From: Pediococcus acidilactici
GTDB taxonomy: Bacteria > Bacillota > Bacilli > Lactobacillales > Lactobacillaceae
Length of the DNA: 64,000 nucleotides
Assembly (NCBI GenBank): GCA_024970065.1
Contig: CP103908.1
Coordinates: 62,001 to 126,000 of the forward strand
Direction: 5' to 3'
This document shows positions 1 through 64,000 of the stretch, piece after piece. The position numbers were made by a program, and so were the translations under genes. The notes under the pieces are model-generated. The model did not search any database and was not told where the DNA came from. It worked only from the letters and a program-made list of their open reading frames with translations. Position 1 is the first letter of the stretch; each line of letters opens with the position of its first letter.

Positions 1-2
1 CG

Positions 3-449
3 GTTAACCACCAACGGCAAGCACTTGAAGATAACTACCAAAAGGAACTCGATTTTGTAGCCAATAAGTACGCTAAAACCGGAATTCCCGAGGACTTAGC
101 TCAAAAGGCGGCCCGGGAAATGATGGAAAAAGATGCCCTCCTAACGACCGTGCGAGAACGTTACGGGTTTGACATGCACAACTTCACCAGCCCTTATCAA
201 GCGGCGATTGCTTCCATGATCGCCTTTTCGTTGGGCTCGCTATTGCCGTTATTGACGATTACGTTTGCCAAGCATAGTATTCGGGTCCCCCTGACCGTAG
301 TTTCCGTGGTGGTTGCCCTGGCAATTACCGGTTATGCTGCGGCGGTGATTGGGAAAGCGGTTCGTCGGCGGGCGGTCGTCCGTAACGTGATTGCCGGACT
401 ATTAACGATGGGCGCGACCTACCTGATTGGCTCACTATTCGCGCGGTAA
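3..449 (+). CDS. VIT1/CCC1-family transporter, 5'-truncated by window edge
   Basis: An open frame runs from the first bases with no start, so the N-terminal part lies outside the window. The visible 148 residues contain a charged helical stretch (KELDFVANKYAKTGIPED) and then three hydrophobic segments ending in GLLTMGATYLIGSLF. Both the charged insert and the closing 'RNVIAGLLTMG' pattern match the next gene ('RNVIVGIITMF'), which is recognisable as a VIT1/CCC1 (DUF125/nodulin-21-like) iron or manganese transporter. The two genes are 8 bp apart and form a tandem paralogous pair. Membrane transport of Fe/Mn is the family role; the substrate here is inferred. Confidence 0.85.
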   Translation, partial: VNHQRQALEDNYQKELDFVANKYAKTGIPEDLAQKAAREMMEKDALLTTVRERYGFDMHNFTSPYQAAIASMIAFSLGSLLPLLTITFAKHSIRVPLTVVSVVVALAITGYAAAVIGKAVRRRAVVRNVIAGLLTMGATYLIGSLFAR

Positions 450-457
450 GGGGATGA

Positions 458-1144
458 ATGACCATGAAAAAGAAAACTAAAATGAGTATGGACAATAAAT
501 TAAACATGTTGCGGGCCGGCGTACTGGGCGCTAACGACGGAATTTTAACGGTAGTCGGGGTTCTATTTAGTGTGGTCGCGGCCACCACCAACCCGTTCAT
601 CATCTTTATCGCTGGGTTGTCCGACCTTTTGTCATGCGCCTTTTCGATGTCGGCAGGGGAATACGCTTCGGTAAGTTCCCAACGCGATACCGAAAAAGCG
701 GCCGTGGGGGAAGAAAAGCTCCGGTTAAAAACCGATCCAGAAGCTGAATACGAATTAGTGGCGGATTTTTACATGGAAAAAGGGGTTTCGGAAGAGACTG
801 CGCACCAAATTGCCCGTTCGTTAATGGATTCTGCGCCGTTAAAGACGGCGGTCGACGTTCGTTACGACATGGATTTAGACGAATACCTAACTCCGTGGGG
901 CGCGGCAATTTCGTCACTATTTTCTGCCGCGCTGGGCGGAGTCTTTCCCTTAGTGGCGATGACCCTGGCACCTAGTGATTTTAAAATGCAGGCGACCATC
1001 ATTGCGACGGTGATTTCCGTGGCGTTAACCGGCTTTTTGAGTTCCAAACTCGGAAATGGGTTGCCGAAAAAAGCGGTCATCCGCAACGTAATCGTCGGAA
1101 TCATCACGATGTTTATCCATTACTACATCGGAAAATTATTTTAA
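458..1144 (+). CDS. VIT1/CCC1-family (Fe/Mn) transporter
   Basis: 228 residues. The N-terminus has the family signature 'RAGVLGANDGILTVVGVL' (first membrane helix, with the conserved GANDG), then 'AGLSDLLSCAFSMSAGEYASVSSQ', the second helix with the SMxxGEYxSVxSQ motif. A cytosolic acidic loop with glutamates follows (residues ~75-125), which binds metal in plant VIT1. Three C-terminal helices complete the usual five. An AAGGGG ribosome site lies just upstream; ATG 458 or ATG 464 could be used, and 464 has the better spacing. It probably exports or stores iron or manganese. It is co-transcribed with the truncated paralogue before it. Confidence 0.9.
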   Translation: MTMKKKTKMSMDNKLNMLRAGVLGANDGILTVVGVLFSVVAATTNPFIIFIAGLSDLLSCAFSMSAGEYASVSSQRDTEKAAVGEEKLRLKTDPEAEYELVADFYMEKGVSEETAHQIARSLMDSAPLKTAVDVRYDMDLDEYLTPWGAAISSLFSAALGGVFPLVAMTLAPSDFKMQATIIATVISVALTGFLSSKLGNGLPKKAVIRNVIVGIITMFIHYYIGKLF

Positions 1145-1197
1145 CAAGCTCGAAAAATCGCTTCCAAACTTGATTTATAAAGTGAATCCAGCCAATG

Positions 1198-1220
1198 AAT
1201 GCCCGTCTAAAGGCATTTTG
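1198..1220 (+). terminator. Short intrinsic terminator after VIT genes
   Basis: AATGCC / GGCATT inverted repeat with an eight-base loop followed by TTTT, 54 bp after the second VIT gene. The stem is short, so it may be weak. Confidence 0.5.
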
Positions 1221-1225
1221 CGGGG

Positions 1226-1253
1226 TTGTCAAAGAAATCTTATATGTTATGAT
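1226..1253 (+). promoter_or_regulatory. Promoter of mntH
   Basis: TTGTCA (1226-1231), a 16-bp spacer and TATGAT (1248-1253), 38 bp before the mntH ATG. No MntR box could be recognised with confidence. Confidence 0.55.
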
Positions 1254-1291
1254 TGCTGTGGTTCAAGATTGAGGAAAGGAAGGAATTTAAA

Positions 1292-2884
1292 ATGAGTAAC
1301 GAGATCAAGAACCCTAAGAAGCGGCGAAAATTAATTTCGTACGCAAACGGCCGATCCCTAGAGGAAATTAACGGGACGGTCAAGGTTCCTAAAAATATTG
1401 GTTTTTGGAAAACTTTGTTTATGTATTCGGGGCCAGGCGCATTAGTTGCGGTAGGTTATATGGACCCTGGTAATTGGTCAACATCAATCACTGGGGGGCA
1501 AAACTTCCAGTACATGCTAATGTCGATTATCTTGATTTCGAGTTTAATCGCGATGTTGTTACAATACATGGCGGCTAAACTGGGAATTGTGAGTCAAATG
1601 GACCTCGCCCAAGCAATTCGGGCGCGGACCAGTAGAGCATTGGGAATCGTTTTGTGGATATTAACGGAGTTGGCGATCATGGCGACCGATATCGCAGAAG
1701 TTATCGGGGCGGCAATCGCGCTTTATTTGTTATTCCATATTCCGCTAGTGGTGGCGGTATTCATCACCGTATTTGACGTATTATTGCTATTATTGTTAAC
1801 CAAGATCGGTTTCCGAAAAATCGAAGCCATCGTGGTTTGTTTAATCATGGTGATTTTGGTCGTCTTCGTCTACCAAGTGGCCCTTTCGCATCCGAGCTGG
1901 GGCGCAGTGTTTGGCGGGTTGATTCCAACGACTAAAGCATTTGCGACAACCCCAACGGTGGGTGGCATGACCCCGTTGAGCGGTTCGCTAGGAATCATCG
2001 GAGCTACCGTAATGCCGCATAACTTGTACTTGCATTCGGCAGTTTCGCAAACGCGGAAGATCAACCACGACGATGAAGAAGACGTAGCACGGACCGTGCG
2101 GTTTTCTACTTGGGATTCCAACATTCAGTTATCGTTTGCCTTCGTGGTTAACGCACTGTTGTTGGTAATGGGAGTGGCCGTATTTAAGACCGGCGCCGTG
2201 CAAGACCCGTCCTTCTTCGGGTTGTTCCACGCGCTAAACGACACTTCGACATTGAGTAACGGAATTTTGATTGGGGTTGCCAAGACTGGAATTCTATCGA
2301 CCCTCTTTGCGGTAGCCCTCTTGGCTTCGGGTCAAAATTCTACCATCACCGGAACGCTGACCGGGCAAGTAATCATGGAAGGTTTCGTACACATGCGGAT
2401 GCCGTTATGGGCCCGGCGCTTGATTACCCGGTTGATTTCGGTAGTCCCCGTATTAATTTGTGTAATGTTAACTAGTGGTAAGGGCGACATTCAAGAACAC
2501 GAAGCCCTCAACAACTTGATGAACAACTCGCAGGTCTTCTTGGCCTTCGCGTTACCATTCTCGATGGTGCCGTTGCTGATGATGACCGACAGTCGCGTAG
2601 AAATGGGCGACCGGTTTAAGAACAGCTGGATTGTTCGAATTTTAGGCTGGATTTCGGTAATCTTCTTAACTTACTTGAACCTAACTGGATTACCAGATTC
2701 AATCGCGGCCTTCTTCGGCGAAAATGCCAGCGCAGCGGAAATCAGCATGGCTCACGACATTGCCTACGCGTTAATCGTGGCAGTTTTGGCGCTACTCGCG
2801 TGGACGGTAATTGAATTGTATAAAGGAAATAAACGTTACGAACTTGAACTTGCAGAAAAAGCTAACGCAAAGGAGGCGGCATAA
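1292..2884 (+). CDS. mntH: NRAMP-family Mn2+/H+ symporter
   Basis: 530 residues from ATG 1292, which has an AAGGAAGGA ribosome site; the longer frame from 1253 lacks one and overlaps the promoter. The first helix carries the metal-binding 'YMDPGNW' motif (consensus DPGN), and the sixth carries 'GATVMPHNLYLHS' (MPH motif), the two metal-coordinating elements of NRAMP proteins. About eleven hydrophobic helices follow. Lactobacilli accumulate Mn(II) and this is the usual proton-driven importer. Its stop overlaps the start of the usp gene, a pair seen in other lactobacilli, so the two are an operon. Confidence 0.95.
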   Translation: MSNEIKNPKKRRKLISYANGRSLEEINGTVKVPKNIGFWKTLFMYSGPGALVAVGYMDPGNWSTSITGGQNFQYMLMSIILISSLIAMLLQYMAAKLGIVSQMDLAQAIRARTSRALGIVLWILTELAIMATDIAEVIGAAIALYLLFHIPLVVAVFITVFDVLLLLLLTKIGFRKIEAIVVCLIMVILVVFVYQVALSHPSWGAVFGGLIPTTKAFATTPTVGGMTPLSGSLGIIGATVMPHNLYLHSAVSQTRKINHDDEEDVARTVRFSTWDSNIQLSFAFVVNALLLVMGVAVFKTGAVQDPSFFGLFHALNDTSTLSNGILIGVAKTGILSTLFAVALLASGQNSTITGTLTGQVIMEGFVHMRMPLWARRLITRLISVVPVLICVMLTSGKGDIQEHEALNNLMNNSQVFLAFALPFSMVPLLMMTDSRVEMGDRFKNSWIVRILGWISVIFLTYLNLTGLPDSIAAFFGENASAAEISMAHDIAYALIVAVLALLAWTVIELYKGNKRYELELAEKANAKEAA

Positions 2885-3315
2885 TGGCCTTCGATGTGAA
2901 AAGAATTTTAGTTGGAGTGGACGACTCTAAAGACGCTTTGTTGGCTTTTGACTACGCAATTAATTTGGCGAAAGATGCGAACCGTGAATTGGTGATTGTT
3001 TCGGTGCTGGAAAACGACGAAATGAACGTGTTCCAAGCCCTCGACAAGGATTACATTCATGGGGAACGAGCTGAATTAGAACAACACATTTTGACCTACC
3101 AAAAGCAGGCGCAAGATGCTGGCGTTACCAACGTCCGTTGCGTGGTGACGGAAGGCGATCCCGGTGAGACGATTGTTGAAGAGGTAATTCCCGCGGTTAA
3201 ACCAGATTTATTGGTAGTTGGCGCGGAATCGAAAAAGGGTATTGCCCGTCGTTTTGGGAGCCAAGCCGCATACATGGCCAAATACGCTCCGATTACGGTA
3301 ACGGTCGTGCGGTAA
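2884..3315 (+). CDS. Universal stress protein, UspA family
   Basis: 143 residues. It opens with 'RILVGVDDSKDALLAFDYA', the UspA beta-1/alpha-1 pattern, and ends with 'DLLVVGAESKKGIARRFGSQAAYMAKYAPITVTVVR'-type sequence, matching the ATP-binding G-x2-G-x9-G(S/T) loop only loosely. The start ATG overlaps the mntH stop (TAATG), indicating translational coupling. Usp proteins bind ATP or act as stress modulators in the cytoplasm; its role with MntH is not known. Confidence 0.92.
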   Translation: MAFDVKRILVGVDDSKDALLAFDYAINLAKDANRELVIVSVLENDEMNVFQALDKDYIHGERAELEQHILTYQKQAQDAGVTNVRCVVTEGDPGETIVEEVIPAVKPDLLVVGAESKKGIARRFGSQAAYMAKYAPITVTVVR

Positions 3316-3336
3316 TTTAAATTTTAATCAATCTAG

Positions 3337-3373
3337 GAGGACGGCAAAGCAATTGGCACCGTCCTCTTTTTTT
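3337..3373 (+). terminator. Intrinsic terminator of mntH-usp
   Basis: GAGGACGG (3337-3344) pairs with CCGTCCTC (3359-3366), followed by a run of T. It lies 21 bp after the usp stop. Confidence 0.85.
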
Positions 3374-3390
3374 ACGAACGGGGGAGCAAA

Positions 3391-3960
3391 GTGAATTTTG
3401 TAATTATTGGACTAACTTTTCTTAGCGTCAATTTAGATTTCTTTTTTATGCTGTTGTTTTTGGTCCGCAAGTACCGGTTGTCCGCAGTTTTAGGTGGCTA
3501 TTTGTTGGGGACCTTGCTATTGGTGACGGCGAGTTATTTAATTGGTCAAACCCTCTCCGTCTTTTTGCCAGAATGGTTACTGGGAGTGCTCGGGTTCTTG
3601 CCGATTTACCTAGCAATTAAGGATGACGATGACGAAATTAATGCGACCCAGTCCGGTGCTTCGGCGGTTGGGACGGTTTTGGTGACCTATCTTTCCGTTT
3701 GCACGGGATGCAACTTGGCAATCTTTTTGCCAGTTTTAATGCACGCCCAGCTTGCTGAATTTTTCGTTGCCCTGTTATTGATCTTGGGATTGAGCGTAGT
3801 GGCCGTCCTCGCGATTAATTTACTTAGCAAAAATCCGCTTGTCAGCCAAGTGATGGAAAAATATGGCGAGAAACTGATGAAGGTTTGCTATGTGTTGATC
3901 GGGCTGTACGTTTTCTGGGACAGCGGCTTAGTGACCCATTTAATTCGGTTGGTTGGATAA
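3391..3960 (+). CDS. CadD-like cadmium resistance transporter
   Basis: 189 residues with about five membrane helices. It starts at GTG 3391 with a GGGGGAG ribosome site. Features of the CadD family: the long first helix after 'VNLDFFFMLLFLV', the short loop 'GFLPIYLAIKDDDDE' after the third helix (GxxPIxLGxK in CadD), and a central Cys-rich 'VCTGCNLAIFLPV'. CadD proteins give modest cadmium resistance by export. It stands alone between a terminator and the left island repeat. Function is assigned by family only. Confidence 0.8.
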   Translation: MNFVIIGLTFLSVNLDFFFMLLFLVRKYRLSAVLGGYLLGTLLLVTASYLIGQTLSVFLPEWLLGVLGFLPIYLAIKDDDDEINATQSGASAVGTVLVTYLSVCTGCNLAIFLPVLMHAQLAEFFVALLLILGLSVVAVLAINLLSKNPLVSQVMEKYGEKLMKVCYVLIGLYVFWDSGLVTHLIRLVG

Positions 3961-4001
3961 CCGATATTTGATAAGAAAAGTAAAATTGAAATGATGCACC
4001 C

Positions 4002-4071
4002 ACATAGCGCAAAAAAAGACCCCGACTACTGGTCCTAGTCGGGGTCTTGGTGATTCTATGCTTGCCACATG
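4002..4071. repeat. Left 70-bp direct repeat of sulfur island (contains terminator hairpin)
   Basis: A 70-bp sequence repeated in the same orientation at 10916-10985 with only three differences, all in the seven-base hairpin loop (CTGGTCC here, GTGGTAG there). The core is AAGACCCCGACTA / TAGTCGGGGTCTT (4016-4028 / 4036-4048). Read on the minus strand the hairpin is followed by TTTTTTT, so it also works as a terminator for the LysR gene at 4160-5185. About 25 bp beyond the hairpin are fully conserved too. Confidence 0.9.
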
Positions 4072-4159
4072 GTACGTACATTTTAACGGGTTAGAGGGTA
4101 GATTGAAATGTGGAGTCACTGTAATAAAGTACTGAATCTTTTGGAAAGGTTTGATTTTT

Positions 4160-5185
4160 TTATTTTAAAATTTCTCGATACTGGTAGTTATTCATTGAGC
4201 TAACTAAGTCAGTAACGTTAGTTAATTTTAGAATGCTATTTAAAGTTTGTTCAGAAACGGCACCTTCTAGGTAAGATAAAACAATCTTCAGAGAAATTTG
4301 TTCCATGGGTATGCGAATTACATTACATAACGAAGCGTTGAACTTATTGGTAACAAAAAATTGTGGAATGAAAGTACATCCTAGTCCTTGATAAGCAAGG
4401 TTAGCAGCAGTTTCAATGTATTTAGTTTCGAAAGTGGGGTGAATGTTTAGGTCATTTTGGGACATAAATACTTCGATTAAGCGCATAAATCCAGAACCAG
4501 ATTCTATAGTGATAAATTCAGAGCTAATTAAATGGATATTTTGAATGTTTAACGTTTCAATAGTAGTCTTTCCCTTTTCGAAAAGTGGACAAGATTTGTT
4601 TATCACTAAATAAATGGGGATTTCACTTAACATCTTAAAAGATATTTCGCTTGGAAAAATTGGGAGCATCCTAATATGCATATCAATCTTTTTTTGGAGC
4701 AATAATTCTTCTAAGTTAATTGAACGATCTTCTGTAATCCAAATTTTTTGGTGTGGGTATTTGCGTTTAAACCGATAAATTAACGGAGGTAGGATAATAC
4801 TTGCCATTGATTGATTAATTCCCAGTCTAATTCTTGATTGAGGAGGATTACTTAACTCAGTCACTTCGTTAATTAGTTTTTGATAACTAATATTTAGAGT
4901 CTCAATACCTTGAATGAATTTTGCACCTTGAGGAGTTAGCGAAATTGGTCTCTTTTTTCGATTGAGTAACCTAAAGCCAAGCTCTTGTTCAGCATTGTTA
5001 ATATATTTGCTTAAATAAGGTTGAGAAACAAACAAATTCTCAGCTCCCTTGGTGAGGCTGCCACCAGCTAAAACGGCTTTTAAATAAGTTAATAATAGAT
5101 CTGCATCTTTGATATTATCCCACCTAACAAAACGAAATCTTATAACAATACTGTATACATCTGTTGCTTGTGGTTTTAAAAACAA
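4160..5185 (-). CDS. LysR-type regulator of the sulfur island
   Basis: Up to 341 residues if read from TTG 5185. The winged-helix DNA-binding part is clear: 'LTYLKAVLAGGSLTKGAEN' then 'VSQPYLSKYINNAEQELG', followed by a substrate-binding domain. The family normally begins three to six residues before this domain, but here some 24 extra residues have no counterpart. An AGGTGGG ribosome site lies just before an ATC codon at 5113-5111, in frame (M-KDADLLLTY); no ATG/GTG/TTG is near it, so the true start is unsettled. Divergent from the yedE-like gene with LysR-type operators between, so it likely regulates the island in response to a sulfur compound. The gene is AT-rich, like its neighbours. Confidence 0.85.
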   Translation of the reverse strand: MFLKPQATDVYSIVIRFRFVRWDNIKDADLLLTYLKAVLAGGSLTKGAENLFVSQPYLSKYINNAEQELGFRLLNRKKRPISLTPQGAKFIQGIETLNISYQKLINEVTELSNPPQSRIRLGINQSMASIILPPLIYRFKRKYPHQKIWITEDRSINLEELLLQKKIDMHIRMLPIFPSEISFKMLSEIPIYLVINKSCPLFEKGKTTIETLNIQNIHLISSEFITIESGSGFMRLIEVFMSQNDLNIHPTFETKYIETAANLAYQGLGCTFIPQFFVTNKFNASLCNVIRIPMEQISLKIVLSYLEGAVSEQTLNSILKLTNVTDLVSSMNNYQYREILK

Positions 5186-5228
5186 TCAATACTAAGTTCA
5201 ATTATATACAAGTCTACACTTTTTAAGC

Positions 5229-5290
5229 ATAACTATTTGGTTATAGTTGTATTCTACTTTCACCATTTTAAGATAATGTGAATGAAAGTA
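5229..5290. promoter_or_regulatory. Putative LysR operators between regulator and yedE-like gene
   Basis: ATAAC-N6-GTTAT (5229-5244) is a dyad containing the T-N11-A pattern typical of LysR boxes. A second dyad, TACTTTCA (5255-5262) with TGAAAGTA (5283-5290), lies closer to the yedE-like gene and could be the activation half. No single unambiguous -35/-10 pair was found here. Confidence 0.5.
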
Positions 5291-5337
5291 CAATATACAT
5301 TGTGAAACGGTGACCTTATTAGAATGGAGGAAAACAG

Positions 5338-6600
5338 ATGTTACGGCTAGATCGAATTAGTGGATTTATATTATTTTTAATTTTGTTAGTGGGAGCGCCA
5401 ATGATTTTACCATCGAATATGCATTTCATTAGGCTCCTATTAGGCCTAGCACTAGGTTATATACTGTCCAGATCTTATACAGGCTTTGCTGGAAGCGTTA
5501 ACAGAGCCTATAAAAATGGGTCAACAAAACTAATGCGCACAATGATGTTTATGTTTTTTATTACGGCACTAGCTAACGTTAGCTTTTTAATGTTTACACA
5601 AAACATTACCATGTATGCACTATGGGTAAATCCTATTAATTTAGGTTTATTAATTGGTGGAATTCTTTTTGGAATTGGGATGTCCTTTTCATCTTGTTGT
5701 GCATCAGGAGTTTTAACGGATTTAGCAACTGACGCACCACGCGCAGGAGTGACGTTGATATTTTTCTGTATAGGTGTATTCATTGGATTTCCTTTTCAAG
5801 TTCAATCATGGGTAAAAAACTCATGGTGGACTTCACCAACGGGAACTAAGTTTGCTAACGGAGTTTATATGCCAGATCTGTTCAAATGGGATGGAATGAA
5901 TGGTTATTTAGGAGCAGTAGTTTTAACTGCTTTGCTAGCAGGACTAGTTATTTATTTGTCGTATTTATATGAAAAGAAACGGAAGTTAGCTGATGATTAT
6001 CATGTAATACCTTCTGAAAATGTTCAAGATCATCCAGAAGATTTTGATGCTAAAACATTCTCTTTGCGTAATGAAGAAACTTATCGTTACTTGTTAGAAA
6101 AACCTTGGACTTTGAAACAGGGCGCATTTGGGATGATGATTGTGTTTGTTTTAATGATGGGGATTACGAGAAGTGGTTGGGGGGCGTCAACACCCTATGG
6201 ACTTTGGATGGGAAAACTTTTAAATGTTTTTGGAGTATCAGACAATGCTTTATCTCAATTCGCACATTTACCAGCTGGCACATTCTCTGCTCCATTGCTT
6301 AGCAATCCAGTTACTGTACAGAACTTTGGTATTTTTCTTGGCACATTGATTTATATTTTAACTTCAGGATTATTAAAGAAAACTTTACACGCAACGACTA
6401 GTCTTACTCTGAAGAGTGCGTCGATGTTTGCGGCTGGTGGTTTAGCAATGGGCTTTGGTACTCGATTGTCTAATGGTTGTAATGTAGGAGCACTGTATAG
6501 TCCAATTGCACAATTTTCTATTTCAGGTTGGATATTCCTAGCATTTCTAGTAGCAGGAGGAGTTTTGGGAAATATGTTTGCAAAGAGAGTTTATGCGTAG
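5338..6600 (+). CDS. YeeE/YedE-family sulfur (thiosulfate) transporter
   Basis: 420 residues, about ten membrane helices in two related halves. Each half has the family motif: 'GMSFSSCCASGVLTDLATD' (residues ~112-130) and 'GFGTRLSNGCNVGALYSP' (~376-393), which supply the cysteines that pass thiosulfate or other sulfane sulfur in the TsuA/YeeE structure. A GGAGG site precedes ATG 5338. It is the first gene of a five-gene run (yedE-like, reductase, ABC permease, binding protein, ATPase). Substrate is inferred: thiosulfate or a related sulfane-sulfur species. YedE relatives are also linked to selenium, but no selenium gene is seen here. Confidence 0.85.
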   Translation: MLRLDRISGFILFLILLVGAPMILPSNMHFIRLLLGLALGYILSRSYTGFAGSVNRAYKNGSTKLMRTMMFMFFITALANVSFLMFTQNITMYALWVNPINLGLLIGGILFGIGMSFSSCCASGVLTDLATDAPRAGVTLIFFCIGVFIGFPFQVQSWVKNSWWTSPTGTKFANGVYMPDLFKWDGMNGYLGAVVLTALLAGLVIYLSYLYEKKRKLADDYHVIPSENVQDHPEDFDAKTFSLRNEETYRYLLEKPWTLKQGAFGMMIVFVLMMGITRSGWGASTPYGLWMGKLLNVFGVSDNALSQFAHLPAGTFSAPLLSNPVTVQNFGIFLGTLIYILTSGLLKKTLHATTSLTLKSASMFAAGGLAMGFGTRLSNGCNVGALYSPIAQFSISGWIFLAFLVAGGVLGNMFAKRVYA

Positions 6601-6622
6601 AAAATAAAACGAGGCGAAAAAA

Positions 6623-8326
6623 ATGAGTAAAAAAATTATAGTTGTTGGTGGCGTTGCTGGTGGGGCATCTGTAGCAGCGAGAGTTAGAAGGTTAGACGAA
6701 ACTGCTGATATTAAGATATTTGAAAAAGGACCAGATGTCTCCTTTTCTAATTGTTCATTGCCGTATCATCTTTCTAACGTAATCCCTAACGCTGATGATA
6801 TAGTGCTAATGTCGCCTATCCAATTCAAAAAACAATATAATATTGATGCAATTGTTAATCATGAAGTTGTAGATGTAGATGTAGCTGAACAAATGGTATC
6901 TGTAAAGGATGTTATTAGTGGTGAAATACAAAAATACTCTTATGATGAACTGTTTTTGTCACCGGGTGCTGTGCCAATTTGTCCACGTTCAATTGAAGGA
7001 ATTAGTAAAAATAATGTTTTTACAATTCGTGATGTGACAGATATTAAATCTATTCGGGAATTTTTGGAAAAGCATCAAGTTAAAAACGTTTCGGTAATTG
7101 GTGGAGGCTTTATTGGAATTGAAACGGCTGAAAATTTAGTACAAGGAGGTTACTCCGTTAGTTTGATTGAAGGCGCTGAGCATGTTTTAGGGACAATAGA
7201 CCTAGACATGGCTCAAATTATCCAAAAAACGCTATTGGATCATCATGTTAATTTAGTTACAAATGATACCTTAACTGAAATTCGTGACGATACAATAATC
7301 TTAGATTCTGGCAAAGAGTTAAAAGCTGAAGCAGTTATTTTAGCAATTGGAGTTCGCCCTAACACTGAACTAGCCGAAAAAATCGGTGTTACAATCGGTG
7401 AAACTGGAGGAATTAAGGTTAACCAAAACTATGAGACTAATTTGCCACATATTCATGCGGTTGGTGATGCAATTGAAGTATATCATCAGCTATTAAGAAA
7501 GCCTACACGTTTAAGTTTGGCATTTCCAGCTCAAATTGAAGCACGTCAAGCAGTGGACCACATGTATGGACGCCCTATAAAAAATCGTGGTGTAATTGGG
7601 TCTCAATGTATTCCAGTCTTTGAAATGAATGTTGCGTCTACAGGGTTAACCGAAAAAGATTGTCGGCAAAATGGGATTAGTTATCGGACGGCAATGGTTA
7701 TTCCAAAAGACCACGTACCATTACTTCCTAATGCACGTCCTTTGTATATGAAGTTGATATTTGCTTATCCAAGTGGTGAAATTTTAGGAGCACAAGCAAT
7801 TGGTGAAAGCGCCGTTGATAAGCAAATCGATATTATTGCCACGGAAATTTCTCATGGTGGGTATATTGAAGATTTAGAAACTCTTGAACTATGCTATCAG
7901 CCAACTTTTTCTACGGCAAAAAATGCCATAAATATGGTCGGTTTGGTAGCAACTAATGTACTAAACAATGAATTTAAACAAATCTCAGTTAGCCAAGTTA
8001 GAACATTGATAGAGCAAAATGCATTAATTATCGATGTACGTGAGAGAGACGAATATAAAGAGGGACATGTAAAAACGGCTAAGAATATCCCCATGAGCGA
8101 GTTTCGACAACATCTTAATGAAATTCCTAAGTATCAACCGGTTTACATCCATTGCTTAAGTGGCCAGCGAAGTTATAATGTTGTACGTGCACTAACTAAT
8201 TTAGGATACGAACAAGTTTATAATATTGCAGGATCTTTTCTGAATATTTGCGAGTTTGAATACTATGAAGATGTTATTCAACAAAGAGAGCCAATAGTAA
8301 CTAACTATCGTTTCGATTTATTATAA
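6623..8326 (+). CDS. CoA-disulfide reductase / NADH-dependent persulfide reductase with C-terminal rhodanese domain
   Basis: 567 residues, the usual length of the CoADR-rhodanese fusion. Residues 4-30 form the FAD-binding 'IIVVGGVAGGASVAARVRR'. 'SFSNCSLPYH' holds the single redox-active Cys (~43). 'VSVIGGGFIGIETAENL' binds NADH, and 'HAVGDAIEV' is the second FAD motif. Residues ~455-550 are a rhodanese with the active loop 'HCLSGQRS'. Family members reduce CoA-disulfide, CoA-persulfide or polysulfide with NADH. Next to a sulfane-sulfur transporter the likely role is to release sulfide from imported sulfane sulfur. It starts 23 bp after the transporter. Confidence 0.9.
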   Translation: MSKKIIVVGGVAGGASVAARVRRLDETADIKIFEKGPDVSFSNCSLPYHLSNVIPNADDIVLMSPIQFKKQYNIDAIVNHEVVDVDVAEQMVSVKDVISGEIQKYSYDELFLSPGAVPICPRSIEGISKNNVFTIRDVTDIKSIREFLEKHQVKNVSVIGGGFIGIETAENLVQGGYSVSLIEGAEHVLGTIDLDMAQIIQKTLLDHHVNLVTNDTLTEIRDDTIILDSGKELKAEAVILAIGVRPNTELAEKIGVTIGETGGIKVNQNYETNLPHIHAVGDAIEVYHQLLRKPTRLSLAFPAQIEARQAVDHMYGRPIKNRGVIGSQCIPVFEMNVASTGLTEKDCRQNGISYRTAMVIPKDHVPLLPNARPLYMKLIFAYPSGEILGAQAIGESAVDKQIDIIATEISHGGYIEDLETLELCYQPTFSTAKNAINMVGLVATNVLNNEFKQISVSQVRTLIEQNALIIDVRERDEYKEGHVKTAKNIPMSEFRQHLNEIPKYQPVYIHCLSGQRSYNVVRALTNLGYEQVYNIAGSFLNICEFEYYEDVIQQREPIVTNYRFDLL

Positions 8327-8364
8327 CTTAGAGTAGTTAAAAGCATAGGATTTGAGGTAATGAA

Positions 8365-9132
8365 TTGAAAGGAAAGCGAATCTTTTTAAACTTAGCTTCA
8401 TTGGTCGTATTTATTCTAGTTTGGTTAGCAATAACTTCTTTACGATTGGTTTCGCCTGTTCTATTGCCATCACCAAATCAAGTACTACACGCATTTTTAA
8501 ACTTAATTTTCTATGGGTATAATGGTATTCCGTTGCTTAGTCATTATTTAATTACAATAGGGCGGTTAGCGGTTGCAGTTTTCGTTGCGGTAATAATTGG
8601 TATTCCTTTAGGGTTGAGTAGTGGTTACTTGCCTTCACTAAGTACCGTAATTGACCCGATTATCCAATTTATAAGACCAATTCCTCCTTTAGCATACTAC
8701 ACGCTGCTGATATTATGGTTTGGGATTGGAGAAACATCTAAAATAACATTACTATTTTTTGCAGCGTTACCACCAATTTATCTTTCGGCGTATGATGCTG
8801 TTAGGAAACTAGATAGGGAATATTTACTTAGTGCATCTTCATTAGGTGCAACTAAAGAGCAGATTTTTTATCGAATTGTGGTTCCAGCTTCACTTCCAGA
8901 CATTTTTACTGGTTTTCGAACTGCTGTGGGGGTTGCGTACACTACGATTGTTTCGGCAGAGATGATTGCATCTTCTGCTGGAGTAGGTTGGATGGTAATT
9001 GATGCTTCTCATTATCTAAAAAGTGATGTGATTTTTGTGGGAATAATCCTATTAGGTGTCACAGGGATGTTGATAGATTATTTGATCCGTCTCCTAGAAC
9101 GAAGGATTGTTCATTGGAGCGGTGAAAAATGA
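8365..9132 (+). CDS. ABC transporter permease, TauC/SsuC-like
   Basis: 255 residues. It starts with TTG 8365, supported by GAGG seven bases upstream; the nearby ATG 8360 runs into a stop at once. About six helices, with the EAA-type loop 'LDREYLLSASSLGATKEQIFYRIVVP' that contacts the ATPase. The 'FIRPIPPLAYYTLLILWFGIGETSKI' stretch is typical of nitrate/sulfonate/taurine permeases. It overlaps the next gene by four bases (ATGA). Confidence 0.88.
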   Translation: MKGKRIFLNLASLVVFILVWLAITSLRLVSPVLLPSPNQVLHAFLNLIFYGYNGIPLLSHYLITIGRLAVAVFVAVIIGIPLGLSSGYLPSLSTVIDPIIQFIRPIPPLAYYTLLILWFGIGETSKITLLFFAALPPIYLSAYDAVRKLDREYLLSASSLGATKEQIFYRIVVPASLPDIFTGFRTAVGVAYTTIVSAEMIASSAGVGWMVIDASHYLKSDVIFVGIILLGVTGMLIDYLIRLLERRIVHWSGEK

Positions 9133-10121
9133 GAAAGCAAACCTTAAAAATCTTTTTAATTTTTATCACAGTGATGGGAATCGCTCCATTATTAAATGGC
9201 TGTCAGAAAACATCGAAAGAAACGTTACGAACAGTAAAAATTGGAGTACTTAACGTCCCTAATGATGTTTTAACCGCAAGGCAAGATCACACTTTAGTTA
9301 GTGCATTGAAAAAGCAGGGGTATAGGCCAGAATTTATTACTTTTGATTCGGGTGTGGATGCTAATAAGGCACTTATGTCAAATGATATCCAGATGGCAAC
9401 GATGGGACACACTAATGCTGTAGTAGCTATGTCGGTGGGGATTCCAGTAAAGTTAATTTGGCTTAATGATGTAATCGGTAGTAATGAACAGTTAATTTTG
9501 CAAAAGGGAATTAAGTTTAGTAATTGGGATGACTTACGAGGCAAAAGTATTGCAACACCTTTTGCATCGACCTCACATTACAGCTTAATGATGTTGCTTA
9601 AAAAACATCATTTAATAGGGAAAGTTAAGCTTTACGATATGCAAACAACGGAAATTGTAGCAGCCTGGAAACAAAAAAATATTGATGCAGCTTATACTTG
9701 GGAGCCAAGCTTATCTAATTTAAATGACGGTTGTAAGGTAGTTGATAGCGGGACTTTGGCTCAAAGTGGAATAATGACTGCTAATGTAACGCTTGCGACT
9801 GACCAATTTATTAAAAAAGAACCTAAAATTCTAGAAACTATTTTAAGGGTTTTAAATAAGGAGCACCAGCAATATCAATCTGATAGTAAGGTAATTTACA
9901 GGCGGACTGCGGAAGGATTAGGAGTTAATACGACAATTACTAGAAAACAGATTGGAACATCGCAATGGCTTTCTAGAGAAGAGCAAACACGTCTTCTGAA
10001 AGGTGAGTTTATTAGGCAATTTTTTAAAACGGCTGACTTTATGTATCAGCAGCAGACGATTAGTAAGCAACCTGATGAGCAAAAATGCCGACAATTTATT
10101 AGTACAAAATATCTGCAGTGA
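9129..10121 (+). CDS. ABC transporter substrate-binding lipoprotein, TauA/SsuA-like
   Basis: 330 residues. The signal peptide ends in a lipobox 'LLNGC' (Cys ~25), so it is lipid-anchored outside the membrane. The binding domain shows family patterns: 'KIGVLNVPNDV', 'MATMGHTNAVVAMSVGIPVK', 'GKSIATPFASTSHYSLMMLLK' and 'AAYTWEPSLSNL', close to the taurine/aliphatic sulfonate group. The exact ligand cannot be read from the sequence. No taurine dioxygenase or FMN sulfonate monooxygenase is present in the window. Confidence 0.85.
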   Translation: MRKQTLKIFLIFITVMGIAPLLNGCQKTSKETLRTVKIGVLNVPNDVLTARQDHTLVSALKKQGYRPEFITFDSGVDANKALMSNDIQMATMGHTNAVVAMSVGIPVKLIWLNDVIGSNEQLILQKGIKFSNWDDLRGKSIATPFASTSHYSLMMLLKKHHLIGKVKLYDMQTTEIVAAWKQKNIDAAYTWEPSLSNLNDGCKVVDSGTLAQSGIMTANVTLATDQFIKKEPKILETILRVLNKEHQQYQSDSKVIYRRTAEGLGVNTTITRKQIGTSQWLSREEQTRLLKGEFIRQFFKTADFMYQQQTISKQPDEQKCRQFISTKYLQ

Positions 10122-10891
10122 AAGTTAGAGAAGAGAAAATGAGCTTGTTCGAAGCAAAAAACGTTGATTTTAGGTATAAAGATGAACCAAAGCTAGTATT
10201 AGAAAACGTAAATTTGGAGTTATTAGAAAATTCAATAAACGTGTTAGTAGGTCCCTCTGGGATTGGAAAAAGTACGTTATTTAACCTTGCTGCCGGTTAT
10301 TTACAGCCAACAAAGGGTGCTATGTTCATGAAGGGTGAGAAAATTACGGGTCCAAGTTGGCAAAGGGGAGTAGTTTTTCAGGATATGGCATTGTATCCAT
10401 GGTTAAATGTGGCCGAAAATATTTTGTTCGGTCCAAAAGTTAGAAATTTGGATAAGCATGTATTCAAAGCTGAATTTCAGGTTTTATTAGAAGAGACTGG
10501 TCTAGATGAATATGAACGCAAGTATGTTTACGAATTATCAGGGGGGCTAAGGCAAAGAGTTGCTTTAGCACGCAGCTTTATAAATCATCCAGCCATGTTA
10601 ATGCTAGACGAATCCTTTAGTGCGTTAGATAACTTTACAAGGCAAGAAATGCATGCAATCCTGTTTAGGTTATGGGAGAAGATTAAAAATTGCGTGTTCA
10701 TTATTACTCATGATATTGATGAGGCAATATATTTAGGACAAAATGTAATTGTATTAAATAGTTTGGATGCTACATCAGCAACCATTGTACAAAATACGAG
10801 TAATCCCTATTTTAGAAAGGAAATAGGTAAATTAGCACTTGATAATAATTATGTGGTTTTTCGGCAAAGACTCTTGGATATGATTAAGTAA
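10118..10891 (+). CDS. ABC transporter ATPase, TauB/SsuB-like
   Basis: 257 residues from GTG 10118 (four-base overlap with the binding protein), or 250 from ATG 10139. Walker A 'GPSGIGKST', Q-loop 'VVFQDMALYPWLNV', signature 'LSGGLRQRVALARS', Walker B 'LMLDESFSALD' and H-loop 'ITHDIDEA' are all intact. It energises import through the preceding permease and binding protein. Last gene of the AT-rich operon, 24 bp before the right-hand direct repeat. Confidence 0.9.
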   Translation: MKVREEKMSLFEAKNVDFRYKDEPKLVLENVNLELLENSINVLVGPSGIGKSTLFNLAAGYLQPTKGAMFMKGEKITGPSWQRGVVFQDMALYPWLNVAENILFGPKVRNLDKHVFKAEFQVLLEETGLDEYERKYVYELSGGLRQRVALARSFINHPAMLMLDESFSALDNFTRQEMHAILFRLWEKIKNCVFIITHDIDEAIYLGQNVIVLNSLDATSATIVQNTSNPYFRKEIGKLALDNNYVVFRQRLLDMIK

Positions 10892-10915
10892 ATTAGACTA
10901 GCCCACCCGCTAAAT

Positions 10916-10985
10916 ACATAGCGCAAAAAAAGACCCCGACTAGTGGTAGTAGTCGGGGTCTTGGTGATTCTATGCTTGCCACATG
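10916..10985. repeat. Right 70-bp direct repeat of sulfur island
   Basis: Same 70 bp as 4002-4071 with three changes confined to the hairpin loop. It closes the AT-rich block. Its T-tract faces the minus strand, as at the left copy, yet the nearest minus-strand gene (11198-11428) already has its own terminator, so termination alone does not explain the copy. Confidence 0.9.
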
Positions 10986-11075
10986 ATTGCATCTAGAGTA
11001 TAACACAATCATTTGATGACTTGCTACCATTTTAAGTAGGATATTTAATATGTTTTGAAAAAATAATTCCGGCCA

Positions 11076-11104
11076 AAAACGATTCGTATTGAATCGTTTT
11101 TTAA
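11076..11104 (+). terminator. Intrinsic terminator after the sulfur operon
   Basis: AAAACGATTC (11076-11085) pairs with GAATCGTTTT (11091-11100), followed by TT and an AT-rich tail. It is the first good plus-strand terminator after the ABC ATPase gene. Confidence 0.75.
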
Positions 11105-11119
11105 TTTCTAAGGAAGACA

Positions 11120-11155
11120 AAAATCCCCGCTATTATCGCGAATAGCGAAGATTTT
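11120..11155 (-). terminator. Intrinsic terminator of small gene 11198-11428
   Basis: CGCTATT / AATAGCG core with outer AAAATC / GATTTT pairing. On the minus strand it ends in GGGGATTTTTG. Together with the previous terminator it fills the 10892-11197 gap; nothing else was seen there apart from the repeat. Confidence 0.7.
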
Positions 11156-11197
11156 GGAGCCTGTGGTGACTGCACAAGATTTGGACGATTACCCAAA

Positions 11198-11428
11198 TTA
11201 AACAAAGTTAACTTGGAAAGTTTCCCGGCGGGTAACCCCGTCAGTGCGAACTTGTAGGTGATCCTGCTGGGCAGTCCGGGTCACGGCAAAACTTGGATGG
11301 TAGTTACCATAAAAATGAAAATAGAATTTATTTTCTGAATCTGGTTTTGCGGTGACCAAGCAGGCCGAATGATCGGAAGCCCGTACAACTTGGTTAGCAA
11401 CGTTGGTACGACAATTAATTTGAACCAT
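11198..11428 (-). CDS. Small protein of unknown function (76 aa)
   Basis: ATG 11428 has a textbook GGAGG site eight bases upstream, and a terminator follows the stop, so this looks like a real single-gene unit. The product has no signal peptide or membrane helix. It is rich in polar and aromatic residues ('NKFYFHFYGNYHPSFAVTRT') and probably folds as a small beta-rich protein. Base composition is like the core genome, not the neighbouring AT-rich island. No family was recognised. Confidence 0.6.
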   Translation of the reverse strand: MVQINCRTNVANQVVRASDHSACLVTAKPDSENKFYFHFYGNYHPSFAVTRTAQQDHLQVRTDGVTRRETFQVNFV

Positions 11429-11482
11429 AAACCTCGCCTCCGCCTCTAGCTTAACACTATTAAAGGTTAATGGTGCAAGCTG

Positions 11483-12370
11483 CTAATCATTATTAGCAAT
11501 TTCTTTTTGCAAAGTATCTAAGAATAGGCGATTTAAGTTAGGTAACTGGTGATTTTTGCTCCACACCAGGGTGTTAGGTTCCACAACCGCGGGCGCCAAG
11601 GGCCGAAAAACGAGGCCATCCTTGGTAGTGTAATGATCAATTAATTTATCATAGGTCAGCGCCATTACCGCGCCCGTTTGAACTAGCAGACTAGCGTTAA
11701 AGATGAGGTTGTACGTGCCGACAAAGTTGAGCTGGTTAAAAAGTTCCCCGCTCCAGATTTGGAAAGTCCCCCGTTGTGCGGCCTGCCGGGAGGTGATTAG
11801 CGGACGGCCGACCAAGTCGATTGGTTGGATCACGTCCTTTTCAGCAAGCTGGGCCTCCGCCCGCATTAGCACGCCCCACCGATTTTCTTCGGGAAGCTGG
11901 AGGGTGTTGTAATTATTGAGGTTATGGTAGCCCATGAGAACGCCGAATTCCAAAAGCCCGGCATCTAATCCGGCTAAAATGTCCTCATAATCGCCACTCC
12001 GTAAATTCACCCGAACTTCCGGATATTGGCGCATGATCTGGTGGAGAGTTTCCATAAGGGGCGTGATCCCGATGCTTTCTCCGGCGCCGATTTCAATCGT
12101 GCCGCTGATCACGTCTTGTTTTTGGAGGTGATAGGTAGTCTTATTGACTAACCCCACAATCTGTTGGGCACGGCCCAGAAGATAGTGCCCCTCCTGAGTT
12201 AAGGCCAAATGGCGGTGCTCCCGGCGAAAAAGTTTAACCCCGAGTTCGTCTTCCAAGTCAGCAATTTGGCGAGAAAGTGCGGGTTGGGAAACGTTGAGTA
12301 ACTCGGCAGCCCGGGACATGTTTAATTCTTGAGCAATGGTGACGAAGTAGCGTAATACGCGAATATCCAT
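11483..12370 (-). CDS. LysR-type regulator divergent from acetyltransferase/AKR pair
   Basis: 295 residues. The N-terminal HTH starts at residue 1: 'MDIRVLRYFVTIAQELNMSRAAELL' then 'NVSQPALSRQIADLEDELG', an ideal LysR domain, followed by a full-length effector domain. It faces the gene pair 12495-13917, with an ATAAC-N5-GTTAT operator between them. It probably controls those genes. The inducer is unknown. Confidence 0.92.
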   Translation of the reverse strand: MDIRVLRYFVTIAQELNMSRAAELLNVSQPALSRQIADLEDELGVKLFRREHRHLALTQEGHYLLGRAQQIVGLVNKTTYHLQKQDVISGTIEIGAGESIGITPLMETLHQIMRQYPEVRVNLRSGDYEDILAGLDAGLLEFGVLMGYHNLNNYNTLQLPEENRWGVLMRAEAQLAEKDVIQPIDLVGRPLITSRQAAQRGTFQIWSGELFNQLNFVGTYNLIFNASLLVQTGAVMALTYDKLIDHYTTKDGLVFRPLAPAVVEPNTLVWSKNHQLPNLNRLFLDTLQKEIANND

Positions 12371-12388
12371 GGTGGTTAGCTCCTAACT

Positions 12389-12403
12389 ATAACAAAAAGT
12401 TAT
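12389..12403. promoter_or_regulatory. LysR-box dyad
   Basis: ATAAC-AAAAA-GTTAT, a perfect dyad 19 bp before the LysR start in the divergent intergenic region. It fits the T-N11-A rule and suggests autoregulation. Confidence 0.5.
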
Positions 12404-12494
12404 CAAAAATCATGTTTAATAAGTATTTAACATTACTATAGAACCCCGCTAAACTATAGTCAATCAGTTATTTGAGTAGCAAGGGGATGAGCAT

Positions 12495-13031
12495 TTGGAA
12501 TCTAAATTGGATTTAGGCACCGCCGCTTATAGTCAAGTTGACGAAGTGGTAAAAACTAATCAACGGCTTTTACAACAGTTAAATACTCAGGAGCATTCGG
12601 CTGCTGAAGTCCGTCAGCTGGTCAGTCAAATTACTAACGAACGAATTGACGAGAGCACCGAAATTCGGTTGCCGTTCCGCACCGATTTTGGCCGGAACCT
12701 TCACATTGGAAAAGATGTTTTCATTAATAGTGGGGCCATGTTTGTTGACCTAGGCGGAATTTACTTGGGCGACCACGTTTTAATTGGGCCTAACGTAACC
12801 ATCGCTTCGGTCAATCACCGGATGGCACCGCAGGAACGCCGGCATTTGAACCTGAAGTCGGTGTACATTCACCAAAACGCCTGGCTGGGGGCTAACGTGA
12901 CGGTGACCCCCGGAGTAGTAATTGGCGAAAACGCGGTGGTGGCCGCGGGTGCCGTGGTGACCCGAAACGTACCGAAAAACACCGTAGTAGCGGGAGTGCC
13001 TGCCCGCGTAATTAAGAAGATTAAGGATTAG
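12495..13031 (+). CDS. Sugar O-acetyltransferase, left-handed beta-helix (Maa/LacA/NodL type)
   Basis: 178 residues. TTG 12495 is chosen because AAGGGG lies eight bases upstream and the ATG at 12487 meets a stop after nine codons. Hexapeptide repeats form the left-handed beta-helix ('GKDVFINSGAMFVD', 'GDHVLIGPNVTIAS', 'GENAVVAAGAVVTRNVPKN'). The catalytic His is in 'ASVNHRM'. The C-terminus 'VVAGVPARVIKKI' is typical. The family acetylates maltose, galactosides or Nod sugars with acetyl-CoA. It is followed 13 bp later by an aldo/keto reductase. Confidence 0.88.
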   Translation: MESKLDLGTAAYSQVDEVVKTNQRLLQQLNTQEHSAAEVRQLVSQITNERIDESTEIRLPFRTDFGRNLHIGKDVFINSGAMFVDLGGIYLGDHVLIGPNVTIASVNHRMAPQERRHLNLKSVYIHQNAWLGANVTVTPGVVIGENAVVAAGAVVTRNVPKNTVVAGVPARVIKKIKD

Positions 13032-13044
13032 GAGGAATTTGGAG

Positions 13045-13917
13045 ATGAACGTTTTTGAAGAAAGTTTTACGTTAAATAATGGAGTAAAGATTCCTAAGTT
13101 AGCATTAGGAACTTGGGAAATTCCGGATGATCAAGTTGCCGAAGCGGTGCGGCAAGCCGTTAAAATCGGCTACCGGCACATTGATACCGCGCAAGCGTAT
13201 GGTAACGAACGCGGGGTTGGTGAAGGTGTTCGAACCGCTGGCGTAAAACGTGAAGACCTTTTCGTGAACTCAAAAGTAGCTGCTGAAATTAAAGACTACG
13301 AAGGTGCGAAGAAGTCGATTGACGAAACCTTAGCGAAAATGAAGTTAGACTACTTGGACATGATGATTATTCATAATCCGCAACCATGGGTCGAAGTTAA
13401 CCAATCTAACGACCGCCATTTTGCGGGTAACGTGGAAGTTTGGCGTGCTCTAGAGGATGCCATGCGTGCTGGCAAACTACGGGCCATCGGGGTTTCCAGT
13501 TTTGAAAAGGAAGACCTTGATAACCTTACGGCGCACAGTGACACCAAGCCAATGGTCAACCAAATTTTGACTCACATTGGTGCGACGCCAGAAGAGTTGA
13601 TTAATTACTCGCAAGCTAACGACATTGTGGTTGAAGCCTTCTCGCCAATTGCTCATGGTGCCGCAATGCATAACGAAGCCATTAAACAAATGGCCGACAA
13701 GTACAACGTTAGCGTACCGCAATTATCAATTCGCTACGCATGGCAATTAGGATTGGTTGTTTTACCAAAGACCGCTAATCCAGACCACATGCTGGCTAAC
13801 GCAGAGCTAGATTTTGAAATTAGTGCCGCCGACATGGCAGTTTTGAAACAAATGCACGGGATGGATTACGGGGATGCCGATATCTTCCCAGTGTTTGGCG
13901 GTAAGATGAAGGGTTAA
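13045..13917 (+). CDS. Aldo/keto reductase
   Basis: 290 residues from ATG 13045, nine bases after GGAGG. Catalytic tetrad of the AKR family: Asp and Tyr in 'HIDTAQAYGNERGVGEG', Lys in 'FVNSKVAAEI', His in 'DMMIIHNPQPW'. The NADPH site includes 'VVLPKTANPDHMLANAE'. It reduces small aldehydes or ketones. It shares a transcript with the acetyltransferase and ends in a strong terminator. Confidence 0.93.
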   Translation: MNVFEESFTLNNGVKIPKLALGTWEIPDDQVAEAVRQAVKIGYRHIDTAQAYGNERGVGEGVRTAGVKREDLFVNSKVAAEIKDYEGAKKSIDETLAKMKLDYLDMMIIHNPQPWVEVNQSNDRHFAGNVEVWRALEDAMRAGKLRAIGVSSFEKEDLDNLTAHSDTKPMVNQILTHIGATPEELINYSQANDIVVEAFSPIAHGAAMHNEAIKQMADKYNVSVPQLSIRYAWQLGLVVLPKTANPDHMLANAELDFEISAADMAVLKQMHGMDYGDADIFPVFGGKMKG

Positions 13918-13945
13918 AAACTACCATATAATATGATAAAAAATA

Positions 13946-13989
13946 GCGGGAGTCAGAAATTCATTGCGAATTTCTGGCTCCCGCTTTTT
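13946..13989. terminator. Bidirectional terminator between AKR and ABC operon
   Basis: A 17-bp stem (13946-13962 with 13968-13984; one G.T pair) followed by TTTTT, between converging genes. Confidence 0.88.
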
Positions 13990-14013
13990 AGTGAGAAAAT
14001 TTAAATTACCAAA

Positions 14014-14772
14014 CTAGTTAGTTTTCGGTTTAGCTTCAACCCAACTAGATAGCAAGTAGATGTTGATTGCAGAAAAAATCAGCAAAGTTATCAGTACGTA
14101 GATTGGGCTTAAGTAAAATTGAAGGTCGGCATTAGCGTCAAGTAAAGCAGTATGATGCTGAGCAATTAGCATAAATACGTTACTTATTAACTCCATGATG
14201 CGTCCAAAAATATACAAAATAACGACTACCAAGATAATTTTTGAAATCCGTTGGCCAGCCCTTGGCAAGAAATTACTGATCATCTCGGTAAGTAGATGAA
14301 CTAAAGTAATCAGGGCCCAGAAGTTTAGTACCGCGAAGATAAGGGTCAGGATGATTGAAACGGTTAGCATAAAGGTTGAACCTGAAAAACCATCTACAAA
14401 GGTTTTGATCGTCATGTGCCAGTGAAAAATCAACGCAAAGATGACAACGCATAATCCAAAGTAGGCAAAACTGAGGAAAGTGGTGATCAAATTTGCCCAG
14501 TATAATTTTCCATTTGAAACCGGAATTAATCGGTATGTACTAGCGGTGTAGACGCGTTCGTTACGAATGGTTAATAAAATGTAAAGAAGCATACTAGCTA
14601 ATCCCAAAACGGATTCAAAGGTGGCAAAGAGTGCGCCAGGGGTTGCGGATATACGGATCATTTCGTACAGCGTAATGACGACCGCAGCTACCGCGCTGAA
14701 TCCTAGTACTTGGTTAGCAAGGCGGAATTTTTCTTGGAACATTGCCTTGGTTAAATCAAAAAATTTAGTCAT
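14014..14772 (-). CDS. ABC transporter membrane protein (drug/peptide-stress type)
   Basis: 252 residues from ATG 14772, nine bases after GGAGG; the start overlaps the last eight bases of the ATPase gene. About six hydrophobic helices, with no binding-protein motif. It is the permease half of a three-gene GntR-ATPase-permease operon. Such YtrA-type operons respond to cell-wall or membrane stress in Firmicutes, but the substrate here is unknown. Confidence 0.82.
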   Translation of the reverse strand: MTKFFDLTKAMFQEKFRLANQVLGFSAVAAVVITLYEMIRISATPGALFATFESVLGLASMLLYILLTIRNERVYTASTYRLIPVSNGKLYWANLITTFLSFAYFGLCVVIFALIFHWHMTIKTFVDGFSGSTFMLTVSIILTLIFAVLNFWALITLVHLLTEMISNFLPRAGQRISKIILVVVILYIFGRIMELISNVFMLIAQHHTALLDANADLQFYLSPIYVLITLLIFSAINIYLLSSWVEAKPKTN

Positions 14773-15478
14773 ATTCGACATCCTCCTTGTAGAAATCTTC
14801 GTAGTAGGACTCGATATCCTTACCGAGCGTCTCACGAATCGTATCGGCTCGTTCTTGGGCAATCACGCGTTGATTTCGCACGATGACGACTTCGTCAAGT
14901 AGATTGGCGATGTCGGTAACGTGGTGATCACTAATGATTATTGTTGCATTTTCTGGTTTCCAGCCGATGATGCTACTAATAATTTTTTTACGACTCATCC
15001 CATCAATCCCGTCAAACGGCTCGTCCAGCAAATATAGGTCGGTTTGGCGTGCGAGGGTGATGGCAATCACAAATTTACGCTGGTTCCCTTTGGATAGCTG
15101 GTTAAGTCGGGCGTCTAGTTTCAAATTGAGGGTGTCTAACAAATGGTTAAAACGGGATAAATCAAAATCAGGATAGATTTGTTGGTAAAATTCCGCGATT
15201 TTAAATAACCTTTGGTTGTTTGAAAGGTTGCTAACCTGTTCGGTAAAACTGACCGATTTTTTACGAGTTACTACCCGAGCATCACCGTTGATCATGATGG
15301 AACCTTGACGAGGAATGTAACTACCGGCAATTAAGCGCATGAGGGTGGTTTTCCCCGCCCCGTTAGCTCCGAGTAATCCCACGATTTCACCTTGGGGGAG
15401 TTCGAGATTAAGGTCCTTCAAGATTGAATGGAGGTTACGTTGGTAGCTTAATTCTTTAATGTTCAGTAGTTTTTTCAT
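14765..15478 (-). CDS. ABC transporter ATPase
   Basis: 237 residues from ATG 15478 (AAAGG nine bases upstream; two earlier ATGs in the same frame sit inside the ribosome site). Walker A 'GANGAGKTT', degenerate signature 'LSKGNQRKFVIAITLA' and Walker B 'DLYLLDEPFDGID' are present. The H-loop is 'IIISDHHVTDIANL'. It pairs with the following membrane protein and overlaps both neighbours, which indicates translational coupling. Confidence 0.92.
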   Translation of the reverse strand: MKKLLNIKELSYQRNLHSILKDLNLELPQGEIVGLLGANGAGKTTLMRLIAGSYIPRQGSIMINGDARVVTRKKSVSFTEQVSNLSNNQRLFKIAEFYQQIYPDFDLSRFNHLLDTLNLKLDARLNQLSKGNQRKFVIAITLARQTDLYLLDEPFDGIDGMSRKKIISSIIGWKPENATIIISDHHVTDIANLLDEVVIVRNQRVIAQERADTIRETLGKDIESYYEDFYKEDVEYD

Positions 15479-15848
15479 GGTCATCATCCTTTCTCTTGGC
15501 AATGTAGCGGGATAAGTAGGTCAGCATCTCATCTGGCTCAATTTGGAGCTTGAGCAAGTGATCGTACAGTTGGGATAGTTGTTTTTCCACGACGGTTTGA
15601 CGGAGGTTTTGTAAAATAGCTTGGTCTTCCGTGACAAAATTTCCCTTTCCGCGTTGGGAAACTAAAATACCGTCCTGAATGAGTTCGCGCAAGGCCCGTT
15701 GCATGGTGTTAACGTTGACCGTTAAATCAACCGCAAACTGGCGTACTGCGGGAATTTTAGATCCCGGTGGAAAGTGGCCCACAATTATCTCTTGGTAAAT
15801 ATATTGCTTAATTTGGTAGTAAATCGGAATCTTATCATCAAAATCCAT
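15456..15848 (-). CDS. GntR-family regulator, YtrA subfamily
   Basis: 130 residues. The winged helix 'PIYYQIKQYIYQEIIVGHFPPGSKIPAVRQFA' is the GntR start. The short C-terminal tail with two helices, instead of an effector domain, marks the YtrA subfamily. It is the first gene of its ABC operon and probably represses it. It overlaps the ATPase gene by 23 bases. Confidence 0.92.
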   Translation of the reverse strand: MDFDDKIPIYYQIKQYIYQEIIVGHFPPGSKIPAVRQFAVDLTVNVNTMQRALRELIQDGILVSQRGKGNFVTEDQAILQNLRQTVVEKQLSQLYDHLLKLQIEPDEMLTYLSRYIAKRKDDDHEKTTEH

Positions 15849-15980
15849 GGTCGCGCCTCCTTTGTGTATTACTATGCTATTACACAGTAACCTAAATCAA
15901 ATTGTTTTGCAAGAAATTAGTGGGAACGTATGGAAAATTTTTCTGGATTGTTAAATTGGCGGGGCTATTTGGAGGTAATT

Positions 15981-16016
15981 AAAAACTAGCGCAAGTCTAT
16001 ATTTGCGCTAGTTTTT
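15981..16016. terminator. Bidirectional terminator
   Basis: AAAAACTAGCGCAA (15981-15994) pairs perfectly with TTGCGCTAGTTTTT (16003-16016). On the minus strand it ends the secreted-protein gene 16038-17066. Confidence 0.85.
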
Positions 16017-16037
16017 GGTATGAAATTAAGGCGATAT

Positions 16038-17066
16038 TTATTTATGGTAGTCACCGTAAACAGTGCTAGCCAAAGTAAAGGATTGGTGCTGTCCATCATT
16101 GGAGATATAAGTGCTAATCAGCCAAGCATAGTAATCCTGAGGATTTTCAGCCACCATATCCATAGCTTCTTTAGCGAGTGGTGTTTCTGAGAGAGTGCCT
16201 AAAAAGTTACCTTCAGAATCCTTTTCGAACATATAAAAGCTGCCAGGACGGAGAAGGTTAAAGAAATCTTTTTTACGTATTAACGCACTGGCTACTCTAT
16301 GGGACTCGCTAAACTTTGAAGTGTCAACATCTTTCCAAAAATCGACATCAGATACCTTAATGGTTGGGAAGAGAGTCTCGCTTATATCAACGGAGAAAGT
16401 AGACTTAGGAACTAATGTAGACCCGTCATCAGTAAAAGTTCCCCGAATGTAGAAAATTTCAGGGCTTTCAGGCTGTGCAATTTTTTTAGGGAGCTTTGCG
16501 TCAATTACCCTTTGAGCTACCTGAGAATTTCCAATTTTATTAGGGTTAACGATATAAACGTTCCACCGGTCAACATTTTGGTGGAGTTGAGAAAAATCTA
16601 CTTGCATTAATTGCGTGTCGTCCGCGTCAATAAGTTCCATACCTACAGATACTTGTGGGTTAATATATTGCAGCCCTTCAGCTAAATTTGGGGTGATTTG
16701 AGCGCCTGCAAATGTATTGATATTGAAGTTGATCACTTCGCCAGCTTTGATTGAGCCCAGCAAATCTTTGGTGATTTCGTTTACGGTACTACCTTCTTCA
16801 AGGTATCCACGATGTATAAGGAAACTTAAAAGTATTTCACGTACGGTCGGATTTGGCATCCAAGTTTCAATATCGCTATCCTGAATCTTGAGTTGGTTTT
16901 CCGTGAGTTTTGGCAACTTTTGCTGGTGTTGATTTATTTTTTGGATAATTTCAGTATTAGGCGGGGCGTTTTTGCCAAATTCAGCTGCCGAAGCCCCGGT
17001 ATTTGTAATGATGGGAGTAATGAATCCTAAAGCAATTAGGGTGGTTAGCATGGTTTTCTTGCGCAT
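16038..17066 (-). CDS. Secreted protein of unknown function
   Basis: 342 residues with an AAAGGAAG site nine bases before ATG 17066. A clear Sec signal peptide: 'MRKK', a hydrophobic core, and a probable cut after 'GASA' (~28). The mature part has no membrane anchor, LPXTG or repeat. It is acidic and polar with mixed alpha/beta character. No family was recognised. It is a single-gene unit with its own terminator. Confidence 0.75.
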   Translation of the reverse strand: MRKKTMLTTLIALGFITPIITNTGASAAEFGKNAPPNTEIIQKINQHQQKLPKLTENQLKIQDSDIETWMPNPTVREILLSFLIHRGYLEEGSTVNEITKDLLGSIKAGEVINFNINTFAGAQITPNLAEGLQYINPQVSVGMELIDADDTQLMQVDFSQLHQNVDRWNVYIVNPNKIGNSQVAQRVIDAKLPKKIAQPESPEIFYIRGTFTDDGSTLVPKSTFSVDISETLFPTIKVSDVDFWKDVDTSKFSESHRVASALIRKKDFFNLLRPGSFYMFEKDSEGNFLGTLSETPLAKEAMDMVAENPQDYYAWLISTYISNDGQHQSFTLASTVYGDYHK

Positions 17067-17540
17067 TTAAAACACTTCCTTTCATGATAAATAAAATGTA
17101 AACGGTTGCATAAAGTTGAGTAATAAACAAGATTTACACCGAAATGAATAGATAATTTAAATCGCTGGATAGTCTGGTAAGAAAGGCATTTAGCACATTG
17201 GGGACACCCTCTTTCGTAATTATTGTTCATCCTTTGTGAATACCTTAATAATTTCATGAGGTATAGCCATGCGCTAATATAATGTCTCGATAAAGTTTAT
17301 TTTAAGCATGCTTGTAATTGTTTAAGGAGGGCAAATATTTGTATTAAAAAGGACTATTAATGAACAGATTTAACGAAATTAAAGAGAGGAAAACTAAAAA
17401 TGAAGTTTCCCCTCACTTTTTGAGCCGTACCGATAATTAACAAAAGCCCAAATAATTTAAAAGGAGAGCTTTTAGTGGCTTCTTTACTATGATAATATTT
17501 ATTGAAGATATGTGTATTTAATAACACTAGGAGGGTAGCA
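17067..17540. other. 474-bp gap without a convincing gene
   Basis: AT-rich. It holds an orphan AAGGAGGG site near 17323 followed by TTG TAT TAA, and a 26-codon frame from ATG 17360, both probably remnants or chance. The promoter of 17541 presumably lies near 17485-17500 (TATGATAAT). Nothing else was seen. Confidence 0.5.
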
Positions 17541-18758
17541 ATGTTTTGTCAAAATTGTGGAACAAAGAATAAACCCGGGGCTAAGTTCTGTCGAAAGTGT
17601 GGAACTGCGTTACGTCAACCAGCGCCACAGCCAGCTCCGGAAACCCCGCAAACGGCACCGACCACGCCTAAATCAGTTTCCAAGTCAGCAACACCTGAGC
17701 AGACGACGCCGACCGAACCCAGCGTAACTCGGGAGGAACGCCAAGCGAAGGTAAAGCGCAAAAAGCGTACGACCTGGCTTTGGATTACGGTAGGGATTGT
17801 TTTAGCGATTGGATTCGTGGGCTTTTTTATCTACAAAAATAACCCCACAATCTTATCTGGTGCGACGCATTCGGATCAGGCACGGGTTGCCTCGTCAAAA
17901 TCGGCGTCTTCCGTGTCTACGGCGCCTCAGAAAAAGACTTCGTCGGCGCCAACTAAAAAGCACTTGGCGTTTCCTGAGAGTACTGTAGAAGGAACCATTA
18001 AAGATGCGTTCGGTGATATTTCAGGGGATACTGCCGTTTACGTATCGCCGGTCGATTCGGATACCGAAGTTGATTCCAATGACCAACCGCAACGGGCGGC
18101 AAGTGACATTAAATTATTCATCATGATTGCGGCTTACCAGCAAGTCAAGGATGGAGAATTAAGTTTATCAGATGACTATACGTTAACTGACAGCGATAAA
18201 GTAGATGGCACCGGTAAACTGCGGGAAATGGCGGATGGAACCAAGATTTCCATTAAGGAATTGATTGGTTACATGATGGAAGACAGCGACAATACCGCGG
18301 CAAACATCATGATTCGCAAGTTAGGCGGTATGGCAGCCGTTAACCACCAGATCGATAAAATGGGGGCCACCGACACCAAGTTAGAGCGGATGTTGATGGA
18401 TACGGATGCCCTAGAAGATGGTAAGGACAACTACACTTCCGCTAAGGATTTGGGCACCGCGTTAAAGAAAATTTACAATCATCAGATGGTTTCCCGAAAG
18501 TATGACGAAGAAATGTTAACTATTTTGAAGCAAAACGAAAATCACACTAAGTTGCCGCACGATTTGCCAGCTGAGGCCACGGTTTACAACAAGACCGGGG
18601 AATTTGACGACTACGGAGTGGAAAATGACGCCGCAATTTTTGGTAACCAAAAGGGCGCCTTCGTCATTGTGGTAATGTCTCAAGACGGGCAACGTGACGA
18701 GCAAATCAACGCGATGAATAGTTTTGGTTCAGTAATGTATAAAGGATTATTAGAGTAG
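17541..18758 (+). CDS. Zinc-ribbon, single-pass membrane protein with beta-lactamase-like serine hydrolase domain
   Basis: 405 residues from ATG 17541 (AGGAGGG upstream). Residues 3-20: zinc ribbon CQNC...CRKC. Residues ~27-65: Pro/Thr/Ala linker. Residues ~79-98: one membrane helix after a basic KRKKR patch, so the ribbon is cytoplasmic and the rest outside. The outer domain has all three marks of a class-A-like serine hydrolase: 'SDIK' (S-x-x-K), 'DSDN' (SDN) and 'NKTG' (KTG). It may be a peptidoglycan-acting or penicillin-interacting enzyme. A zinc-ribbon paralogue follows 11 bp downstream. Confidence 0.85.
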   Translation: MFCQNCGTKNKPGAKFCRKCGTALRQPAPQPAPETPQTAPTTPKSVSKSATPEQTTPTEPSVTREERQAKVKRKKRTTWLWITVGIVLAIGFVGFFIYKNNPTILSGATHSDQARVASSKSASSVSTAPQKKTSSAPTKKHLAFPESTVEGTIKDAFGDISGDTAVYVSPVDSDTEVDSNDQPQRAASDIKLFIMIAAYQQVKDGELSLSDDYTLTDSDKVDGTGKLREMADGTKISIKELIGYMMEDSDNTAANIMIRKLGGMAAVNHQIDKMGATDTKLERMLMDTDALEDGKDNYTSAKDLGTALKKIYNHQMVSRKYDEEMLTILKQNENHTKLPHDLPAEATVYNKTGEFDDYGVENDAAIFGNQKGAFVIVVMSQDGQRDEQINAMNSFGSVMYKGLLE

Positions 18759-18769
18759 GAGTGAAGGAA

Positions 18770-19876
18770 ATGAAATTTTGTACTAAATGTGGAACTGCAA
18801 TCGAACCAGGAGACCAATTTTGCACTAGTTGCGGCACCCCGGTGGCCCAAATGCAGGCTCCGGAAGCACCAGCGAATTCAGCCGCAGCGGAAAAGGAAAA
18901 GGTGACTGAAAAGCCAGCTACAACCCAAGAAACGGTAACCACAACAACTAACGCTGCACCAGCCGCAACTGATTTGAAGGCTGAAAAAACGGCGGCTACC
19001 ACGGCAGCACCAGAAAGTGATGCAGTGAATGCTACCAACGCCCCAACGTCGGCAACTCAGGTTCAAGAACCTTTGCAGTCTACCGCGACGGCCACAACAA
19101 CTGCCACAACAACTGCCACAACAACAACTGAAAAAGAAGCAACCAACGACGCAAACTCGACGGCAACTTCCGCAACCATTGATAAAGAAAAGGTTAGCGC
19201 AACGGTAGACCAAACCAAAGAATACGCTAAAAGTTACTGGAATTGGCTAACCACGTCGGTTAAACATCCGTTTAGCTACCCAGAGACCACCAACCCGTTA
19301 TACGGGATTACCACTTTTGTGATTTTTGCAATTGTTAGCGCACTAATATTGATAGTTTCGGGACGGCAAACCTTTAACGCGTTGGATAGTAAAGTTAAAG
19401 TAAGTGTAATCATGGAAAATCCCTTTACTTTCGGGGTATTTCTAAAATTCCTCGCGATTTTTGCGGTGCTGTTTGCTTTGATGGTATTGGTGGGCATTTT
19501 AGTCACCCAGTTTTTAGGGGCAAAGGGTCAAACGGTTGCTTGGTTCACTTACACCAATAAATTGGCGCACTTTGTAAACTACGTCTTGGTACTCGGACTA
19601 CTAGCCTTGGGAATGCTTTTTGTGGCCGGACCTGAATTAGTTGACGAAGTTACAACTGACATGCCGGATATTTTGTTCCGGGCGTTAATTGGAATGGCAT
19701 TGGCGGGCTTAAACCTTGGCTTCATCGCCACCTTCTTCGAAGAAAAGTTGAAGTTTGAATTCGACCGCATTTACGTAGCCATCCTCGCTGAAGCGGTGCT
19801 ATTCATCGCCCTTTACCTCGGAGTAGAGCACCTTTTAATTCCCGCAATTAACCAGGTGGGAACTAGCTTTAACTAA
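18770..19876 (+). CDS. Zinc-ribbon multi-pass membrane protein (DUF6574/YIP1-like)
   Basis: 368 residues from ATG 18770 (GGAG eight bases upstream). Residues 4-21: zinc ribbon CTKC...CTSC. Then a ~110-residue Ala/Thr linker with (TTA)n-type low-complexity sequence (coding 19080-19130). The last ~200 residues contain five hydrophobic helices. It resembles Firmicute zinc-ribbon membrane proteins of the YIP1-like/DUF6574 sort; the function is unknown. With the previous gene it forms a two-gene unit of proteins sharing the cytosolic ribbon. Confidence 0.75.
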   Translation: MKFCTKCGTAIEPGDQFCTSCGTPVAQMQAPEAPANSAAAEKEKVTEKPATTQETVTTTTNAAPAATDLKAEKTAATTAAPESDAVNATNAPTSATQVQEPLQSTATATTTATTTATTTTEKEATNDANSTATSATIDKEKVSATVDQTKEYAKSYWNWLTTSVKHPFSYPETTNPLYGITTFVIFAIVSALILIVSGRQTFNALDSKVKVSVIMENPFTFGVFLKFLAIFAVLFALMVLVGILVTQFLGAKGQTVAWFTYTNKLAHFVNYVLVLGLLALGMLFVAGPELVDEVTTDMPDILFRALIGMALAGLNLGFIATFFEEKLKFEFDRIYVAILAEAVLFIALYLGVEHLLIPAINQVGTSFN

Positions 19877-19972
19877 GTGAAAAATATTTGCCCCTAAATA
19901 GTTTTGGAATACTTTTGTTTAGTAGGTAAAAGTGCTATAAAAGATATATTCAAACAGAAAGAGGGACAAAGT

Positions 19973-20986
19973 ATGTGCACGAGTATTGAACTTACTGCAG
20001 AAAATGGTGCCAAATACTGGGGCCGAACCATGGATTTAGCAATGACGATGTTCGGTGAGGATGGGGGCGCCAAAAGCGTGATTACCACCATCCCGGCAGA
20101 AGCGAAGGTTGCTAGCCAACTGACTGGTTGGACGGCCAAATATGCCACGATGGGAGTCGGAGTTAAGGGGACTCCAATTTTATTTGACGGAATTAACGAA
20201 GCCGGCCTAGCGGGCGATTTGCAGGTTCTATTTGAAAGCACCGCTGACTCGTTAGAAAACTTGAAGCAACGGGGATTAACGCCACTCATGAATACGGAAT
20301 TTGTTACATACGTATTAACCCATTTCAAAAACGTGGCTGAAATCCGGGAGCATTATCAAGAATTTGGGTTAGCAGATCAAGCAACCCAAGTTAACGGGCA
20401 AGGATTTACTTTCCCACTCCATTACAATTTTGTTGACGAAAGTGGTGACGGAGTAGTTTTAGAACCGGTCGAAAACGGAGCTTTCAAGTTGTACGATTCA
20501 GTTGGGGTAGTAACTAACAGCCCCGAATACAATTGGCACACTACCAATTTACGCAACTACTTGGGATTAACTGACGTAGACGTGAAGGATCCCCGAACCT
20601 ATAAAAACGGCGTGACCCTCCAACCAATTGAAGGCGGAACCGGCTACGGCATGGCTGGCCTTCCTGGCTCATACACTTCGCCCGCACGGTTTGTTCGTAG
20701 TTTCGTGATTGCAAACGCAATGGATGATTTTACCGCTGACCGCGGAATTGCCCAACTTTACGCCGCTTTCCGTCCGGTAATCATTCCCGAAGGTATCGAA
20801 CGCAAAACGGCCGAGGCTACCGTTAGCGATTACACCCGCTACTGGTCAGGATATGACCTCCAAAAACGGGCAGTTTACGTTCAAACAGGGTTAGGTTTGG
20901 CGTTTACTAAGCAAACGTTGAACCCAGACGTGCAAGAAATTAGTTATACGGCCATTGACTGTGGGGACTACGTGCACGAAGTTTAA
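19973..20986 (+). CDS. Choloylglycine hydrolase family (Ntn) amidase
   Basis: 337 residues from ATG 19973 (GAGGGAC upstream). The second residue is Cys (MCTS), which becomes the N-terminal nucleophile after Met removal. Arg18 and Asp21 in 'WGRTMDLAM' match the catalytic set, and the later Asn is in 'GVVTNSPEYNWH'. Known bile salt hydrolases have Asn82 in 'GLNF'; here the segment reads 'GLAGDLQVL' and is shorter, so bile-salt activity is uncertain and a penicillin V- or N-acyl amidase is equally possible. Cytoplasmic, single gene with its own terminator. Confidence 0.9.
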   Translation: MCTSIELTAENGAKYWGRTMDLAMTMFGEDGGAKSVITTIPAEAKVASQLTGWTAKYATMGVGVKGTPILFDGINEAGLAGDLQVLFESTADSLENLKQRGLTPLMNTEFVTYVLTHFKNVAEIREHYQEFGLADQATQVNGQGFTFPLHYNFVDESGDGVVLEPVENGAFKLYDSVGVVTNSPEYNWHTTNLRNYLGLTDVDVKDPRTYKNGVTLQPIEGGTGYGMAGLPGSYTSPARFVRSFVIANAMDDFTADRGIAQLYAAFRPVIIPEGIERKTAEATVSDYTRYWSGYDLQKRAVYVQTGLGLAFTKQTLNPDVQEISYTAIDCGDYVHEV

Positions 20987-21000
20987 TGGATTTGAAAATT

Positions 21001-21037
21001 AACAGCGACCAGTGTTGATTTTGGTCGCTGTTTTTCT
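21001..21037 (+). terminator. Terminator of choloylglycine hydrolase gene
   Basis: AACAGCGACC (21001-21010) pairs with GGTCGCTGTT (21023-21032), then TTTC. Confidence 0.85.
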
Positions 21038-21181
21038 TTATGCAAGAAAGAAATAATCTATGGTTTAAGATAATTAAGTTCTTTTGAGAATGGTTTTAAA
21101 AGATCACTTCTGCCAAAGTTTTGACGGTTTTTTTGTTTAAATTTCAACATTTCGATAACTAACGATAAATAATTCGAAAAT

Positions 21182-21222
21182 AAAAATGGGAATTTTCAAA
21201 ACTCTGAAAATCCCCATTTTTT
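21182..21222. terminator. Terminator of pnuC
   Basis: The stem around AAATGGGAATTTTCA and TGAAAATCCCCATTT, flanked by A and T runs, works for the minus-strand pnuC gene and also for plus-strand readthrough. Confidence 0.8.
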
Positions 21223-21242
21223 ATTTCAATTGCTTATTGATT

Positions 21243-21989
21243 TTAAGCACGGTCGTGGAACCATTTACTGCTTGCCAAAGCAATAATGTCGTTTAGCAAG
21301 TATAGGCAGTAGGTAAAGAAAAGTACCCAAACGGGATGTCCGGCAATCGCCGTCACACTCCATAAGGTGATACTCATGATGCTTTGCGCAAACCAGAAGT
21401 AATAGCTGGAACGGAAGCGCCGAACCGTTAGTACAGCCCCAGTTAAGCCAATCGTTGCGCTAAGCGAATCGATCACTGGACGCGGGCTCGTTAGGATTAC
21501 AGTGTCTAAGCCGTAGGTGATCGCCCAAAAAATAATGAACGTCACTACGGTTTGCCCGATGTATTTGCCGGTTAGCAAACGTGGAGAAAGGCCTTCGCTA
21601 CTGTTCCAGTTCTTATTGAGCACAACTGGAATGTCCAAAAGGAAGATGTAGGCTGTTTGCATCACAACGTCGCTGTAATTGCCGGTAATTGAGGCTACGT
21701 AGATCAGCATCAAGGCGGAAACAAATCCCAATACCCCGTTGATAGGCTTGCCGTTGGTAATACTCAAAGTACACGTAAAACCAATTATCCCAGCGATGGT
21801 GGAAGTGATTACGAGGGCGTTAAAGTTGTGGTATAGGCCCGTTGCTAAAAGAAAAAGGGTTCCGCAAGCTAACAATATGTAGCTCGAAGTCATCCACCCG
21901 CTCATCTGGTCCTTATACCAATGCAAGTTAAACACCCGCATTGGTGATTGAGGATTGTAACGTAAATCTGTGTCTTGTGTACTTTGCAA
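21243..21989 (-). CDS. pnuC: Nicotinamide riboside transporter, PnuC family
   Basis: 248 residues from TTG 21989, with AAGGA seven bases upstream; the longer open frame to 22268 has no initiation site and reads into a terminator. About seven helices. PnuC hallmarks: 'WNSSEGLSPRLLTGKYI' with the preceding 'PVVLNKNW', and 'SSYYFWFAQSIMSITLW' near the end. The family carries nicotinamide riboside by facilitated diffusion, feeding NAD synthesis through NadR. No NadR gene is nearby. Confidence 0.88.
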   Translation of the reverse strand: MQSTQDTDLRYNPQSPMRVFNLHWYKDQMSGWMTSSYILLACGTLFLLATGLYHNFNALVITSTIAGIIGFTCTLSITNGKPINGVLGFVSALMLIYVASITGNYSDVVMQTAYIFLLDIPVVLNKNWNSSEGLSPRLLTGKYIGQTVVTFIIFWAITYGLDTVILTSPRPVIDSLSATIGLTGAVLTVRRFRSSYYFWFAQSIMSITLWSVTAIAGHPVWVLFFTYCLYLLNDIIALASSKWFHDRA

Positions 21990-22268
21990 AATAAAGTCCT
22001 TCTTTCTATGATTTGTATTAGCCCGGTAGAAAGCTGATTCAGGCTTAAAAAACTTATTAAAAAAGCAGTACCCAAATAGTATACGCGGATTAATTCCAGA
22101 AGGTAAGACCCGTAAAAGTTTACTAGACCAATTCTGCGATAAAAGGAACCCGATGAGAACGGGCTTGCAGTGAAATAAATTACTCGTAATCGTTATGATA
22201 AATTTTTTTGCGGGGAATTGGTATAGAACTAGGTTGTGAGAATAATTTTTAATAAAATGATACGACAT
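21990..22268. other. 279-bp leader upstream of pnuC
   Basis: Open in the pnuC frame but without start signals; the codons look unconstrained. It may be an untranslated leader. I could not match it to a known NAD-sensing riboswitch by eye. Confidence 0.4.
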
Positions 22269-22313
22269 AAAACGCTCAACGGTTTTCTAGGAACGACCTG
22301 TTGAGCGTTTTTA
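22269..22313. terminator. Bidirectional terminator
   Basis: AAAACGCTCAAC (22269-22280) pairs with GTTGAGCGTTTT (22300-22311). On the minus strand it lies after the LysR gene 22461-23333 and before the pnuC leader. Confidence 0.85.
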
Positions 22314-22460
22314 AGAATCCGAATGTAAAGTTTTTAAACTTACTTTAGCTAATTTTACGATTAAACATAAAAAATCATCAGTTGCCGACAACAGTTGCGC
22401 TGTTATTGCTACAGATGGTTTTCAGGAAAAGCATTATTACCTTCATCAAGTAAACCATGG

Positions 22461-23333
22461 TCAGAACGATTGTGGCCAGGCCTGGGCAATTTTTTGGGCT
22501 AGCGGAGCCACTTTAGGACGATTAGTTTTTAAATAACTGATGTAAAATTCCATAGTTGCAGTTTCGTCATTAACCGGAATAGGAACCCGATCGTCCGTGT
22601 CACTTAGCGAAGTGGTGTATTCTAAATCGAACGAGGAGAGATTAGTCGAAAAGTAAGGAAAGTTAGAGTACTTAGTGATTTCATTAAACGCAAACCGTTG
22701 TGCTTGATACATGAACTTAGCTTCAGGAATTTCCTGTTGGATAATGGTTTGCCATGGGCCAATATCAGTAAGAACTACAAAGTTGATGCCTTTCAGTTCT
22801 TTAAAAGATATGGAAGCTTGGTTAGAGTGGTACATAAATTTATCCAGATGAACTACCAACGATTCTTTGCCTAGATAAACAGATTCAATATCTTTATTTT
22901 GTATTTCTTGGTTAGAAATAATTCCTGTAAACCGGTTATTTAATAAGCTTTTAATTACATTGTCAGTATCCAATAGATTTTGCGTGATATTTAATTGGGC
23001 CACCGAAAGCCTGTTAAGTAGGAGTAGCGGTCCGGGGGCGGTCGATGCAATTTTAATTACGCCTTCTTGATCCGCAAAATTACGGATTTTTTTAATTGCG
23101 AGTTGCTGACGTTGCAGAATTTGCTCACCCTCTTGGACAGCAAGTTCGCCAATCGTGGTTAGGGTGAGCTTATTAGGTTGATGATCAAAAAGCGATACTC
23201 CTAAGGTATCTTCTAACTTTTGGAGTCCCCGAGTCACGGACGGCTGGGTAATATGTAAGGTTTCTGCAGTTTTAGCTAGAGTACCAGTTTTAGCGAAAAC
23301 GACTAGTTCTTGCCATAGGTAAGTATCAATCAT
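22461..23333 (-). CDS. LysR-type regulator divergent from two aldo/keto reductases
   Basis: 290 residues from ATG 23333 (AGGAGGC upstream; the longer frame to 23390 crosses the operator). HTH: 'QELVVFAKTGTLAKTAETL' and 'ITQPSVTRGLQKLEDTLG'. A full effector domain follows. It faces the AKR pair 23451-25203 with a dyad between; probable regulator of that pair. Confidence 0.9.
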   Translation of the reverse strand: MIDTYLWQELVVFAKTGTLAKTAETLHITQPSVTRGLQKLEDTLGVSLFDHQPNKLTLTTIGELAVQEGEQILQRQQLAIKKIRNFADQEGVIKIASTAPGPLLLLNRLSVAQLNITQNLLDTDNVIKSLLNNRFTGIISNQEIQNKDIESVYLGKESLVVHLDKFMYHSNQASISFKELKGINFVVLTDIGPWQTIIQQEIPEAKFMYQAQRFAFNEITKYSNFPYFSTNLSSFDLEYTTSLSDTDDRVPIPVNDETATMEFYISYLKTNRPKVAPLAQKIAQAWPQSF

Positions 23334-23350
23334 AAAAGGTGCCTCCTGCT

Positions 23351-23373
23351 TAGTATGTCTTAAACGAATACTA
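23351..23373. promoter_or_regulatory. Dyad operator candidate for the LysR protein
   Basis: TAGTAT (23351-23356) with ATACTA (23368-23373), spacer 11 bp, located in the divergent intergenic region. Confidence 0.45.
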
Positions 23374-23450
23374 GCATGTAAAACAAGCAATTTTCAATTA
23401 TTTTTTTGCACGTTAGGATAATTACAATCAGTTTTGAGGAGGAGATTGTA

Positions 23451-24317
23451 ATGATAAAAGTTCCAAAGGTGAAATTAAATAACGGAATTGAAATGCCGCA
23501 ATTGGGTTATGGAGTTTTCCAAATTCCAGATGCTAACGAAGCAGAAAAAGCGGTGAAAAATGCTTTGGACGTGGGGTATCGCTTAATTGATACGGCAACG
23601 GCTTACCAAAATGAAACGGCAGTCGGCAAAGCAATTAAAGAAAGTGGTATTAACCGTGAAGATATATTTGTCACTTCAAAATTATGGGTATCAGATTTTA
23701 CCTACGAACGGGCTAAAAAAGGAATTGATGCCTCATTGCAACGTTTAGGGACGGATTATTTAGACTTATACCTTTTACATCAGCCCTATGGTGACGTGAT
23801 GGGAGCATGGCGAGCCATGCAAGAGGCTTATCGTGCCGGTAAAATTCGGGCAATCGGGGTTTCTAATTTCTACGGGGATCAGCTAAAAAACCTAGAATTA
23901 ACGATGGAAGTAAAGCCAGCCGTTAATCAAATTGAAGTAAACCCTTGGTATCAACAAGTGAAGGAAGTTGCGGTTAATCAACGTGAAGATGTTCGGGTGG
24001 AAGCATGGGCCCCGTTTGCAGAAGGTAAGCATGATATATTTAAAAATGAGCTTATCCAGCAAATTGCTGAAAAACATCATAAAACGGTGGGTCAAATAAT
24101 TTTACGTTGGTTACTACAGCGGAACATTACGGTGATTCCTAAGAGTGTCCACCGCGTGCGTATGGAAGAGAATATTGCGGTTTTTGATTTTGAGTTAGAC
24201 GATGCAGATATGAATTTAATGAGCACCTTAAATCGACATGAAAGCCAGTTCTTTGATCACCGTGATCCGGTAACCATTGAACAAATCTTTGGGGAAAGTT
24301 TGAAACAATTGCGATAA
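23451..24317 (+). CDS. Aldo/keto reductase
   Basis: 288 residues from ATG 23451, after GAGGAGGAG. AKR tetrad: 'LIDTATAYQNETAVGKA' (Asp, Tyr), 'FVTSKLWV' (Lys), 'LYLLHQPYGDV' (His); cofactor loop 'TVIPKSVHRVRMEENI'. It is 19 bp before a close paralogue, probably one transcript activated by the divergent LysR protein. The aldehyde substrate is not known; 2,5-diketo-gluconate reductase-like naming is generic. Confidence 0.93.
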   Translation: MIKVPKVKLNNGIEMPQLGYGVFQIPDANEAEKAVKNALDVGYRLIDTATAYQNETAVGKAIKESGINREDIFVTSKLWVSDFTYERAKKGIDASLQRLGTDYLDLYLLHQPYGDVMGAWRAMQEAYRAGKIRAIGVSNFYGDQLKNLELTMEVKPAVNQIEVNPWYQQVKEVAVNQREDVRVEAWAPFAEGKHDIFKNELIQQIAEKHHKTVGQIILRWLLQRNITVIPKSVHRVRMEENIAVFDFELDDADMNLMSTLNRHESQFFDHRDPVTIEQIFGESLKQLR

Positions 24318-24336
24318 TTAGAGGAGTGATGTAATT

Positions 24337-25203
24337 ATGACGAATACAAATAAAATAAAATTAAATGATGGTAATGAAATTCCTGCAATTGGATTTGGTA
24401 CTTTTCAAATTCCCAACGATGGGACCACTTATCAAGCTGTAACTAAAGCTTTAGCGGCAGGATACCGACACGTTGATACAGCAGTGGCTTATTTTAATGA
24501 ACAAGAAGTTGGCCGAGCTATTAAAGATAGTGGCATTCCGCGGGAACAAATTTGGGTAACCAGTAAGTTGTGGTTACAAGATTATGGATACGAATCCGCC
24601 AAAAAGGCTATTGATTTGTCGTTGCAAAAGCTGGGGTTAGATTATATTGACCTTTATTTAATTCACCAACCTTACGGAGACGTTCCTGGAGCTTGGCAAG
24701 CGATGGAAGCAGCTAAAAAAGCAGGGAAAATCCGTTCGATTGGAGTTTCCAACATGACGCCGAAAATTTGGCAACATTTTGTACCTCAATTTGAGACGAT
24801 ACCAGCGGTCAACCAAGTAGAGTTTAACCCGTATTTTCAACAAAAAGAATTACGAAAAATTTTAGAGGCCAATAACGTAAAATTAGAAGCATGGGCTCCA
24901 TTAGGGCAAGGCAACGCAAAGCTACTAAATGAACCGGTCATCGTTAAATTGGCGGAAAAGTATCAAAAAAATGCTGGACAAATTATTTTACGCTTCGAAA
25001 ATCAAGAAGGGATAATTGTTTTTCCAAAATCAGTTCACGATGAACGGATTAAAAGTAATTTGGATATTTTTGATTTTACATTAACGGAAGAAGAAATGAC
25101 TGCAATTCGCGCGTTAGATACGAAAAAAGGTATGCATGATCCGGATGCTCCAGGGGTAAAGGAAATGCTGCTGTCAGCTTTTGACGTGCACGCGAAGGAT
25201 TAA
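24337..25203 (+). CDS. Aldo/keto reductase (tandem paralogue)
   Basis: 288 residues. Tetrad in 'HVDTAVAYFNEQEVGRA', 'WVTSKLWL' and 'LYLIHQPYGDV'; cofactor loop 'IVFPKSVHDERIKSNL'. It shares long identical stretches with the preceding gene (for example 'HQPYGDV'), indicating tandem duplication followed by divergence. In the second half 'RFENQEG' replaces the 'RWLLQRN' of its neighbour, near the cofactor pocket. Confidence 0.93.
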   Translation: MTNTNKIKLNDGNEIPAIGFGTFQIPNDGTTYQAVTKALAAGYRHVDTAVAYFNEQEVGRAIKDSGIPREQIWVTSKLWLQDYGYESAKKAIDLSLQKLGLDYIDLYLIHQPYGDVPGAWQAMEAAKKAGKIRSIGVSNMTPKIWQHFVPQFETIPAVNQVEFNPYFQQKELRKILEANNVKLEAWAPLGQGNAKLLNEPVIVKLAEKYQKNAGQIILRFENQEGIIVFPKSVHDERIKSNLDIFDFTLTEEEMTAIRALDTKKGMHDPDAPGVKEMLLSAFDVHAKD

Positions 25204-25270
25204 TAAGTTGATTTAAGGAAATAATTTCCAACATATAATTTATAGCGGATTTCACACGAATATTTACGAA

Positions 25271-25317
25271 AAACTCACAATCACTAGCAACAAGAGTCTA
25301 GTGATTGTGAGTTTTTT
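25271..25317 (+). terminator. Strong terminator after AKR pair
   Basis: Perfect 17-bp stem: 25271-25287 with 25298-25314, followed by TTTTTT. Confidence 0.9.
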
Positions 25318-25461
25318 GTCTATAGAGAATTAATACCAGATTTTGTAACAAAAAAGAGCCGAATCCAAAATTCAGCCCTCTATCCGTTAACCAAGTCTTT
25401 ACCTGCGAGACATTTCTCCCAGAAAAGCCTGGTACTTATCGTTAATTTATGTAACTGATAA

Positions 25462-25534
25462 TGGATCCGAACGGACTTGAACCGTCGACCCCCTGCATGC
25501 GAAGCAGATGCTCTCCCAACTGAGCTACGGACCC
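25462..25534 (-). tRNA. tRNA-Ala (anticodon CGC)
   Basis: 73-nt cloverleaf on the minus strand. Acceptor GGGTCCG pairs with CGGATCC and has the G3.U70 wobble that defines alanine tRNAs; discriminator A73. D arm GCTC...GAGC. Anticodon stem TCTGC/GCAGG with loop TTCGCAT gives anticodon CGC (reads GCG). T arm GACGG-TTCAAGT-CCGTT. The 3' CCA is not encoded. It stands alone, away from the rRNA operon. Confidence 0.92.
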
Positions 25535-25649
25535 CTTACATAAATACTATAGCACTTTTTTGCGGAAAATTGATATAGTATTTATGAAAGAAAGTAAATT
25601 TTTATCGCAGAAGAATGATTTTTTAAGGAAAGATAAGGAGCCTCAAAAG

Positions 25650-26594
25650 ATGAAGAGAAGCACTAAATACGTGTTGGCCGGACTTGGTGCAGCACTAGTC
25701 GGCGTGACCGCTGGAATGGGAATCGGTGGTTACGCAAGTTTCTTAGTAGGCATTAAAAATACCGAAAAAGCGAAAAACCAGGCGATTGAACGCTCGGAAA
25801 CCGAGGATAACGATGCCTTGAATTTAGCATGGTTTAACCAACAGCATCCCGAAACGGTGCAAATGCTTAGCGAGGATGGTTTACAATTGAAGGCCTCCTT
25901 CATTCGCCAACCGGAACCAACCAAACACACGGTGATTTTAGCGCACGGATACCATCATGCCCGTCGGCAAATGATTCCTTACGCAAAGATTTTTTACGAA
26001 CTGGGTTACAACGTGTTGATGCCGGACGCCCGGAGTCATGGTGAAAGTGAAGGAAACTTAATCGGCTTTGGCTGGTTAGACCGACGCGATTACGTACGCT
26101 GGGTACAACGCGCGGTGATGTTAACCAGTGCTGACGAAAAGATTGTTTTAATGGGAATCAGCATGGGTGCGGCCACGGTAATTGCGGCTGCCGGAGAACC
26201 CGACATTGCGTCTAACGTAGTGGCTGTGATTGAAGACAGTAGTTTCAACCGACTTGACCAGCAGTTCCGGCACCGCCTCAAGCGTTATTACCATTTGCCA
26301 CCCCGGGAACTAGCGTTAATTGCCAGTTTATTAACGGAAAAAGAGGCCGGATACTCGTTCAAGGAAGCCGACATTGAAGCCCAAATCAAAAAGGTTCGGG
26401 TACCGATTATGTTTATCCATGGCGAAGCGGACCGGTTCGTGCCGATTGAAATGTTAGACGACCTGGTGGAAGCTGCTCAAGTACCAAGCTGGGTATACTT
26501 AGTAAACAAAGCTGACCACGTGCAAGCCTTGGCAGCCGACCCGCAGCGTTATCGCGAAGAGGTGGCACACTTCTTAGATAAATTTGTGAAGTAA
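25650..26594 (+). CDS. Alpha/beta hydrolase, membrane-anchored
   Basis: 314 residues from ATG 25650 (AAGGAG nine bases upstream). An N-terminal hydrophobic segment (~5-30, 'YVLAGLGAALVGVTAGMGIGG') is probably an uncleaved anchor. Hydrolase core: oxyanion 'LAHGYHH', nucleophile elbow 'GISMGA' (Ser), acid in 'GEADRFVP' and His in 'NKADHVQAL'. It resembles the YqkD/FrsA-like group of serine esterases. The stop overlaps the kinase gene start (TAATG), so the two are coupled. Confidence 0.88.
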   Translation: MKRSTKYVLAGLGAALVGVTAGMGIGGYASFLVGIKNTEKAKNQAIERSETEDNDALNLAWFNQQHPETVQMLSEDGLQLKASFIRQPEPTKHTVILAHGYHHARRQMIPYAKIFYELGYNVLMPDARSHGESEGNLIGFGWLDRRDYVRWVQRAVMLTSADEKIVLMGISMGAATVIAAAGEPDIASNVVAVIEDSSFNRLDQQFRHRLKRYYHLPPRELALIASLLTEKEAGYSFKEADIEAQIKKVRVPIMFIHGEADRFVPIEMLDDLVEAAQVPSWVYLVNKADHVQALAADPQRYREEVAHFLDKFVK

Positions 26595-27547
26595 TGGTGA
26601 GCAAGCAGATGAAATACTACTTTATCATTAATAAATGGGCGGGAGCGCGGCATTCTGCTGAGACTTGGCAAAAGATGCATCATCTACTAGTTCAAAACCA
26701 AGTTGAGTTTGAAAGTGTGGTTACCGAGTACCCCCGGCACGCCACGGAATTAGCACAGCAATTTGCTGCCACCCATCGAAAAGGGTGGGTGATCGTTGCG
26801 TTTGGGGGCGATGGCACCCTCATGGAGGTGCTTGAAGGAATCCAACGAGTTGACGCCACGATACCGCTGGGTTACATTCCAGCGGGGTCAGGAAACGATT
26901 TTGCCCGGGCCGTGGGACTATCCCGCGACCCGTATTTGGCGTTGCAACAATTAATCCAAACGACGCAACCAGCTATTTTAGACGTCGGGGCCTATCAAGA
27001 CCAAAAGGAGCCGGTGATTCACTACTTTAGTAATAACGTGGGAATCGGTTTTGACGCCAGTGTCGTTTACCAAGCCAACCAAGGACAAAAAATCAAGTTG
27101 AGCAAGTGGCACTTAGAATCGACCGCGTACGTTTCTGCCTTACTGAAAACGATATTTAAGCAAAAGGGTTTCCCATTAAGTGTAACGATTGACGGACAAA
27201 CTCAGCAGTTCAAGCACGCTTTTTTGGTGTCCATCACCAATATCAAATACTTTGGCGGCGGAGTGGGAATTGCGCCGCGTGCGCAACTTGACGATGGTAA
27301 ACTCGACGTGGTGATCACGGAGAAATTAACGTTATTCCGCTTTATCCGCCTTTTTGCCAAGCTATTGAAGGATGGTTCCCATTTAACGATGCCCGACGTG
27401 TTTTTTGCGACCGGGCGGGAAGTTCAAGTGCATTCCTTTGCACCAGAACATGGTCAGGTCAACGGGGAGGACCTTCCGTACCAACCTTTTGACCTAAAAA
27501 TCTGGACGGTTAAACAATCTTTCTGGTTTACGTTGCAAACTAAGTGA
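26594..27547 (+). CDS. Diacylglycerol/lipid kinase (DagK/YegS family)
   Basis: 317 residues from ATG 26594; ATG 26609 is an alternative. Nucleotide-binding motif 'FGGDGTLMEVLEGI' (GGDGT) and 'YIPAGSGNDFARA' mark the lipid-kinase catalytic domain. The C-terminal beta-domain has 'GKLDVVI'-type sequence. It phosphorylates diacylglycerol at the membrane, recycling it from lipoteichoic acid synthesis. Coupled to the preceding hydrolase. Confidence 0.9.
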   Translation: MVSKQMKYYFIINKWAGARHSAETWQKMHHLLVQNQVEFESVVTEYPRHATELAQQFAATHRKGWVIVAFGGDGTLMEVLEGIQRVDATIPLGYIPAGSGNDFARAVGLSRDPYLALQQLIQTTQPAILDVGAYQDQKEPVIHYFSNNVGIGFDASVVYQANQGQKIKLSKWHLESTAYVSALLKTIFKQKGFPLSVTIDGQTQQFKHAFLVSITNIKYFGGGVGIAPRAQLDDGKLDVVITEKLTLFRFIRLFAKLLKDGSHLTMPDVFFATGREVQVHSFAPEHGQVNGEDLPYQPFDLKIWTVKQSFWFTLQTK

Positions 27548-27942
27548 ATTAATTAGAATGTTCCACGTGAAAAGGGCTGTTAGATAAGTGGGGGATTTTA
27601 GACAGATCATCCGATAAGAAAGTGTCAGAAAATAATTTACTCAGTAGCTTAAATGCTAAAATTGAAGGCAAAACGCTGTTTTAATGGCGTAATGGGGTAA
27701 ACTTTTGTCTTTTATATGGTAGTTTTTCTTTAAATTTCTATTTTTAGTCATTTTAATTAAAAAATCGAGACACTATACAAGGTTTAAAGGGTTAACATAA
27801 TAAACGTAGTCAAGAGCTACACATTTGGCATGGTAGAAAATTGGAATTTCTGAATTTGAGTTTGGAAATTTCATACCCCATTTTCTATTAAACAACTGCC
27901 TCACATTGAGATTATTGATATCTTTCTTTATTTTTTTGCTAG
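27548..27942. other. ~395-bp gap, no gene seen
   Basis: AT-rich with scattered stops in all frames; no ribosome site followed by an open frame. Nothing recognisable was found. Confidence 0.5.
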
Positions 27943-27972
27943 CACACCTAGAGCCGGTCTGGGTGTGTTTTT
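27943..27972 (+). terminator. Intrinsic terminator
   Basis: CACACCTAG (27943-27951) pairs with CTGGGTGTG (27959-27967; one G.T), then TTTTTT. It is 395 bp after the kinase gene, so a long 3' region or a small RNA could end here. Confidence 0.7.
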
Positions 27973-28001
27973 TGTGTTTTGCTTAAGGTGAGATGATTCA
28001 G

Positions 28002-28030
28002 TTGTCAAAAACAAAAGAAGCTGGTAGAAT
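28002..28030 (+). promoter_or_regulatory. Promoter of thioredoxin gene
   Basis: TTGTCA (28002-28007), 17-bp spacer, TAGAAT (28025-28030); about 76 bp before the start codon. Confidence 0.75.
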
Positions 28031-28106
28031 ATTAATGTAAAGATAACTTACAAAAAGTAAGTTTACCTTTCGACTAGTTAACGACCTTTAAAAGGAGACG
28101 TTCATA

Positions 28107-28427
28107 ATGAGTAATCAAGCAAACTTAACTAACGAAGAAATTTTTGACGCAATCAAAACTGGCAAGAAGATGCTATTTTTTACCGCCGGATGGTGCCCGG
28201 ATTGCGCGTTCATCAAACCAGCAATGCCTGAAATCATGAAGAAATACGACCAATACGATTGGATTACGGTTGACCGTGACGATAATTTGGAAGTTGCCCA
28301 ACATTTTGGGATTATGGGAATTCCAAGCTTCATCGCCTTGCAAGATGGCAAGGAATTGGCACGCTTCGGTAAGGGTGAACGTCATACCCCTGCAGAAGTG
28401 GAAGAATTCATCCAAAGCATTGCTTAA
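28107..28427 (+). CDS. Thioredoxin-family protein
   Basis: 106 residues. The active site is 'WCPDC' (WCxxC; the common thioredoxin has WCGPC), followed by cis-Pro 'GIMGIPSF'. AAGGAG precedes ATG 28107. The CPDC variant is typical of a small Lactobacillus thioredoxin-like group and may shift the redox potential. Cytoplasmic dithiol/disulfide exchange. It has its own promoter and terminator. Confidence 0.92.
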   Translation: MSNQANLTNEEIFDAIKTGKKMLFFTAGWCPDCAFIKPAMPEIMKKYDQYDWITVDRDDNLEVAQHFGIMGIPSFIALQDGKELARFGKGERHTPAEVEEFIQSIA

Positions 28428-28448
28428 CGTTTTTTAATATAGTTATGA

Positions 28449-28482
28449 GGGCTTAAAAGAGCAATCTTTTAAGTCCTTTTTT
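28449..28482 (+). terminator. Terminator of thioredoxin gene
   Basis: GGGCTTAAAAGA (28449-28460) and TCTTTTAAGTCC (28465-28476), loop GCAA, then TTTTTT. Confidence 0.88.
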
Positions 28483-28597
28483 GTTTTTTGGGGAAGATTT
28501 TCCTTCCATCAACATTTGTATGAGAGTAGAATGTTCTCTTATATTGAAGCGGCTATAAAGTACACAGCTTAAACTTTTCGCATCGAGAGGTAGCGTA

Positions 28598-29407
28598 ATG
28601 GCTTTAAATCAACTAGAGGGCTTATTGTTTTGGTTAGCAATCCTGATGGCGGTTTTGACGGTGATCGTTATCGGGATTTACTTTTGGAAAACGAGGTATC
28701 GGGGTGGCAATTACCTGCGGGATCCGCACATTCCCCTGCGCTATTTTATTCAAAGGCAAGTTGACCGTCGCGGCCAAGTCACGGGCTACGAATGCTTGCT
28801 ACGTACCCAGGATGTTGCGGGACAATGGACGTTACCCCGGGACTTTAACTCTTTGCCATTGCGGCGCGTAATTGACCTATTGGAAGATACCTTCGTTTCG
28901 CTTCCGGCTGAACCGGTTACCCTATCCATTAAGCTAACGTACCAACAGATTGTTAGCCCGGATTTTGAGTACTTTGTCCGGTGGGCAATCACGAAAATTG
29001 AACCGATGAGTTTGGCGGTAGAAATTTCGATTAAGGCGATGGAAAAACGGGTAAACCACCGTTTATTAAGGCACCAGATTCAAATGGGACGCAGTTATGG
29101 GATGCAGTTCTCCGTGAACAACGTAGGATCGGACCTAAACGACTTAAAAAGCATTGAGTGGCTTTTGCCGGAAATCGATATTTTAAAGGCTTCGATGCGG
29201 AGTTTCCGTAAAGAAGACCCGCACGAATGGCTTGATTTAAATCTTCAGTTTTGGAATCGTTTAGCACGCAAGAACCATATCAAATTGGTTTTAGTCGGAA
29301 TTGAAAATGCGCAAGACCAGGCGTTAGCCGAACAATTACAAATTGATGCGCGACAGGGCTATCTTTTTGGAAAGCCTGAGGATGTTCACGGGAGTGCAGA
29401 AAAATGA
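28598..29407 (+). CDS. Membrane-anchored degenerate EAL-domain protein
   Basis: 269 residues: one N-terminal membrane helix (~7-28), then an EAL-type fold. The signature is 'YECLLRT' in place of E-A-L. 'EISIKAM' keeps a Glu, but the 'DDFGTG' metal loop reads 'NNVGSDLNDL', lacking both Asp residues, while 'QGYLFGKP' near the C-terminus fits the EAL end motif 'QGYxxGxP'. Cyclic-di-GMP hydrolysis is therefore unlikely and a binding or sensory role is more likely. It heads an exopolysaccharide-type operon and overlaps the next gene by four bases. Confidence 0.8.
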   Translation: MALNQLEGLLFWLAILMAVLTVIVIGIYFWKTRYRGGNYLRDPHIPLRYFIQRQVDRRGQVTGYECLLRTQDVAGQWTLPRDFNSLPLRRVIDLLEDTFVSLPAEPVTLSIKLTYQQIVSPDFEYFVRWAITKIEPMSLAVEISIKAMEKRVNHRLLRHQIQMGRSYGMQFSVNNVGSDLNDLKSIEWLLPEIDILKASMRSFRKEDPHEWLDLNLQFWNRLARKNHIKLVLVGIENAQDQALAEQLQIDARQGYLFGKPEDVHGSAEK

Positions 29408-29907
29408 AAGATAAAAGACAACAATTGTATACCGATCCGTATTTTGAAAGGGGACATTGGTGGTTAAAGGTCCGTCAAACGTTCATTGCGATTTTAGGGT
29501 GGATCGGGGTGATTGTACCGGCGACCATCACGGCCACTGCATTGTGGGCCCAATCCCACCCGCGGGTGCCACACCTATGGGACTATCCGGAAGGGATTTT
29601 TGAAATCAAATTTTTAGCGGCAGTTTTATTGTTTGCCTTTACGATGGCCAGTTTATTCGCGGTTAGCATGACCATCATCCAAAATCGTCGCCGAGACCGG
29701 CTTGCCGAACAGTGGCTAACCTTTAACCCGATTAACCAGCGTAAACGGGAAGCCCGTTTGGAAAAATTTATGACCACCCGATTTGGTGATAAAGAATTCC
29801 GCGAAAACGTCAAGTATTATGAAGTTGAGCCCGAGCAAAACTTGGGCACGGACGAAATTCACCACCTCTACCAGGAAAATAATTTGGATGATTTGAACAA
29901 GGAGTAG
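29404..29907 (+). CDS. Small membrane protein of polysaccharide operon (PgaD-like by context)
   Basis: 167 residues with two hydrophobic helices (~28-50 and ~72-94) separated by a short outer loop; the charged C-terminal half is cytoplasmic ('RRRDRLAEQW', acidic tail). The position between an EAL protein and a GT2 synthase, and the two-helix layout, recall PgaD/IcaD partners of poly-GlcNAc synthases, but sequence similarity is too weak to be sure. It is coupled upstream (ATGA) and 4 bp from the synthase gene. Confidence 0.7.
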   Translation: MKDKRQQLYTDPYFERGHWWLKVRQTFIAILGWIGVIVPATITATALWAQSHPRVPHLWDYPEGIFEIKFLAAVLLFAFTMASLFAVSMTIIQNRRRDRLAEQWLTFNPINQRKREARLEKFMTTRFGDKEFRENVKYYEVEPEQNLGTDEIHHLYQENNLDDLNKE

Positions 29908-29911
29908 GATA

Positions 29912-31240
29912 ATGGCGCCGATTGTATTTAACAACCTGTTTAAGGGGAGTTTTTTAGCAACCACCACTAATTTTATTTTGTTAATTTTATGCCTGTACCC
30001 GGTAATTGGGGCCTTCTTCTGGTTTACAGGTTCGTTATCTTATCGCTTTTTGAAAACCAATAAACGTGAGGATAACTGGCGTAACTTGCCCGCAGAGGAA
30101 CAGCCGATGGTGACGATTATGATTCCGGCCCATAATGAGGAGGTAATGATTGAAGAGACAATCACTTACCTATTTGAAGAGCTGAACTACGAGAATTTTG
30201 AGGTGTTGGTAATGGACGACGGCTCTACGGACCAGACCGCCGCAATCTTAGCGCGGTTACGAGAGCGTTACCCACGGCTACGTACCATTAAAATTAAGAA
30301 GAATAAGGGCAAAGCCCACGCCTTTAACATCGGGATGTACTTTGCCAAGGGTGAGTATATTTTAAGCAACGATGCCGACACCATTCCAGAACCGGATGCG
30401 TTAATGAAGTACATGAACTTTTTCTTGAGTGAGCGCGATATTAATACTTCCGCGGTGACCGCTAACATGGATGTTCAAAACCGAACCAAAATTATTGGCA
30501 AGGCCCAAACCGTGGAGTTTTCTAGCATTGTTGGGGTTATTAAACGGAGCCAAACGGCGGTTAACGATTCGATGTACGCTTATAGCGGGGCTAACACCAT
30601 GTACAAGAAGGATTTTTTGATCGACGTGGGTGGTTTTCGCCAAAATCGGGCAACCGAAGACATTAGCATTGCGTGGGATCACCAAATGATTGGCGCGGTG
30701 CCCCGGTTTGCCCCAAACATCGTATTCCACATGAACGTACCGGAATCGATTCGGGATCTTTATCGGCAACGTAAACGTTGGGCACAAGGGGGAACCGAAG
30801 TCTGGCTAACGAACATCAAGAAGTTCGTCCGCCACCCCCTTAAACACCGTTACCAAATGTCAATGTTTATCGATTCAACCCTTTCAATTATTTGGTCATT
30901 TTTCTTCGTGATCACGGCGATTATTTTCGCGTTTACCATGGGCGGGGCATATTTAACTGGCCATCAGGACACCGTATTTCGCGGATTCATGATGGCGTTC
31001 ATTTTTATTGCCTTTGAAATCATTGCCGGATTTTTTCAGCTATTAGCGGCCTTAGTGCTTGATCATCACGCAGCAAAACTCAAGTACGTCATTTTTGCGC
31101 CACTGTATATGTTGTTTTTTTGGATGATTAATCCAATTACGGTAGTAACGACGTTTGTTCCGGCGCTTAAAACGATTTTTGGTTTAGGCTCGGGAACTTG
31201 GGTAAGCCCCGAACGCAAGTCCCTACAAAACAAAAAATAG
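29912..31240 (+). CDS. Processive family-2 glycosyltransferase (PgaC/IcaA-like)
   Basis: 442 residues from ATG 29912 (AAGGAG upstream). One helix (~18-40), then the GT2 domain: 'VTIMIPAHNEE', 'VMDDGSTDQT', 'LSNDADTIPEPD' (DxD), 'ATEDISIAWD' (TED) and 'RQRKRWAQGG' (Q/RxxRW of processive synthases), followed by three to four C-terminal helices. The full set implies synthesis and export of a beta-linked polysaccharide, most like poly-GlcNAc. The linked EAL protein suggests control by c-di-GMP. Confidence 0.92.
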   Translation: MAPIVFNNLFKGSFLATTTNFILLILCLYPVIGAFFWFTGSLSYRFLKTNKREDNWRNLPAEEQPMVTIMIPAHNEEVMIEETITYLFEELNYENFEVLVMDDGSTDQTAAILARLRERYPRLRTIKIKKNKGKAHAFNIGMYFAKGEYILSNDADTIPEPDALMKYMNFFLSERDINTSAVTANMDVQNRTKIIGKAQTVEFSSIVGVIKRSQTAVNDSMYAYSGANTMYKKDFLIDVGGFRQNRATEDISIAWDHQMIGAVPRFAPNIVFHMNVPESIRDLYRQRKRWAQGGTEVWLTNIKKFVRHPLKHRYQMSMFIDSTLSIIWSFFFVITAIIFAFTMGGAYLTGHQDTVFRGFMMAFIFIAFEIIAGFFQLLAALVLDHHAAKLKYVIFAPLYMLFFWMINPITVVTTFVPALKTIFGLGSGTWVSPERKSLQNKK

Positions 31241-31242
31241 TT

Positions 31243-31283
31243 AAAACATGTTCTGCGTTTTATTTGCGAAACATGTTTTTTGT
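31243..31283 (+). terminator. Terminator of polysaccharide operon
   Basis: AAAACATGTT (31243-31252) pairs with AACATGTTTT (31270-31279), then TT. Confidence 0.8.
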
Positions 31284-31346
31284 TTGCCAAAAAAATGTAC
31301 AAAATTAAAATAACGGTGCAAAATAAAATGTAAGGGATTTCATTGA

Positions 31347-32807
<1,461 letters not shown>

Positions 32808-32914
32808 TTAGGTAGTTAATTATCAATCCTGTGAGCTAAATCCGTTCAGTCACTCTCTGATTGTGCTAAAATAGCACTAGGAAGGGCTTGCACCAAGAAC
32901 GGAGGGCGATATTT

Positions 32915-33715
32915 ATGCTGTATTATGACCAACACGTACACACCAATTTTTCATTTGATTCAGATGAAAAAATGGAAAATTACCTAAAAATCACCGGGGA
33001 TGATTTTGTTTCAACGGAACACTTGGAATTTAACAACCCGGACGCAGGTAAAAAGGATAGCGTTCCGGACTATACGGGCTACGTTACCGAAATTGAACGG
33101 TTAAAGAAGGCCACCGGTAAACGAATCTATAAGGGAATCGAAATCGGGGTTTCGGCTGGACAGATTGATCGGATTAAAGATTACATGGCACACCACGCGT
33201 TTGATTTACGCCTGTTGAGTTTTCATCAAAATGGTGAAATGGATTTTCAAGATGAACAAGTTGCCCATCTAGATCCGTTAAAAGTTACTCAGGAATACTA
33301 CCAAATGATGTGGCAAGGGATTAACGAGTATCACGATGCGGATGTTTTGGCACATTTCGACTATGGGGTCCGGCGCTTGAACCTAACCTCGGGGCAATTT
33401 GCGACGACGGCGGGAGTTTTACTAACCAAGATCTTTAAAATTGCCATTGAAAACGACATGGCGTTTGAGTTGAATACTAAGAGTATGTATAAGTACCGCA
33501 ACATTGGCTTGTACGACTACGCAATTGAGATTTACAAGCAACTCGGCGGCAAACGTTACACGATTGGCTCAGACGCACATGACGTTGCCCATTACGAAAA
33601 CCACTTCCAAGACGCATTGGAGATGTTGAAGGCCCATGACATTCACCACGTCAACGTCTTCCGGCAGGGTGCGATGACCGTGATCCCAATTGATAACGTT
33701 CCTGAAGATTTATAG
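32915..33715 (+). CDS. PHP-domain phosphatase (histidinol-phosphatase-like)
   Basis: 266 residues from ATG 32915 (GGAGGG upstream). Metal motifs of the PHP family in order: 'DQHVHTNFSFDSD', 'STEHLEF', 'KGIEIG', 'LSFHQNG', 'LAHFDYGVRR' and 'IGSDAHDV'. HisK-type enzymes split histidinol phosphate, but no his operon is present, so another phosphate ester is possible. Monocistronic with a strong terminator. Confidence 0.88.
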   Translation: MLYYDQHVHTNFSFDSDEKMENYLKITGDDFVSTEHLEFNNPDAGKKDSVPDYTGYVTEIERLKKATGKRIYKGIEIGVSAGQIDRIKDYMAHHAFDLRLLSFHQNGEMDFQDEQVAHLDPLKVTQEYYQMMWQGINEYHDADVLAHFDYGVRRLNLTSGQFATTAGVLLTKIFKIAIENDMAFELNTKSMYKYRNIGLYDYAIEIYKQLGGKRYTIGSDAHDVAHYENHFQDALEMLKAHDIHHVNVFRQGAMTVIPIDNVPEDL

Positions 33716-33747
33716 AAAACTTCTATATAGTTAAGAAAGCAAAAACG

Positions 33748-33792
33748 AATGCGTTATTCCAAAACGACCTTTGGAATAACGCATTTTTTATT
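33748..33792. terminator. Strong terminator before the rRNA operon
   Basis: Perfect 16-bp stem 33748-33763 with 33770-33785, flanked by A and T runs. Confidence 0.9.
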
Positions 33793-33882
33793 TGCCCGGC
33801 AACAAGAGAAGTGATTCAGTAATATTTTGAAAACGCTTCGTAATCTTTTTGAACAAAAATTAAAATAAATGTCACAAAAGTG

Positions 33883-33911
33883 TTGACGGGTGCCGAAAAT
33901 GAGTGTATAGT
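33883..33911 (+). promoter_or_regulatory. rRNA promoter P1
   Basis: TTGACG (33883-33888), 17-bp spacer, TATAGT (33906-33911). Confidence 0.8.
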
Positions 33912-33971
33912 ATATTTCTGTTGTCGCGAGGAACAACGTCATTGATTCTTCAAATTAATTGAAATTAATCC

Positions 33972-34000
33972 TTGACATTAATTGCTCATCACGATATACT
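33972..34000 (+). promoter_or_regulatory. rRNA promoter P2
   Basis: TTGACA (33972-33977), 17-bp spacer, TATACT (33995-34000); near-consensus, 89 bp after P1. The ~185-bp leader to the 16S start holds 'CTTTGAAAACTGAA', which recurs in the 16S-23S spacer and belongs to rRNA processing or antitermination. Confidence 0.88.
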
Positions 34001-34185
34001 TAAAAAGTTGTGTTAAACGACTTAAACGTTGTTAGCTCAACGATGGTAGACCTTTGAAAACTGAACAAAATTTTGACAAACGATCGTGTGAGGACTCGCA
34101 AATCAATATGATTTAGTGAGAACAAACATGCGAAGTCAATTCGCAAAAACAAACAATTAATGAGCTTGAAAAAGACTCATCATTT

Positions 34186-38905
<4,720 letters not shown>

Positions 38906-39002
38906 AGTAGAACGTGGCAAGTAACTCGAAAGAAAATGTAGATATTATTCAGTTTTGAGGGGACAAAAGTTTTCTCAAGTGATAACGCAAGTTAGCACAG
39001 AG

Positions 39003-39119
39003 TGTGGTGACGATAGTGAGAAGGATATACCTGTTCCCATGTCGAACACAGAAGTCAAGCTTCTTAACGCCAAGAGTAGTTGGGGGATCGCCCCCTGCGA
39101 GGGTAGGACGTTGCCATGC
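39003..39119 (+). rRNA. 5S ribosomal RNA
   Basis: 117 nt with the conserved 'CCTGTTCCCATGTCGAACAC' loop and 'GGGTAGGACG' near the end. It follows the 23S by about 97 bp. Confidence 0.95.
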
Positions 39120-39127
39120 AAGCCAAG

Positions 39128-39156
39128 GAGTCTTCCGGAAGGAAGGCTCTTTTTTT
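39128..39156 (+). terminator. rRNA operon terminator
   Basis: GAGTCTTCC (39128-39136) and GGAAGGCTC (39141-39149), loop GGAA, then seven T. No tRNA genes follow. Confidence 0.92.
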
Positions 39157-39284
39157 GTGCCTTTCTTAAACGATACTAGATGTTATCAGGGCGTTTTCTA
39201 AGGAAGACTAAAGCGGTTACTTGTATTTTATAATCAGAAGCTGTATTGTTGCTGTGACGAGTGATAAAAAGGAGGAGCAATAAT

Positions 39285-40301
39285 ATGTATAAAGCTAGTG
39301 AACAGCGTTATGATAATATGACCTATAATCGCGTAGGTAATAGTGGTCTAAAATTATCGGCAATTGGGTTAGGACTTTGGAATAATTTTGGTAGTGTAGA
39401 TCCCTTAGAAAACCAAAAGGAAATTCTATTTAAAGCCTTTGACCTAGGAATCACCTATTTTGATTTAGCCAACAATTATGGACCAATTCCAGGAAGTGCC
39501 GAAGAGAATTTTGGGCGCATTATGAAAAGTGACTTGCACCATTACCGTGACGAAATGGTGATTGCCAGCAAAGCGGGTTTTGTAATGTGGCCAGGACCTT
39601 ATGGAAACTGGGGTTCAAGGAAGAGTATCATTGCAAGTGCGGACCAAAGCTTACAACGGACTGGTTTAGATTATTTTGATATATTCTACAGCCACCGAGC
39701 GGATCCAAAGACACCGGTCGAAGAAACGGCTTTGGCACTTGATCAACTAGTTCGTTCTGGAAAGACTCTTTATGTAGGAATTTCTAATTACAATGGGGAA
39801 CAAACGGCAGCCATTACCAAGATTTTTAAAGAATTACGGACGCCATTCATTATTAACCAACCCCGCTACAACATGTTTAACCGGGATGTAGAAACGGATC
39901 TTTTCCCCGTATTGGAGCGGGAAGGAAAAGCGGCAACTAGTTACAGCTCTCTATCGCAAGGCTTGCTAACGGATAAATATTTACAAGGCATTGATGAGAA
40001 TTCACGGGCCAAAAAGCAAACTATTCCATTCCTAAGCCCTGTCCAAGTAGAAGAGACTCTAGAAACCGTTAAAAAGTTAAACGAAGTCGCTAAACGGCGT
40101 GGTCAAAGCTTGGCTCAAATGGCGTTGGCGTGGAACTTACGTAAACCCGTAGTGGCAAGTGTATTAATTGGTGCAAGTCGGGCGCAACAAGTCGTTGACA
40201 ACGTCAATGCGCTTGAAGATCTCGAGTTTAGTGATGAAGAGTTGGAACAAATTGACCAAATTTTGGCTGCTCAGAGTCCAATCGACTGGGACGCCCGTTA
40301 A
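39285..40301 (+). CDS. Aldo/keto reductase, L-glyceraldehyde-3-phosphate reductase type (YghZ-like)
   Basis: 338 residues from ATG 39285 (GGAGGAG upstream). It has the longer AKR form with 'GLGLWNNFG', 'YFDLANNYGPIPGSAEENFG' (Asp/Tyr), 'IASKAGF' (Lys) and 'FYSHRADPKTPVEETALALD' (His). This is the YghZ/MgrA and KCNAB-like group, which reduces L-glyceraldehyde 3-phosphate and methylglyoxal. Single gene just after the rRNA operon. Confidence 0.92.
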   Translation: MYKASEQRYDNMTYNRVGNSGLKLSAIGLGLWNNFGSVDPLENQKEILFKAFDLGITYFDLANNYGPIPGSAEENFGRIMKSDLHHYRDEMVIASKAGFVMWPGPYGNWGSRKSIIASADQSLQRTGLDYFDIFYSHRADPKTPVEETALALDQLVRSGKTLYVGISNYNGEQTAAITKIFKELRTPFIINQPRYNMFNRDVETDLFPVLEREGKAATSYSSLSQGLLTDKYLQGIDENSRAKKQTIPFLSPVQVEETLETVKKLNEVAKRRGQSLAQMALAWNLRKPVVASVLIGASRAQQVVDNVNALEDLEFSDEELEQIDQILAAQSPIDWDAR

Positions 40302-40356
40302 ACAGGGCTTGATAGCGTTACGTTTAATCCTGCCGAAAATTGGTGTAGAATACTAC

Positions 40357-40371
40357 ATGAAAACGTTTCCC
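40357..40371 (+). promoter_or_regulatory. Catabolite-responsive (cre-like) site before galK
   Basis: ATGAAAACGTTTCCC matches the CcpA site pattern WTGNAANCGNWWNCA except at the final base. It lies 38 bp before the galK start, just after a TAGAAT -10 candidate (40346-40351), consistent with CcpA repression. Confidence 0.55.
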
Positions 40372-40408
40372 GTAACGAAATGAACAAACCATATTTGGGA
40401 GGATAATC

Positions 40409-41572
40409 ATGCTTAAAGAAGCAATTGCAGAAAAGTTTCATCAAATTTTTAAAACTGAAGCTGAAGAAGTTTATTTTTCACCTGGTCGGATTAACTTGAT
40501 TGGGGAGCATACTGATTATAATGGCGGTCACGTTTTTCCTTGCGCAATTAGCCTGGGAACCTATGGCGCCTACCGGAGTCGAGAAGACAATAAGGTAAGA
40601 ATGTATTCAGGAAATTTGTCGGATACTGGCATCATCGAATTTGACGTTAATGACCTTGAATTTGATGCTAAGTACAAGTGGAGTAACTACTTGCGAGGCA
40701 TGATGTTAGAAATGCGCGAACTTACTCGCGAGTATGATCACGGTTTTGAGCTATATTTAGAGGGTGACTTACCGGACGGTGCCGGTTTATCTTCGTCAGC
40801 TTCGATTGAAATGCTGATGGGGACCATTTTAAACGACCAGTTTAATTTGCGCATCACCCCAATTGAAATCGTTAAAGCTGGGCAACGCGTTGAAAATAAC
40901 TACATCAAAGTTAATTCGGGAATTATGGATCAATTCGCGGTCGAAATGGGCCGTCGGAACGAAGCCACCTTCCTAGATACGAACACCATGGAGTATGACT
41001 ACGCGCCGTTGGATTTAAATAACTACGTGATCCTAATTATGAACACCAATAAACCGCACGAATTGGCTAATTCCGAATATAATACGCGCCGTGCCGAATG
41101 CGAAGAAGCATTACGGCGGCTACAGACGAAGCTAAATATCAACGCGCTGGGTGAGTTGACTAAGGACGCGTTTGATCAGTACGCGTATTTAATTAATGAC
41201 GCAACGCTAATCAAACGGGCACGCCATGCCGTTTTTGAGAACCAACGGACCGTGGAAGCCCGGGAAGCCCTCAAACAGGGGGACCTAAAGCTGTTTGGTC
41301 GGTTAGTCAGTGCTTCACATGTTTCACTGCAATTTGATTACGAGGTTAGCGTGCCCGAACTCGACATGCTAGTGAACGCAGCTTGGCAAACACCGGGGGT
41401 ACTCGGCGCACGAATGATTGGAGGCGGTTTTGGCGGTTGTGCAATCGCCTTAATCGAAAAAGAACGGGTTGACGAGCTGGTAAAAACAGTTGGCCAAAAA
41501 TATCAGGAACAATTTGGCTACGCAGCTGACTTTTACGAGGCTAAAATTGTCGACGGTCCTCACAAAGTTTAA
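40409..41572 (+). CDS. galK: Galactokinase
   Basis: 387 residues from ATG 40409 (GGGAGG upstream). GHMP-kinase motifs: 'SPGRINLIGEHTDYNGGHVFP' (galactose signature, only partly quoted here), ATP loop 'LPDGAGLSSSAS' and C-terminal 'GARMIGGGFGGC'. It makes galactose-1-phosphate for the Leloir pathway. galE, galT and galM are not adjacent. The organism therefore has two galactose routes in this window (GalK and the tagatose-6-phosphate genes near 60 kb). Confidence 0.96.
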   Translation: MLKEAIAEKFHQIFKTEAEEVYFSPGRINLIGEHTDYNGGHVFPCAISLGTYGAYRSREDNKVRMYSGNLSDTGIIEFDVNDLEFDAKYKWSNYLRGMMLEMRELTREYDHGFELYLEGDLPDGAGLSSSASIEMLMGTILNDQFNLRITPIEIVKAGQRVENNYIKVNSGIMDQFAVEMGRRNEATFLDTNTMEYDYAPLDLNNYVILIMNTNKPHELANSEYNTRRAECEEALRRLQTKLNINALGELTKDAFDQYAYLINDATLIKRARHAVFENQRTVEAREALKQGDLKLFGRLVSASHVSLQFDYEVSVPELDMLVNAAWQTPGVLGARMIGGGFGGCAIALIEKERVDELVKTVGQKYQEQFGYAADFYEAKIVDGPHKV

Positions 41573-41762
41573 ATTGGCGACAGAGCAAGAAGATATCTTG
41601 GGCTTTATTTTTAAAATCAGCAAACTTCTGCAATCGCATACCCGACTTTTTATTCACCTGCCGCTTAAACAGAGCTGAAATAGTCGAAGAATGTTCAAAT
41701 TGATTGTTAAAAACTAACGCAATCTGTCCAAGTTTTGGGAAACCGAGCAATCAAACTAATAG
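41573..41762. other. galK downstream region, no convincing gene
   Basis: An open minus-strand frame (41541-41750, from TTG) overlaps galK and has no ribosome site; probably not a gene. Nothing else was seen before the terminator, and 41805-41981 is also empty apart from the leader of the sigma factor. Confidence 0.5.
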
Positions 41763-41804
41763 GAAACCTAGATTTTGGGAATTGAAATCTGGGTTTCTTT
41801 TTTA
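41763..41804 (+). terminator. Terminator after galK
   Basis: GAAACCTAGATTT (41763-41775) with AAATCTGGGTTTC (41785-41797; one G.T), then TTTTTT. Confidence 0.85.
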
Positions 41805-41981
41805 TCGCTCATCAAAGCGTTATCTTCTAATCATAATTTCATTTTAAGGACAAATTACACCCTTTTAGTTAAAAACTACAGTTTAGGATCAACAAACTAC
41901 CCGAGAAATTGTTACGGGCGGTTACGTATTATAAAAGGCGACCAAGGGCCCTTGGATCTTTTAATTTAGGAGATTCAAGTT

Positions 41982-42539
41982 ATGATACAAAAAAACCGTA
42001 CTTTAAAAGCTGGATTAAATCATTTACTGACCAACGGAAACCAAAAAATAGTGTTCGGGGCACTGAAAAAGTTAAACATCCGCCCGTATCGCCACGATTT
42101 TGAAGATTATTTACAGGAAGCGCGGCTAGCCTACGCCCGAGCGTACGTACGCTTTCCCCAAGATCCAGAAGACAATCTCAAAGCTTTTCGAGTATTTGCC
42201 TATCAAGCAGTATACTGGCGGACACTTAATTTGTTGAAACGGCAAACGCTGGTCAAAGATTGGCGGACGAACGAAGTAACCGCAGATACACTTCAAGTTC
42301 CGCGTCAATACCAGTGTTCTTCGCGTGAACAACAGGTACTGGCTGACGACCTTTTTCGCCGGCTTTACGCAATCTGTACGCCCGCGGAAAAACGTTTTTT
42401 GTACGATTGCTACGTGAAGCAACTGTCGGGGCGCGAAATTGCGCAAAAAGAGGGGGTGAGCCCGCAAAGTATTTCCAAGCGACGACGAAAGGTTGGTAAA
42501 AAGGCGCTAAAAATCATTGCGGAAAACGCCACTAAGTAA
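41982..42539 (+). CDS. comX: Competence-type sigma factor, ComX/SigH-like
   Basis: 185 residues from ATG 41982 (AGGAGA upstream). Region 2 is 'DFEDYLQEARLAYARAY' and 'FRVFAYQAVYWRTLNLLKRQ'; region 4 is 'EKRFLYDCYVKQLSGREIAQKEGVSPQSISKRRRKV', the HTH that reads the -35. The short form without region 1 or a large region 3 is like ComX/sigma-30 of lactobacilli and streptococci, which turns on late competence genes. No comR or comS is nearby. The gene symbol is by similarity of type, not proven function. Confidence 0.8.
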   Translation: MIQKNRTLKAGLNHLLTNGNQKIVFGALKKLNIRPYRHDFEDYLQEARLAYARAYVRFPQDPEDNLKAFRVFAYQAVYWRTLNLLKRQTLVKDWRTNEVTADTLQVPRQYQCSSREQQVLADDLFRRLYAICTPAEKRFLYDCYVKQLSGREIAQKEGVSPQSISKRRRKVGKKALKIIAENATK

Positions 42540-42554
42540 GGTTAAAGGCAAATA

Positions 42555-42592
42555 AAAAGTCCTAGTTATCCGCTTGGGTAACTAGGACTTTT
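42555..42592. terminator. Bidirectional terminator
   Basis: AAAAGTCCTAGTTA (42555-42568) pairs perfectly with TAACTAGGACTTTT (42579-42592) between converging comX-like and Mn-catalase genes. Confidence 0.9.
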
Positions 42593-42633
42593 GGTTTCTT
42601 AACCGAAAAATAATCTAAATAAATTATTTTTGC

Positions 42634-43449
42634 TTAAGAACCATACATTTTAGGGTTAACGGGTTTTAAGTTGGGAGCTTGACCTTCTGCTTTAGGCTCT
42701 GCTTGCCACTTGTATTCGCCTTCGCCATCAAGGGCCTCGCCATGTGCCCAAGCTCCTTGGCTACTTTCATCACCCTTGGAGAAATTATAGAAGTCGTAAG
42801 CAATGTCCTTGCGTTCTTTTTCGCGCGGAAAATCGCTTGGCACCAGAATTGTTCCAACTTGTTCCTCTAATTCTTTGATTGCTGCCGCCCATTGATTTTG
42901 GTGGTAGCTATCCCGGGCAAGGAGCACGGCTAAGAGATCTTTCACTCCTGGATCATCGACCATTTCATAGATACGTGCTGCTTGTAAGCGACCTTGTGAT
43001 TCCGCATTAAGGTTAGCACGGAAATCAGCAAGCAAGTTACCACTGGAAATGATGTAGGCGCCACTCCATGGATTTCCTACACTGTCAGCAGGACGCGGTC
43101 CCAATCCCGCCACAATGGCGTGTTGGGGATTCATTCCAGAAATTACCGCACCGACTACCGGATCTTGTTCCATTGCAGCTTGTTGGTCTTCCACGGGTGC
43201 GTCTTCTAGTAAACGCGCTACCATAGTAGCTAACATTTCTACGTGCCCAATTTCTTCGGTAGCGATGTCTAGGATCATGTCTTTGTATTTAGCTTCTCCC
43301 CGACAACTCCAGCCCTGGAAGAGGTATTGCATTGCCACGCTCATTTCCCCATACTGGCCACCAATTAATTCTTGTAAATATTTGGCAACCGTTGGGTCTG
43401 GTTGAGTAGGCTTAGCTTCAAATTGTAATTCTTTTTGGTGTCGAAACAT
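42634..43449 (-). CDS. Manganese (non-haem) catalase
   Basis: 271 residues from ATG 43449 (GGGGGGAA upstream). Four-helix ferritin-like core with dimanganese ligands: Glu in 'ELIGGQYGEMSVAMQY', Glu/His in 'TEEIGHVEM', Glu in 'NAESQGRLQAARIYE', and His in 'RDSYHQNQW'. It splits hydrogen peroxide without haem, fitting a Mn-rich lactobacillus with MntH. Single-gene unit. Confidence 0.94.
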   Translation of the reverse strand: MFRHQKELQFEAKPTQPDPTVAKYLQELIGGQYGEMSVAMQYLFQGWSCRGEAKYKDMILDIATEEIGHVEMLATMVARLLEDAPVEDQQAAMEQDPVVGAVISGMNPQHAIVAGLGPRPADSVGNPWSGAYIISSGNLLADFRANLNAESQGRLQAARIYEMVDDPGVKDLLAVLLARDSYHQNQWAAAIKELEEQVGTILVPSDFPREKERKDIAYDFYNFSKGDESSQGAWAHGEALDGEGEYKWQAEPKAEGQAPNLKPVNPKMYGS

Positions 43450-43560
43450 AAAATTCCCCCCTATTCTTTGGTGTGATGCCAATATAAAGGATAGGAGGGA
43501 TGTTTTACAAATTTAATGCCTAGCGGGCCATTTGTTGCTTGTGAATTACAAAGCAGGTAA

Positions 43561-45933
43561 TTAATCCTGTTGCGTGAAGTTAACTTTACCAGCTAATGCA
43601 GTGAAGAATGCTCCCAAATCAGGATCAATCTCGTCGCCACTGCCACCAGCACCGCCACCATGGGACCCACTGAAGAAGTCGTTTACAGCATCGTCAGGTG
43701 GTGCTAAAGGTGATTGTAAACGTGGATCAACCAAGTTATGTTTGGCGGAAAAGTGCTGCTTAGCTAGATTTTCCTGTAACCGAGAACGTTGGGTTAGTTC
43801 TTCTACCAAAACGGGTTGGTGGTTACTTTTAGAACGAGAATGTTGGTTAGCCTTTTTAGCAGGCTGCTTGTTAGTAGCCGGGTTATCAGCGGTTTTGCTA
43901 GAAGCCAACGCATCCGCAAATACAGGAGCGTCCCGTTTTTGCAATCCAATTCGGTAAGTTGCATTTCCCGTACCAAATTTTAATTGGCTGAGTGGCATTC
44001 CTGGCGAAACTAAATCGTAGCCATGTCTTAGGAAGCCTAAAATGTGATCAGAAAGTTCAAAAGGAACGCGCGTATTTGGCCACCCACTATAAATTTGCTG
44101 ATCAACCACGTGACCATTATCATCAACGAACGCAATGGTTACGGTACCACGATTTGGAAAATGCGGGCTTAACCTATGCGAACCGGTTGACGAACCCTGA
44201 GATGATTTGTGCGAATTTCCCTGATGCTTAGAAGAAGACCCCGAGCGGTGGTGGTTAGCTGAGGACCCCGACGAACTAGAATTCTCGTCAGGAGCGACTT
44301 CATCATCGGAATTCGCCGAATCGTGATTGTTAGAATGTCCGTTATTTTTTGAAGAGTGGTCATCGCTGCTAGAAGAATGATCGTCGCTCGAGGAGTGGTC
44401 GTCACTCGAGGAATGATCATCAATTGAAGAGTGGTCATCGCTGCTAGAAGAATGGTCGTCACTTGAAGAGTGGTCATCACTGCTAGAAGAATGGTCGTCA
44501 CTCGAGGAGTGGTCATCGCTGCTAGAAGAATGATCGTCACTCGAGGAGTGGTCATTACTGCTAGAAGAATGATTGTCGCTCGAGGAGTGGTCATCGCTGC
44601 TAGAAGAATGGTCGTCACTCGAGGAGTGGTCATCGTTACTCGAGGAATGATCATCGCTTGAAGAGTGGTCATCGCTGCTCGAGGAATGATCGTCACTGCT
44701 AGAAGAATGGTCGTCACTTGAGGAGTGATCGTCGCTGCTAGAAGAATGATCGTCACTTGAAGAGTGGTCATCACCGCTTGAACTCGAAGAACTGTCCCCA
44801 GAATCTGATGAATCCGAAGAGTCTGACGAATCATCGGTAGCTTCCATTACTTTGACATTAATGTTGTCAGAGTTATTAGCGGTTAGTTTGTATTTGATTT
44901 TCTGTAACTGACCGGTAGCTAATTGATAACCCTTCGGTAAGTGGACTTGATAAATCCCCACGTCGTTTAAAAAGCCCTTAATCGTGTCGGTAGCAACGGT
45001 CTTACCGGTCGATTGGTCAACGTAGCTAACGGTAGCCGTCACTTCACTAGGGTTTTTAGGCAGCACGTTAACTTTACCAGTTTGCACATCGCCTAGCGTA
45101 TAGTACTGCCGGTAAACCCAGTGGATTTCGGTTAAATCTTCTAATTTTTTTCTTAATGCATTTTCACCAAGGGAGTTTAAAGTATATTCATAAGTTCCCG
45201 GTAAATTAGAATTATTTTTGGTTTCGATCCAATCTTTTTCGATCGGAACTTTGGTAACAACTTTCCCGTCAGGATCCGTAAGGCTAAGGTTCAAGCCAGC
45301 GACGTGGTCGACGAGCGTTTGATCGTCAGTATAGTACTCAGCCGTTGGTAATGATACGTTTAGAGCCGTAGCTACGTAAGTTGGAAAATCAGAAACGGAG
45401 CCTACACCAGGAATGTTTGTAAAGTTAATAAGTCCGGAAGTTTTCGTGCGAACGACTTCTTTGACTAGCTTTTGAATAATCGTTTTGGAAAAGGTAGCCC
45501 CATAGTAAGTATGCCCGTTTAAATTAATCGGATGAATAGCTCCCGTGTCGATAACCTGGTCGCCAACGCTCAAGGTGTAGGTAGCGTTAGTGGGCGGCGA
45601 ATCCAGTTTAAACAAGACAACCCCTTCAGTGTCGGGAGTGACGGAGCGGTAGGTTCCCAAATGATTAGTTAGCAAAGTGTAATTTCTACTATTGGTTTGC
45701 GCTGTCCAACTATAGTCTTTGGTAGTGAACATTTTTAAGTCTTCATCATAGTAGATGGAGCTCAAGTCGGGAGTTTCATCGGCGTGGGCAATTAATTCTG
45801 CTAATGGTAACCGGCAGTGTAACACTGTGTTCTTAAGCAGGGGCGCGCTAACGATCCCCACGGTAGCTAAGGAAAAGGCAAATGTCGACCGCATAAGAGA
45901 TGCGAGCTTTTTACTTGAATTTTTGTTAGACAT
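43561..45933 (-). CDS. Large secreted MucBP-type surface protein with Asp-His-Ser repeats
   Basis: 790 residues, AGGAGA before ATG 45933. Signal peptide ~1-35. Residues ~50-290: unassigned extracellular domain. Residues ~295-365: MucBP-like ('VTATVSYVDQSTGKTVATD'). Residues ~366-560: Ser/Asp-rich, about 22 copies of DDHSSS(S). Residues ~590-665: second MucBP-like unit ('TVTIAFVDDNGHVVDQQI'). The C-terminus is Gly-rich ('SGSHGGGAGGSGDEIDPD') and ends without LPXTG, membrane helix or other known anchor. It lies 35 bp downstream of an Mga-like regulator in the same direction. It presumably binds host or plant surfaces; ligand unknown. Confidence 0.85.
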   Translation of the reverse strand: MSNKNSSKKLASLMRSTFAFSLATVGIVSAPLLKNTVLHCRLPLAELIAHADETPDLSSIYYDEDLKMFTTKDYSWTAQTNSRNYTLLTNHLGTYRSVTPDTEGVVLFKLDSPPTNATYTLSVGDQVIDTGAIHPINLNGHTYYGATFSKTIIQKLVKEVVRTKTSGLINFTNIPGVGSVSDFPTYVATALNVSLPTAEYYTDDQTLVDHVAGLNLSLTDPDGKVVTKVPIEKDWIETKNNSNLPGTYEYTLNSLGENALRKKLEDLTEIHWVYRQYYTLGDVQTGKVNVLPKNPSEVTATVSYVDQSTGKTVATDTIKGFLNDVGIYQVHLPKGYQLATGQLQKIKYKLTANNSDNINVKVMEATDDSSDSSDSSDSGDSSSSSSGDDHSSSDDHSSSSDDHSSSDDHSSSSDDHSSSSDDHSSSDDHSSSNDDHSSSDDHSSSSDDHSSSDNHSSSSNDHSSSDDHSSSSDDHSSSDDHSSSSDDHSSSDDHSSSSDDHSSIDDHSSSDDHSSSDDHSSSSDDHSSKNNGHSNNHDSANSDDEVAPDENSSSSGSSANHHRSGSSSKHQGNSHKSSQGSSTGSHRLSPHFPNRGTVTIAFVDDNGHVVDQQIYSGWPNTRVPFELSDHILGFLRHGYDLVSPGMPLSQLKFGTGNATYRIGLQKRDAPVFADALASSKTADNPATNKQPAKKANQHSRSKSNHQPVLVEELTQRSRLQENLAKQHFSAKHNLVDPRLQSPLAPPDDAVNDFFSGSHGGGAGGSGDEIDPDLGAFFTALAGKVNFTQQD
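44351..44775. repeat. 18/21-bp coding repeats (DDHSSS units)
   Basis: About 22 tandem units coding for Asp-Asp-His-Ser-Ser-Ser, alternating six and seven residues. Units are mostly identical at the DNA level with silent changes (for example TCGTCACTCGAGGAG versus TCATCGCTGCTAGAA). Such a tract can gain or lose units by slippage in steps that keep the frame only in multiples of three, which all units satisfy. Confidence 0.9.
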
Positions 45934-45968
45934 TCCTTAAACTCTCCTTAATCTTTAAATCTTGACTC

Positions 45969-47444
45969 TTAATAAATTGGTTGGTTAAACAGTGCGAATG
46001 CTTTCTTAGCCCGAACTTTTTCAATTAAATCCCCTAAGTTAGTCCAATCTTCTGGGGTAGGTGGATCTTCCCAAGTTAATTGGGGTTGCTTTACAGATTG
46101 CGAATAGATATCCGAAACAAAGATATCAGTATCCTTGGATATGTTAGTTTCAATAATGATGTTTGCGTGATGGAACGCATCCAAAGACTTAATTACATAT
46201 TCCGTGTACAAATCACCTTGGGAGAAGTCAACTGCTACGTAAACTCGTTCCTTTAGCAATCCGGCAGGGATGTTATTGATAAGTGCAAACATATAGCCGT
46301 AATAGAGGTTGATCCATTTCGGCGCGTCTAAAGCGAGTGAATATTCTTTTTGAATATTTTGTAAAAAACGGTGAATTAGGATATCAAACGATGGGTACGT
46401 CTTTCCAAAAAACTTGATCGAATTTTCCCGCACAAACGTGGTCGGTTCGATATAAAACGAGGTTAATTGGAGATTAACGTTAATCAAATCGTGGCGCAAG
46501 GTCTCTTCAATATCCGGGTTTATCGAAAGCGTAATTGGATAATCTTTAATCCATTGGATAAGACTGTCCGTCAACCTAGTTGCTAACGGAAAGTTGTCCG
46601 AGATAACGTGATTATTAGCATCGCTAATGTAACCCTTAGCAAGTAAAAATCCGTACAGGTAACTCATTTCGTACTTATTCAAGTCAAAGCGCCGACCTAA
46701 AACACGTTGCAAACGTTGGGATAAACCTTGGTACTGTTCATTACTTTCCTTAACATCTACGGTTAGCGTTTCGTTGTAGTTTTGGTTGCGATGGCGTAAA
46801 ATCCAAACTCGCAAGAAAATTGATAACTTGAATTTCTGACTTAACCGTAAGGGATGGGTAAAATAAGGCTGACACGCATCGAGAACTTGGTCGACCAAGT
46901 CGTTTAACTCGGGAAATGGTGAATCGAGGCCGTTATATAAACTATAGTAAAACTGGAATAACAGTAGCCGTTGGTGGAAATCTTGCCCCACTTGCCCGTT
47001 TTTAGAATCATCCTTACTATATTTAGCAATAATTTTATTCAACATTTTAATTTGTCGATAAAATACGGACCGGCTAACCGGAGTATTTTGTAAATATTGG
47101 TTGGGAGTTTTTTGGTTTTCATAAAACATCAAATACTCAAATACGGGTAAAAGTGGAGAGCGTAATACATACGCCAACCGGATCTTATTGAGCACTAAAC
47201 TAGAAAGGTTTTGTGCTTGCCATAATCCTTTTTGTAATTCGTTGATATGGATGTTTTGCTGAGGAGCAAGGTCGTGTAAATCGGTATTAATTGCATTCAA
47301 TGCAGTATTCAATTTATACGTACTTATTCCTAGCTTATCCGCAACGTGATCCATGTTGACAGGTGCATCTGCGGCACGGTTGATTAAGGATAAAATTTGG
47401 AAGGATAATTGGTCCTTTTTATCCATTAATAGTATTGGATCCAT
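45969..47444 (-). CDS. Mga-like transcriptional regulator 1
   Basis: 491 residues; AGGAGG lies six bases before ATG 47444. N-terminal HTH ('MDHVADKLGISTYKLNTALNAIN'), a second HTH of the Mga type ('TPVSRSVFYRQIKMLNKIIAKY'), a PRD-like middle, and a C-terminal EIIB-like domain ('VYVAVDFSQGDLYTEYVIKSLDA', 'DTDIFVSD', 'DWTNLGDLIEKV'). The C-terminal domain matches regulator 2 (51223-52671) position by position. Mga proteins activate surface-protein genes in streptococci. Its target is probably the adjacent surface gene. Confidence 0.82.
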   Translation of the reverse strand: MDPILLMDKKDQLSFQILSLINRAADAPVNMDHVADKLGISTYKLNTALNAINTDLHDLAPQQNIHINELQKGLWQAQNLSSLVLNKIRLAYVLRSPLLPVFEYLMFYENQKTPNQYLQNTPVSRSVFYRQIKMLNKIIAKYSKDDSKNGQVGQDFHQRLLLFQFYYSLYNGLDSPFPELNDLVDQVLDACQPYFTHPLRLSQKFKLSIFLRVWILRHRNQNYNETLTVDVKESNEQYQGLSQRLQRVLGRRFDLNKYEMSYLYGFLLAKGYISDANNHVISDNFPLATRLTDSLIQWIKDYPITLSINPDIEETLRHDLINVNLQLTSFYIEPTTFVRENSIKFFGKTYPSFDILIHRFLQNIQKEYSLALDAPKWINLYYGYMFALINNIPAGLLKERVYVAVDFSQGDLYTEYVIKSLDAFHHANIIIETNISKDTDIFVSDIYSQSVKQPQLTWEDPPTPEDWTNLGDLIEKVRAKKAFALFNQPIY

Positions 47445-48053
47445 AAATACCTCCTAGCTCTCTTCTATTAGTAATAATACCGCTTGTTGGGCATTGTAAC
47501 AATTGAAATTGGTATTAAAAGCGGTTAACGGTAATGTTTCGGAGGGCCGTGTTAATTTTGTACGATAAATCGTACACGACCTAGGAAACTTCTTTAAATT
47601 AATCTATAAAAAATATGAATGAGTTAGAAATTGGTCAATCTTTCCTGTAAAGGGCCTTTATAATTAGTGTTTCCTACGCAATACCCCCGAAAAGTCGGTT
47701 AACTGCATTTTTATATACAAAAAAATTAAAACGGTTAATTTTTTACGCGGTAAATTTATTTGGAGAGCATTTAATTTCTAGTATATACCAATCCTGTGGA
47801 GGAAATTAAGTGCAAAGTGACCATTTTTTCATGAAAATAAAAATTGAGAGAAATTTATTATTTTACGATGGTGTATACTACCGAATATAGAGGGGGTTTA
47901 TCAAATGGTGAAGGCAATCGATCGCAAAAGATAGATTGCTAAACCTGTCGGAGAACTGATTTTATCAACTTTGCCCCTTTTAAAGAATATGACCTAAGCA
48001 TGGCCATAAAGCTACAAAAATTTTTAATGATGGATTTAAGGGAGCTAATTTTT
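47445..48053. other. 609-bp region upstream of Mga-like regulator 1
   Basis: AT-rich. An inverted repeat TGTACGAT-AA-ATCGTACA (47559-47576) sits 115 bp before the regulator start. On the plus strand, GTGGAGGAAA (47796 onward) precedes a GTG frame of 26 codons ending near 47890, and GAGGGGG (47891 onward) precedes a nine-codon ATG frame. These have ribosome sites but code for very short peptides and may be decayed genes. Confidence 0.45.
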
Positions 48054-48314
48054 ATGGGCATAGATTTACGTGAATTAGAAGTATATAGTGCTAGCGAGGC
48101 GGCGATGATGTGGGGAAAATCCTCTAACTTTGTGCGCCACATGCAAATTACCGGAATGAAGGCATTTCCCAAGGGAACCGTCCGGAAGTTTGGGAGTAGC
48201 TGGCTGGTTACTCGCGAAGGGATGGAAGAAGTTTTAGGCCACGGACCGCGAATGACCTTGGCAGAAGCACAACGTGAGATAAGAAAGCGTAATCAGGAAA
48301 GAAAAAATAAATAA
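48054..48314 (+). CDS. Small HTH DNA-binding protein
   Basis: 86 residues from ATG 48054 (AAGGGAG nine bases upstream; the in-frame ATG 48000 lacks a site). 'YSASEAAMMWGKSSNFVRHMQ' is an excisionase/MerR-like helix-turn-helix, followed by 'KGTVRKFGSSWLVTREGMEEVLG', the wing found in small HTH_17-type proteins of mobile elements. Basic C-terminus. No integrase or phage gene is near, so it may be a leftover of an element or a local regulator. Confidence 0.6.
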   Translation: MGIDLRELEVYSASEAAMMWGKSSNFVRHMQITGMKAFPKGTVRKFGSSWLVTREGMEEVLGHGPRMTLAEAQREIRKRNQERKNK

Positions 48315-48520
48315 TTGGGCACTTAAAAGTTCACCCAGTTAGCTTTGGCAGTTCATTTATAAAATGAAAGCAGCCGGTATATTGGACAGTATTAATTTAA
48401 ATGATGAGATTAAAAGCGTTGTTAAGCTAATCCTTACGAACTGTACGGTAAAGCGCCGTTACAGTAAATAAATAGGGGCGCAATCTCATAAAAACAGACT
48501 AACGCAGCGTCCCCCCTGTG
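48315..48520. other. Gap with one weak small frame
   Basis: ATG 48364 opens a 35-codon frame ending at 48471 ('MKAAGILDSINLNDEIKSVV') without a ribosome site; it could be a gene remnant. Nothing else was recognised. Confidence 0.3.
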
Positions 48521-48557
48521 CGTGACCATTTTCTATCCGAAAGTGGTCACGTTTTTT
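48521..48557 (+). terminator. Intrinsic terminator
   Basis: CGTGACCA (48521-48528) with TGGTCACG (48544-48551) followed by TTTTTT. It ends the transcript of the HTH gene. Confidence 0.8.
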
Positions 48558-48703
48558 GGTGATTTTTAATGATTTTGAAACGAGATTTCATAAAAGCCCT
48601 TTAAATCAAACAAGAAACTGAAATACGCAAGAAAAGTTGGTTTGTGAATCGCTAAAGAGTGTGTACAATCAAGCCCGGTAAATTAATATTTTTTGCCACA
48701 AAG

Positions 48704-48775
48704 TTTGTGAAATTGATACTTTTTGTGAAATACGACCATAAAACGCTTGCAAATTTAAAGCTTAAAGTATATTAT
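48704..48775 (+). promoter_or_regulatory. Promoter with twin direct-repeat activator site
   Basis: TTTGTGAAAT occurs at 48704-48713 and 48722-48731 (18-bp period), 15 bp upstream of TTGCAA (48747-48752), a 17-bp spacer and TATTAT (48770-48775). The first copy overlaps a CACAAA-G-TTTGTG palindrome (48697-48709). The layout suggests an activator-dependent promoter for the small gene at 48876. Confidence 0.5.
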
Positions 48776-48875
48776 TACAACACAAGTTAAGTTTTAACTA
48801 ATCAAAGGTATAAATAAAGTTTTAGGTAATAGTAGCATTAGTTACATGTAATAGCTTTTGAGGGGGATAATTCAC

Positions 48876-49124
48876 ATGGGACCACAAATTTTTCACAGGG
48901 AAAATAGCCAAGTTGGTAACAAAGTTGTTGATTTTGAAGTGTATAAAAGTCGGCAAAAATTGCGCCAAACGGCAGCAGCCTTGACCAGTATTTTCAACGA
49001 AGTACTTTCTGATAAACCAGTGTTCTGGCAGTCGCTCCCGGTGAAAAAACGGATGTGGCGCGCAACGGTAGTGAACATCTTTGATTTTATGGAAACACGT
49101 GCTCCGAAGTTTGAATCGCAATAG
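48876..49124 (+). CDS. Small protein of unknown function, possibly frame-broken
   Basis: 82 residues from ATG 48876 with GAGGGGG nine bases upstream. Helical and basic ('SRQKLRQTAAALTSIFNEVL', 'VKKRMWRATVVNIFDFMETR'). No family was recognised. Directly over its end, another frame continues to 49236 with a similar amino-acid style ('PTEFLRLAAENALTEELNE'), so the ancestral gene may have been ~125 residues and suffered a single-base indel near 49100-49124. Confidence 0.55.
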   Translation: MGPQIFHRENSQVGNKVVDFEVYKSRQKLRQTAAALTSIFNEVLSDKPVFWQSLPVKKRMWRATVVNIFDFMETRAPKFESQ

Positions 49125-49236
49125 TGCCCCAACCGAATTCTTAAGATTGGCGGCCGAGAATGCATTAACGGAAGAGTTAAACGAAATTAAACCAAAAATC
49201 TTTAACAATACCTTTGTCCCACTTAGTTGGGAGTAG
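49099..49236 (+). pseudogene. Possible 3' part of 48876 gene in another frame
   Basis: Open frame from GTG 49099, overlapping the end of the preceding gene in the +1 frame. 45 residues, charged and helical, ending 'NNTFVPLSWE'. It could be the displaced C-terminus of that gene or an independent overlapping micro-gene; there is no separate ribosome site. Confidence 0.35.
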
Positions 49237-49344
49237 GCGCATACAGAGTAACTTTGTTTTTATTGGGGGATAAATGCAAAGTGGTCGTGGGATATCGTTT
49301 AAATTATCATTAATTACGTAAGCGGGTTTTAAAAAATAGCTAAA

Positions 49345-49386
49345 AAACTGGAGTTGGATGTTTAAGCATCCGGCTCCAGTTTTATT
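49345..49386. terminator. Bidirectional terminator
   Basis: A 16-bp stem, 49345-49360 with 49367-49382 (two G.T pairs), loop TTTAAG, with A and T runs on either side. Nothing else was seen in 49237-49531. Confidence 0.85.
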
Positions 49387-49531
49387 TTAAATCATTTTTT
49401 TAGCAGTGGTTGAAATAAGTTACGGTTAGATAATCTTTTTATTTTAGTACAAGAACCTTAGTGTACCCCATTTCCCAAATAAAGTTGCAGTTAGACCAAT
49501 CCCCAATAATCAGCCTAAGTATGCTTGGGTT

Positions 49532-50509
49532 CTATGAATCACCTGAATTTTCAAACATTTTTTGGCCAATGACCATCCTTCCTGACATTCTGTACCAAAC
49601 TTGGCCCAACTGTGTGTGGGTTTCCGTACTTCCATTTTGCTTAATTATTTTTTGAACGCGATTATTCCAATCGTTGAAGTTCAATAAGGGATGATGATCC
49701 CTAGGAAACCGCCACTTTAAATCTAACTGACCAAGTAGGTTTGGGGTTGGCACGGGTTGTCCACTATTTTTCGCGAGCGGAACCATTCCGTTTTTTACCG
49801 ATCGCGGCGTTGGTGAATTGACCGGTTGGTTTTTATGGAACTGCGGATAGTGCCGAGGCAAAGGCGCATCCGCAGGCCGGGACGGTTGGAACCCATCTTT
49901 TAAAGGAAGTAACTCGTCAGAAGCGCGCGCTAAAGGTTCCGCAGCCCTTACTGCTGGTTTGTGCATCACGGGTTGGGAATTTGCGGGCGCAGTTGGCTTA
50001 GGGAGCGCCGGCATGGGCTTGGGTGCCGGTGCTTGTGAGCGAAGGTGAACTTCAAAAAGGTGACCAGATTCTTTAATTTCGTCAAAGGTAAGCGGACCTT
50101 GTGGCAGATCGCTACTAATTAGGCGATAGTCGTGGTGGTCATAAGTTGACGTTAGGTTCGCTTGGGGATGTTTGACGTCTACGGATACCGTTTTTGAAGA
50201 TACCGTCTTACCCGTTCGGTCATCCACCCAACGAATCACGGCCGTTTTTCTTTTTAATTGGTAACGAACCGTTATGTTCAAGTCGGTGCTCGAAGGTTTT
50301 ACAGTAATCGCGGGCACCGCATTTTGGGCTTGGTCGACTAACTGGTAACCGTGGGGCGTGGGATCCGGGACTTTAGCAAAGGAAGCTTGGCTGCCCGAAT
50401 GCCAATTCTGGGGGTCCCGTGGGTTACCTTGTGAATCCATTTGAAAATTGGTTGAAGTAGTCGAAAAGTAGCTTTTTGTCACATGGTTAACCAAATTTTC
50501 AACGGTCAC
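49532..50509 (-). pseudogene. C-terminal part of frameshifted MucBP surface protein
   Basis: 325 residues in the frame after the break at ~50533-50543. The frame is open further upstream to 'PAHIAQPITFVTVENLV', exactly the continuation expected of the MucBP unit begun in the upstream part ('KTINETIHYLDQDGQPV'). It contains the rest of that unit, a second one ('KTAVIRWVDDRTGKTVSS'), then a ~150-residue Pro-rich tail ('PAPKPMPALPKPTAP') with no LPXTG or membrane helix. As for the protein at 43561, the anchoring mode is not visible. Confidence 0.7.
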
Positions 50510-51141
50510 GAAGGTAATCGGCTGGGCGATGTGGGCCGGGCCACCGGTTGGCCGTCCTGATCAAGATAATGTATAGTTTCGTTGATAGTTTTAGCTTCAA
50601 AGTGGTATATTGGAGCGTAAATATAAGTAACTGTACCGTTATCACCGCTTTTGTTAAGCCTTCCGCGCGTTGGAAGACTGTCGGAGGCGGTACCGACTAA
50701 TTGATAATTTTTAATGGTCGCGGGTTGACTGACGTAAGGTTGACCTACGTGGGGACCGTTCGGGTAAAATGCCTGACCAGTTCCTAAAAGATGGCCCGCC
50801 TGGTCGACGTAGCGGACGGCTACCGTTGCATGGCAGTGGTGGTGCTCATGATGATGGTGATGGTGCTTATTTCCCCAGATGTAATGGTGTGAAGTGACCG
50901 AATGCGGCACTCCCACACTAGTTGATGATCCCCGGTAATAAAATGTCGACGACCGCTTAGAAGTCTGCGGCGGCGTAATTTGAGGAGATGATGCCGGATA
51001 AGTTGATTTGGATATTTGATCACTAGCAGCTACGGAAATGGGAGACAACGTAATATTTAGTCCAATGGTCACACCGACTAAGCCAGTGATCAACCATTTA
51101 CGACCGTAATTGTAGAACCGTTGGTAGTGATTTGTTCCCAA
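50506..51141 (-). pseudogene. N-terminal part of frameshifted MucBP surface protein
   Basis: 211 residues from TTG 51141, nine bases after GGAGGG; the upstream ATG 51162 has no site. The signal peptide has the KxYKxGKxW-type motif in degenerate form ('RFYNYGRKW') followed by a hydrophobic core. It carries a poly-His run 'HHHHHHEHHHCH' (~97-108 from this start), a MucBP unit ('VAVRYVDQAGHLLGTG'), then the start of a second. The reading frame ends at 50506 because of a single-base change within GGCCCGGCCC; the rest is in the next frame. Divergent from Mga-like regulator 2. Confidence 0.75.
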
Positions 51142-51222
51142 GATGATGAACCCTCCAGACATATTTTTAGAGCTGGACCTTTAAAAATATCTTCAACAAG
51201 TCATCTTAAGGAGTTTTTAATT

Positions 51223-52671
51223 ATGATCGAAAAGTTTAACCGTTTATTGGACGACGAACAACAATTGGTGCTCCAAATGGCCGAACTTTACATCCACGAT
51301 CCAGAAAAGAAGCTATCAATTAGCTATCTGCAAAGTGAACTAGGCGTTAGCCGTCACCAAGTACTGATGGCCTTTGATTTGCTGAAAGATACCGTTGCGT
51401 CACTTAACCTGCAAAATATCGACTTAGCCTACGATGGGAAGGGGATCATTGCCATGTATGGCTTGACGACGTCATTGCTCAAACAGCTTTTAGAAGAAAT
51501 GGCGCTAAGGTCGATCCGTCTAAATGTTTTTATTAATTCCCAGTTAGGAATTTATGGGACTCAATCCCAATTCACGAAACGATTTGGGATAAGCCGAGCA
51601 ACTTATTATCGCAATATTATGGGAATCCGGCAACTCTTCACCGAAGAAATCTTTAACTACCGCTCGATGACGGAAGCGAGTTTACGGCAGATGTTGTTTA
51701 GCGTGATTCACCATTTTTTCAACGGAATTGACGGGCTGCCCGGGAAATATCGGACGGAATTGCCGGTGGCTTTGGAACAAATTTGTACAGATTATGGAAT
51801 GGACCTTAAGTATACCGAACGAAAGCGATTGGTTAATTTTGCTTTCGTCCAGGCTCAACGAATTAACCAAGGACATGTACTTAAAGATTTAACCGACCAA
51901 ACTCCAGTGTCTGCTGCTGAAACCGGACCTGATTTTGGTCCTTTAAATCAATTTTGGGAGCTCCAAGATGAAGCTTTGCAGCGGGAAAAACAGTATTTGA
52001 CCGTTTATTGCCGGGTAAATGAGCTTCTGGATTTTTCGATGGACCAATGTTGTGGCCCCCAACTTCAAGCGCAGTTACAGGATTTGGTCGATAGTCAAAC
52101 GGAGCTTTTGTATAGTACTTTTGCGGATGCGAGTTTGGAAAAGGCTATTAAACAAATTAAGCTAGCTTTGACCAAAACCAACGTAAAGGTATTTTCGCCG
52201 TTTTACTTTAGCGAGACTTTCGTTGACCCAACTAAGATGCCCTTTTTCAACGAAACTTATCCTGCAATTGACACGATAGTAAAGCAGCTGTTGGGAGAAG
52301 TGGCGAAACGCCGCGAACTTTACATCGATCAAGATGTCCTCACCCAGCTGTATTACACGTATATGTTAATTTTACTAGAACATTTACCGGTAAAGTTTTT
52401 AAGCCGAACGGTTAAAATTACGGTAGATTTCTCGAATGGATCAATTTTCACCAAATACATCGTGGCGCAATTGCAACAGTTTGCTCCGCTAAACATTGAA
52501 ATTATGGCGGAACTAACGAAAGAAACCGACATTTTCCTGTCGGACCAGTCGTTTGCGGAACTAGATTGTGAACAGATGATATGGGAGTCGCCACCGTTGG
52601 CGGCGGATTGGGAACAATTGGGAGATATGATTGTGAGGATAAAGAATCAGAGTGCGGATGGACCCGGGTAG
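51223..52671 (+). CDS. Mga-like transcriptional regulator 2
   Basis: 482 residues from ATG 51223 (AAGGAG nine bases upstream). HTH 1 'ISYLQSELGVSRHQVLMAFDLL', HTH 2 'QFTKRFGISRATYYRNIMGIRQLF', middle PRD-like helices, and a C-terminal EIIB-like domain ('VKITVDFSNGSIFTKYIVAQ', 'ETDIFLSD', 'DWEQLGDMIVRI') homologous to regulator 1. It is transcribed away from the frameshifted surface gene with only 81 bp between the starts, so it is the probable activator of that gene. Confidence 0.82.
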   Translation: MIEKFNRLLDDEQQLVLQMAELYIHDPEKKLSISYLQSELGVSRHQVLMAFDLLKDTVASLNLQNIDLAYDGKGIIAMYGLTTSLLKQLLEEMALRSIRLNVFINSQLGIYGTQSQFTKRFGISRATYYRNIMGIRQLFTEEIFNYRSMTEASLRQMLFSVIHHFFNGIDGLPGKYRTELPVALEQICTDYGMDLKYTERKRLVNFAFVQAQRINQGHVLKDLTDQTPVSAAETGPDFGPLNQFWELQDEALQREKQYLTVYCRVNELLDFSMDQCCGPQLQAQLQDLVDSQTELLYSTFADASLEKAIKQIKLALTKTNVKVFSPFYFSETFVDPTKMPFFNETYPAIDTIVKQLLGEVAKRRELYIDQDVLTQLYYTYMLILLEHLPVKFLSRTVKITVDFSNGSIFTKYIVAQLQQFAPLNIEIMAELTKETDIFLSDQSFAELDCEQMIWESPPLAADWEQLGDMIVRIKNQSADGPG

Positions 52672-52688
52672 TTCTCGAGGATTAATTG

Positions 52689-52978
52689 AATCCCAAGGTT
52701 AATCGCGATTTAGGCGATTAACCTTGGGATTTTGTTAACCGGAGAGAACTGGGGCCAGGAGCACGTTTCGACTATGCGGCATAGAAAGTTGTGGCTCCAG
52801 TCGCGATTTAAGCGATTGGAGCCATAATTTTGTTAACCGGAGAGAGTTGGATTACAAAACACGTTTCGACTATGCTGCAGAAGGAAACTCCGATGTTAAT
52901 CGCGATTTAGGTGATTAACCTTGGGATTTTATTAACCGGAGTGAACTGGGGCCAGGAGCACGTTTCCTAAGATAATAA
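52689..52978. repeat. Three tandem ~98-bp units with covarying hairpins
   Basis: Loops GATTTAG/GATTTAA/GATTTAG at 52707, 52805 and 52904. Unit 1: perfect 18-bp stem (52689-52706 with 52714-52731). Unit 2: 16-bp stem (52789-52804 with 52812-52827), mostly different sequence but still paired. Unit 3: 9-bp stem (52895-52903 with 52911-52919), 5' arm decayed. After each stem comes ATTTTRTTAACCGGAGWGA, then CACGTTTC ~27 bp on. The first could end the Mga-like gene, but termination alone does not need the conserved tail. Confidence 0.85.
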
Positions 52979-53002
52979 GCTTAAAAATTAATTTCTAAGA
53001 AG

Positions 53003-53036
53003 AAAAGTCGTGCTTTTTTTTGCACGGCTTTTTATT
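53003..53036 (+). terminator. Intrinsic terminator
   Basis: AAAAGTCGTGC (53003-53013) with GCACGGCTTTT (53022-53032; one G.T), then TATTTTTT. Confidence 0.85.
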
Positions 53037-53437
53037 TTTTGTCTAAAAACTTCGTTAATTTTCACAAAAAAACAGGTCGCATAGATACCCGGTAGTGACC
53101 GATTCTCTCAAGTTTTTCAAATCAATTTCAAAATGTGAAACGTCAGGAGCCTTTACTGTCATGGGGTCGGATTATATGATGAAAAAGTACTAATCGTTGA
53201 ATTAGTACAGGGGGGATCATTACAAATATCCTAGCAGCTTAGGATATGGGGACAACGGGAGGCTGGAAGAAACTAAATAGTTTTTTCTGGCCTCTGCGTG
53301 TTTATGTGGAAGATTTAGTTACAAAAATTAGGGAATTCACTTTCCAACTGGCCAGTTAGTAATTAGGTGCGAAGCTTGCTAGTACGTTTCGCCAAATCCG
53401 CAGATCCATTTTACTTTAGAAAGGTGGTTGCGCTGCA
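53037..53437. other. ~400-bp leader region before the hydrolase operon
   Basis: No gene. It holds a hairpin GGAGGC...GCCTCT around 53261-53297 and a 12-bp palindrome AACTGGCCAGTT (53346-53357) 35 bp before an ACGTTTCG (53383 onward), echoing the 'AACTGGGGCCAG...CACGTTTC' part of the tandem units at 52.7-52.98 kb. It may be a diverged fourth unit or an untranslated leader. Confidence 0.4.
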
Positions 53438-54505
53438 ATCAAGAAGCGATATTGGTTTTGGATAATAATTGGGTTACAGGTATTGTTTATAGCGAAAATG
53501 GTACACGACACCTACTTTAGCGATCGTTGGGCTACTCGATACTCGGTAAAAGCTCATGGAGATGTGGTTACTAACGTTGATTACACCTTAAAGAAAAATC
53601 GCTTTAGTGGTACGGCACTAATTGTTAAGGACCATAAAGTTTTGTTACATAAGGGCTACGGCAAACAGGATGCTACTCATGACAACGGAATTACGACGAT
53701 GTATAACATTGCCTCGATTGAAAAAAGTATGACCTCGATTATGGTGGCCAAGTTAGTGCAAATGGGGAAACTATCCTTTGATACGAAGTTAGCGCGGTTT
53801 TATCCGTCGATTCCTAATGCTGAACACATTACCATCCGGGACATGTTAACCATGACTTCTGGATTAGAGGCCAGTAGCGACCCGGAGCACGCCTTAAGTG
53901 AAAGACAACTTACGGATTATTACGTGCACCACTTAGCGGTGGACCGGCGAAAAGGCTGGGATTATGATGCGGTGAATTTTCACCTTTTGGTCGGAATCAT
54001 TACCCAACTCACCCATGCCGACTACCAAGAAAGTTTTCAGCAGTTAATCAAATTACGCCAGCCCATTCAAATCATGAGCATGCCAAATTTTAAGGACCCG
54101 CACGTGGCTAAAAGCTACCACCAAAACGGTCGTCCATACACGAACCCGGATTACATTTACCGCAACGAAGTGGGGACTGGCAGCTTTTTTATGACGGCCG
54201 GGGACTTATACCGGTATTTTGCGGCGTTGGTGAATGGCCAAATTGTTCCGCTTAAGGTGGTTAAAGAACTGTTCAAGACTTCCACCCAAAGCGTATACGC
54301 GGGAGGCGTTTACCAAAATCGGTTGTATTACCGCGGGCACGGAATCCTGCGGGGATATGAACCGTCAATTATTTTTAACCGCTCGGCTGGTACGGCGGTC
54401 GTTTTGCTAGGAAACCGGCGCGGGCGTGAGACCACGATGAAATTGGCGAACAGCATTTATTCGTTAATTAACCAAACTCCATATCTAGGAGGGAATTCAT
54501 ATTAG
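53438..54505 (+). CDS. Membrane-anchored beta-lactamase-like serine hydrolase
   Basis: 340 residues if read from TTG 53483, but in-frame codons before it code for a basic patch and a hydrophobic helix (KKRYWFWIIIG..), the anchor expected for such a protein. AAAGGTGG lies ten bases before ATC 53438, making this the best-placed though unusual start. Motifs: 'SIEK' (S-x-x-K) and 'HGILRG' near the C-terminus; the middle Y-x-N motif reads 'YDAVN', so the Asn is not in its normal place. Class C beta-lactamase/DltE-like fold, acting outside the membrane on a cell-wall ester or amide. Confidence 0.78.
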   Translation: MKKRYWFWIIIGLQVLFIAKMVHDTYFSDRWATRYSVKAHGDVVTNVDYTLKKNRFSGTALIVKDHKVLLHKGYGKQDATHDNGITTMYNIASIEKSMTSIMVAKLVQMGKLSFDTKLARFYPSIPNAEHITIRDMLTMTSGLEASSDPEHALSERQLTDYYVHHLAVDRRKGWDYDAVNFHLLVGIITQLTHADYQESFQQLIKLRQPIQIMSMPNFKDPHVAKSYHQNGRPYTNPDYIYRNEVGTGSFFMTAGDLYRYFAALVNGQIVPLKVVKELFKTSTQSVYAGGVYQNRLYYRGHGILRGYEPSIIFNRSAGTAVVLLGNRRGRETTMKLANSIYSLINQTPYLGGNSY

Positions 54506-54558
54506 TGAGGGCTAAAGAAATGGGCCCGGATAACTTTTTGGGGAGAAAATGAAAGATT

Positions 54559-55599
54559 ATGTACGTAACGGCGATTGTTCCAGCGCATAACGAAGCTGGA
54601 AATATAAAACGCGCAGTTCAGGCGCTAAAAAAACAGGTTGATAAAGTAATTGTAGTTTGTGACCGTTGCGAAGACGACACGTATCAGCAGGCGCAAAAAG
54701 CGGGGGCTCACGCGTTCGAAACCGTCGAAAACCAAGGACGGAAGGCGGGGGCGTTAAACCAAGCTTTAGAAAACTACGTTGATTGGCAACATCCGGACCA
54801 GTACTTATTCATTTGCGATGCGGATACCGTGATTACGGAAGATTGGATTCACCATGCCAAACGGGTAATTGCTCAAGGAGATTACGACGCGGTCGGCTCT
54901 GTTTTCTACGGGACGGCCAACCGGAACAAGTTGATTGAATTCTGTCAGCAGATGGAATGGTACCGTTACGCAAACCAAGTTCGACGCAGTAAAAAAGTTT
55001 TTGTGCTAACGGGCACCGCTTCGCTGATTCGAGCGGAAACTATGCAAAAAGTACGGCAACAAATCGGTACTTTTTACCGAGAGGATTCGATTACCGAAGA
55101 CTTCGCTTTGACGCTAGATTTAAAGGCGGTCGGGGCAAAAATGATTTCACCATTATCGTGTTACTGCACAACTGAAATCATGCCGTCGTGGCGGTTGTTA
55201 TTTTTGCAGCGGCGACGCTGGTATTTAGGAGCACTCCAACAAATCACCCGTCGACGTTGGGACAAAATGATGTTGCCGTACGTTTTTCAGCAATTAATGT
55301 TGTTGATTTCAGTATTTGCTTTTTTTGGATTAATTGTGTTTACCGCGTACTTAATGTTGGAAAATATGATGATTTTTAGTTTGTTATGGTTTGTAATCGG
55401 GGTGATTTTTGCCATTGAACGGGTGGTGACAGTCTGGGATCAGGACCGGCAAGCAAAGCTTTTTGCCCTCATGATGGTACCCGAATTGATATATAGTTTA
55501 TTTTTACAATTAGCATACTTAGGGGCGTTGTTGCAACTGTTGCAAGGTTCCACGGGGACCTGGAATCACTTAGATACTGACCAATCAAGGGGGACTTAA
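54559..55599 (+). CDS. Family-2 glycosyltransferase, membrane-bound
   Basis: 346 residues. GT2 motifs: 'VTAIVPAHNEAGNI', 'VVCDRCEDDT', 'FICDADTVIT' (DxD), 'SITEDFALTLDL' (TED) and 'LQRRRWYLGAL' (RRRW). Three helices at the C-terminus. Together these indicate a processive or undecaprenyl-linked synthase. It lies 53 bp after the hydrolase and 2 bp before a small membrane protein, so it is one operon of surface-directed genes. The product is unknown. Confidence 0.88.
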   Translation: MYVTAIVPAHNEAGNIKRAVQALKKQVDKVIVVCDRCEDDTYQQAQKAGAHAFETVENQGRKAGALNQALENYVDWQHPDQYLFICDADTVITEDWIHHAKRVIAQGDYDAVGSVFYGTANRNKLIEFCQQMEWYRYANQVRRSKKVFVLTGTASLIRAETMQKVRQQIGTFYREDSITEDFALTLDLKAVGAKMISPLSCYCTTEIMPSWRLLFLQRRRWYLGALQQITRRRWDKMMLPYVFQQLMLLISVFAFFGLIVFTAYLMLENMMIFSLLWFVIGVIFAIERVVTVWDQDRQAKLFALMMVPELIYSLFLQLAYLGALLQLLQGSTGTWNHLDTDQSRGT

Positions 55600-55601
55600 A
55601 A

Positions 55602-55766
55602 ATGTATACCAATGTGCAAAAAAATGGAATTTTATGGATCGGTTTTAGCTGGAATGGTTTGTACCACGGGTTAGCAATTGTTTCGATATTCTTCGCTATT
55701 TTAGCGGTGGGGACCATTCTACGAAGTATGTGGGCACGAACGCATTTTGACCCAACTTGGGAATAG
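55602..55766 (+). CDS. Small single-pass membrane protein (54 aa)
   Basis: ATG 55602, AAGGGGG about nine bases upstream. One helix: 'GLAIVSIFFAILAVGTILRSMWA'. The position directly between GT2 and the adhesin-like gene, with a proper ribosome site, supports a real gene. It may be a partner of the transferase, as small subunits accompany other GT2 synthases. Confidence 0.65.
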   Translation: MYTNVQKNGILWIGFSWNGLYHGLAIVSIFFAILAVGTILRSMWARTHFDPTWE

Positions 55767-55789
55767 TTAGTTTTCAAAAGGAGATTAGT

Positions 55790-56908
55790 GTGAGGAAAAG
55801 ATGGCTACTTGGATTAGTGATCGCAATTATTTATTTTTGGGAAAGCAATCAAACCATTGCGTACTCATCCACTGATTGGGGAGACCAATTTATTACTAAC
55901 GTGAATTTAGGGGATGCTCAATGCGCGCGTAGGACCAGCTTTGGTTTATATGACAAAATGGTGGGGGAATGGGAATTTAAAATTCCTGCTGGTACCCCAG
56001 TTAAACCGGATGATCGGTTAACTTTTACCCTACCCCAGAATTTAAGGCTGGTCAGCAACGCGCAGTTTAACTTAAAAGACCGCCGCGGGAAGGTAATTGG
56101 TCGGGTAAACGCTCAGCGTGGCAGCGGGAAAGTTACGCTCCGGTTGGCACATTACGTTACTCAGCACCCCGGAGGCATTTACGGCAACGTTAAACTAGGT
56201 CTTTTATGGAATTACGAGCAGGTTAAACCAGGTACAAATGTAACGGTTAATTGGCCGCATTTTCGGGCGGTAACTTACCAAGTTTTACCGCAACGGGGCC
56301 CGAACTCTCATGAGACAGTGTATTCATGGGGGTGGTACGATACCAAGGATCCGCAATTGATTCATTGGCGGGTTCGCGTGAACTACGCTAAGCGTCCGTT
56401 GCGCCAGGTGACGTACACGGACATGCTGGGGGTAAACCAACTGTTAGTGCCGGGTTCTGTGAAGGTTCAAAAGGTCAAATTTAACCGGAACGGCCGCAAT
56501 TTTAAAGTTTTGGCGAGTCGTTCACCCAAAAGTGTGACTCAGTATAGCCAATTGCGGTTTGCGGTTTCGCTAGGTGACTTGGGTGGCGCTAACCTAATTG
56601 ATTTTGAAACGCGGTCAACTAGTTCAACCGCCCAGTGTTTCAAGCATCAAGCTCAACTAACGGGGGTGAACCTTAACCAAAAAGCCACCGGTAGTACTCC
56701 CGTTAAACAAGCTTCGGGAACCGGAAGTGAGTTAGGTAGTGCACAGGGGGCCCGCTTACGAGATGCGGATGCTCGGCAGCCGCTCCCTCTGCGGTTAGAT
56801 ACAATTTTAGCTGGCGATGACCACCATTTAGTAGCCAAGTTTGGCTTAGTGACCTTAGGCCTAGTGGCTTGCGTAGGTTGGTTTGTTTACCGGCGTCCAC
56901 CTCGTTAA
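55790..56908 (+). CDS. Secreted adhesin-like protein with Sdr-type Ig domain and C-terminal membrane helix
   Basis: 372 residues from GTG 55790 (AAAGGAG seven bases upstream). Signal peptide ~1-27. Residues ~30-250: two Ig-like sections resembling the SDR/adhesion exoprotein type ('IPAGTPVKPDDRLTFTLPQNL', 'GIYGNVKLGLLWNYEQVKPG', 'VTYTDMLGVNQLLVPGSVKV'). The C-terminus has a membrane helix and 'YRRPPR', the form of a sortase substrate, but the sorting motif is missing: 'LPLRLDT' is the only nearby candidate. It may be held by the helix alone. Confidence 0.75.
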   Translation: MRKRWLLGLVIAIIYFWESNQTIAYSSTDWGDQFITNVNLGDAQCARRTSFGLYDKMVGEWEFKIPAGTPVKPDDRLTFTLPQNLRLVSNAQFNLKDRRGKVIGRVNAQRGSGKVTLRLAHYVTQHPGGIYGNVKLGLLWNYEQVKPGTNVTVNWPHFRAVTYQVLPQRGPNSHETVYSWGWYDTKDPQLIHWRVRVNYAKRPLRQVTYTDMLGVNQLLVPGSVKVQKVKFNRNGRNFKVLASRSPKSVTQYSQLRFAVSLGDLGGANLIDFETRSTSSTAQCFKHQAQLTGVNLNQKATGSTPVKQASGTGSELGSAQGARLRDADARQPLPLRLDTILAGDDHHLVAKFGLVTLGLVACVGWFVYRRPPR

Positions 56909-56923
56909 GAAGGGGATATAAAG

Positions 56924-56961
56924 ACCCGCCAAGTTGGATTTCGCCAGCTTGACGGGTTTTC
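56924..56961 (+). terminator. Terminator of hydrolase-GT2-adhesin operon
   Basis: ACCCGCCAAG (56924-56933) with CTTGACGGGT (56948-56957; one mismatch), then TTTTC. Confidence 0.7.
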
Positions 56962-56992
56962 TAATCTAATAAAAGGGGAAATTTCTGTCCCA

Positions 56993-57181
56993 CTACTTTT
57001 TAGGGGTAGCAGTAGAATGCTTCTTGGAGATTTGGGTGAAGGCGATCACGCACATCAACGCTTGAAAACCAAAGGTCCAAACGTTACGACCGAAGAGGGC
57101 AGGAACCGTAGATGCGGCGACCACCACCATGGCCCAAGCAATGATTCGGGACATTTTAGTCTGATGTTCTGGTTTTATCAT
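56993..57181 (-). CDS. Small membrane protein at end of galactitol-PTS operon (62 aa)
   Basis: ATG 57181 with AAAGGAA upstream, 25 bp after gatC. Two short hydrophobic segments: 'IIAWAMVVVAASTVPALFG' and 'TFGFQALMCVIAFTQI'. Downstream partner of the PTS permease. It is not a known PTS subunit. Confidence 0.65.
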   Translation of the reverse strand: MIKPEHQTKMSRIIAWAMVVVAASTVPALFGRNVWTFGFQALMCVIAFTQISKKHSTATPKK

Positions 57182-57206
57182 AATGCAGGTTCCTTTCGGT
57201 TAAAAA

Positions 57207-58622
57207 TTATTTTGCGTTAGCAGCTTTTTCAGCAGCGTATGCAGCATTGCGTTTCTTCATTTGTTTTGCGTACCACCAGAAGAGGAGGACGTAAGCAGCA
57301 AGTGCTAATAACGCGTAAATCATGAAGGTGATTTCACCAGTGGAAGCTTTACCAACTAAGTAAGCCAAGAATTGTTCGATTGGACCTTCCTTAGTGGATT
57401 CGGCAATCTTAGTTCCTGCACTCAAACCTGCCGGGAACGCCCCCACTTGTTTAGCAACGTTGGTAATGAATGGAGCACTTAAAGTACCAGCCCAAAGGAA
57501 GATTGGCATTTCAATGGCCCCAATGACGATCATCCGAATAATCTTACCGCGGGTAACAACCAATAGTGCAGGAGTAACCCCCATTGCGATAATTCCACCA
57601 AGTGGAAGGATGTGGTTGCCAGGTAATACTAAAGCTTCAAGTAACATAACTGGTGCTAAAACGTTAGCAGCTGCCCAGATTTCAGCACGGCCAGCGATAA
57701 ATGGCCAATCCAAACCAATGTTTAACTTCCGGCCATGAAGGTGTTTATTAGCTAGGTCAGTAACCCCTTGGGAAAGTGGTTCAACAGCAGCGATGAACCA
57801 AGAACCGATTTGGGAGAATAACTGCAAGCAGACCCCACCAGTAAAGGCTAAAGTCAAAATTTCCTTTGGATCTTGCCGCGCAACCAAACCGATGAAGACC
57901 CCGAGGTAGCAACCGATAGCAAAGTGGCTGCCCCAGAACCCAATCCGTTTGTTTAATTCAGCAGAGTCAAAGTCGTACTTATCTAACCAAGGGAAAATTT
58001 TATCAAAAATCTTATCGAACAGCATGATTACAGGATTCATCATGTAGTTTAAATGGGTAGTAGTCATCGGGTTATCGTCTGGCGCGTTTAGTAAATCATT
58101 AAACGTCGGTTTCATTAAATCGGAGTTGATGATTTTTAGAATACCGATAACCAAAATTAAAATAATTGCAATTAATAGGTTGGCACCAAAGTACATTGCC
58201 ATCAACGCTGTAAATGAAATGTGCCAAATATCGAACACGTCGACGTCCAAAGTGTTAGTCCATTTCAAAGCCAGCATGATCAAGTTCAAAATTACCATCA
58301 AAAGTAAGAAGAACAGGGTGTATGGCGAACCCCAAGTAATGGTAGCTAACGGAGCCCAACCCACGTCGGTGATTGAAAGGTTAATCCCCGTCGACTTAAC
58401 AAAAGCAGCCAAAGGAGCTTGGTAAGCGGTGGTTAAAATATTAATAATGGCACTAATCCCGGTTAAAGCAATCGCAAGCTTAATACCGCCTTCCAAGGCT
58501 TTGGAAAATTTAACGCCTAACGCCCAAGCCAATAAGGTTAATACGATTAACATGATCGGGGCAGCGCCCAAATCAATGATCGGCTTGAAAATCAGGTTGG
58601 CAAAATGAATGATTCCATTCAT
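57207..58622 (-). CDS. gatC: PTS galactitol-family IIC component
   Basis: 471 residues, at least nine helices. It has the GatC pattern: N-terminal 'LIFKPIIDLGAAPIMLIVLTLLAWALGVKF', the central 'GFWGSHFAIGCYLGVFIGL', and 'GLDWPFIAGRAEIWAAANVLAPVML'. It forms the membrane channel for galactitol, galactose or a similar sugar; phosphorylation comes from EIIB. Lactobacilli and streptococci use this family for galactose as well as galactitol, and the lac genes next door suggest galactose. A 182-bp gap with a hairpin separates it from gatB. Confidence 0.9.
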   Translation of the reverse strand: MNGIIHFANLIFKPIIDLGAAPIMLIVLTLLAWALGVKFSKALEGGIKLAIALTGISAIINILTTAYQAPLAAFVKSTGINLSITDVGWAPLATITWGSPYTLFFLLLMVILNLIMLALKWTNTLDVDVFDIWHISFTALMAMYFGANLLIAIILILVIGILKIINSDLMKPTFNDLLNAPDDNPMTTTHLNYMMNPVIMLFDKIFDKIFPWLDKYDFDSAELNKRIGFWGSHFAIGCYLGVFIGLVARQDPKEILTLAFTGGVCLQLFSQIGSWFIAAVEPLSQGVTDLANKHLHGRKLNIGLDWPFIAGRAEIWAAANVLAPVMLLEALVLPGNHILPLGGIIAMGVTPALLVVTRGKIIRMIVIGAIEMPIFLWAGTLSAPFITNVAKQVGAFPAGLSAGTKIAESTKEGPIEQFLAYLVGKASTGEITFMIYALLALAAYVLLFWWYAKQMKKRNAAYAAEKAANAK

Positions 58623-58757
58623 ACAATCTCACTCCTTTATTTAGTTGTAGGTATGATTTATAAAATTAAACCCAGATTAAGTGATGGTTGTTTAAAACCA
58701 CCGGTAATGAGCAACGCCTCCCAAAAAATGAAGGCGCTTACTAGATTGGCATGAAAG

Positions 58758-58790
58758 AAGGGGAATCCGAGCCACTTGGGGATTCCCCTT
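58758..58790 (-). terminator. Intercistronic hairpin between gatB and gatC
   Basis: AAGGGGAATCC (58758-58768) with GGATTCCCCTT (58780-58790). On the minus strand the stem is followed by CTTTC only, so it may be a partial terminator or processing site that lowers or delays gatC mRNA. Confidence 0.6.
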
Positions 58791-58804
58791 GTTTAAATAG
58801 TTAA

Positions 58805-59107
58805 TTAGCCTTGGATTTTTTTAATTTCGGCTTCGATTTGGTCGTAAACTGGTTTAGCCATTGCGGGCATCCGGTAAAGAATTGCCCCAGCATCAACTTC
58901 AGGAATATCAATATCAAAGCCAAGGTCCGGATGATTGATTGGCAAGAAGATTTGAACGCCTTCCATCATTTCGGGAGTAACGTCCTTAATCATTTCTGCA
59001 TCAACGGAAACGTCGTATCCACGGTTCTTCATTTCTTCTTCGACCGCATCCTTAATTTGATGACTTGAATTAACACCAGCACCACAAGCAGTTAACATTT
59101 TAATCAT
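58805..59107 (-). CDS. gatB: PTS galactitol-family IIB component
   Basis: 100 residues from ATG 59107 (GGAGG eight bases upstream). The phospho-Cys is in 'MLTACGAGVNSSHQI' (Cys8), typical of the lactose/galactitol IIB group. It passes phosphate from EIIA to the sugar bound by EIIC. Confidence 0.92.
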   Translation of the reverse strand: MIKMLTACGAGVNSSHQIKDAVEEEMKNRGYDVSVDAEMIKDVTPEMMEGVQIFLPINHPDLGFDIDIPEVDAGAILYRMPAMAKPVYDQIEAEIKKIQG

Positions 59108-59139
59108 AATAAATACCTCCACTGTAATAAGTAATTTAA

Positions 59140-59637
59140 TTATTTTTCATCAAAGTTAGTCCGTAAGAAATCAAAAATTTCTTCCGGGGAATCGCTTTCA
59201 AACATGTGTTGTAAACTATTCCATGGGGTTTGGGTTAAAAACTCCATGATTTCCGCAAGCACGTTGGCTTGGCCTTCCGGGTCGTTATTCAAAATCATGA
59301 ATAAAAAGCGTACGTTCATCGATTGCGCAGGATTGATCATGCTGCGAAACTCAATGGGATGTTCAAGCTTCACGGGGACAATCCGACGTTTATAAACGAA
59401 ATTGGCTTCCGTATGAGGGATGGCGACGTTTGGATATTGGGGGCCCACCACCGATAAATCCATACCCGTCGGGTAATCATCTTCTCTGCTATTCAGATTG
59501 TCGAGAAAGCTATCTTTAACATAACCTTTTTCAACTAAGTCATCCGCGACTTCTTTGAAAACTTCCTGCCTGGTTGTACCTGAACTAACATAGACAATCC
59601 TTGGATCAAAGAGAGATTCGATTGCTGTTTCGCTCAT
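59140..59637 (-). CDS. gatA: PTS IIA component (fructose/mannitol-type EIIA)
   Basis: 165 residues from ATG 59637 (GAGGTG upstream). The active-site His is in 'NVAIPHTEANFVY', the EIIA-2 family pattern. First gene of the PTS operon, 32 bp before gatB. It takes phosphate from HPr. Confidence 0.9.
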   Translation of the reverse strand: MSETAIESLFDPRIVYVSSGTTRQEVFKEVADDLVEKGYVKDSFLDNLNSREDDYPTGMDLSVVGPQYPNVAIPHTEANFVYKRRIVPVKLEHPIEFRSMINPAQSMNVRFLFMILNNDPEGQANVLAEIMEFLTQTPWNSLQHMFESDSPEEIFDFLRTNFDEK

Positions 59638-59715
59638 ATACAGATCACCTCTTTCAAACATTGGCAAGTTAAAGTTTATTTATGTTTGCCTTTGTTTATT
59701 TTTGATTACAGCTTC

Positions 59716-59744
59716 ATTCTAATTAAGCGCTTTCATATTGTCAA
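59716..59744 (-). promoter_or_regulatory. PTS operon promoter with cre-like site in spacer
   Basis: Minus strand: TTGACA (59744-59739), 17-bp spacer, TAGAAT (59721-59716). The spacer holds TGAAAGCGCTTAAT (59735-59722), 13 of 14 bases of the CcpA consensus, so glucose should repress the operon directly. Confidence 0.85.
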
Positions 59745-59781
59745 CAGGTTTTTTGAAATCGAATTTGCACCAATTAAAGCG

Positions 59782-59810
59782 TTGACATTCGGGAACGCAA
59801 ATATTATTCT
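59782..59810 (+). promoter_or_regulatory. lacR-lacABD promoter
   Basis: TTGACA (59782-59787), 17-bp spacer, TATTCT (59805-59810); the operator half-site CAAAAATAAACA lies 20 bp downstream. Confidence 0.75.
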
Positions 59811-59868
59811 TAGCTTGTAACACAAATGAACAAAAATAAACATTTAAAAAGAAAAAGGAGGGGTGCGA

Positions 59869-60636
59869 GTGCTAAAAAATGAACGAATGATGAAAATTTT
59901 GAACGCAGTTAATAGTAAAGGAACGATCACGGTTAATGATTTAGTCGATAAGCTGTCAGTTTCGTCAATGACTATTCGGCGGGACCTCGACGAACTCGAG
60001 AAGCAGGAAAAAATTGTGCGAGTTTTTGGCGGGGCTCAAAGCGTTAACTTAGTGTCGCAAACCGAACCTTCATACATTCAAAAACGCAAAATTCATTTAG
60101 CTGAAAAAAACGAAATCGCCAAAGAAGTGGCGAGCATGATTAAACCTAACGAAACCGTCTTTCTTGGTCCCGGTTCGACAAATGAATTAGTTTCTAAATA
60201 TTTGGAAATCGACAATTTACGAATCGTAACTAACAGTTTACCAGTGTTCCAGCGCTTTTCGGATGAACACGATTTTGACCTTTGCTTAGTCGGGGGAACT
60301 TACCGGCGCCGCAGTGGTGCGTTTGTGGGTAGTTTAGCGGAAGAATTTTTACGCAACATCAAAATGCACAAGGCGTTTGTAGGGGTCAACGGTATTTCAA
60401 ATACGAGCGTGATGAATGCGGATACTGACGAAGGTGCGTCACAACGGGTGGCTTTGGAGCAATCACAGAGTAAATACATTGTGGCTGACCACCATAAGTT
60501 GGATCATGATGACTTCTATAATTTCTACGATTTAAGCAACGTTGACGGTCTGATTACCGATGCGGGCGTTAAGCCGGCAATTTTACGGCGTTACCAGCAA
60601 ATCACCAACGTACACGTTGCTAAAAAGATTGAATAA
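59869..60636 (+). CDS. lacR: DeoR-family repressor, LacR-like
   Basis: 255 residues from GTG 59869, seven bases after GGAGG; GTG 59863 lies inside the ribosome site. HTH: '[29 protein letters not shown]', the DeoR signature. The DeoRC sensor domain has '[20 protein letters not shown]'. In other firmicutes LacR releases DNA on binding tagatose-6-phosphate. It is first in the lac transcript. Confidence 0.9.
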
Positions 60637-60653
60637 GAAAAGGAGCAGTGAAT

Positions 60654-61082
60654 ATGAAAGTTGTAGTAGGTGCAGATAAAGCAGGTTTTGACTTGAAAGA
60701 AAAGGTAAAAACGTACCTTAAGGACCATGGATACGAAGTGGTGGACGTTAGCGAAACGCCTCACGACGACTTCGTGGATTCTTCCTTAGCCGTTACGGAT
60801 AAGGTTTTAAACGACAAAATTGAAAAGGCTATCATGTTTGACGAATACGGAGTTGGTTCAGCAATGGCCAGCAATAAGGTCAAGGGAATGGTTACGGCAA
60901 ACGTAGTCGAAGAAAATACCGCCCACATGACCGCCATGCATAACGGCGCAAAGGCAATCGCAATTGGTGCCGGCATTGTTGGTGAAAAATTGGCTTACAA
61001 CATCGTGCAATATTACTTGGATACCGAATATGCCGGCGGTCGCCACCAAATCCGTTTGGACATGCTTAACAAAATGATTTAA
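60654..61082 (+). CDS. lacA: Galactose-6-phosphate isomerase subunit LacA
   Basis: 142 residues from ATG 60654 (AAGGAG upstream). RpiB/LacA fold: '[17 protein letters not shown]', '[19 protein letters not shown]'. Works with LacB as a heteromer converting galactose-6-phosphate to tagatose-6-phosphate. Confidence 0.93.
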
Positions 61083-61100
61083 TTAGGGAGGAAGCATAGA

Positions 61101-61619
61101 ATGATTATTTCAATTGGCAACGACCATATCGTTACAGACGTAAAAATTCAATTATCAAATTTCTTGAAATCCTTAGGCCACGAAGTCATTGATGAAGGTA
61201 CTTATGACACGACCCGGACCCACTACCCAATTTATGGCAAGCGGGTTGCCGAAGACGTTGCGGATGGCCGCGCAGACCTCGGCGTGGTACTTTGTGGCAC
61301 GGGGATTGGCATTAGCACCGCGGCAGATAAAAACGAAGGCGTCCGAGCTGCGTTAGTTTCTAACCTAGTTGCCGCACGTTACGCTAAAGAAGAGCTTAAC
61401 GCTAACGTAATTGGTTTTGGCGGTGCGACCGTTGGCGAACACCTCTGTGAAGACATCATTAAGGTGTTCTTGGATTCAGAATACAAGGAAACCGAAGAAA
61501 ACAAAAAGTTGATCGATAAGATTGATCACATCGCGACACCCAACCCTGACCAAAAGGATAATCCACACTTCTTTGACGAAGAAAATGAAAAGTGGGCTGC
61601 AGGGGTTTACCACGATTAA
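61101..61619 (+). CDS. lacB: Galactose-6-phosphate isomerase subunit LacB
   Basis: 172 residues. '[19 protein letters not shown]', catalytic '[19 protein letters not shown]' and the C-terminal extension '[27 protein letters not shown]', all as in LacB proteins. 18 bp after lacA. Confidence 0.94.
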
Positions 61620-61659
61620 TCGAGGCCGATTATCAATTTGTGCAAATATTTGTTAAAAT

Positions 61660-61673
61660 TGTAAGCGGTACCT
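61660..61673 (+). promoter_or_regulatory. cre-like site before lacD
   Basis: TGTAAGCGGTACCT matches 13 of 14 positions of the CcpA consensus in the 95-bp gap between lacB and lacD. It may act as a roadblock, or there may be a promoter here that I could not define well. Confidence 0.5.
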
Positions 61674-61714
61674 GAAAGGGCATTCAAAAATATTTTTTAG
61701 ACGAAAAGGGGAAC

Positions 61715-62719
61715 ATGGACACTATGAAAACATTGACAGAAGGAAAACTACGGGGATTGAAGGCTTTATCAGACGAAAACGGCGTGATTAGTGCTTTAGC
61801 AATTGACCAACGCGGTTCGTTGAAAAAAATGATTGGCGCAGCAAGTGGGCACGAAGCTAGCCAAAAAGAAATTGAAGACTTTAAGGTAGCCGTTTCTTCC
61901 GAATTGACCCCATACGCAAGTGGAATTTTGCTTGATCCAGAATACGGGATTCCCGCTGCACGGGTTCGTGACGAAAACGCCGGTTTACTAACGGCTTATG
62001 AAAAAACGGGTTATGACGCAACTGAACCGGGCCGTTTCCCAGACATCCTTGATCAATGGTCAGTACGTAAGCTTAAGGAATTAGGCGCTGACGCCATCAA
62101 ATTCTTGTTGTATTACGATGCTGACGAAGGTGAAGAAATTAACGAACGTAAGCACGCCTTTATTCAACGTCTCGGCGACGAATGCAAGGCCGAAGACATT
62201 CCGTTCTTCCTAGAACTAGTTTCGTACGATGCTAATAACGATGACGTAAAGGGTAAGGAATACGCTAAAGTTAAACCGCACAAAGTTATCGAAATGACTA
62301 AGGAATTTTCCAAACCGGAATATGGTGTAGATGTTTTGAAACTCGAAGTGCCAGTTAACCAGACTTACGTAGAAGGCTTCGCAGAAAACGATGCGGACGT
62401 AGTTTACAGTAAGGAAGAAGCTGCTAAGTACTACAAGGAACAAAGTGATGCCACTGACTTACCATTCATCTTCTTGAGTGCTGGTGTTTCTGCAGAATTG
62501 TTCCAAGAAGAACTTCAATTTGCGCACGACGCGGGTTCGAAATTCAACGGAGTACTTTGTGGCCGGGCAACTTGGCGCGGTGCAATTGAACCATTTGCTG
62601 GTGAAAGCGAAGAAGTTGGTCGCAAGTGGCTGCAAACTCAAGGTAAGAAAAATATTGAGGATTTAAACAAAGTTTTGGCAAAGAGTGCAACTCCTTGGTT
62701 TGAAAAGGTACAAAAATAA
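61715..62719 (+). CDS. lacD: Tagatose-1,6-bisphosphate aldolase
   Basis: 334 residues from ATG 61715, or 331 from ATG 61724 which has the longer spacing after AAAAGGGG. LacD pattern: 'LRGLKALSDENGVISALAIDQRGSLKKMI', 'VDVLKLEVPVNQTYVEGF' (Schiff-base Lys region) and 'GVLCGRATWRGAIEPFA'. It splits tagatose-1,6-bisphosphate to dihydroxyacetone phosphate and glyceraldehyde 3-phosphate. The kinase LacC that makes its substrate is missing from the cluster. Confidence 0.94.
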   Translation: MDTMKTLTEGKLRGLKALSDENGVISALAIDQRGSLKKMIGAASGHEASQKEIEDFKVAVSSELTPYASGILLDPEYGIPAARVRDENAGLLTAYEKTGYDATEPGRFPDILDQWSVRKLKELGADAIKFLLYYDADEGEEINERKHAFIQRLGDECKAEDIPFFLELVSYDANNDDVKGKEYAKVKPHKVIEMTKEFSKPEYGVDVLKLEVPVNQTYVEGFAENDADVVYSKEEAAKYYKEQSDATDLPFIFLSAGVSAELFQEELQFAHDAGSKFNGVLCGRATWRGAIEPFAGESEEVGRKWLQTQGKKNIEDLNKVLAKSATPWFEKVQK

Positions 62720-62738
62720 TTACGAAAAGGTCCAGAAA

Positions 62739-63410
62739 ATGACGAACTTGGAAAAAATTCAAGAGGCGAACCCTCAACTAACGATTTACCAGGTGGATGA
62801 CGACCAATTTCGGGATTACGGTGTCGTATATAACCAATTTGATTTATCGGAAATCAACGATTACATGGCGAAGGTGGCAGTTACCGCTGCAAACCAGTAC
62901 GTACCGAAAAATCCTGCAATTGAGCAAATGAGCGTGATCCATGAAATCAGCGGGGATGTTTTTGGCGGAATGGCGCTTTCAGCAGGCCAGTGTGTGGGCC
63001 ACTGTGATGCCTTTTCAGCCGTTGAATTTCACCAAGGTAGCGAAGTGAACATCACCTTTACCGACGTGATCATGGTGTTGGGGAAGCGGCGTGATTTACG
63101 GAATTACGAATTCCACGCCGTTGACGACGCGCAAATTTTCTACGTTCCGCAAGGGACCGTCTTTGAAATGTTTAGTGATACGCTGCATTATAGCCCTATT
63201 GAGGTCACGCCAGCGGGATTTAAAGCGGTGGTGGTTGTATTGGATGGTACGAATGAATCTCTCCCAAGTTCATTTAAAGCCCATAACCCCATGCTAGTGA
63301 AGAAAAATAAATTCCAGCTGGCGCACGCAACGCGCGCTGATAAGGTCAAGGCCGGGACCTTGCCGGGGGTTAAGGGTCCCTTAATACAAGTTCGTTCGAT
63401 TCCGGATTAG
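62739..63410 (+). CDS. DUF4867 family protein
   Basis: 223 residues from ATG 62739, 19 bp after lacD. Cupin-like beta-rich sequence with 'GHCDAFSAVEFHQGSEVNITF' and 'YVPQGTVFEMFSDTLHYSP'; His and Glu residues fit a metal- or sugar-binding cupin. Members occur in lac/tagatose operons, but their reaction is unknown; a mutarotase or sugar-phosphate binding role is possible. Confidence 0.8.
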   Translation: MTNLEKIQEANPQLTIYQVDDDQFRDYGVVYNQFDLSEINDYMAKVAVTAANQYVPKNPAIEQMSVIHEISGDVFGGMALSAGQCVGHCDAFSAVEFHQGSEVNITFTDVIMVLGKRRDLRNYEFHAVDDAQIFYVPQGTVFEMFSDTLHYSPIEVTPAGFKAVVVVLDGTNESLPSSFKAHNPMLVKKNKFQLAHATRADKVKAGTLPGVKGPLIQVRSIPD

Positions 63411-63424
63411 AGGAGGTCATTAAA

Positions 63425-63553
63425 ATGGATTGCAATGTTGATGAAGAAAAATTAACTGCCGAACAAAGGGCGGAAATTGAACGTCAAGAAGAATTGCACC
63501 AAGAAATGATTAAACGCCAGTTAGAAGAGTTTCCGGTTAAGGATCCCTTTTAA
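63425..63553 (+). CDS. Small acidic protein (42 aa)
   Basis: ATG 63425 with GAGGAGG upstream, 14 bp after the DUF4867 gene, followed by a terminator. It is one amphipathic charged helix ('LTAEQRAEIERQEELHQEMIKRQ'). Probably the last gene of the lac operon. No family was recognised. Confidence 0.6.
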   Translation: MDCNVDEEKLTAEQRAEIERQEELHQEMIKRQLEEFPVKDPF

Positions 63554-63573
63554 CTAACGCCAACTCAGGTTAT

Positions 63574-63607
63574 AAAACGAGATTCGGAAATTCCGGTCTC
63601 GTTTTTT
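63574..63607 (+). terminator. Terminator of lac operon
   Basis: CGAGA/TCTCG outer stem with inner CGGAA/TTCCG, followed by TTTTTTT. Confidence 0.85.
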
Positions 63608-63717
63608 TGTGAGCGCTCCCTTAATAACGTCGGCCAAAATTAAAAGGACTTCCCGAGAATGTAAAAATACTCTGGTACAATAAAACTATGATTATTTAAG
63701 ACGAGGAAGGGTACGGC

Positions 63718-64000
63718 ATGGACTGGAGAAAAAGTAAAATTGGTATTTTGGCCATGATTTTAGTGGTGATTTTGGTGGGATCGATGATGCGGACGCCGAT
63801 AACCACGATTCCCTTGATTTTGGGCAATTTAGCGCAAAGTTTGCGGGTGGCTCAGGGAAGTTTAGGAATTTTAACTACCCTGCCGTTAGTGATGTTTATG
63901 GTATTTTCTAATTTTGCTTCGCGCATTTTAAAACGGATGGGTTTTAAACGGTCGTTGCTATTAGCGTTAGCTATTCTGGTGCTCGGATCGGCGTTACGGA
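63718..64000 (+). CDS. MFS transporter, CynX/NimT-like, 3'-truncated by window edge
   Basis: ATG 63718 with GAGGAAGG upstream; 94 residues visible, three helices. 'GSMMRTPITTIPLILGNLAQSL' and 'GILTTLPLVMFMVFSNFASRIL' fit the cyanate/nitroimidazole (CynX/NimT) branch of the major facilitator family, and 'KRMGFKRSLLLALAIL' is the typical loop 2-3. The substrate is unknown. Confidence 0.82.
   Translation, partial: MDWRKSKIGILAMILVVILVGSMMRTPITTIPLILGNLAQSLRVAQGSLGILTTLPLVMFMVFSNFASRILKRMGFKRSLLLALAILVLGSALR

Follow-up and report, generated by a model that had tools for sequence, protein, structure and literature searches.

A sulfur-uptake operon of Pediococcus acidilactici, probably gained, or able to be lost, by recombination at small RNA genes that look like Fst/par antitoxins

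Results

An AT-rich block between two 70-bp repeats

The window, the whole 64,000-nucleotide stretch of Pediococcus acidilactici DNA analysed here, contains an AT-rich block of six genes between two 70-bp repeats. In 1-kb steps its GC fraction is 0.338-0.373 over 4001-11000, against 0.448-0.512 over 1-4000 and 0.453-0.485 over 11001-13000. The genes of the block and its flanks are:

3391..3960, + strand: cadD, cadmium resistance transporter, left flank (PF03596); the ortholog in the sister species G004 is 96% identical and adjoins the empty site described below
4160..5101, - strand: LysR-type regulator of the block (PF03466 and PF00126); the open frame extends to 5185
5338..6600, + strand: YeeE/YedE-type sulfur transporter (PF04143); TsuA models match far under cut-off
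6623..8326, + strand: CoA-disulfide-reductase-like flavoprotein with a C-terminal rhodanese domain (TIGR03385, 407.5 bits, cut-off 578.8)
8365..9132, + strand: ABC permease, TauC/SsuC-like (PF00528; TauC/SsuC-type models under cut-off)
9129..10121, + strand: ABC substrate-binding protein, TauA/SsuA-like (domain search; TauA/SsuA-type models under cut-off)
10118..10891, + strand: ABC ATPase, TauB-like (PF00005; TauB-type model under cut-off)
11483..12370, - strand: LysR-type regulator, right flank, collinear in G004

The repeats, at 4002-4071 and 10916-10985, have the same orientation, lie 6914 bases apart from start to start and agree at 67 of 70 positions. The three mismatches (repeat positions 28, 33 and 34) all fall inside the 7-nt loop of a hairpin, which reads CTGGTCC and GTGGTAG in the two copies; stems and tails are the same, with 63 of 63 positions identical outside the loop. 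The hairpin has a 13-bp stem and a T-run on the minus strand, and aligns with par terminators. A separate minus-strand terminator lies at 11155-11120, to the right of the right copy. Across the genome (1,995,187 bases, one contig) the repeat search found only these two full copies; of the remaining three rows, one is a 22-nt match and two are these hairpins matching themselves on the minus strand. Neither an integrase nor a transposase was found among the open reading frames and domain matches of 4002-10985, and the block has no replication gene. The original prediction was accurate on all these points: two same-orientation copies bounding the AT-rich block, differences confined to the loop, a minus-strand terminator on the right besides the repeat, and no integrase or transposase inside. 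The genome-wide count that it proposed gave no scattered full copies.

The repeat looks like half of a par locus

The 70-bp repeat looks, from its sequence, like the antitoxin half of an Fst/par type I toxin-antitoxin locus, without the toxin. The relevant features are:

3944..3995, + strand: possible leftover 3' end of an Fst toxin, in another frame than cadD, whose end it overlaps (local alignment)
4002..4071, - strand: left copy, antitoxin-RNA (RNA II)-like unit; hairpin 4016-4048, minus-strand T-run, DRb 4049-4066
4080..4087, - strand: RNA II -10-like motif of the left copy, outside the 70 bp (ATTTTAAC on the + strand; family ATTATAAC)
10900..10915, + strand: par spacer, right copy only (AGCCCACCCGCTAAAT); first 15 bases identical in locus C18 of genome G001, related in C45b and two plasmids
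10916..10985, - strand: right copy, antitoxin-RNA-like unit; hairpin 10930-10962, DRb 10963-10980
10997..11004, - strand: RNA II -10-like motif of the right copy (AGTATAAC on the + strand), identical in G004

In the accessible text of PMC7472228 and PMC5608710, the par family layout consists of a terminator common to convergent RNAs, DRb, a spacer between toxin and terminator, and an RNA II promoter; PMC7472228 gives the antitoxin loop as the presumed starting point of pairing with the toxin RNA. Like parpAD1, the L. rhamnosus Lpt locus and the chromosomal par locus EF0409, the window has the convergent-RNA terminator, a DRb-like sequence, the toxin-terminator spacer (at the right copy) and an RNA II -10-like motif at the family offset. 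Unlike them it has no toxin gene that we could find, no DRa and no RNA I part, and its two toxin-less copies enclose an unrelated operon. The original view of the repeat as a terminator stands as far as the hairpin and T-run go, but DRb, the RNA II -10-like motif and the par homology make it more than a terminator.

The repeat is 82% identical over 67 bp to G001 C18 (E 1.2e-12), and weaker homology occurs on Pediococcus inopinatus plasmids (three records); in both of the plasmid records opened, an annotated Fst toxin lies just upstream of the repeat's relative. A covariance model, R1, scored the left copy at 71.1 bits and the right copy at 93.7 bits, both being in its training set. DRa/DRb repeats are present in all three intact reference par loci; in the genus the covariance model gave ten untrained full-length sites of at least 35 bits, eight of which have them too. 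DRb duplicates the ribosome site and start of the toxin, and by our reading the DRb of the window has an ATG where other DRb copies mirror the toxin start. In G001, no DRa was found upstream of the chimeric unit C45a (p 0.136); a fused unit would be expected to lack it, and the result adds no confirmation.

At its curated thresholds, Rfam matched neither repeat. Their relatives in G001 gave weak small RNA matches (SpF66, 33.3 bits, cut-off 42; RefA9, 30.2 bits, cut-off 49), against 19.3-19.9 bits with SpF66 for the window copies, the left of which scored higher (25.5 bits) with an unrelated family. The covariance model also made six weaker matches in the same genome (23.5-29.3 bits, five places), which look like ordinary terminators because they are hairpins with the DR pair in none of the six.

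The par-like parts outside the 70 bp are reciprocal, the family spacer lying only at the right and the left copy having its own promoter motif. The spacer AGCCCACCCGCTAAA precedes the right copy and shares 15 of 15 bases with the true par locus G001 C18; in full it is absent from the left copy and from the single copy of G004. A -10 motif stands at the family offset in both copies, 33 from the hairpin on the left (one mismatch, equalled by 0.5% of 5000 shuffles) and 36 on the right (one mismatch, matched by 1.3% of 5000 shuffles). A sigma-70 scan gave no full match there, and when the promoter sides of the copies were aligned with par loci, all six comparisons had p > 0.1.

Searches for the toxin and DRa

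Toxins of the reference par loci are of the YWLNN- or YWLNTRNKK-type. The best match to the Fst toxin model NF033608 in the genome was 13.7 bits over nine residues (cut-off 26). None of the 12 genomes passed this cut-off, true loci included (G001 C18, 12.8 bits; C45b, 24.9), so a diverged toxin may lie elsewhere in the genome. No DRa was found within 330 bp of the left, right or G004 copy (p 0.52, 0.91 and 0.35), and no other DRb-like site with up to three mismatches in the genome except two in open coding frames. One DRb-like match in this genome, GGTGATTCAATGCTTGCT, encodes GAGDSMLAG in a sugar-kinase-like frame, presumably fruK-like, as do similar matches in relatives; this was taken as chance, and we estimate fewer than 0.1 such matches per genome at two mismatches.

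Part of a toxin may survive beside the left copy. The stretch 3944..3995 aligned with the 3' end of the G001 C18 toxin with a score of 38, higher than all 2000 single-base shuffles (maximum 37), in one of nine comparisons. Among the others, the left copy against C45b and against the plasmid gave p of about 0.025, the right copy against C18 0.0025, and G004 0.0015 against C18 and 0.0035 against C45b; three had p > 0.05. That 3944..3995 is a remnant of an Fst toxin is suggestive only.

An empty site in the sister species

G004 represents a sister species whose DNA is about 93% identical, in a comparison set of one genome per species. At the locus it has a single 70-bp copy and no block, the junction falls exactly at the repeat, and the DNA at 11198-11483 is conserved. 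The original prediction had proposed to look for one copy at this position in a relative without the block, which is what G004 shows, and its claim that the block comes and goes as a unit agrees with a genome that lacks the block and keeps one copy.

Rarity and relatives of the operon

The block is not universal in relatives, again as predicted: its YeeE is present in one of 12 genus genomes and in 10 of 397 family genomes, which include those 12 (E 1e-40), and one of the ten, G133, has only a 34% relative. The nearest YeeE among 7999 candidates scored is 71% identical, and the block YeeE forms a protein cluster of one member, against 119 for cadD. An operon of YeeE, rhodanese-flavoprotein and Tau/Ssu-type ABC genes occurs in Companilactobacillus and other Lactobacillaceae with the five transport and redox genes in the same order, which is kept in each of the eight further family genomes whose YeeE is close (64-70%; loci L112-L119). 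L115 has an extra YeeE-type gene inside the operon. The block differs in its regulator, a LysR-type match lying beside YeeE in only five of these eight, at 41% at best (L115). In ten such operon loci, no match to the par-like unit exceeds 21.8 bits, and no repeat like the window's is listed. Two of the ten (L007 and L118) have other direct repeats on either side of the operon.

Plasmid records gave no megablast match to 3300-11500; in sensitive mode the block had three matches of 2% coverage each, two to annotated flavoprotein genes and one unannotated, and YeeE had none at E 1e-20. The region of the right copy had no phage match, and the exact 22-nt pattern occurred in no viral contig.

A survey of par units in 301 genomes (33 with a match) gave no second clear cargo among three distant same-strand par pairs chosen by eye. 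The two par loci of the G258 pair enclose an element of about 11 kb with an integrase. A perfect 23-bp repeat marks the 3' end of a tmRNA gene; the element fits insertion there with its own integrase and was rejected as par-borne cargo. The genes enclosed in G226 were also rejected, being from their translations apparent dnaA/dnaN-type core genes. The third pair (G213 C55) is 1.8 kb apart.

Discussion

The empty single-copy site in the sister species points to a probable gain, or a loss that can still happen, of the operon through recombination at small RNA genes. The best explanation, which we hold to be reasonably likely, is a gain by one crossover between two par antitoxin genes. The chromosome would ancestrally have had one decayed antitoxin copy beside cadD, the state still seen in the sister species: a minus-strand RNA II-like gene, with its own -10 motif, DRb and terminator, left after loss of the toxin gene. 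Incoming DNA, most simply a circle, would have borne the six genes of the foreign sulfur operon together with a related antitoxin gene. A single crossover inside the shared 70 bp would then have set the operon between two hybrid copies, the left joining the chromosomal left flank to the incoming promoter and the right joining the incoming spacer to the chromosomal right flank. Reversed, this crossover could delete the operon.

We take such an event to be a Campbell-type (single-crossover) integration. The likeness lies in the direct repeats, which combine the parental flanks reciprocally, and in the one copy at the empty site; the difference is that here an RNA gene supplies the homology, over about 70 bp, and the insert has no replicon. 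As the block lacks a replication gene, the incoming circle is hypothetical. Reciprocal hybrid flanks and a single-copy empty site, the features of a single crossover, are both found, and the reverse event predicts the same: a deletion in G004 from an ancestral two-copy state, the mirror image of gain, fits the flanks equally. We prefer gain because of the rarity of YeeE, its cluster of one, the foreign GC content and a nearest YeeE of 71% identity. The direction of the event, the circularity of the incoming DNA, the use of host RecA and the transcription of the RNAs, now or in the past, are what we infer.

Tandem par arrays, read by eye, are common in the family, so the two copies could predate the block, the operon having entered between them in some other way and the sister species having collapsed the array by recombination. 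Tandem par copies 364-482 bp apart occur at G001 C45, G001 C33 and G002 C41, promoter motifs and spacers are separate for the two copies in the window, which tandem loci would also show, and tandem units can be close, stretches of 18-35 nt at G001 C33 being 94-100% alike. Whole-unit tandem cores differ more, however (74% and 75% in G226 a/b and G213 C13; 82% over 67 nt in G001 C45), and the identity of the window's copies throughout the 63 positions outside the loop is unlike the tandem units compared. An ancestral array also requires a second, unknown insertion event, and we think it rather unlikely.

Islands integrate at gene ends and carry the matching end with them, and G258 offers a precedent for an integrase-bearing element between par loci. 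The block could thus be an island with its attachment core in the terminator, its integrase lost or acting in trans, but none of its genes is an integrase, the tmRNA repeat explains the G258 insertion without par, and the par-like sequence goes on past the 70 bp, taking in spacer and promoter motif, which an attachment core would not require; this seems very doubtful. About as doubtful is that the copies are two ordinary lineage-specific terminators, irrelevant to the block's arrival. Each has a minus-strand T-run that could end the LysR transcript on the left and antisense transcripts on the right, but the genome has only two full copies, the repeat is exactly where the empty site is joined, and DRb and the promoter motif also resemble par.

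The original prediction offered two origins, a duplicated target sequence and recombination between terminators. Direct repeats around the block and one copy in the sister species would suit target-site duplication by a transposon-like insertion, but the block's open reading frames include no transposase, and known target duplications are far shorter than 70 bp. The reciprocal flanks argue against it and fit a crossover between two antitoxin genes: plain duplication would not bring the AGCCCACCCGCTAAA spacer before the right copy, and the 15-bp par spacer outside that copy would be a coincidence. We regard this origin as extremely improbable. Recombination between terminators comes near the explanation by a crossover that we favour, except that the repeat appears to be an antitoxin half and so more than a terminator.

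What seems new is the identity of the repeat as the antitoxin half of an Fst/par locus, as judged from sequence comparison. As far as the accessible text of the literature searched goes, we found no paper that treats Pediococcus together with Fst and nothing on point about recombination at antitoxin genes. Type I antitoxin genes are usually viewed as parts of plasmid addiction. As a speculation that we hold to be quite unlikely, toxin-less par antitoxin-RNA genes might be portable homology docks, the operons they flank excising as one-copy circles and entering other copies on plasmid or chromosome by host recombination, and the RNAs kept, with their loop-only differences, might shield the cell from plasmids with a matching toxin. 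The two copies offer a natural test of orphan RNA antitoxins that differ only in the loop. The candidate thiosulfate or sulfonate uptake operon would be a recent, rare gain in a Pediococcus, with relevance for food microbiology. If antitoxin genes offer recombination sites to foreign metabolic operons, this would explain how such operons can settle without an integrase or transposase in lactic acid bacteria.

Repeat copies and the block between them

The AT-rich block is bounded by two 70-bp copies in the same orientation, identical at 67 of 70 positions, and all three differences (positions 28, 33 and 34) fall in the hairpin loop. GC content is 34-37% between the copies against 45-51% in the adjoining kilobases, so alignment and composition uphold the original prediction of an AT-rich block between near-identical repeats that differ in the loop. 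Across the whole source genome (1,995,187 bases, one contig) there are two full copies, those flanking the block, and no third was found.

Features of the block, in order
4002-4071: left copy
LysR regulator, leftward-facing
YeeE/YedE transporter, after LysR
CoA-disulfide-reductase-like flavoprotein with rhodanese
Tau/Ssu-like ABC permease
Tau/Ssu-like ABC binding protein
Tau/Ssu-like ABC ATPase
10916-10985: right copy

None of the NCBIfam matches listed for the six genes reaches its cut-off, so sulfur uptake is a likely rather than a proven role for the predicted products.

Another hairpin in the source genome (contig 296294-296315; about 1501-1522 of locus L005) has 20 of 22 bases in common with the terminator-DRb part of the repeat. 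The window also holds a ribosomal RNA operon (16S, 23S, 5S; 34186-39119), an array with repeat steps of 18, 21 and 39 bases (44302-44821) and, unconnected with the block, three 77-bp repeats with inverted arms at about 98-bp spacing (52693-52966).

The empty site is seen in a sister species, G004. Window 1-4071 aligns there at 93.2% and 10917-13048 at 93.9%, the two stretches joining on one repeat copy with the block absent, and a block-less relative with a single copy at the cadD locus had indeed been foreseen. Its loop, CTGACAC, is unlike either window loop.

The repeats as par antitoxin genes

A longer query of the repeat found relatives in another genome of the genus, G001 (82% over 67 bp, E 1.2e-12). 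There, short peptides with YWLNN-type tails are encoded just upstream of the hairpin, and the toxin ribosome site and start recur after it. Related sequence is present on three P. inopinatus plasmids, and the two whose annotation was examined both have an Fst-family toxin annotated just upstream. These plasmids, with a P. acidilactici cadD fragment of 97% identity (P0129), point to Pediococcus as the genus of the window. This layout is that of the par type I toxin-antitoxin loci, described in two papers as convergent RNAs with a common terminator and the direct repeats DRa and DRb (PMC7472228; PMC5608710). At three intact reference loci DRb resembled the toxin start region more closely than almost every one of 1000 shuffles did (p 0.000, 0.003, 0.000). 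The same comparison found no DRa at the left, right or G004 copy; the window units differ from par loci in keeping the DRb side while lacking DRa and the toxin.

A covariance model built from eight sequences identified additional sites in the genus. Ten full-length sites of at least 35 bits, all outside the training set, were scored for the DRa/DRb pair, which was present in eight (p 0.000) and absent from G001 C13 and G006 C54. In contrast, weaker model matches in the source genome had hairpins but no pair (six of six). Rfam gave no match to the repeat units at curated thresholds, and weak matches only without them. Because most of the untrained sites are paired while the controls are not, and because the locus layout agrees, the family is, on sequence grounds, par, and we are highly confident that the window repeats are orphan antitoxin genes, antitoxin halves without their toxin.

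Each copy has the look of a complete RNA gene. Of the 13 par sites that were scored, 10 carry a -10 motif, ATTATAAC, at a distance of 28-39 nt beyond the hairpin and mismatched at no more than one position; another site, whose position was not located, was left out. The count is partly circular, as the motif was picked by eye from the same loci. At the left copy the motif reads ATTTTAAC, at offset 33 past the hairpin, and at the right copy, as in G004, it reads AGTATAAC at offset 36; the window motifs were equalled by 0.5% (left) and 1.3% (right) of shuffles. Neither copy gave a full promoter in a standard sigma-70 scan, and whole-flank alignments of the copies to par loci were not significant.

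The end of cadD gives a hint of present-day overlap with a toxin remnant, since it aligned with the 3' end of the toxin gene of G001 C18 at a score of 38, above the maximum (37) of 2000 single-base shuffles, in one of nine comparisons made, and since the ending RLVG is peculiar to the three cadD proteins compared from this group, the other homologues compared ending differently, often in HLIALF.

DRb (4049-4066 and 10963-10980) also resembles, with one to three mismatches, the stretch that codes for GAGDSMLAG within a sugar-kinase-like gene of the source and related genomes. The likeness is probably chance; minus-strand RNA from the DRb copies would be antisense to that stretch.

Origin of the arrangement

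The par spacer AGCCCACCCGCTAAA precedes the right copy only, with 15 bases identical to G001 C18 and a relationship to C45b of the same genome and to the plasmids, while the left copy and G004 have just CACCC(A/G) ahead of the common part. Only the left copy is followed by a promoter motif of its own, and the right flank of the right copy is that of G004. To judge from these flanks, the copies are the two reciprocal hybrids expected from one crossover inside the 70 bp. The original prediction had offered duplicated target sequence or recombination between terminators; the hybrid flanks support recombination at the common sequence and argue against simple target-site duplication.

Integration and the reverse event would leave the same reciprocal flanks, which cannot tell them apart. 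Integration is favoured because YeeE is rare (one of 12 genus and 10 of 397 family genomes, the tenth, G133, merely 34% alike), its protein cluster has one member against 119 for cadD, its nearest relative is 71% identical, and the block is foreign in composition. Gain by a single crossover is thus likely, though we hold this with moderate confidence: one crossover within the shared 70 bp would place the operon between two hybrid copies.

The operon is a unit across the family. In each of the eight further family genomes where a close YeeE occurs, flavoprotein and ABC genes follow it in conserved order, one having an extra YeeE-type gene between, and a LysR-type match adjoins the operon in five. 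No par-like unit above 21.8 bits was found by the covariance model in ten operon loci; among those examined, the antitoxin frame was seen in the source genome only. At two of the ten, direct repeats of another kind flank the operon on both sides:

L118, 133-421 and 14575-15411: 34-107 nt, several copies
L007, 2616-2646 and 16003-16033: 31 nt at 81%

Locus L115 (G392) has a 79-bp repeat, 85% alike, at 9085-9163 and 10497-10575, near the starts of two YeeE-type genes; it may be a regulatory site for the LysR protein that the two have in common.

Other par pairs

The covariance model matched at E 1e-4 in 33 of 301 family genomes. Judged by eye, copies there often stand in tandem, spaced by a few hundred bases. 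G001 C45 (L120 2613-3161) has two hairpin-DR units, 82% alike and 482 bp apart, the first with its DR joined directly to a toxin frame of Fst-like type, a form that recombination between the DRa and DRb of two loci would give; we take this fusion as a sign that these repeats recombine.

Three distant same-strand pairs were looked at (G258, G226, G213). G258 holds an element roughly 11 kb long, which carries a Mutator-type transposase together with genes of the phage integrase, KilA-N, VapE-like and primase types and is bounded by a repeat:

L200, 1704-1726 and 13002-13024: 23 bp, perfect, at the 3' end of a tmRNA gene (1358-1725)

One par copy is inside the element and one just past it, each 0.3 kb right of a 23-bp repeat. 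As the tmRNA repeat accounts for this insertion and the G226 pair encloses apparent core genes, the window holds, set beside these three distant pairs, the only case of cargo between par copies that can be shown.
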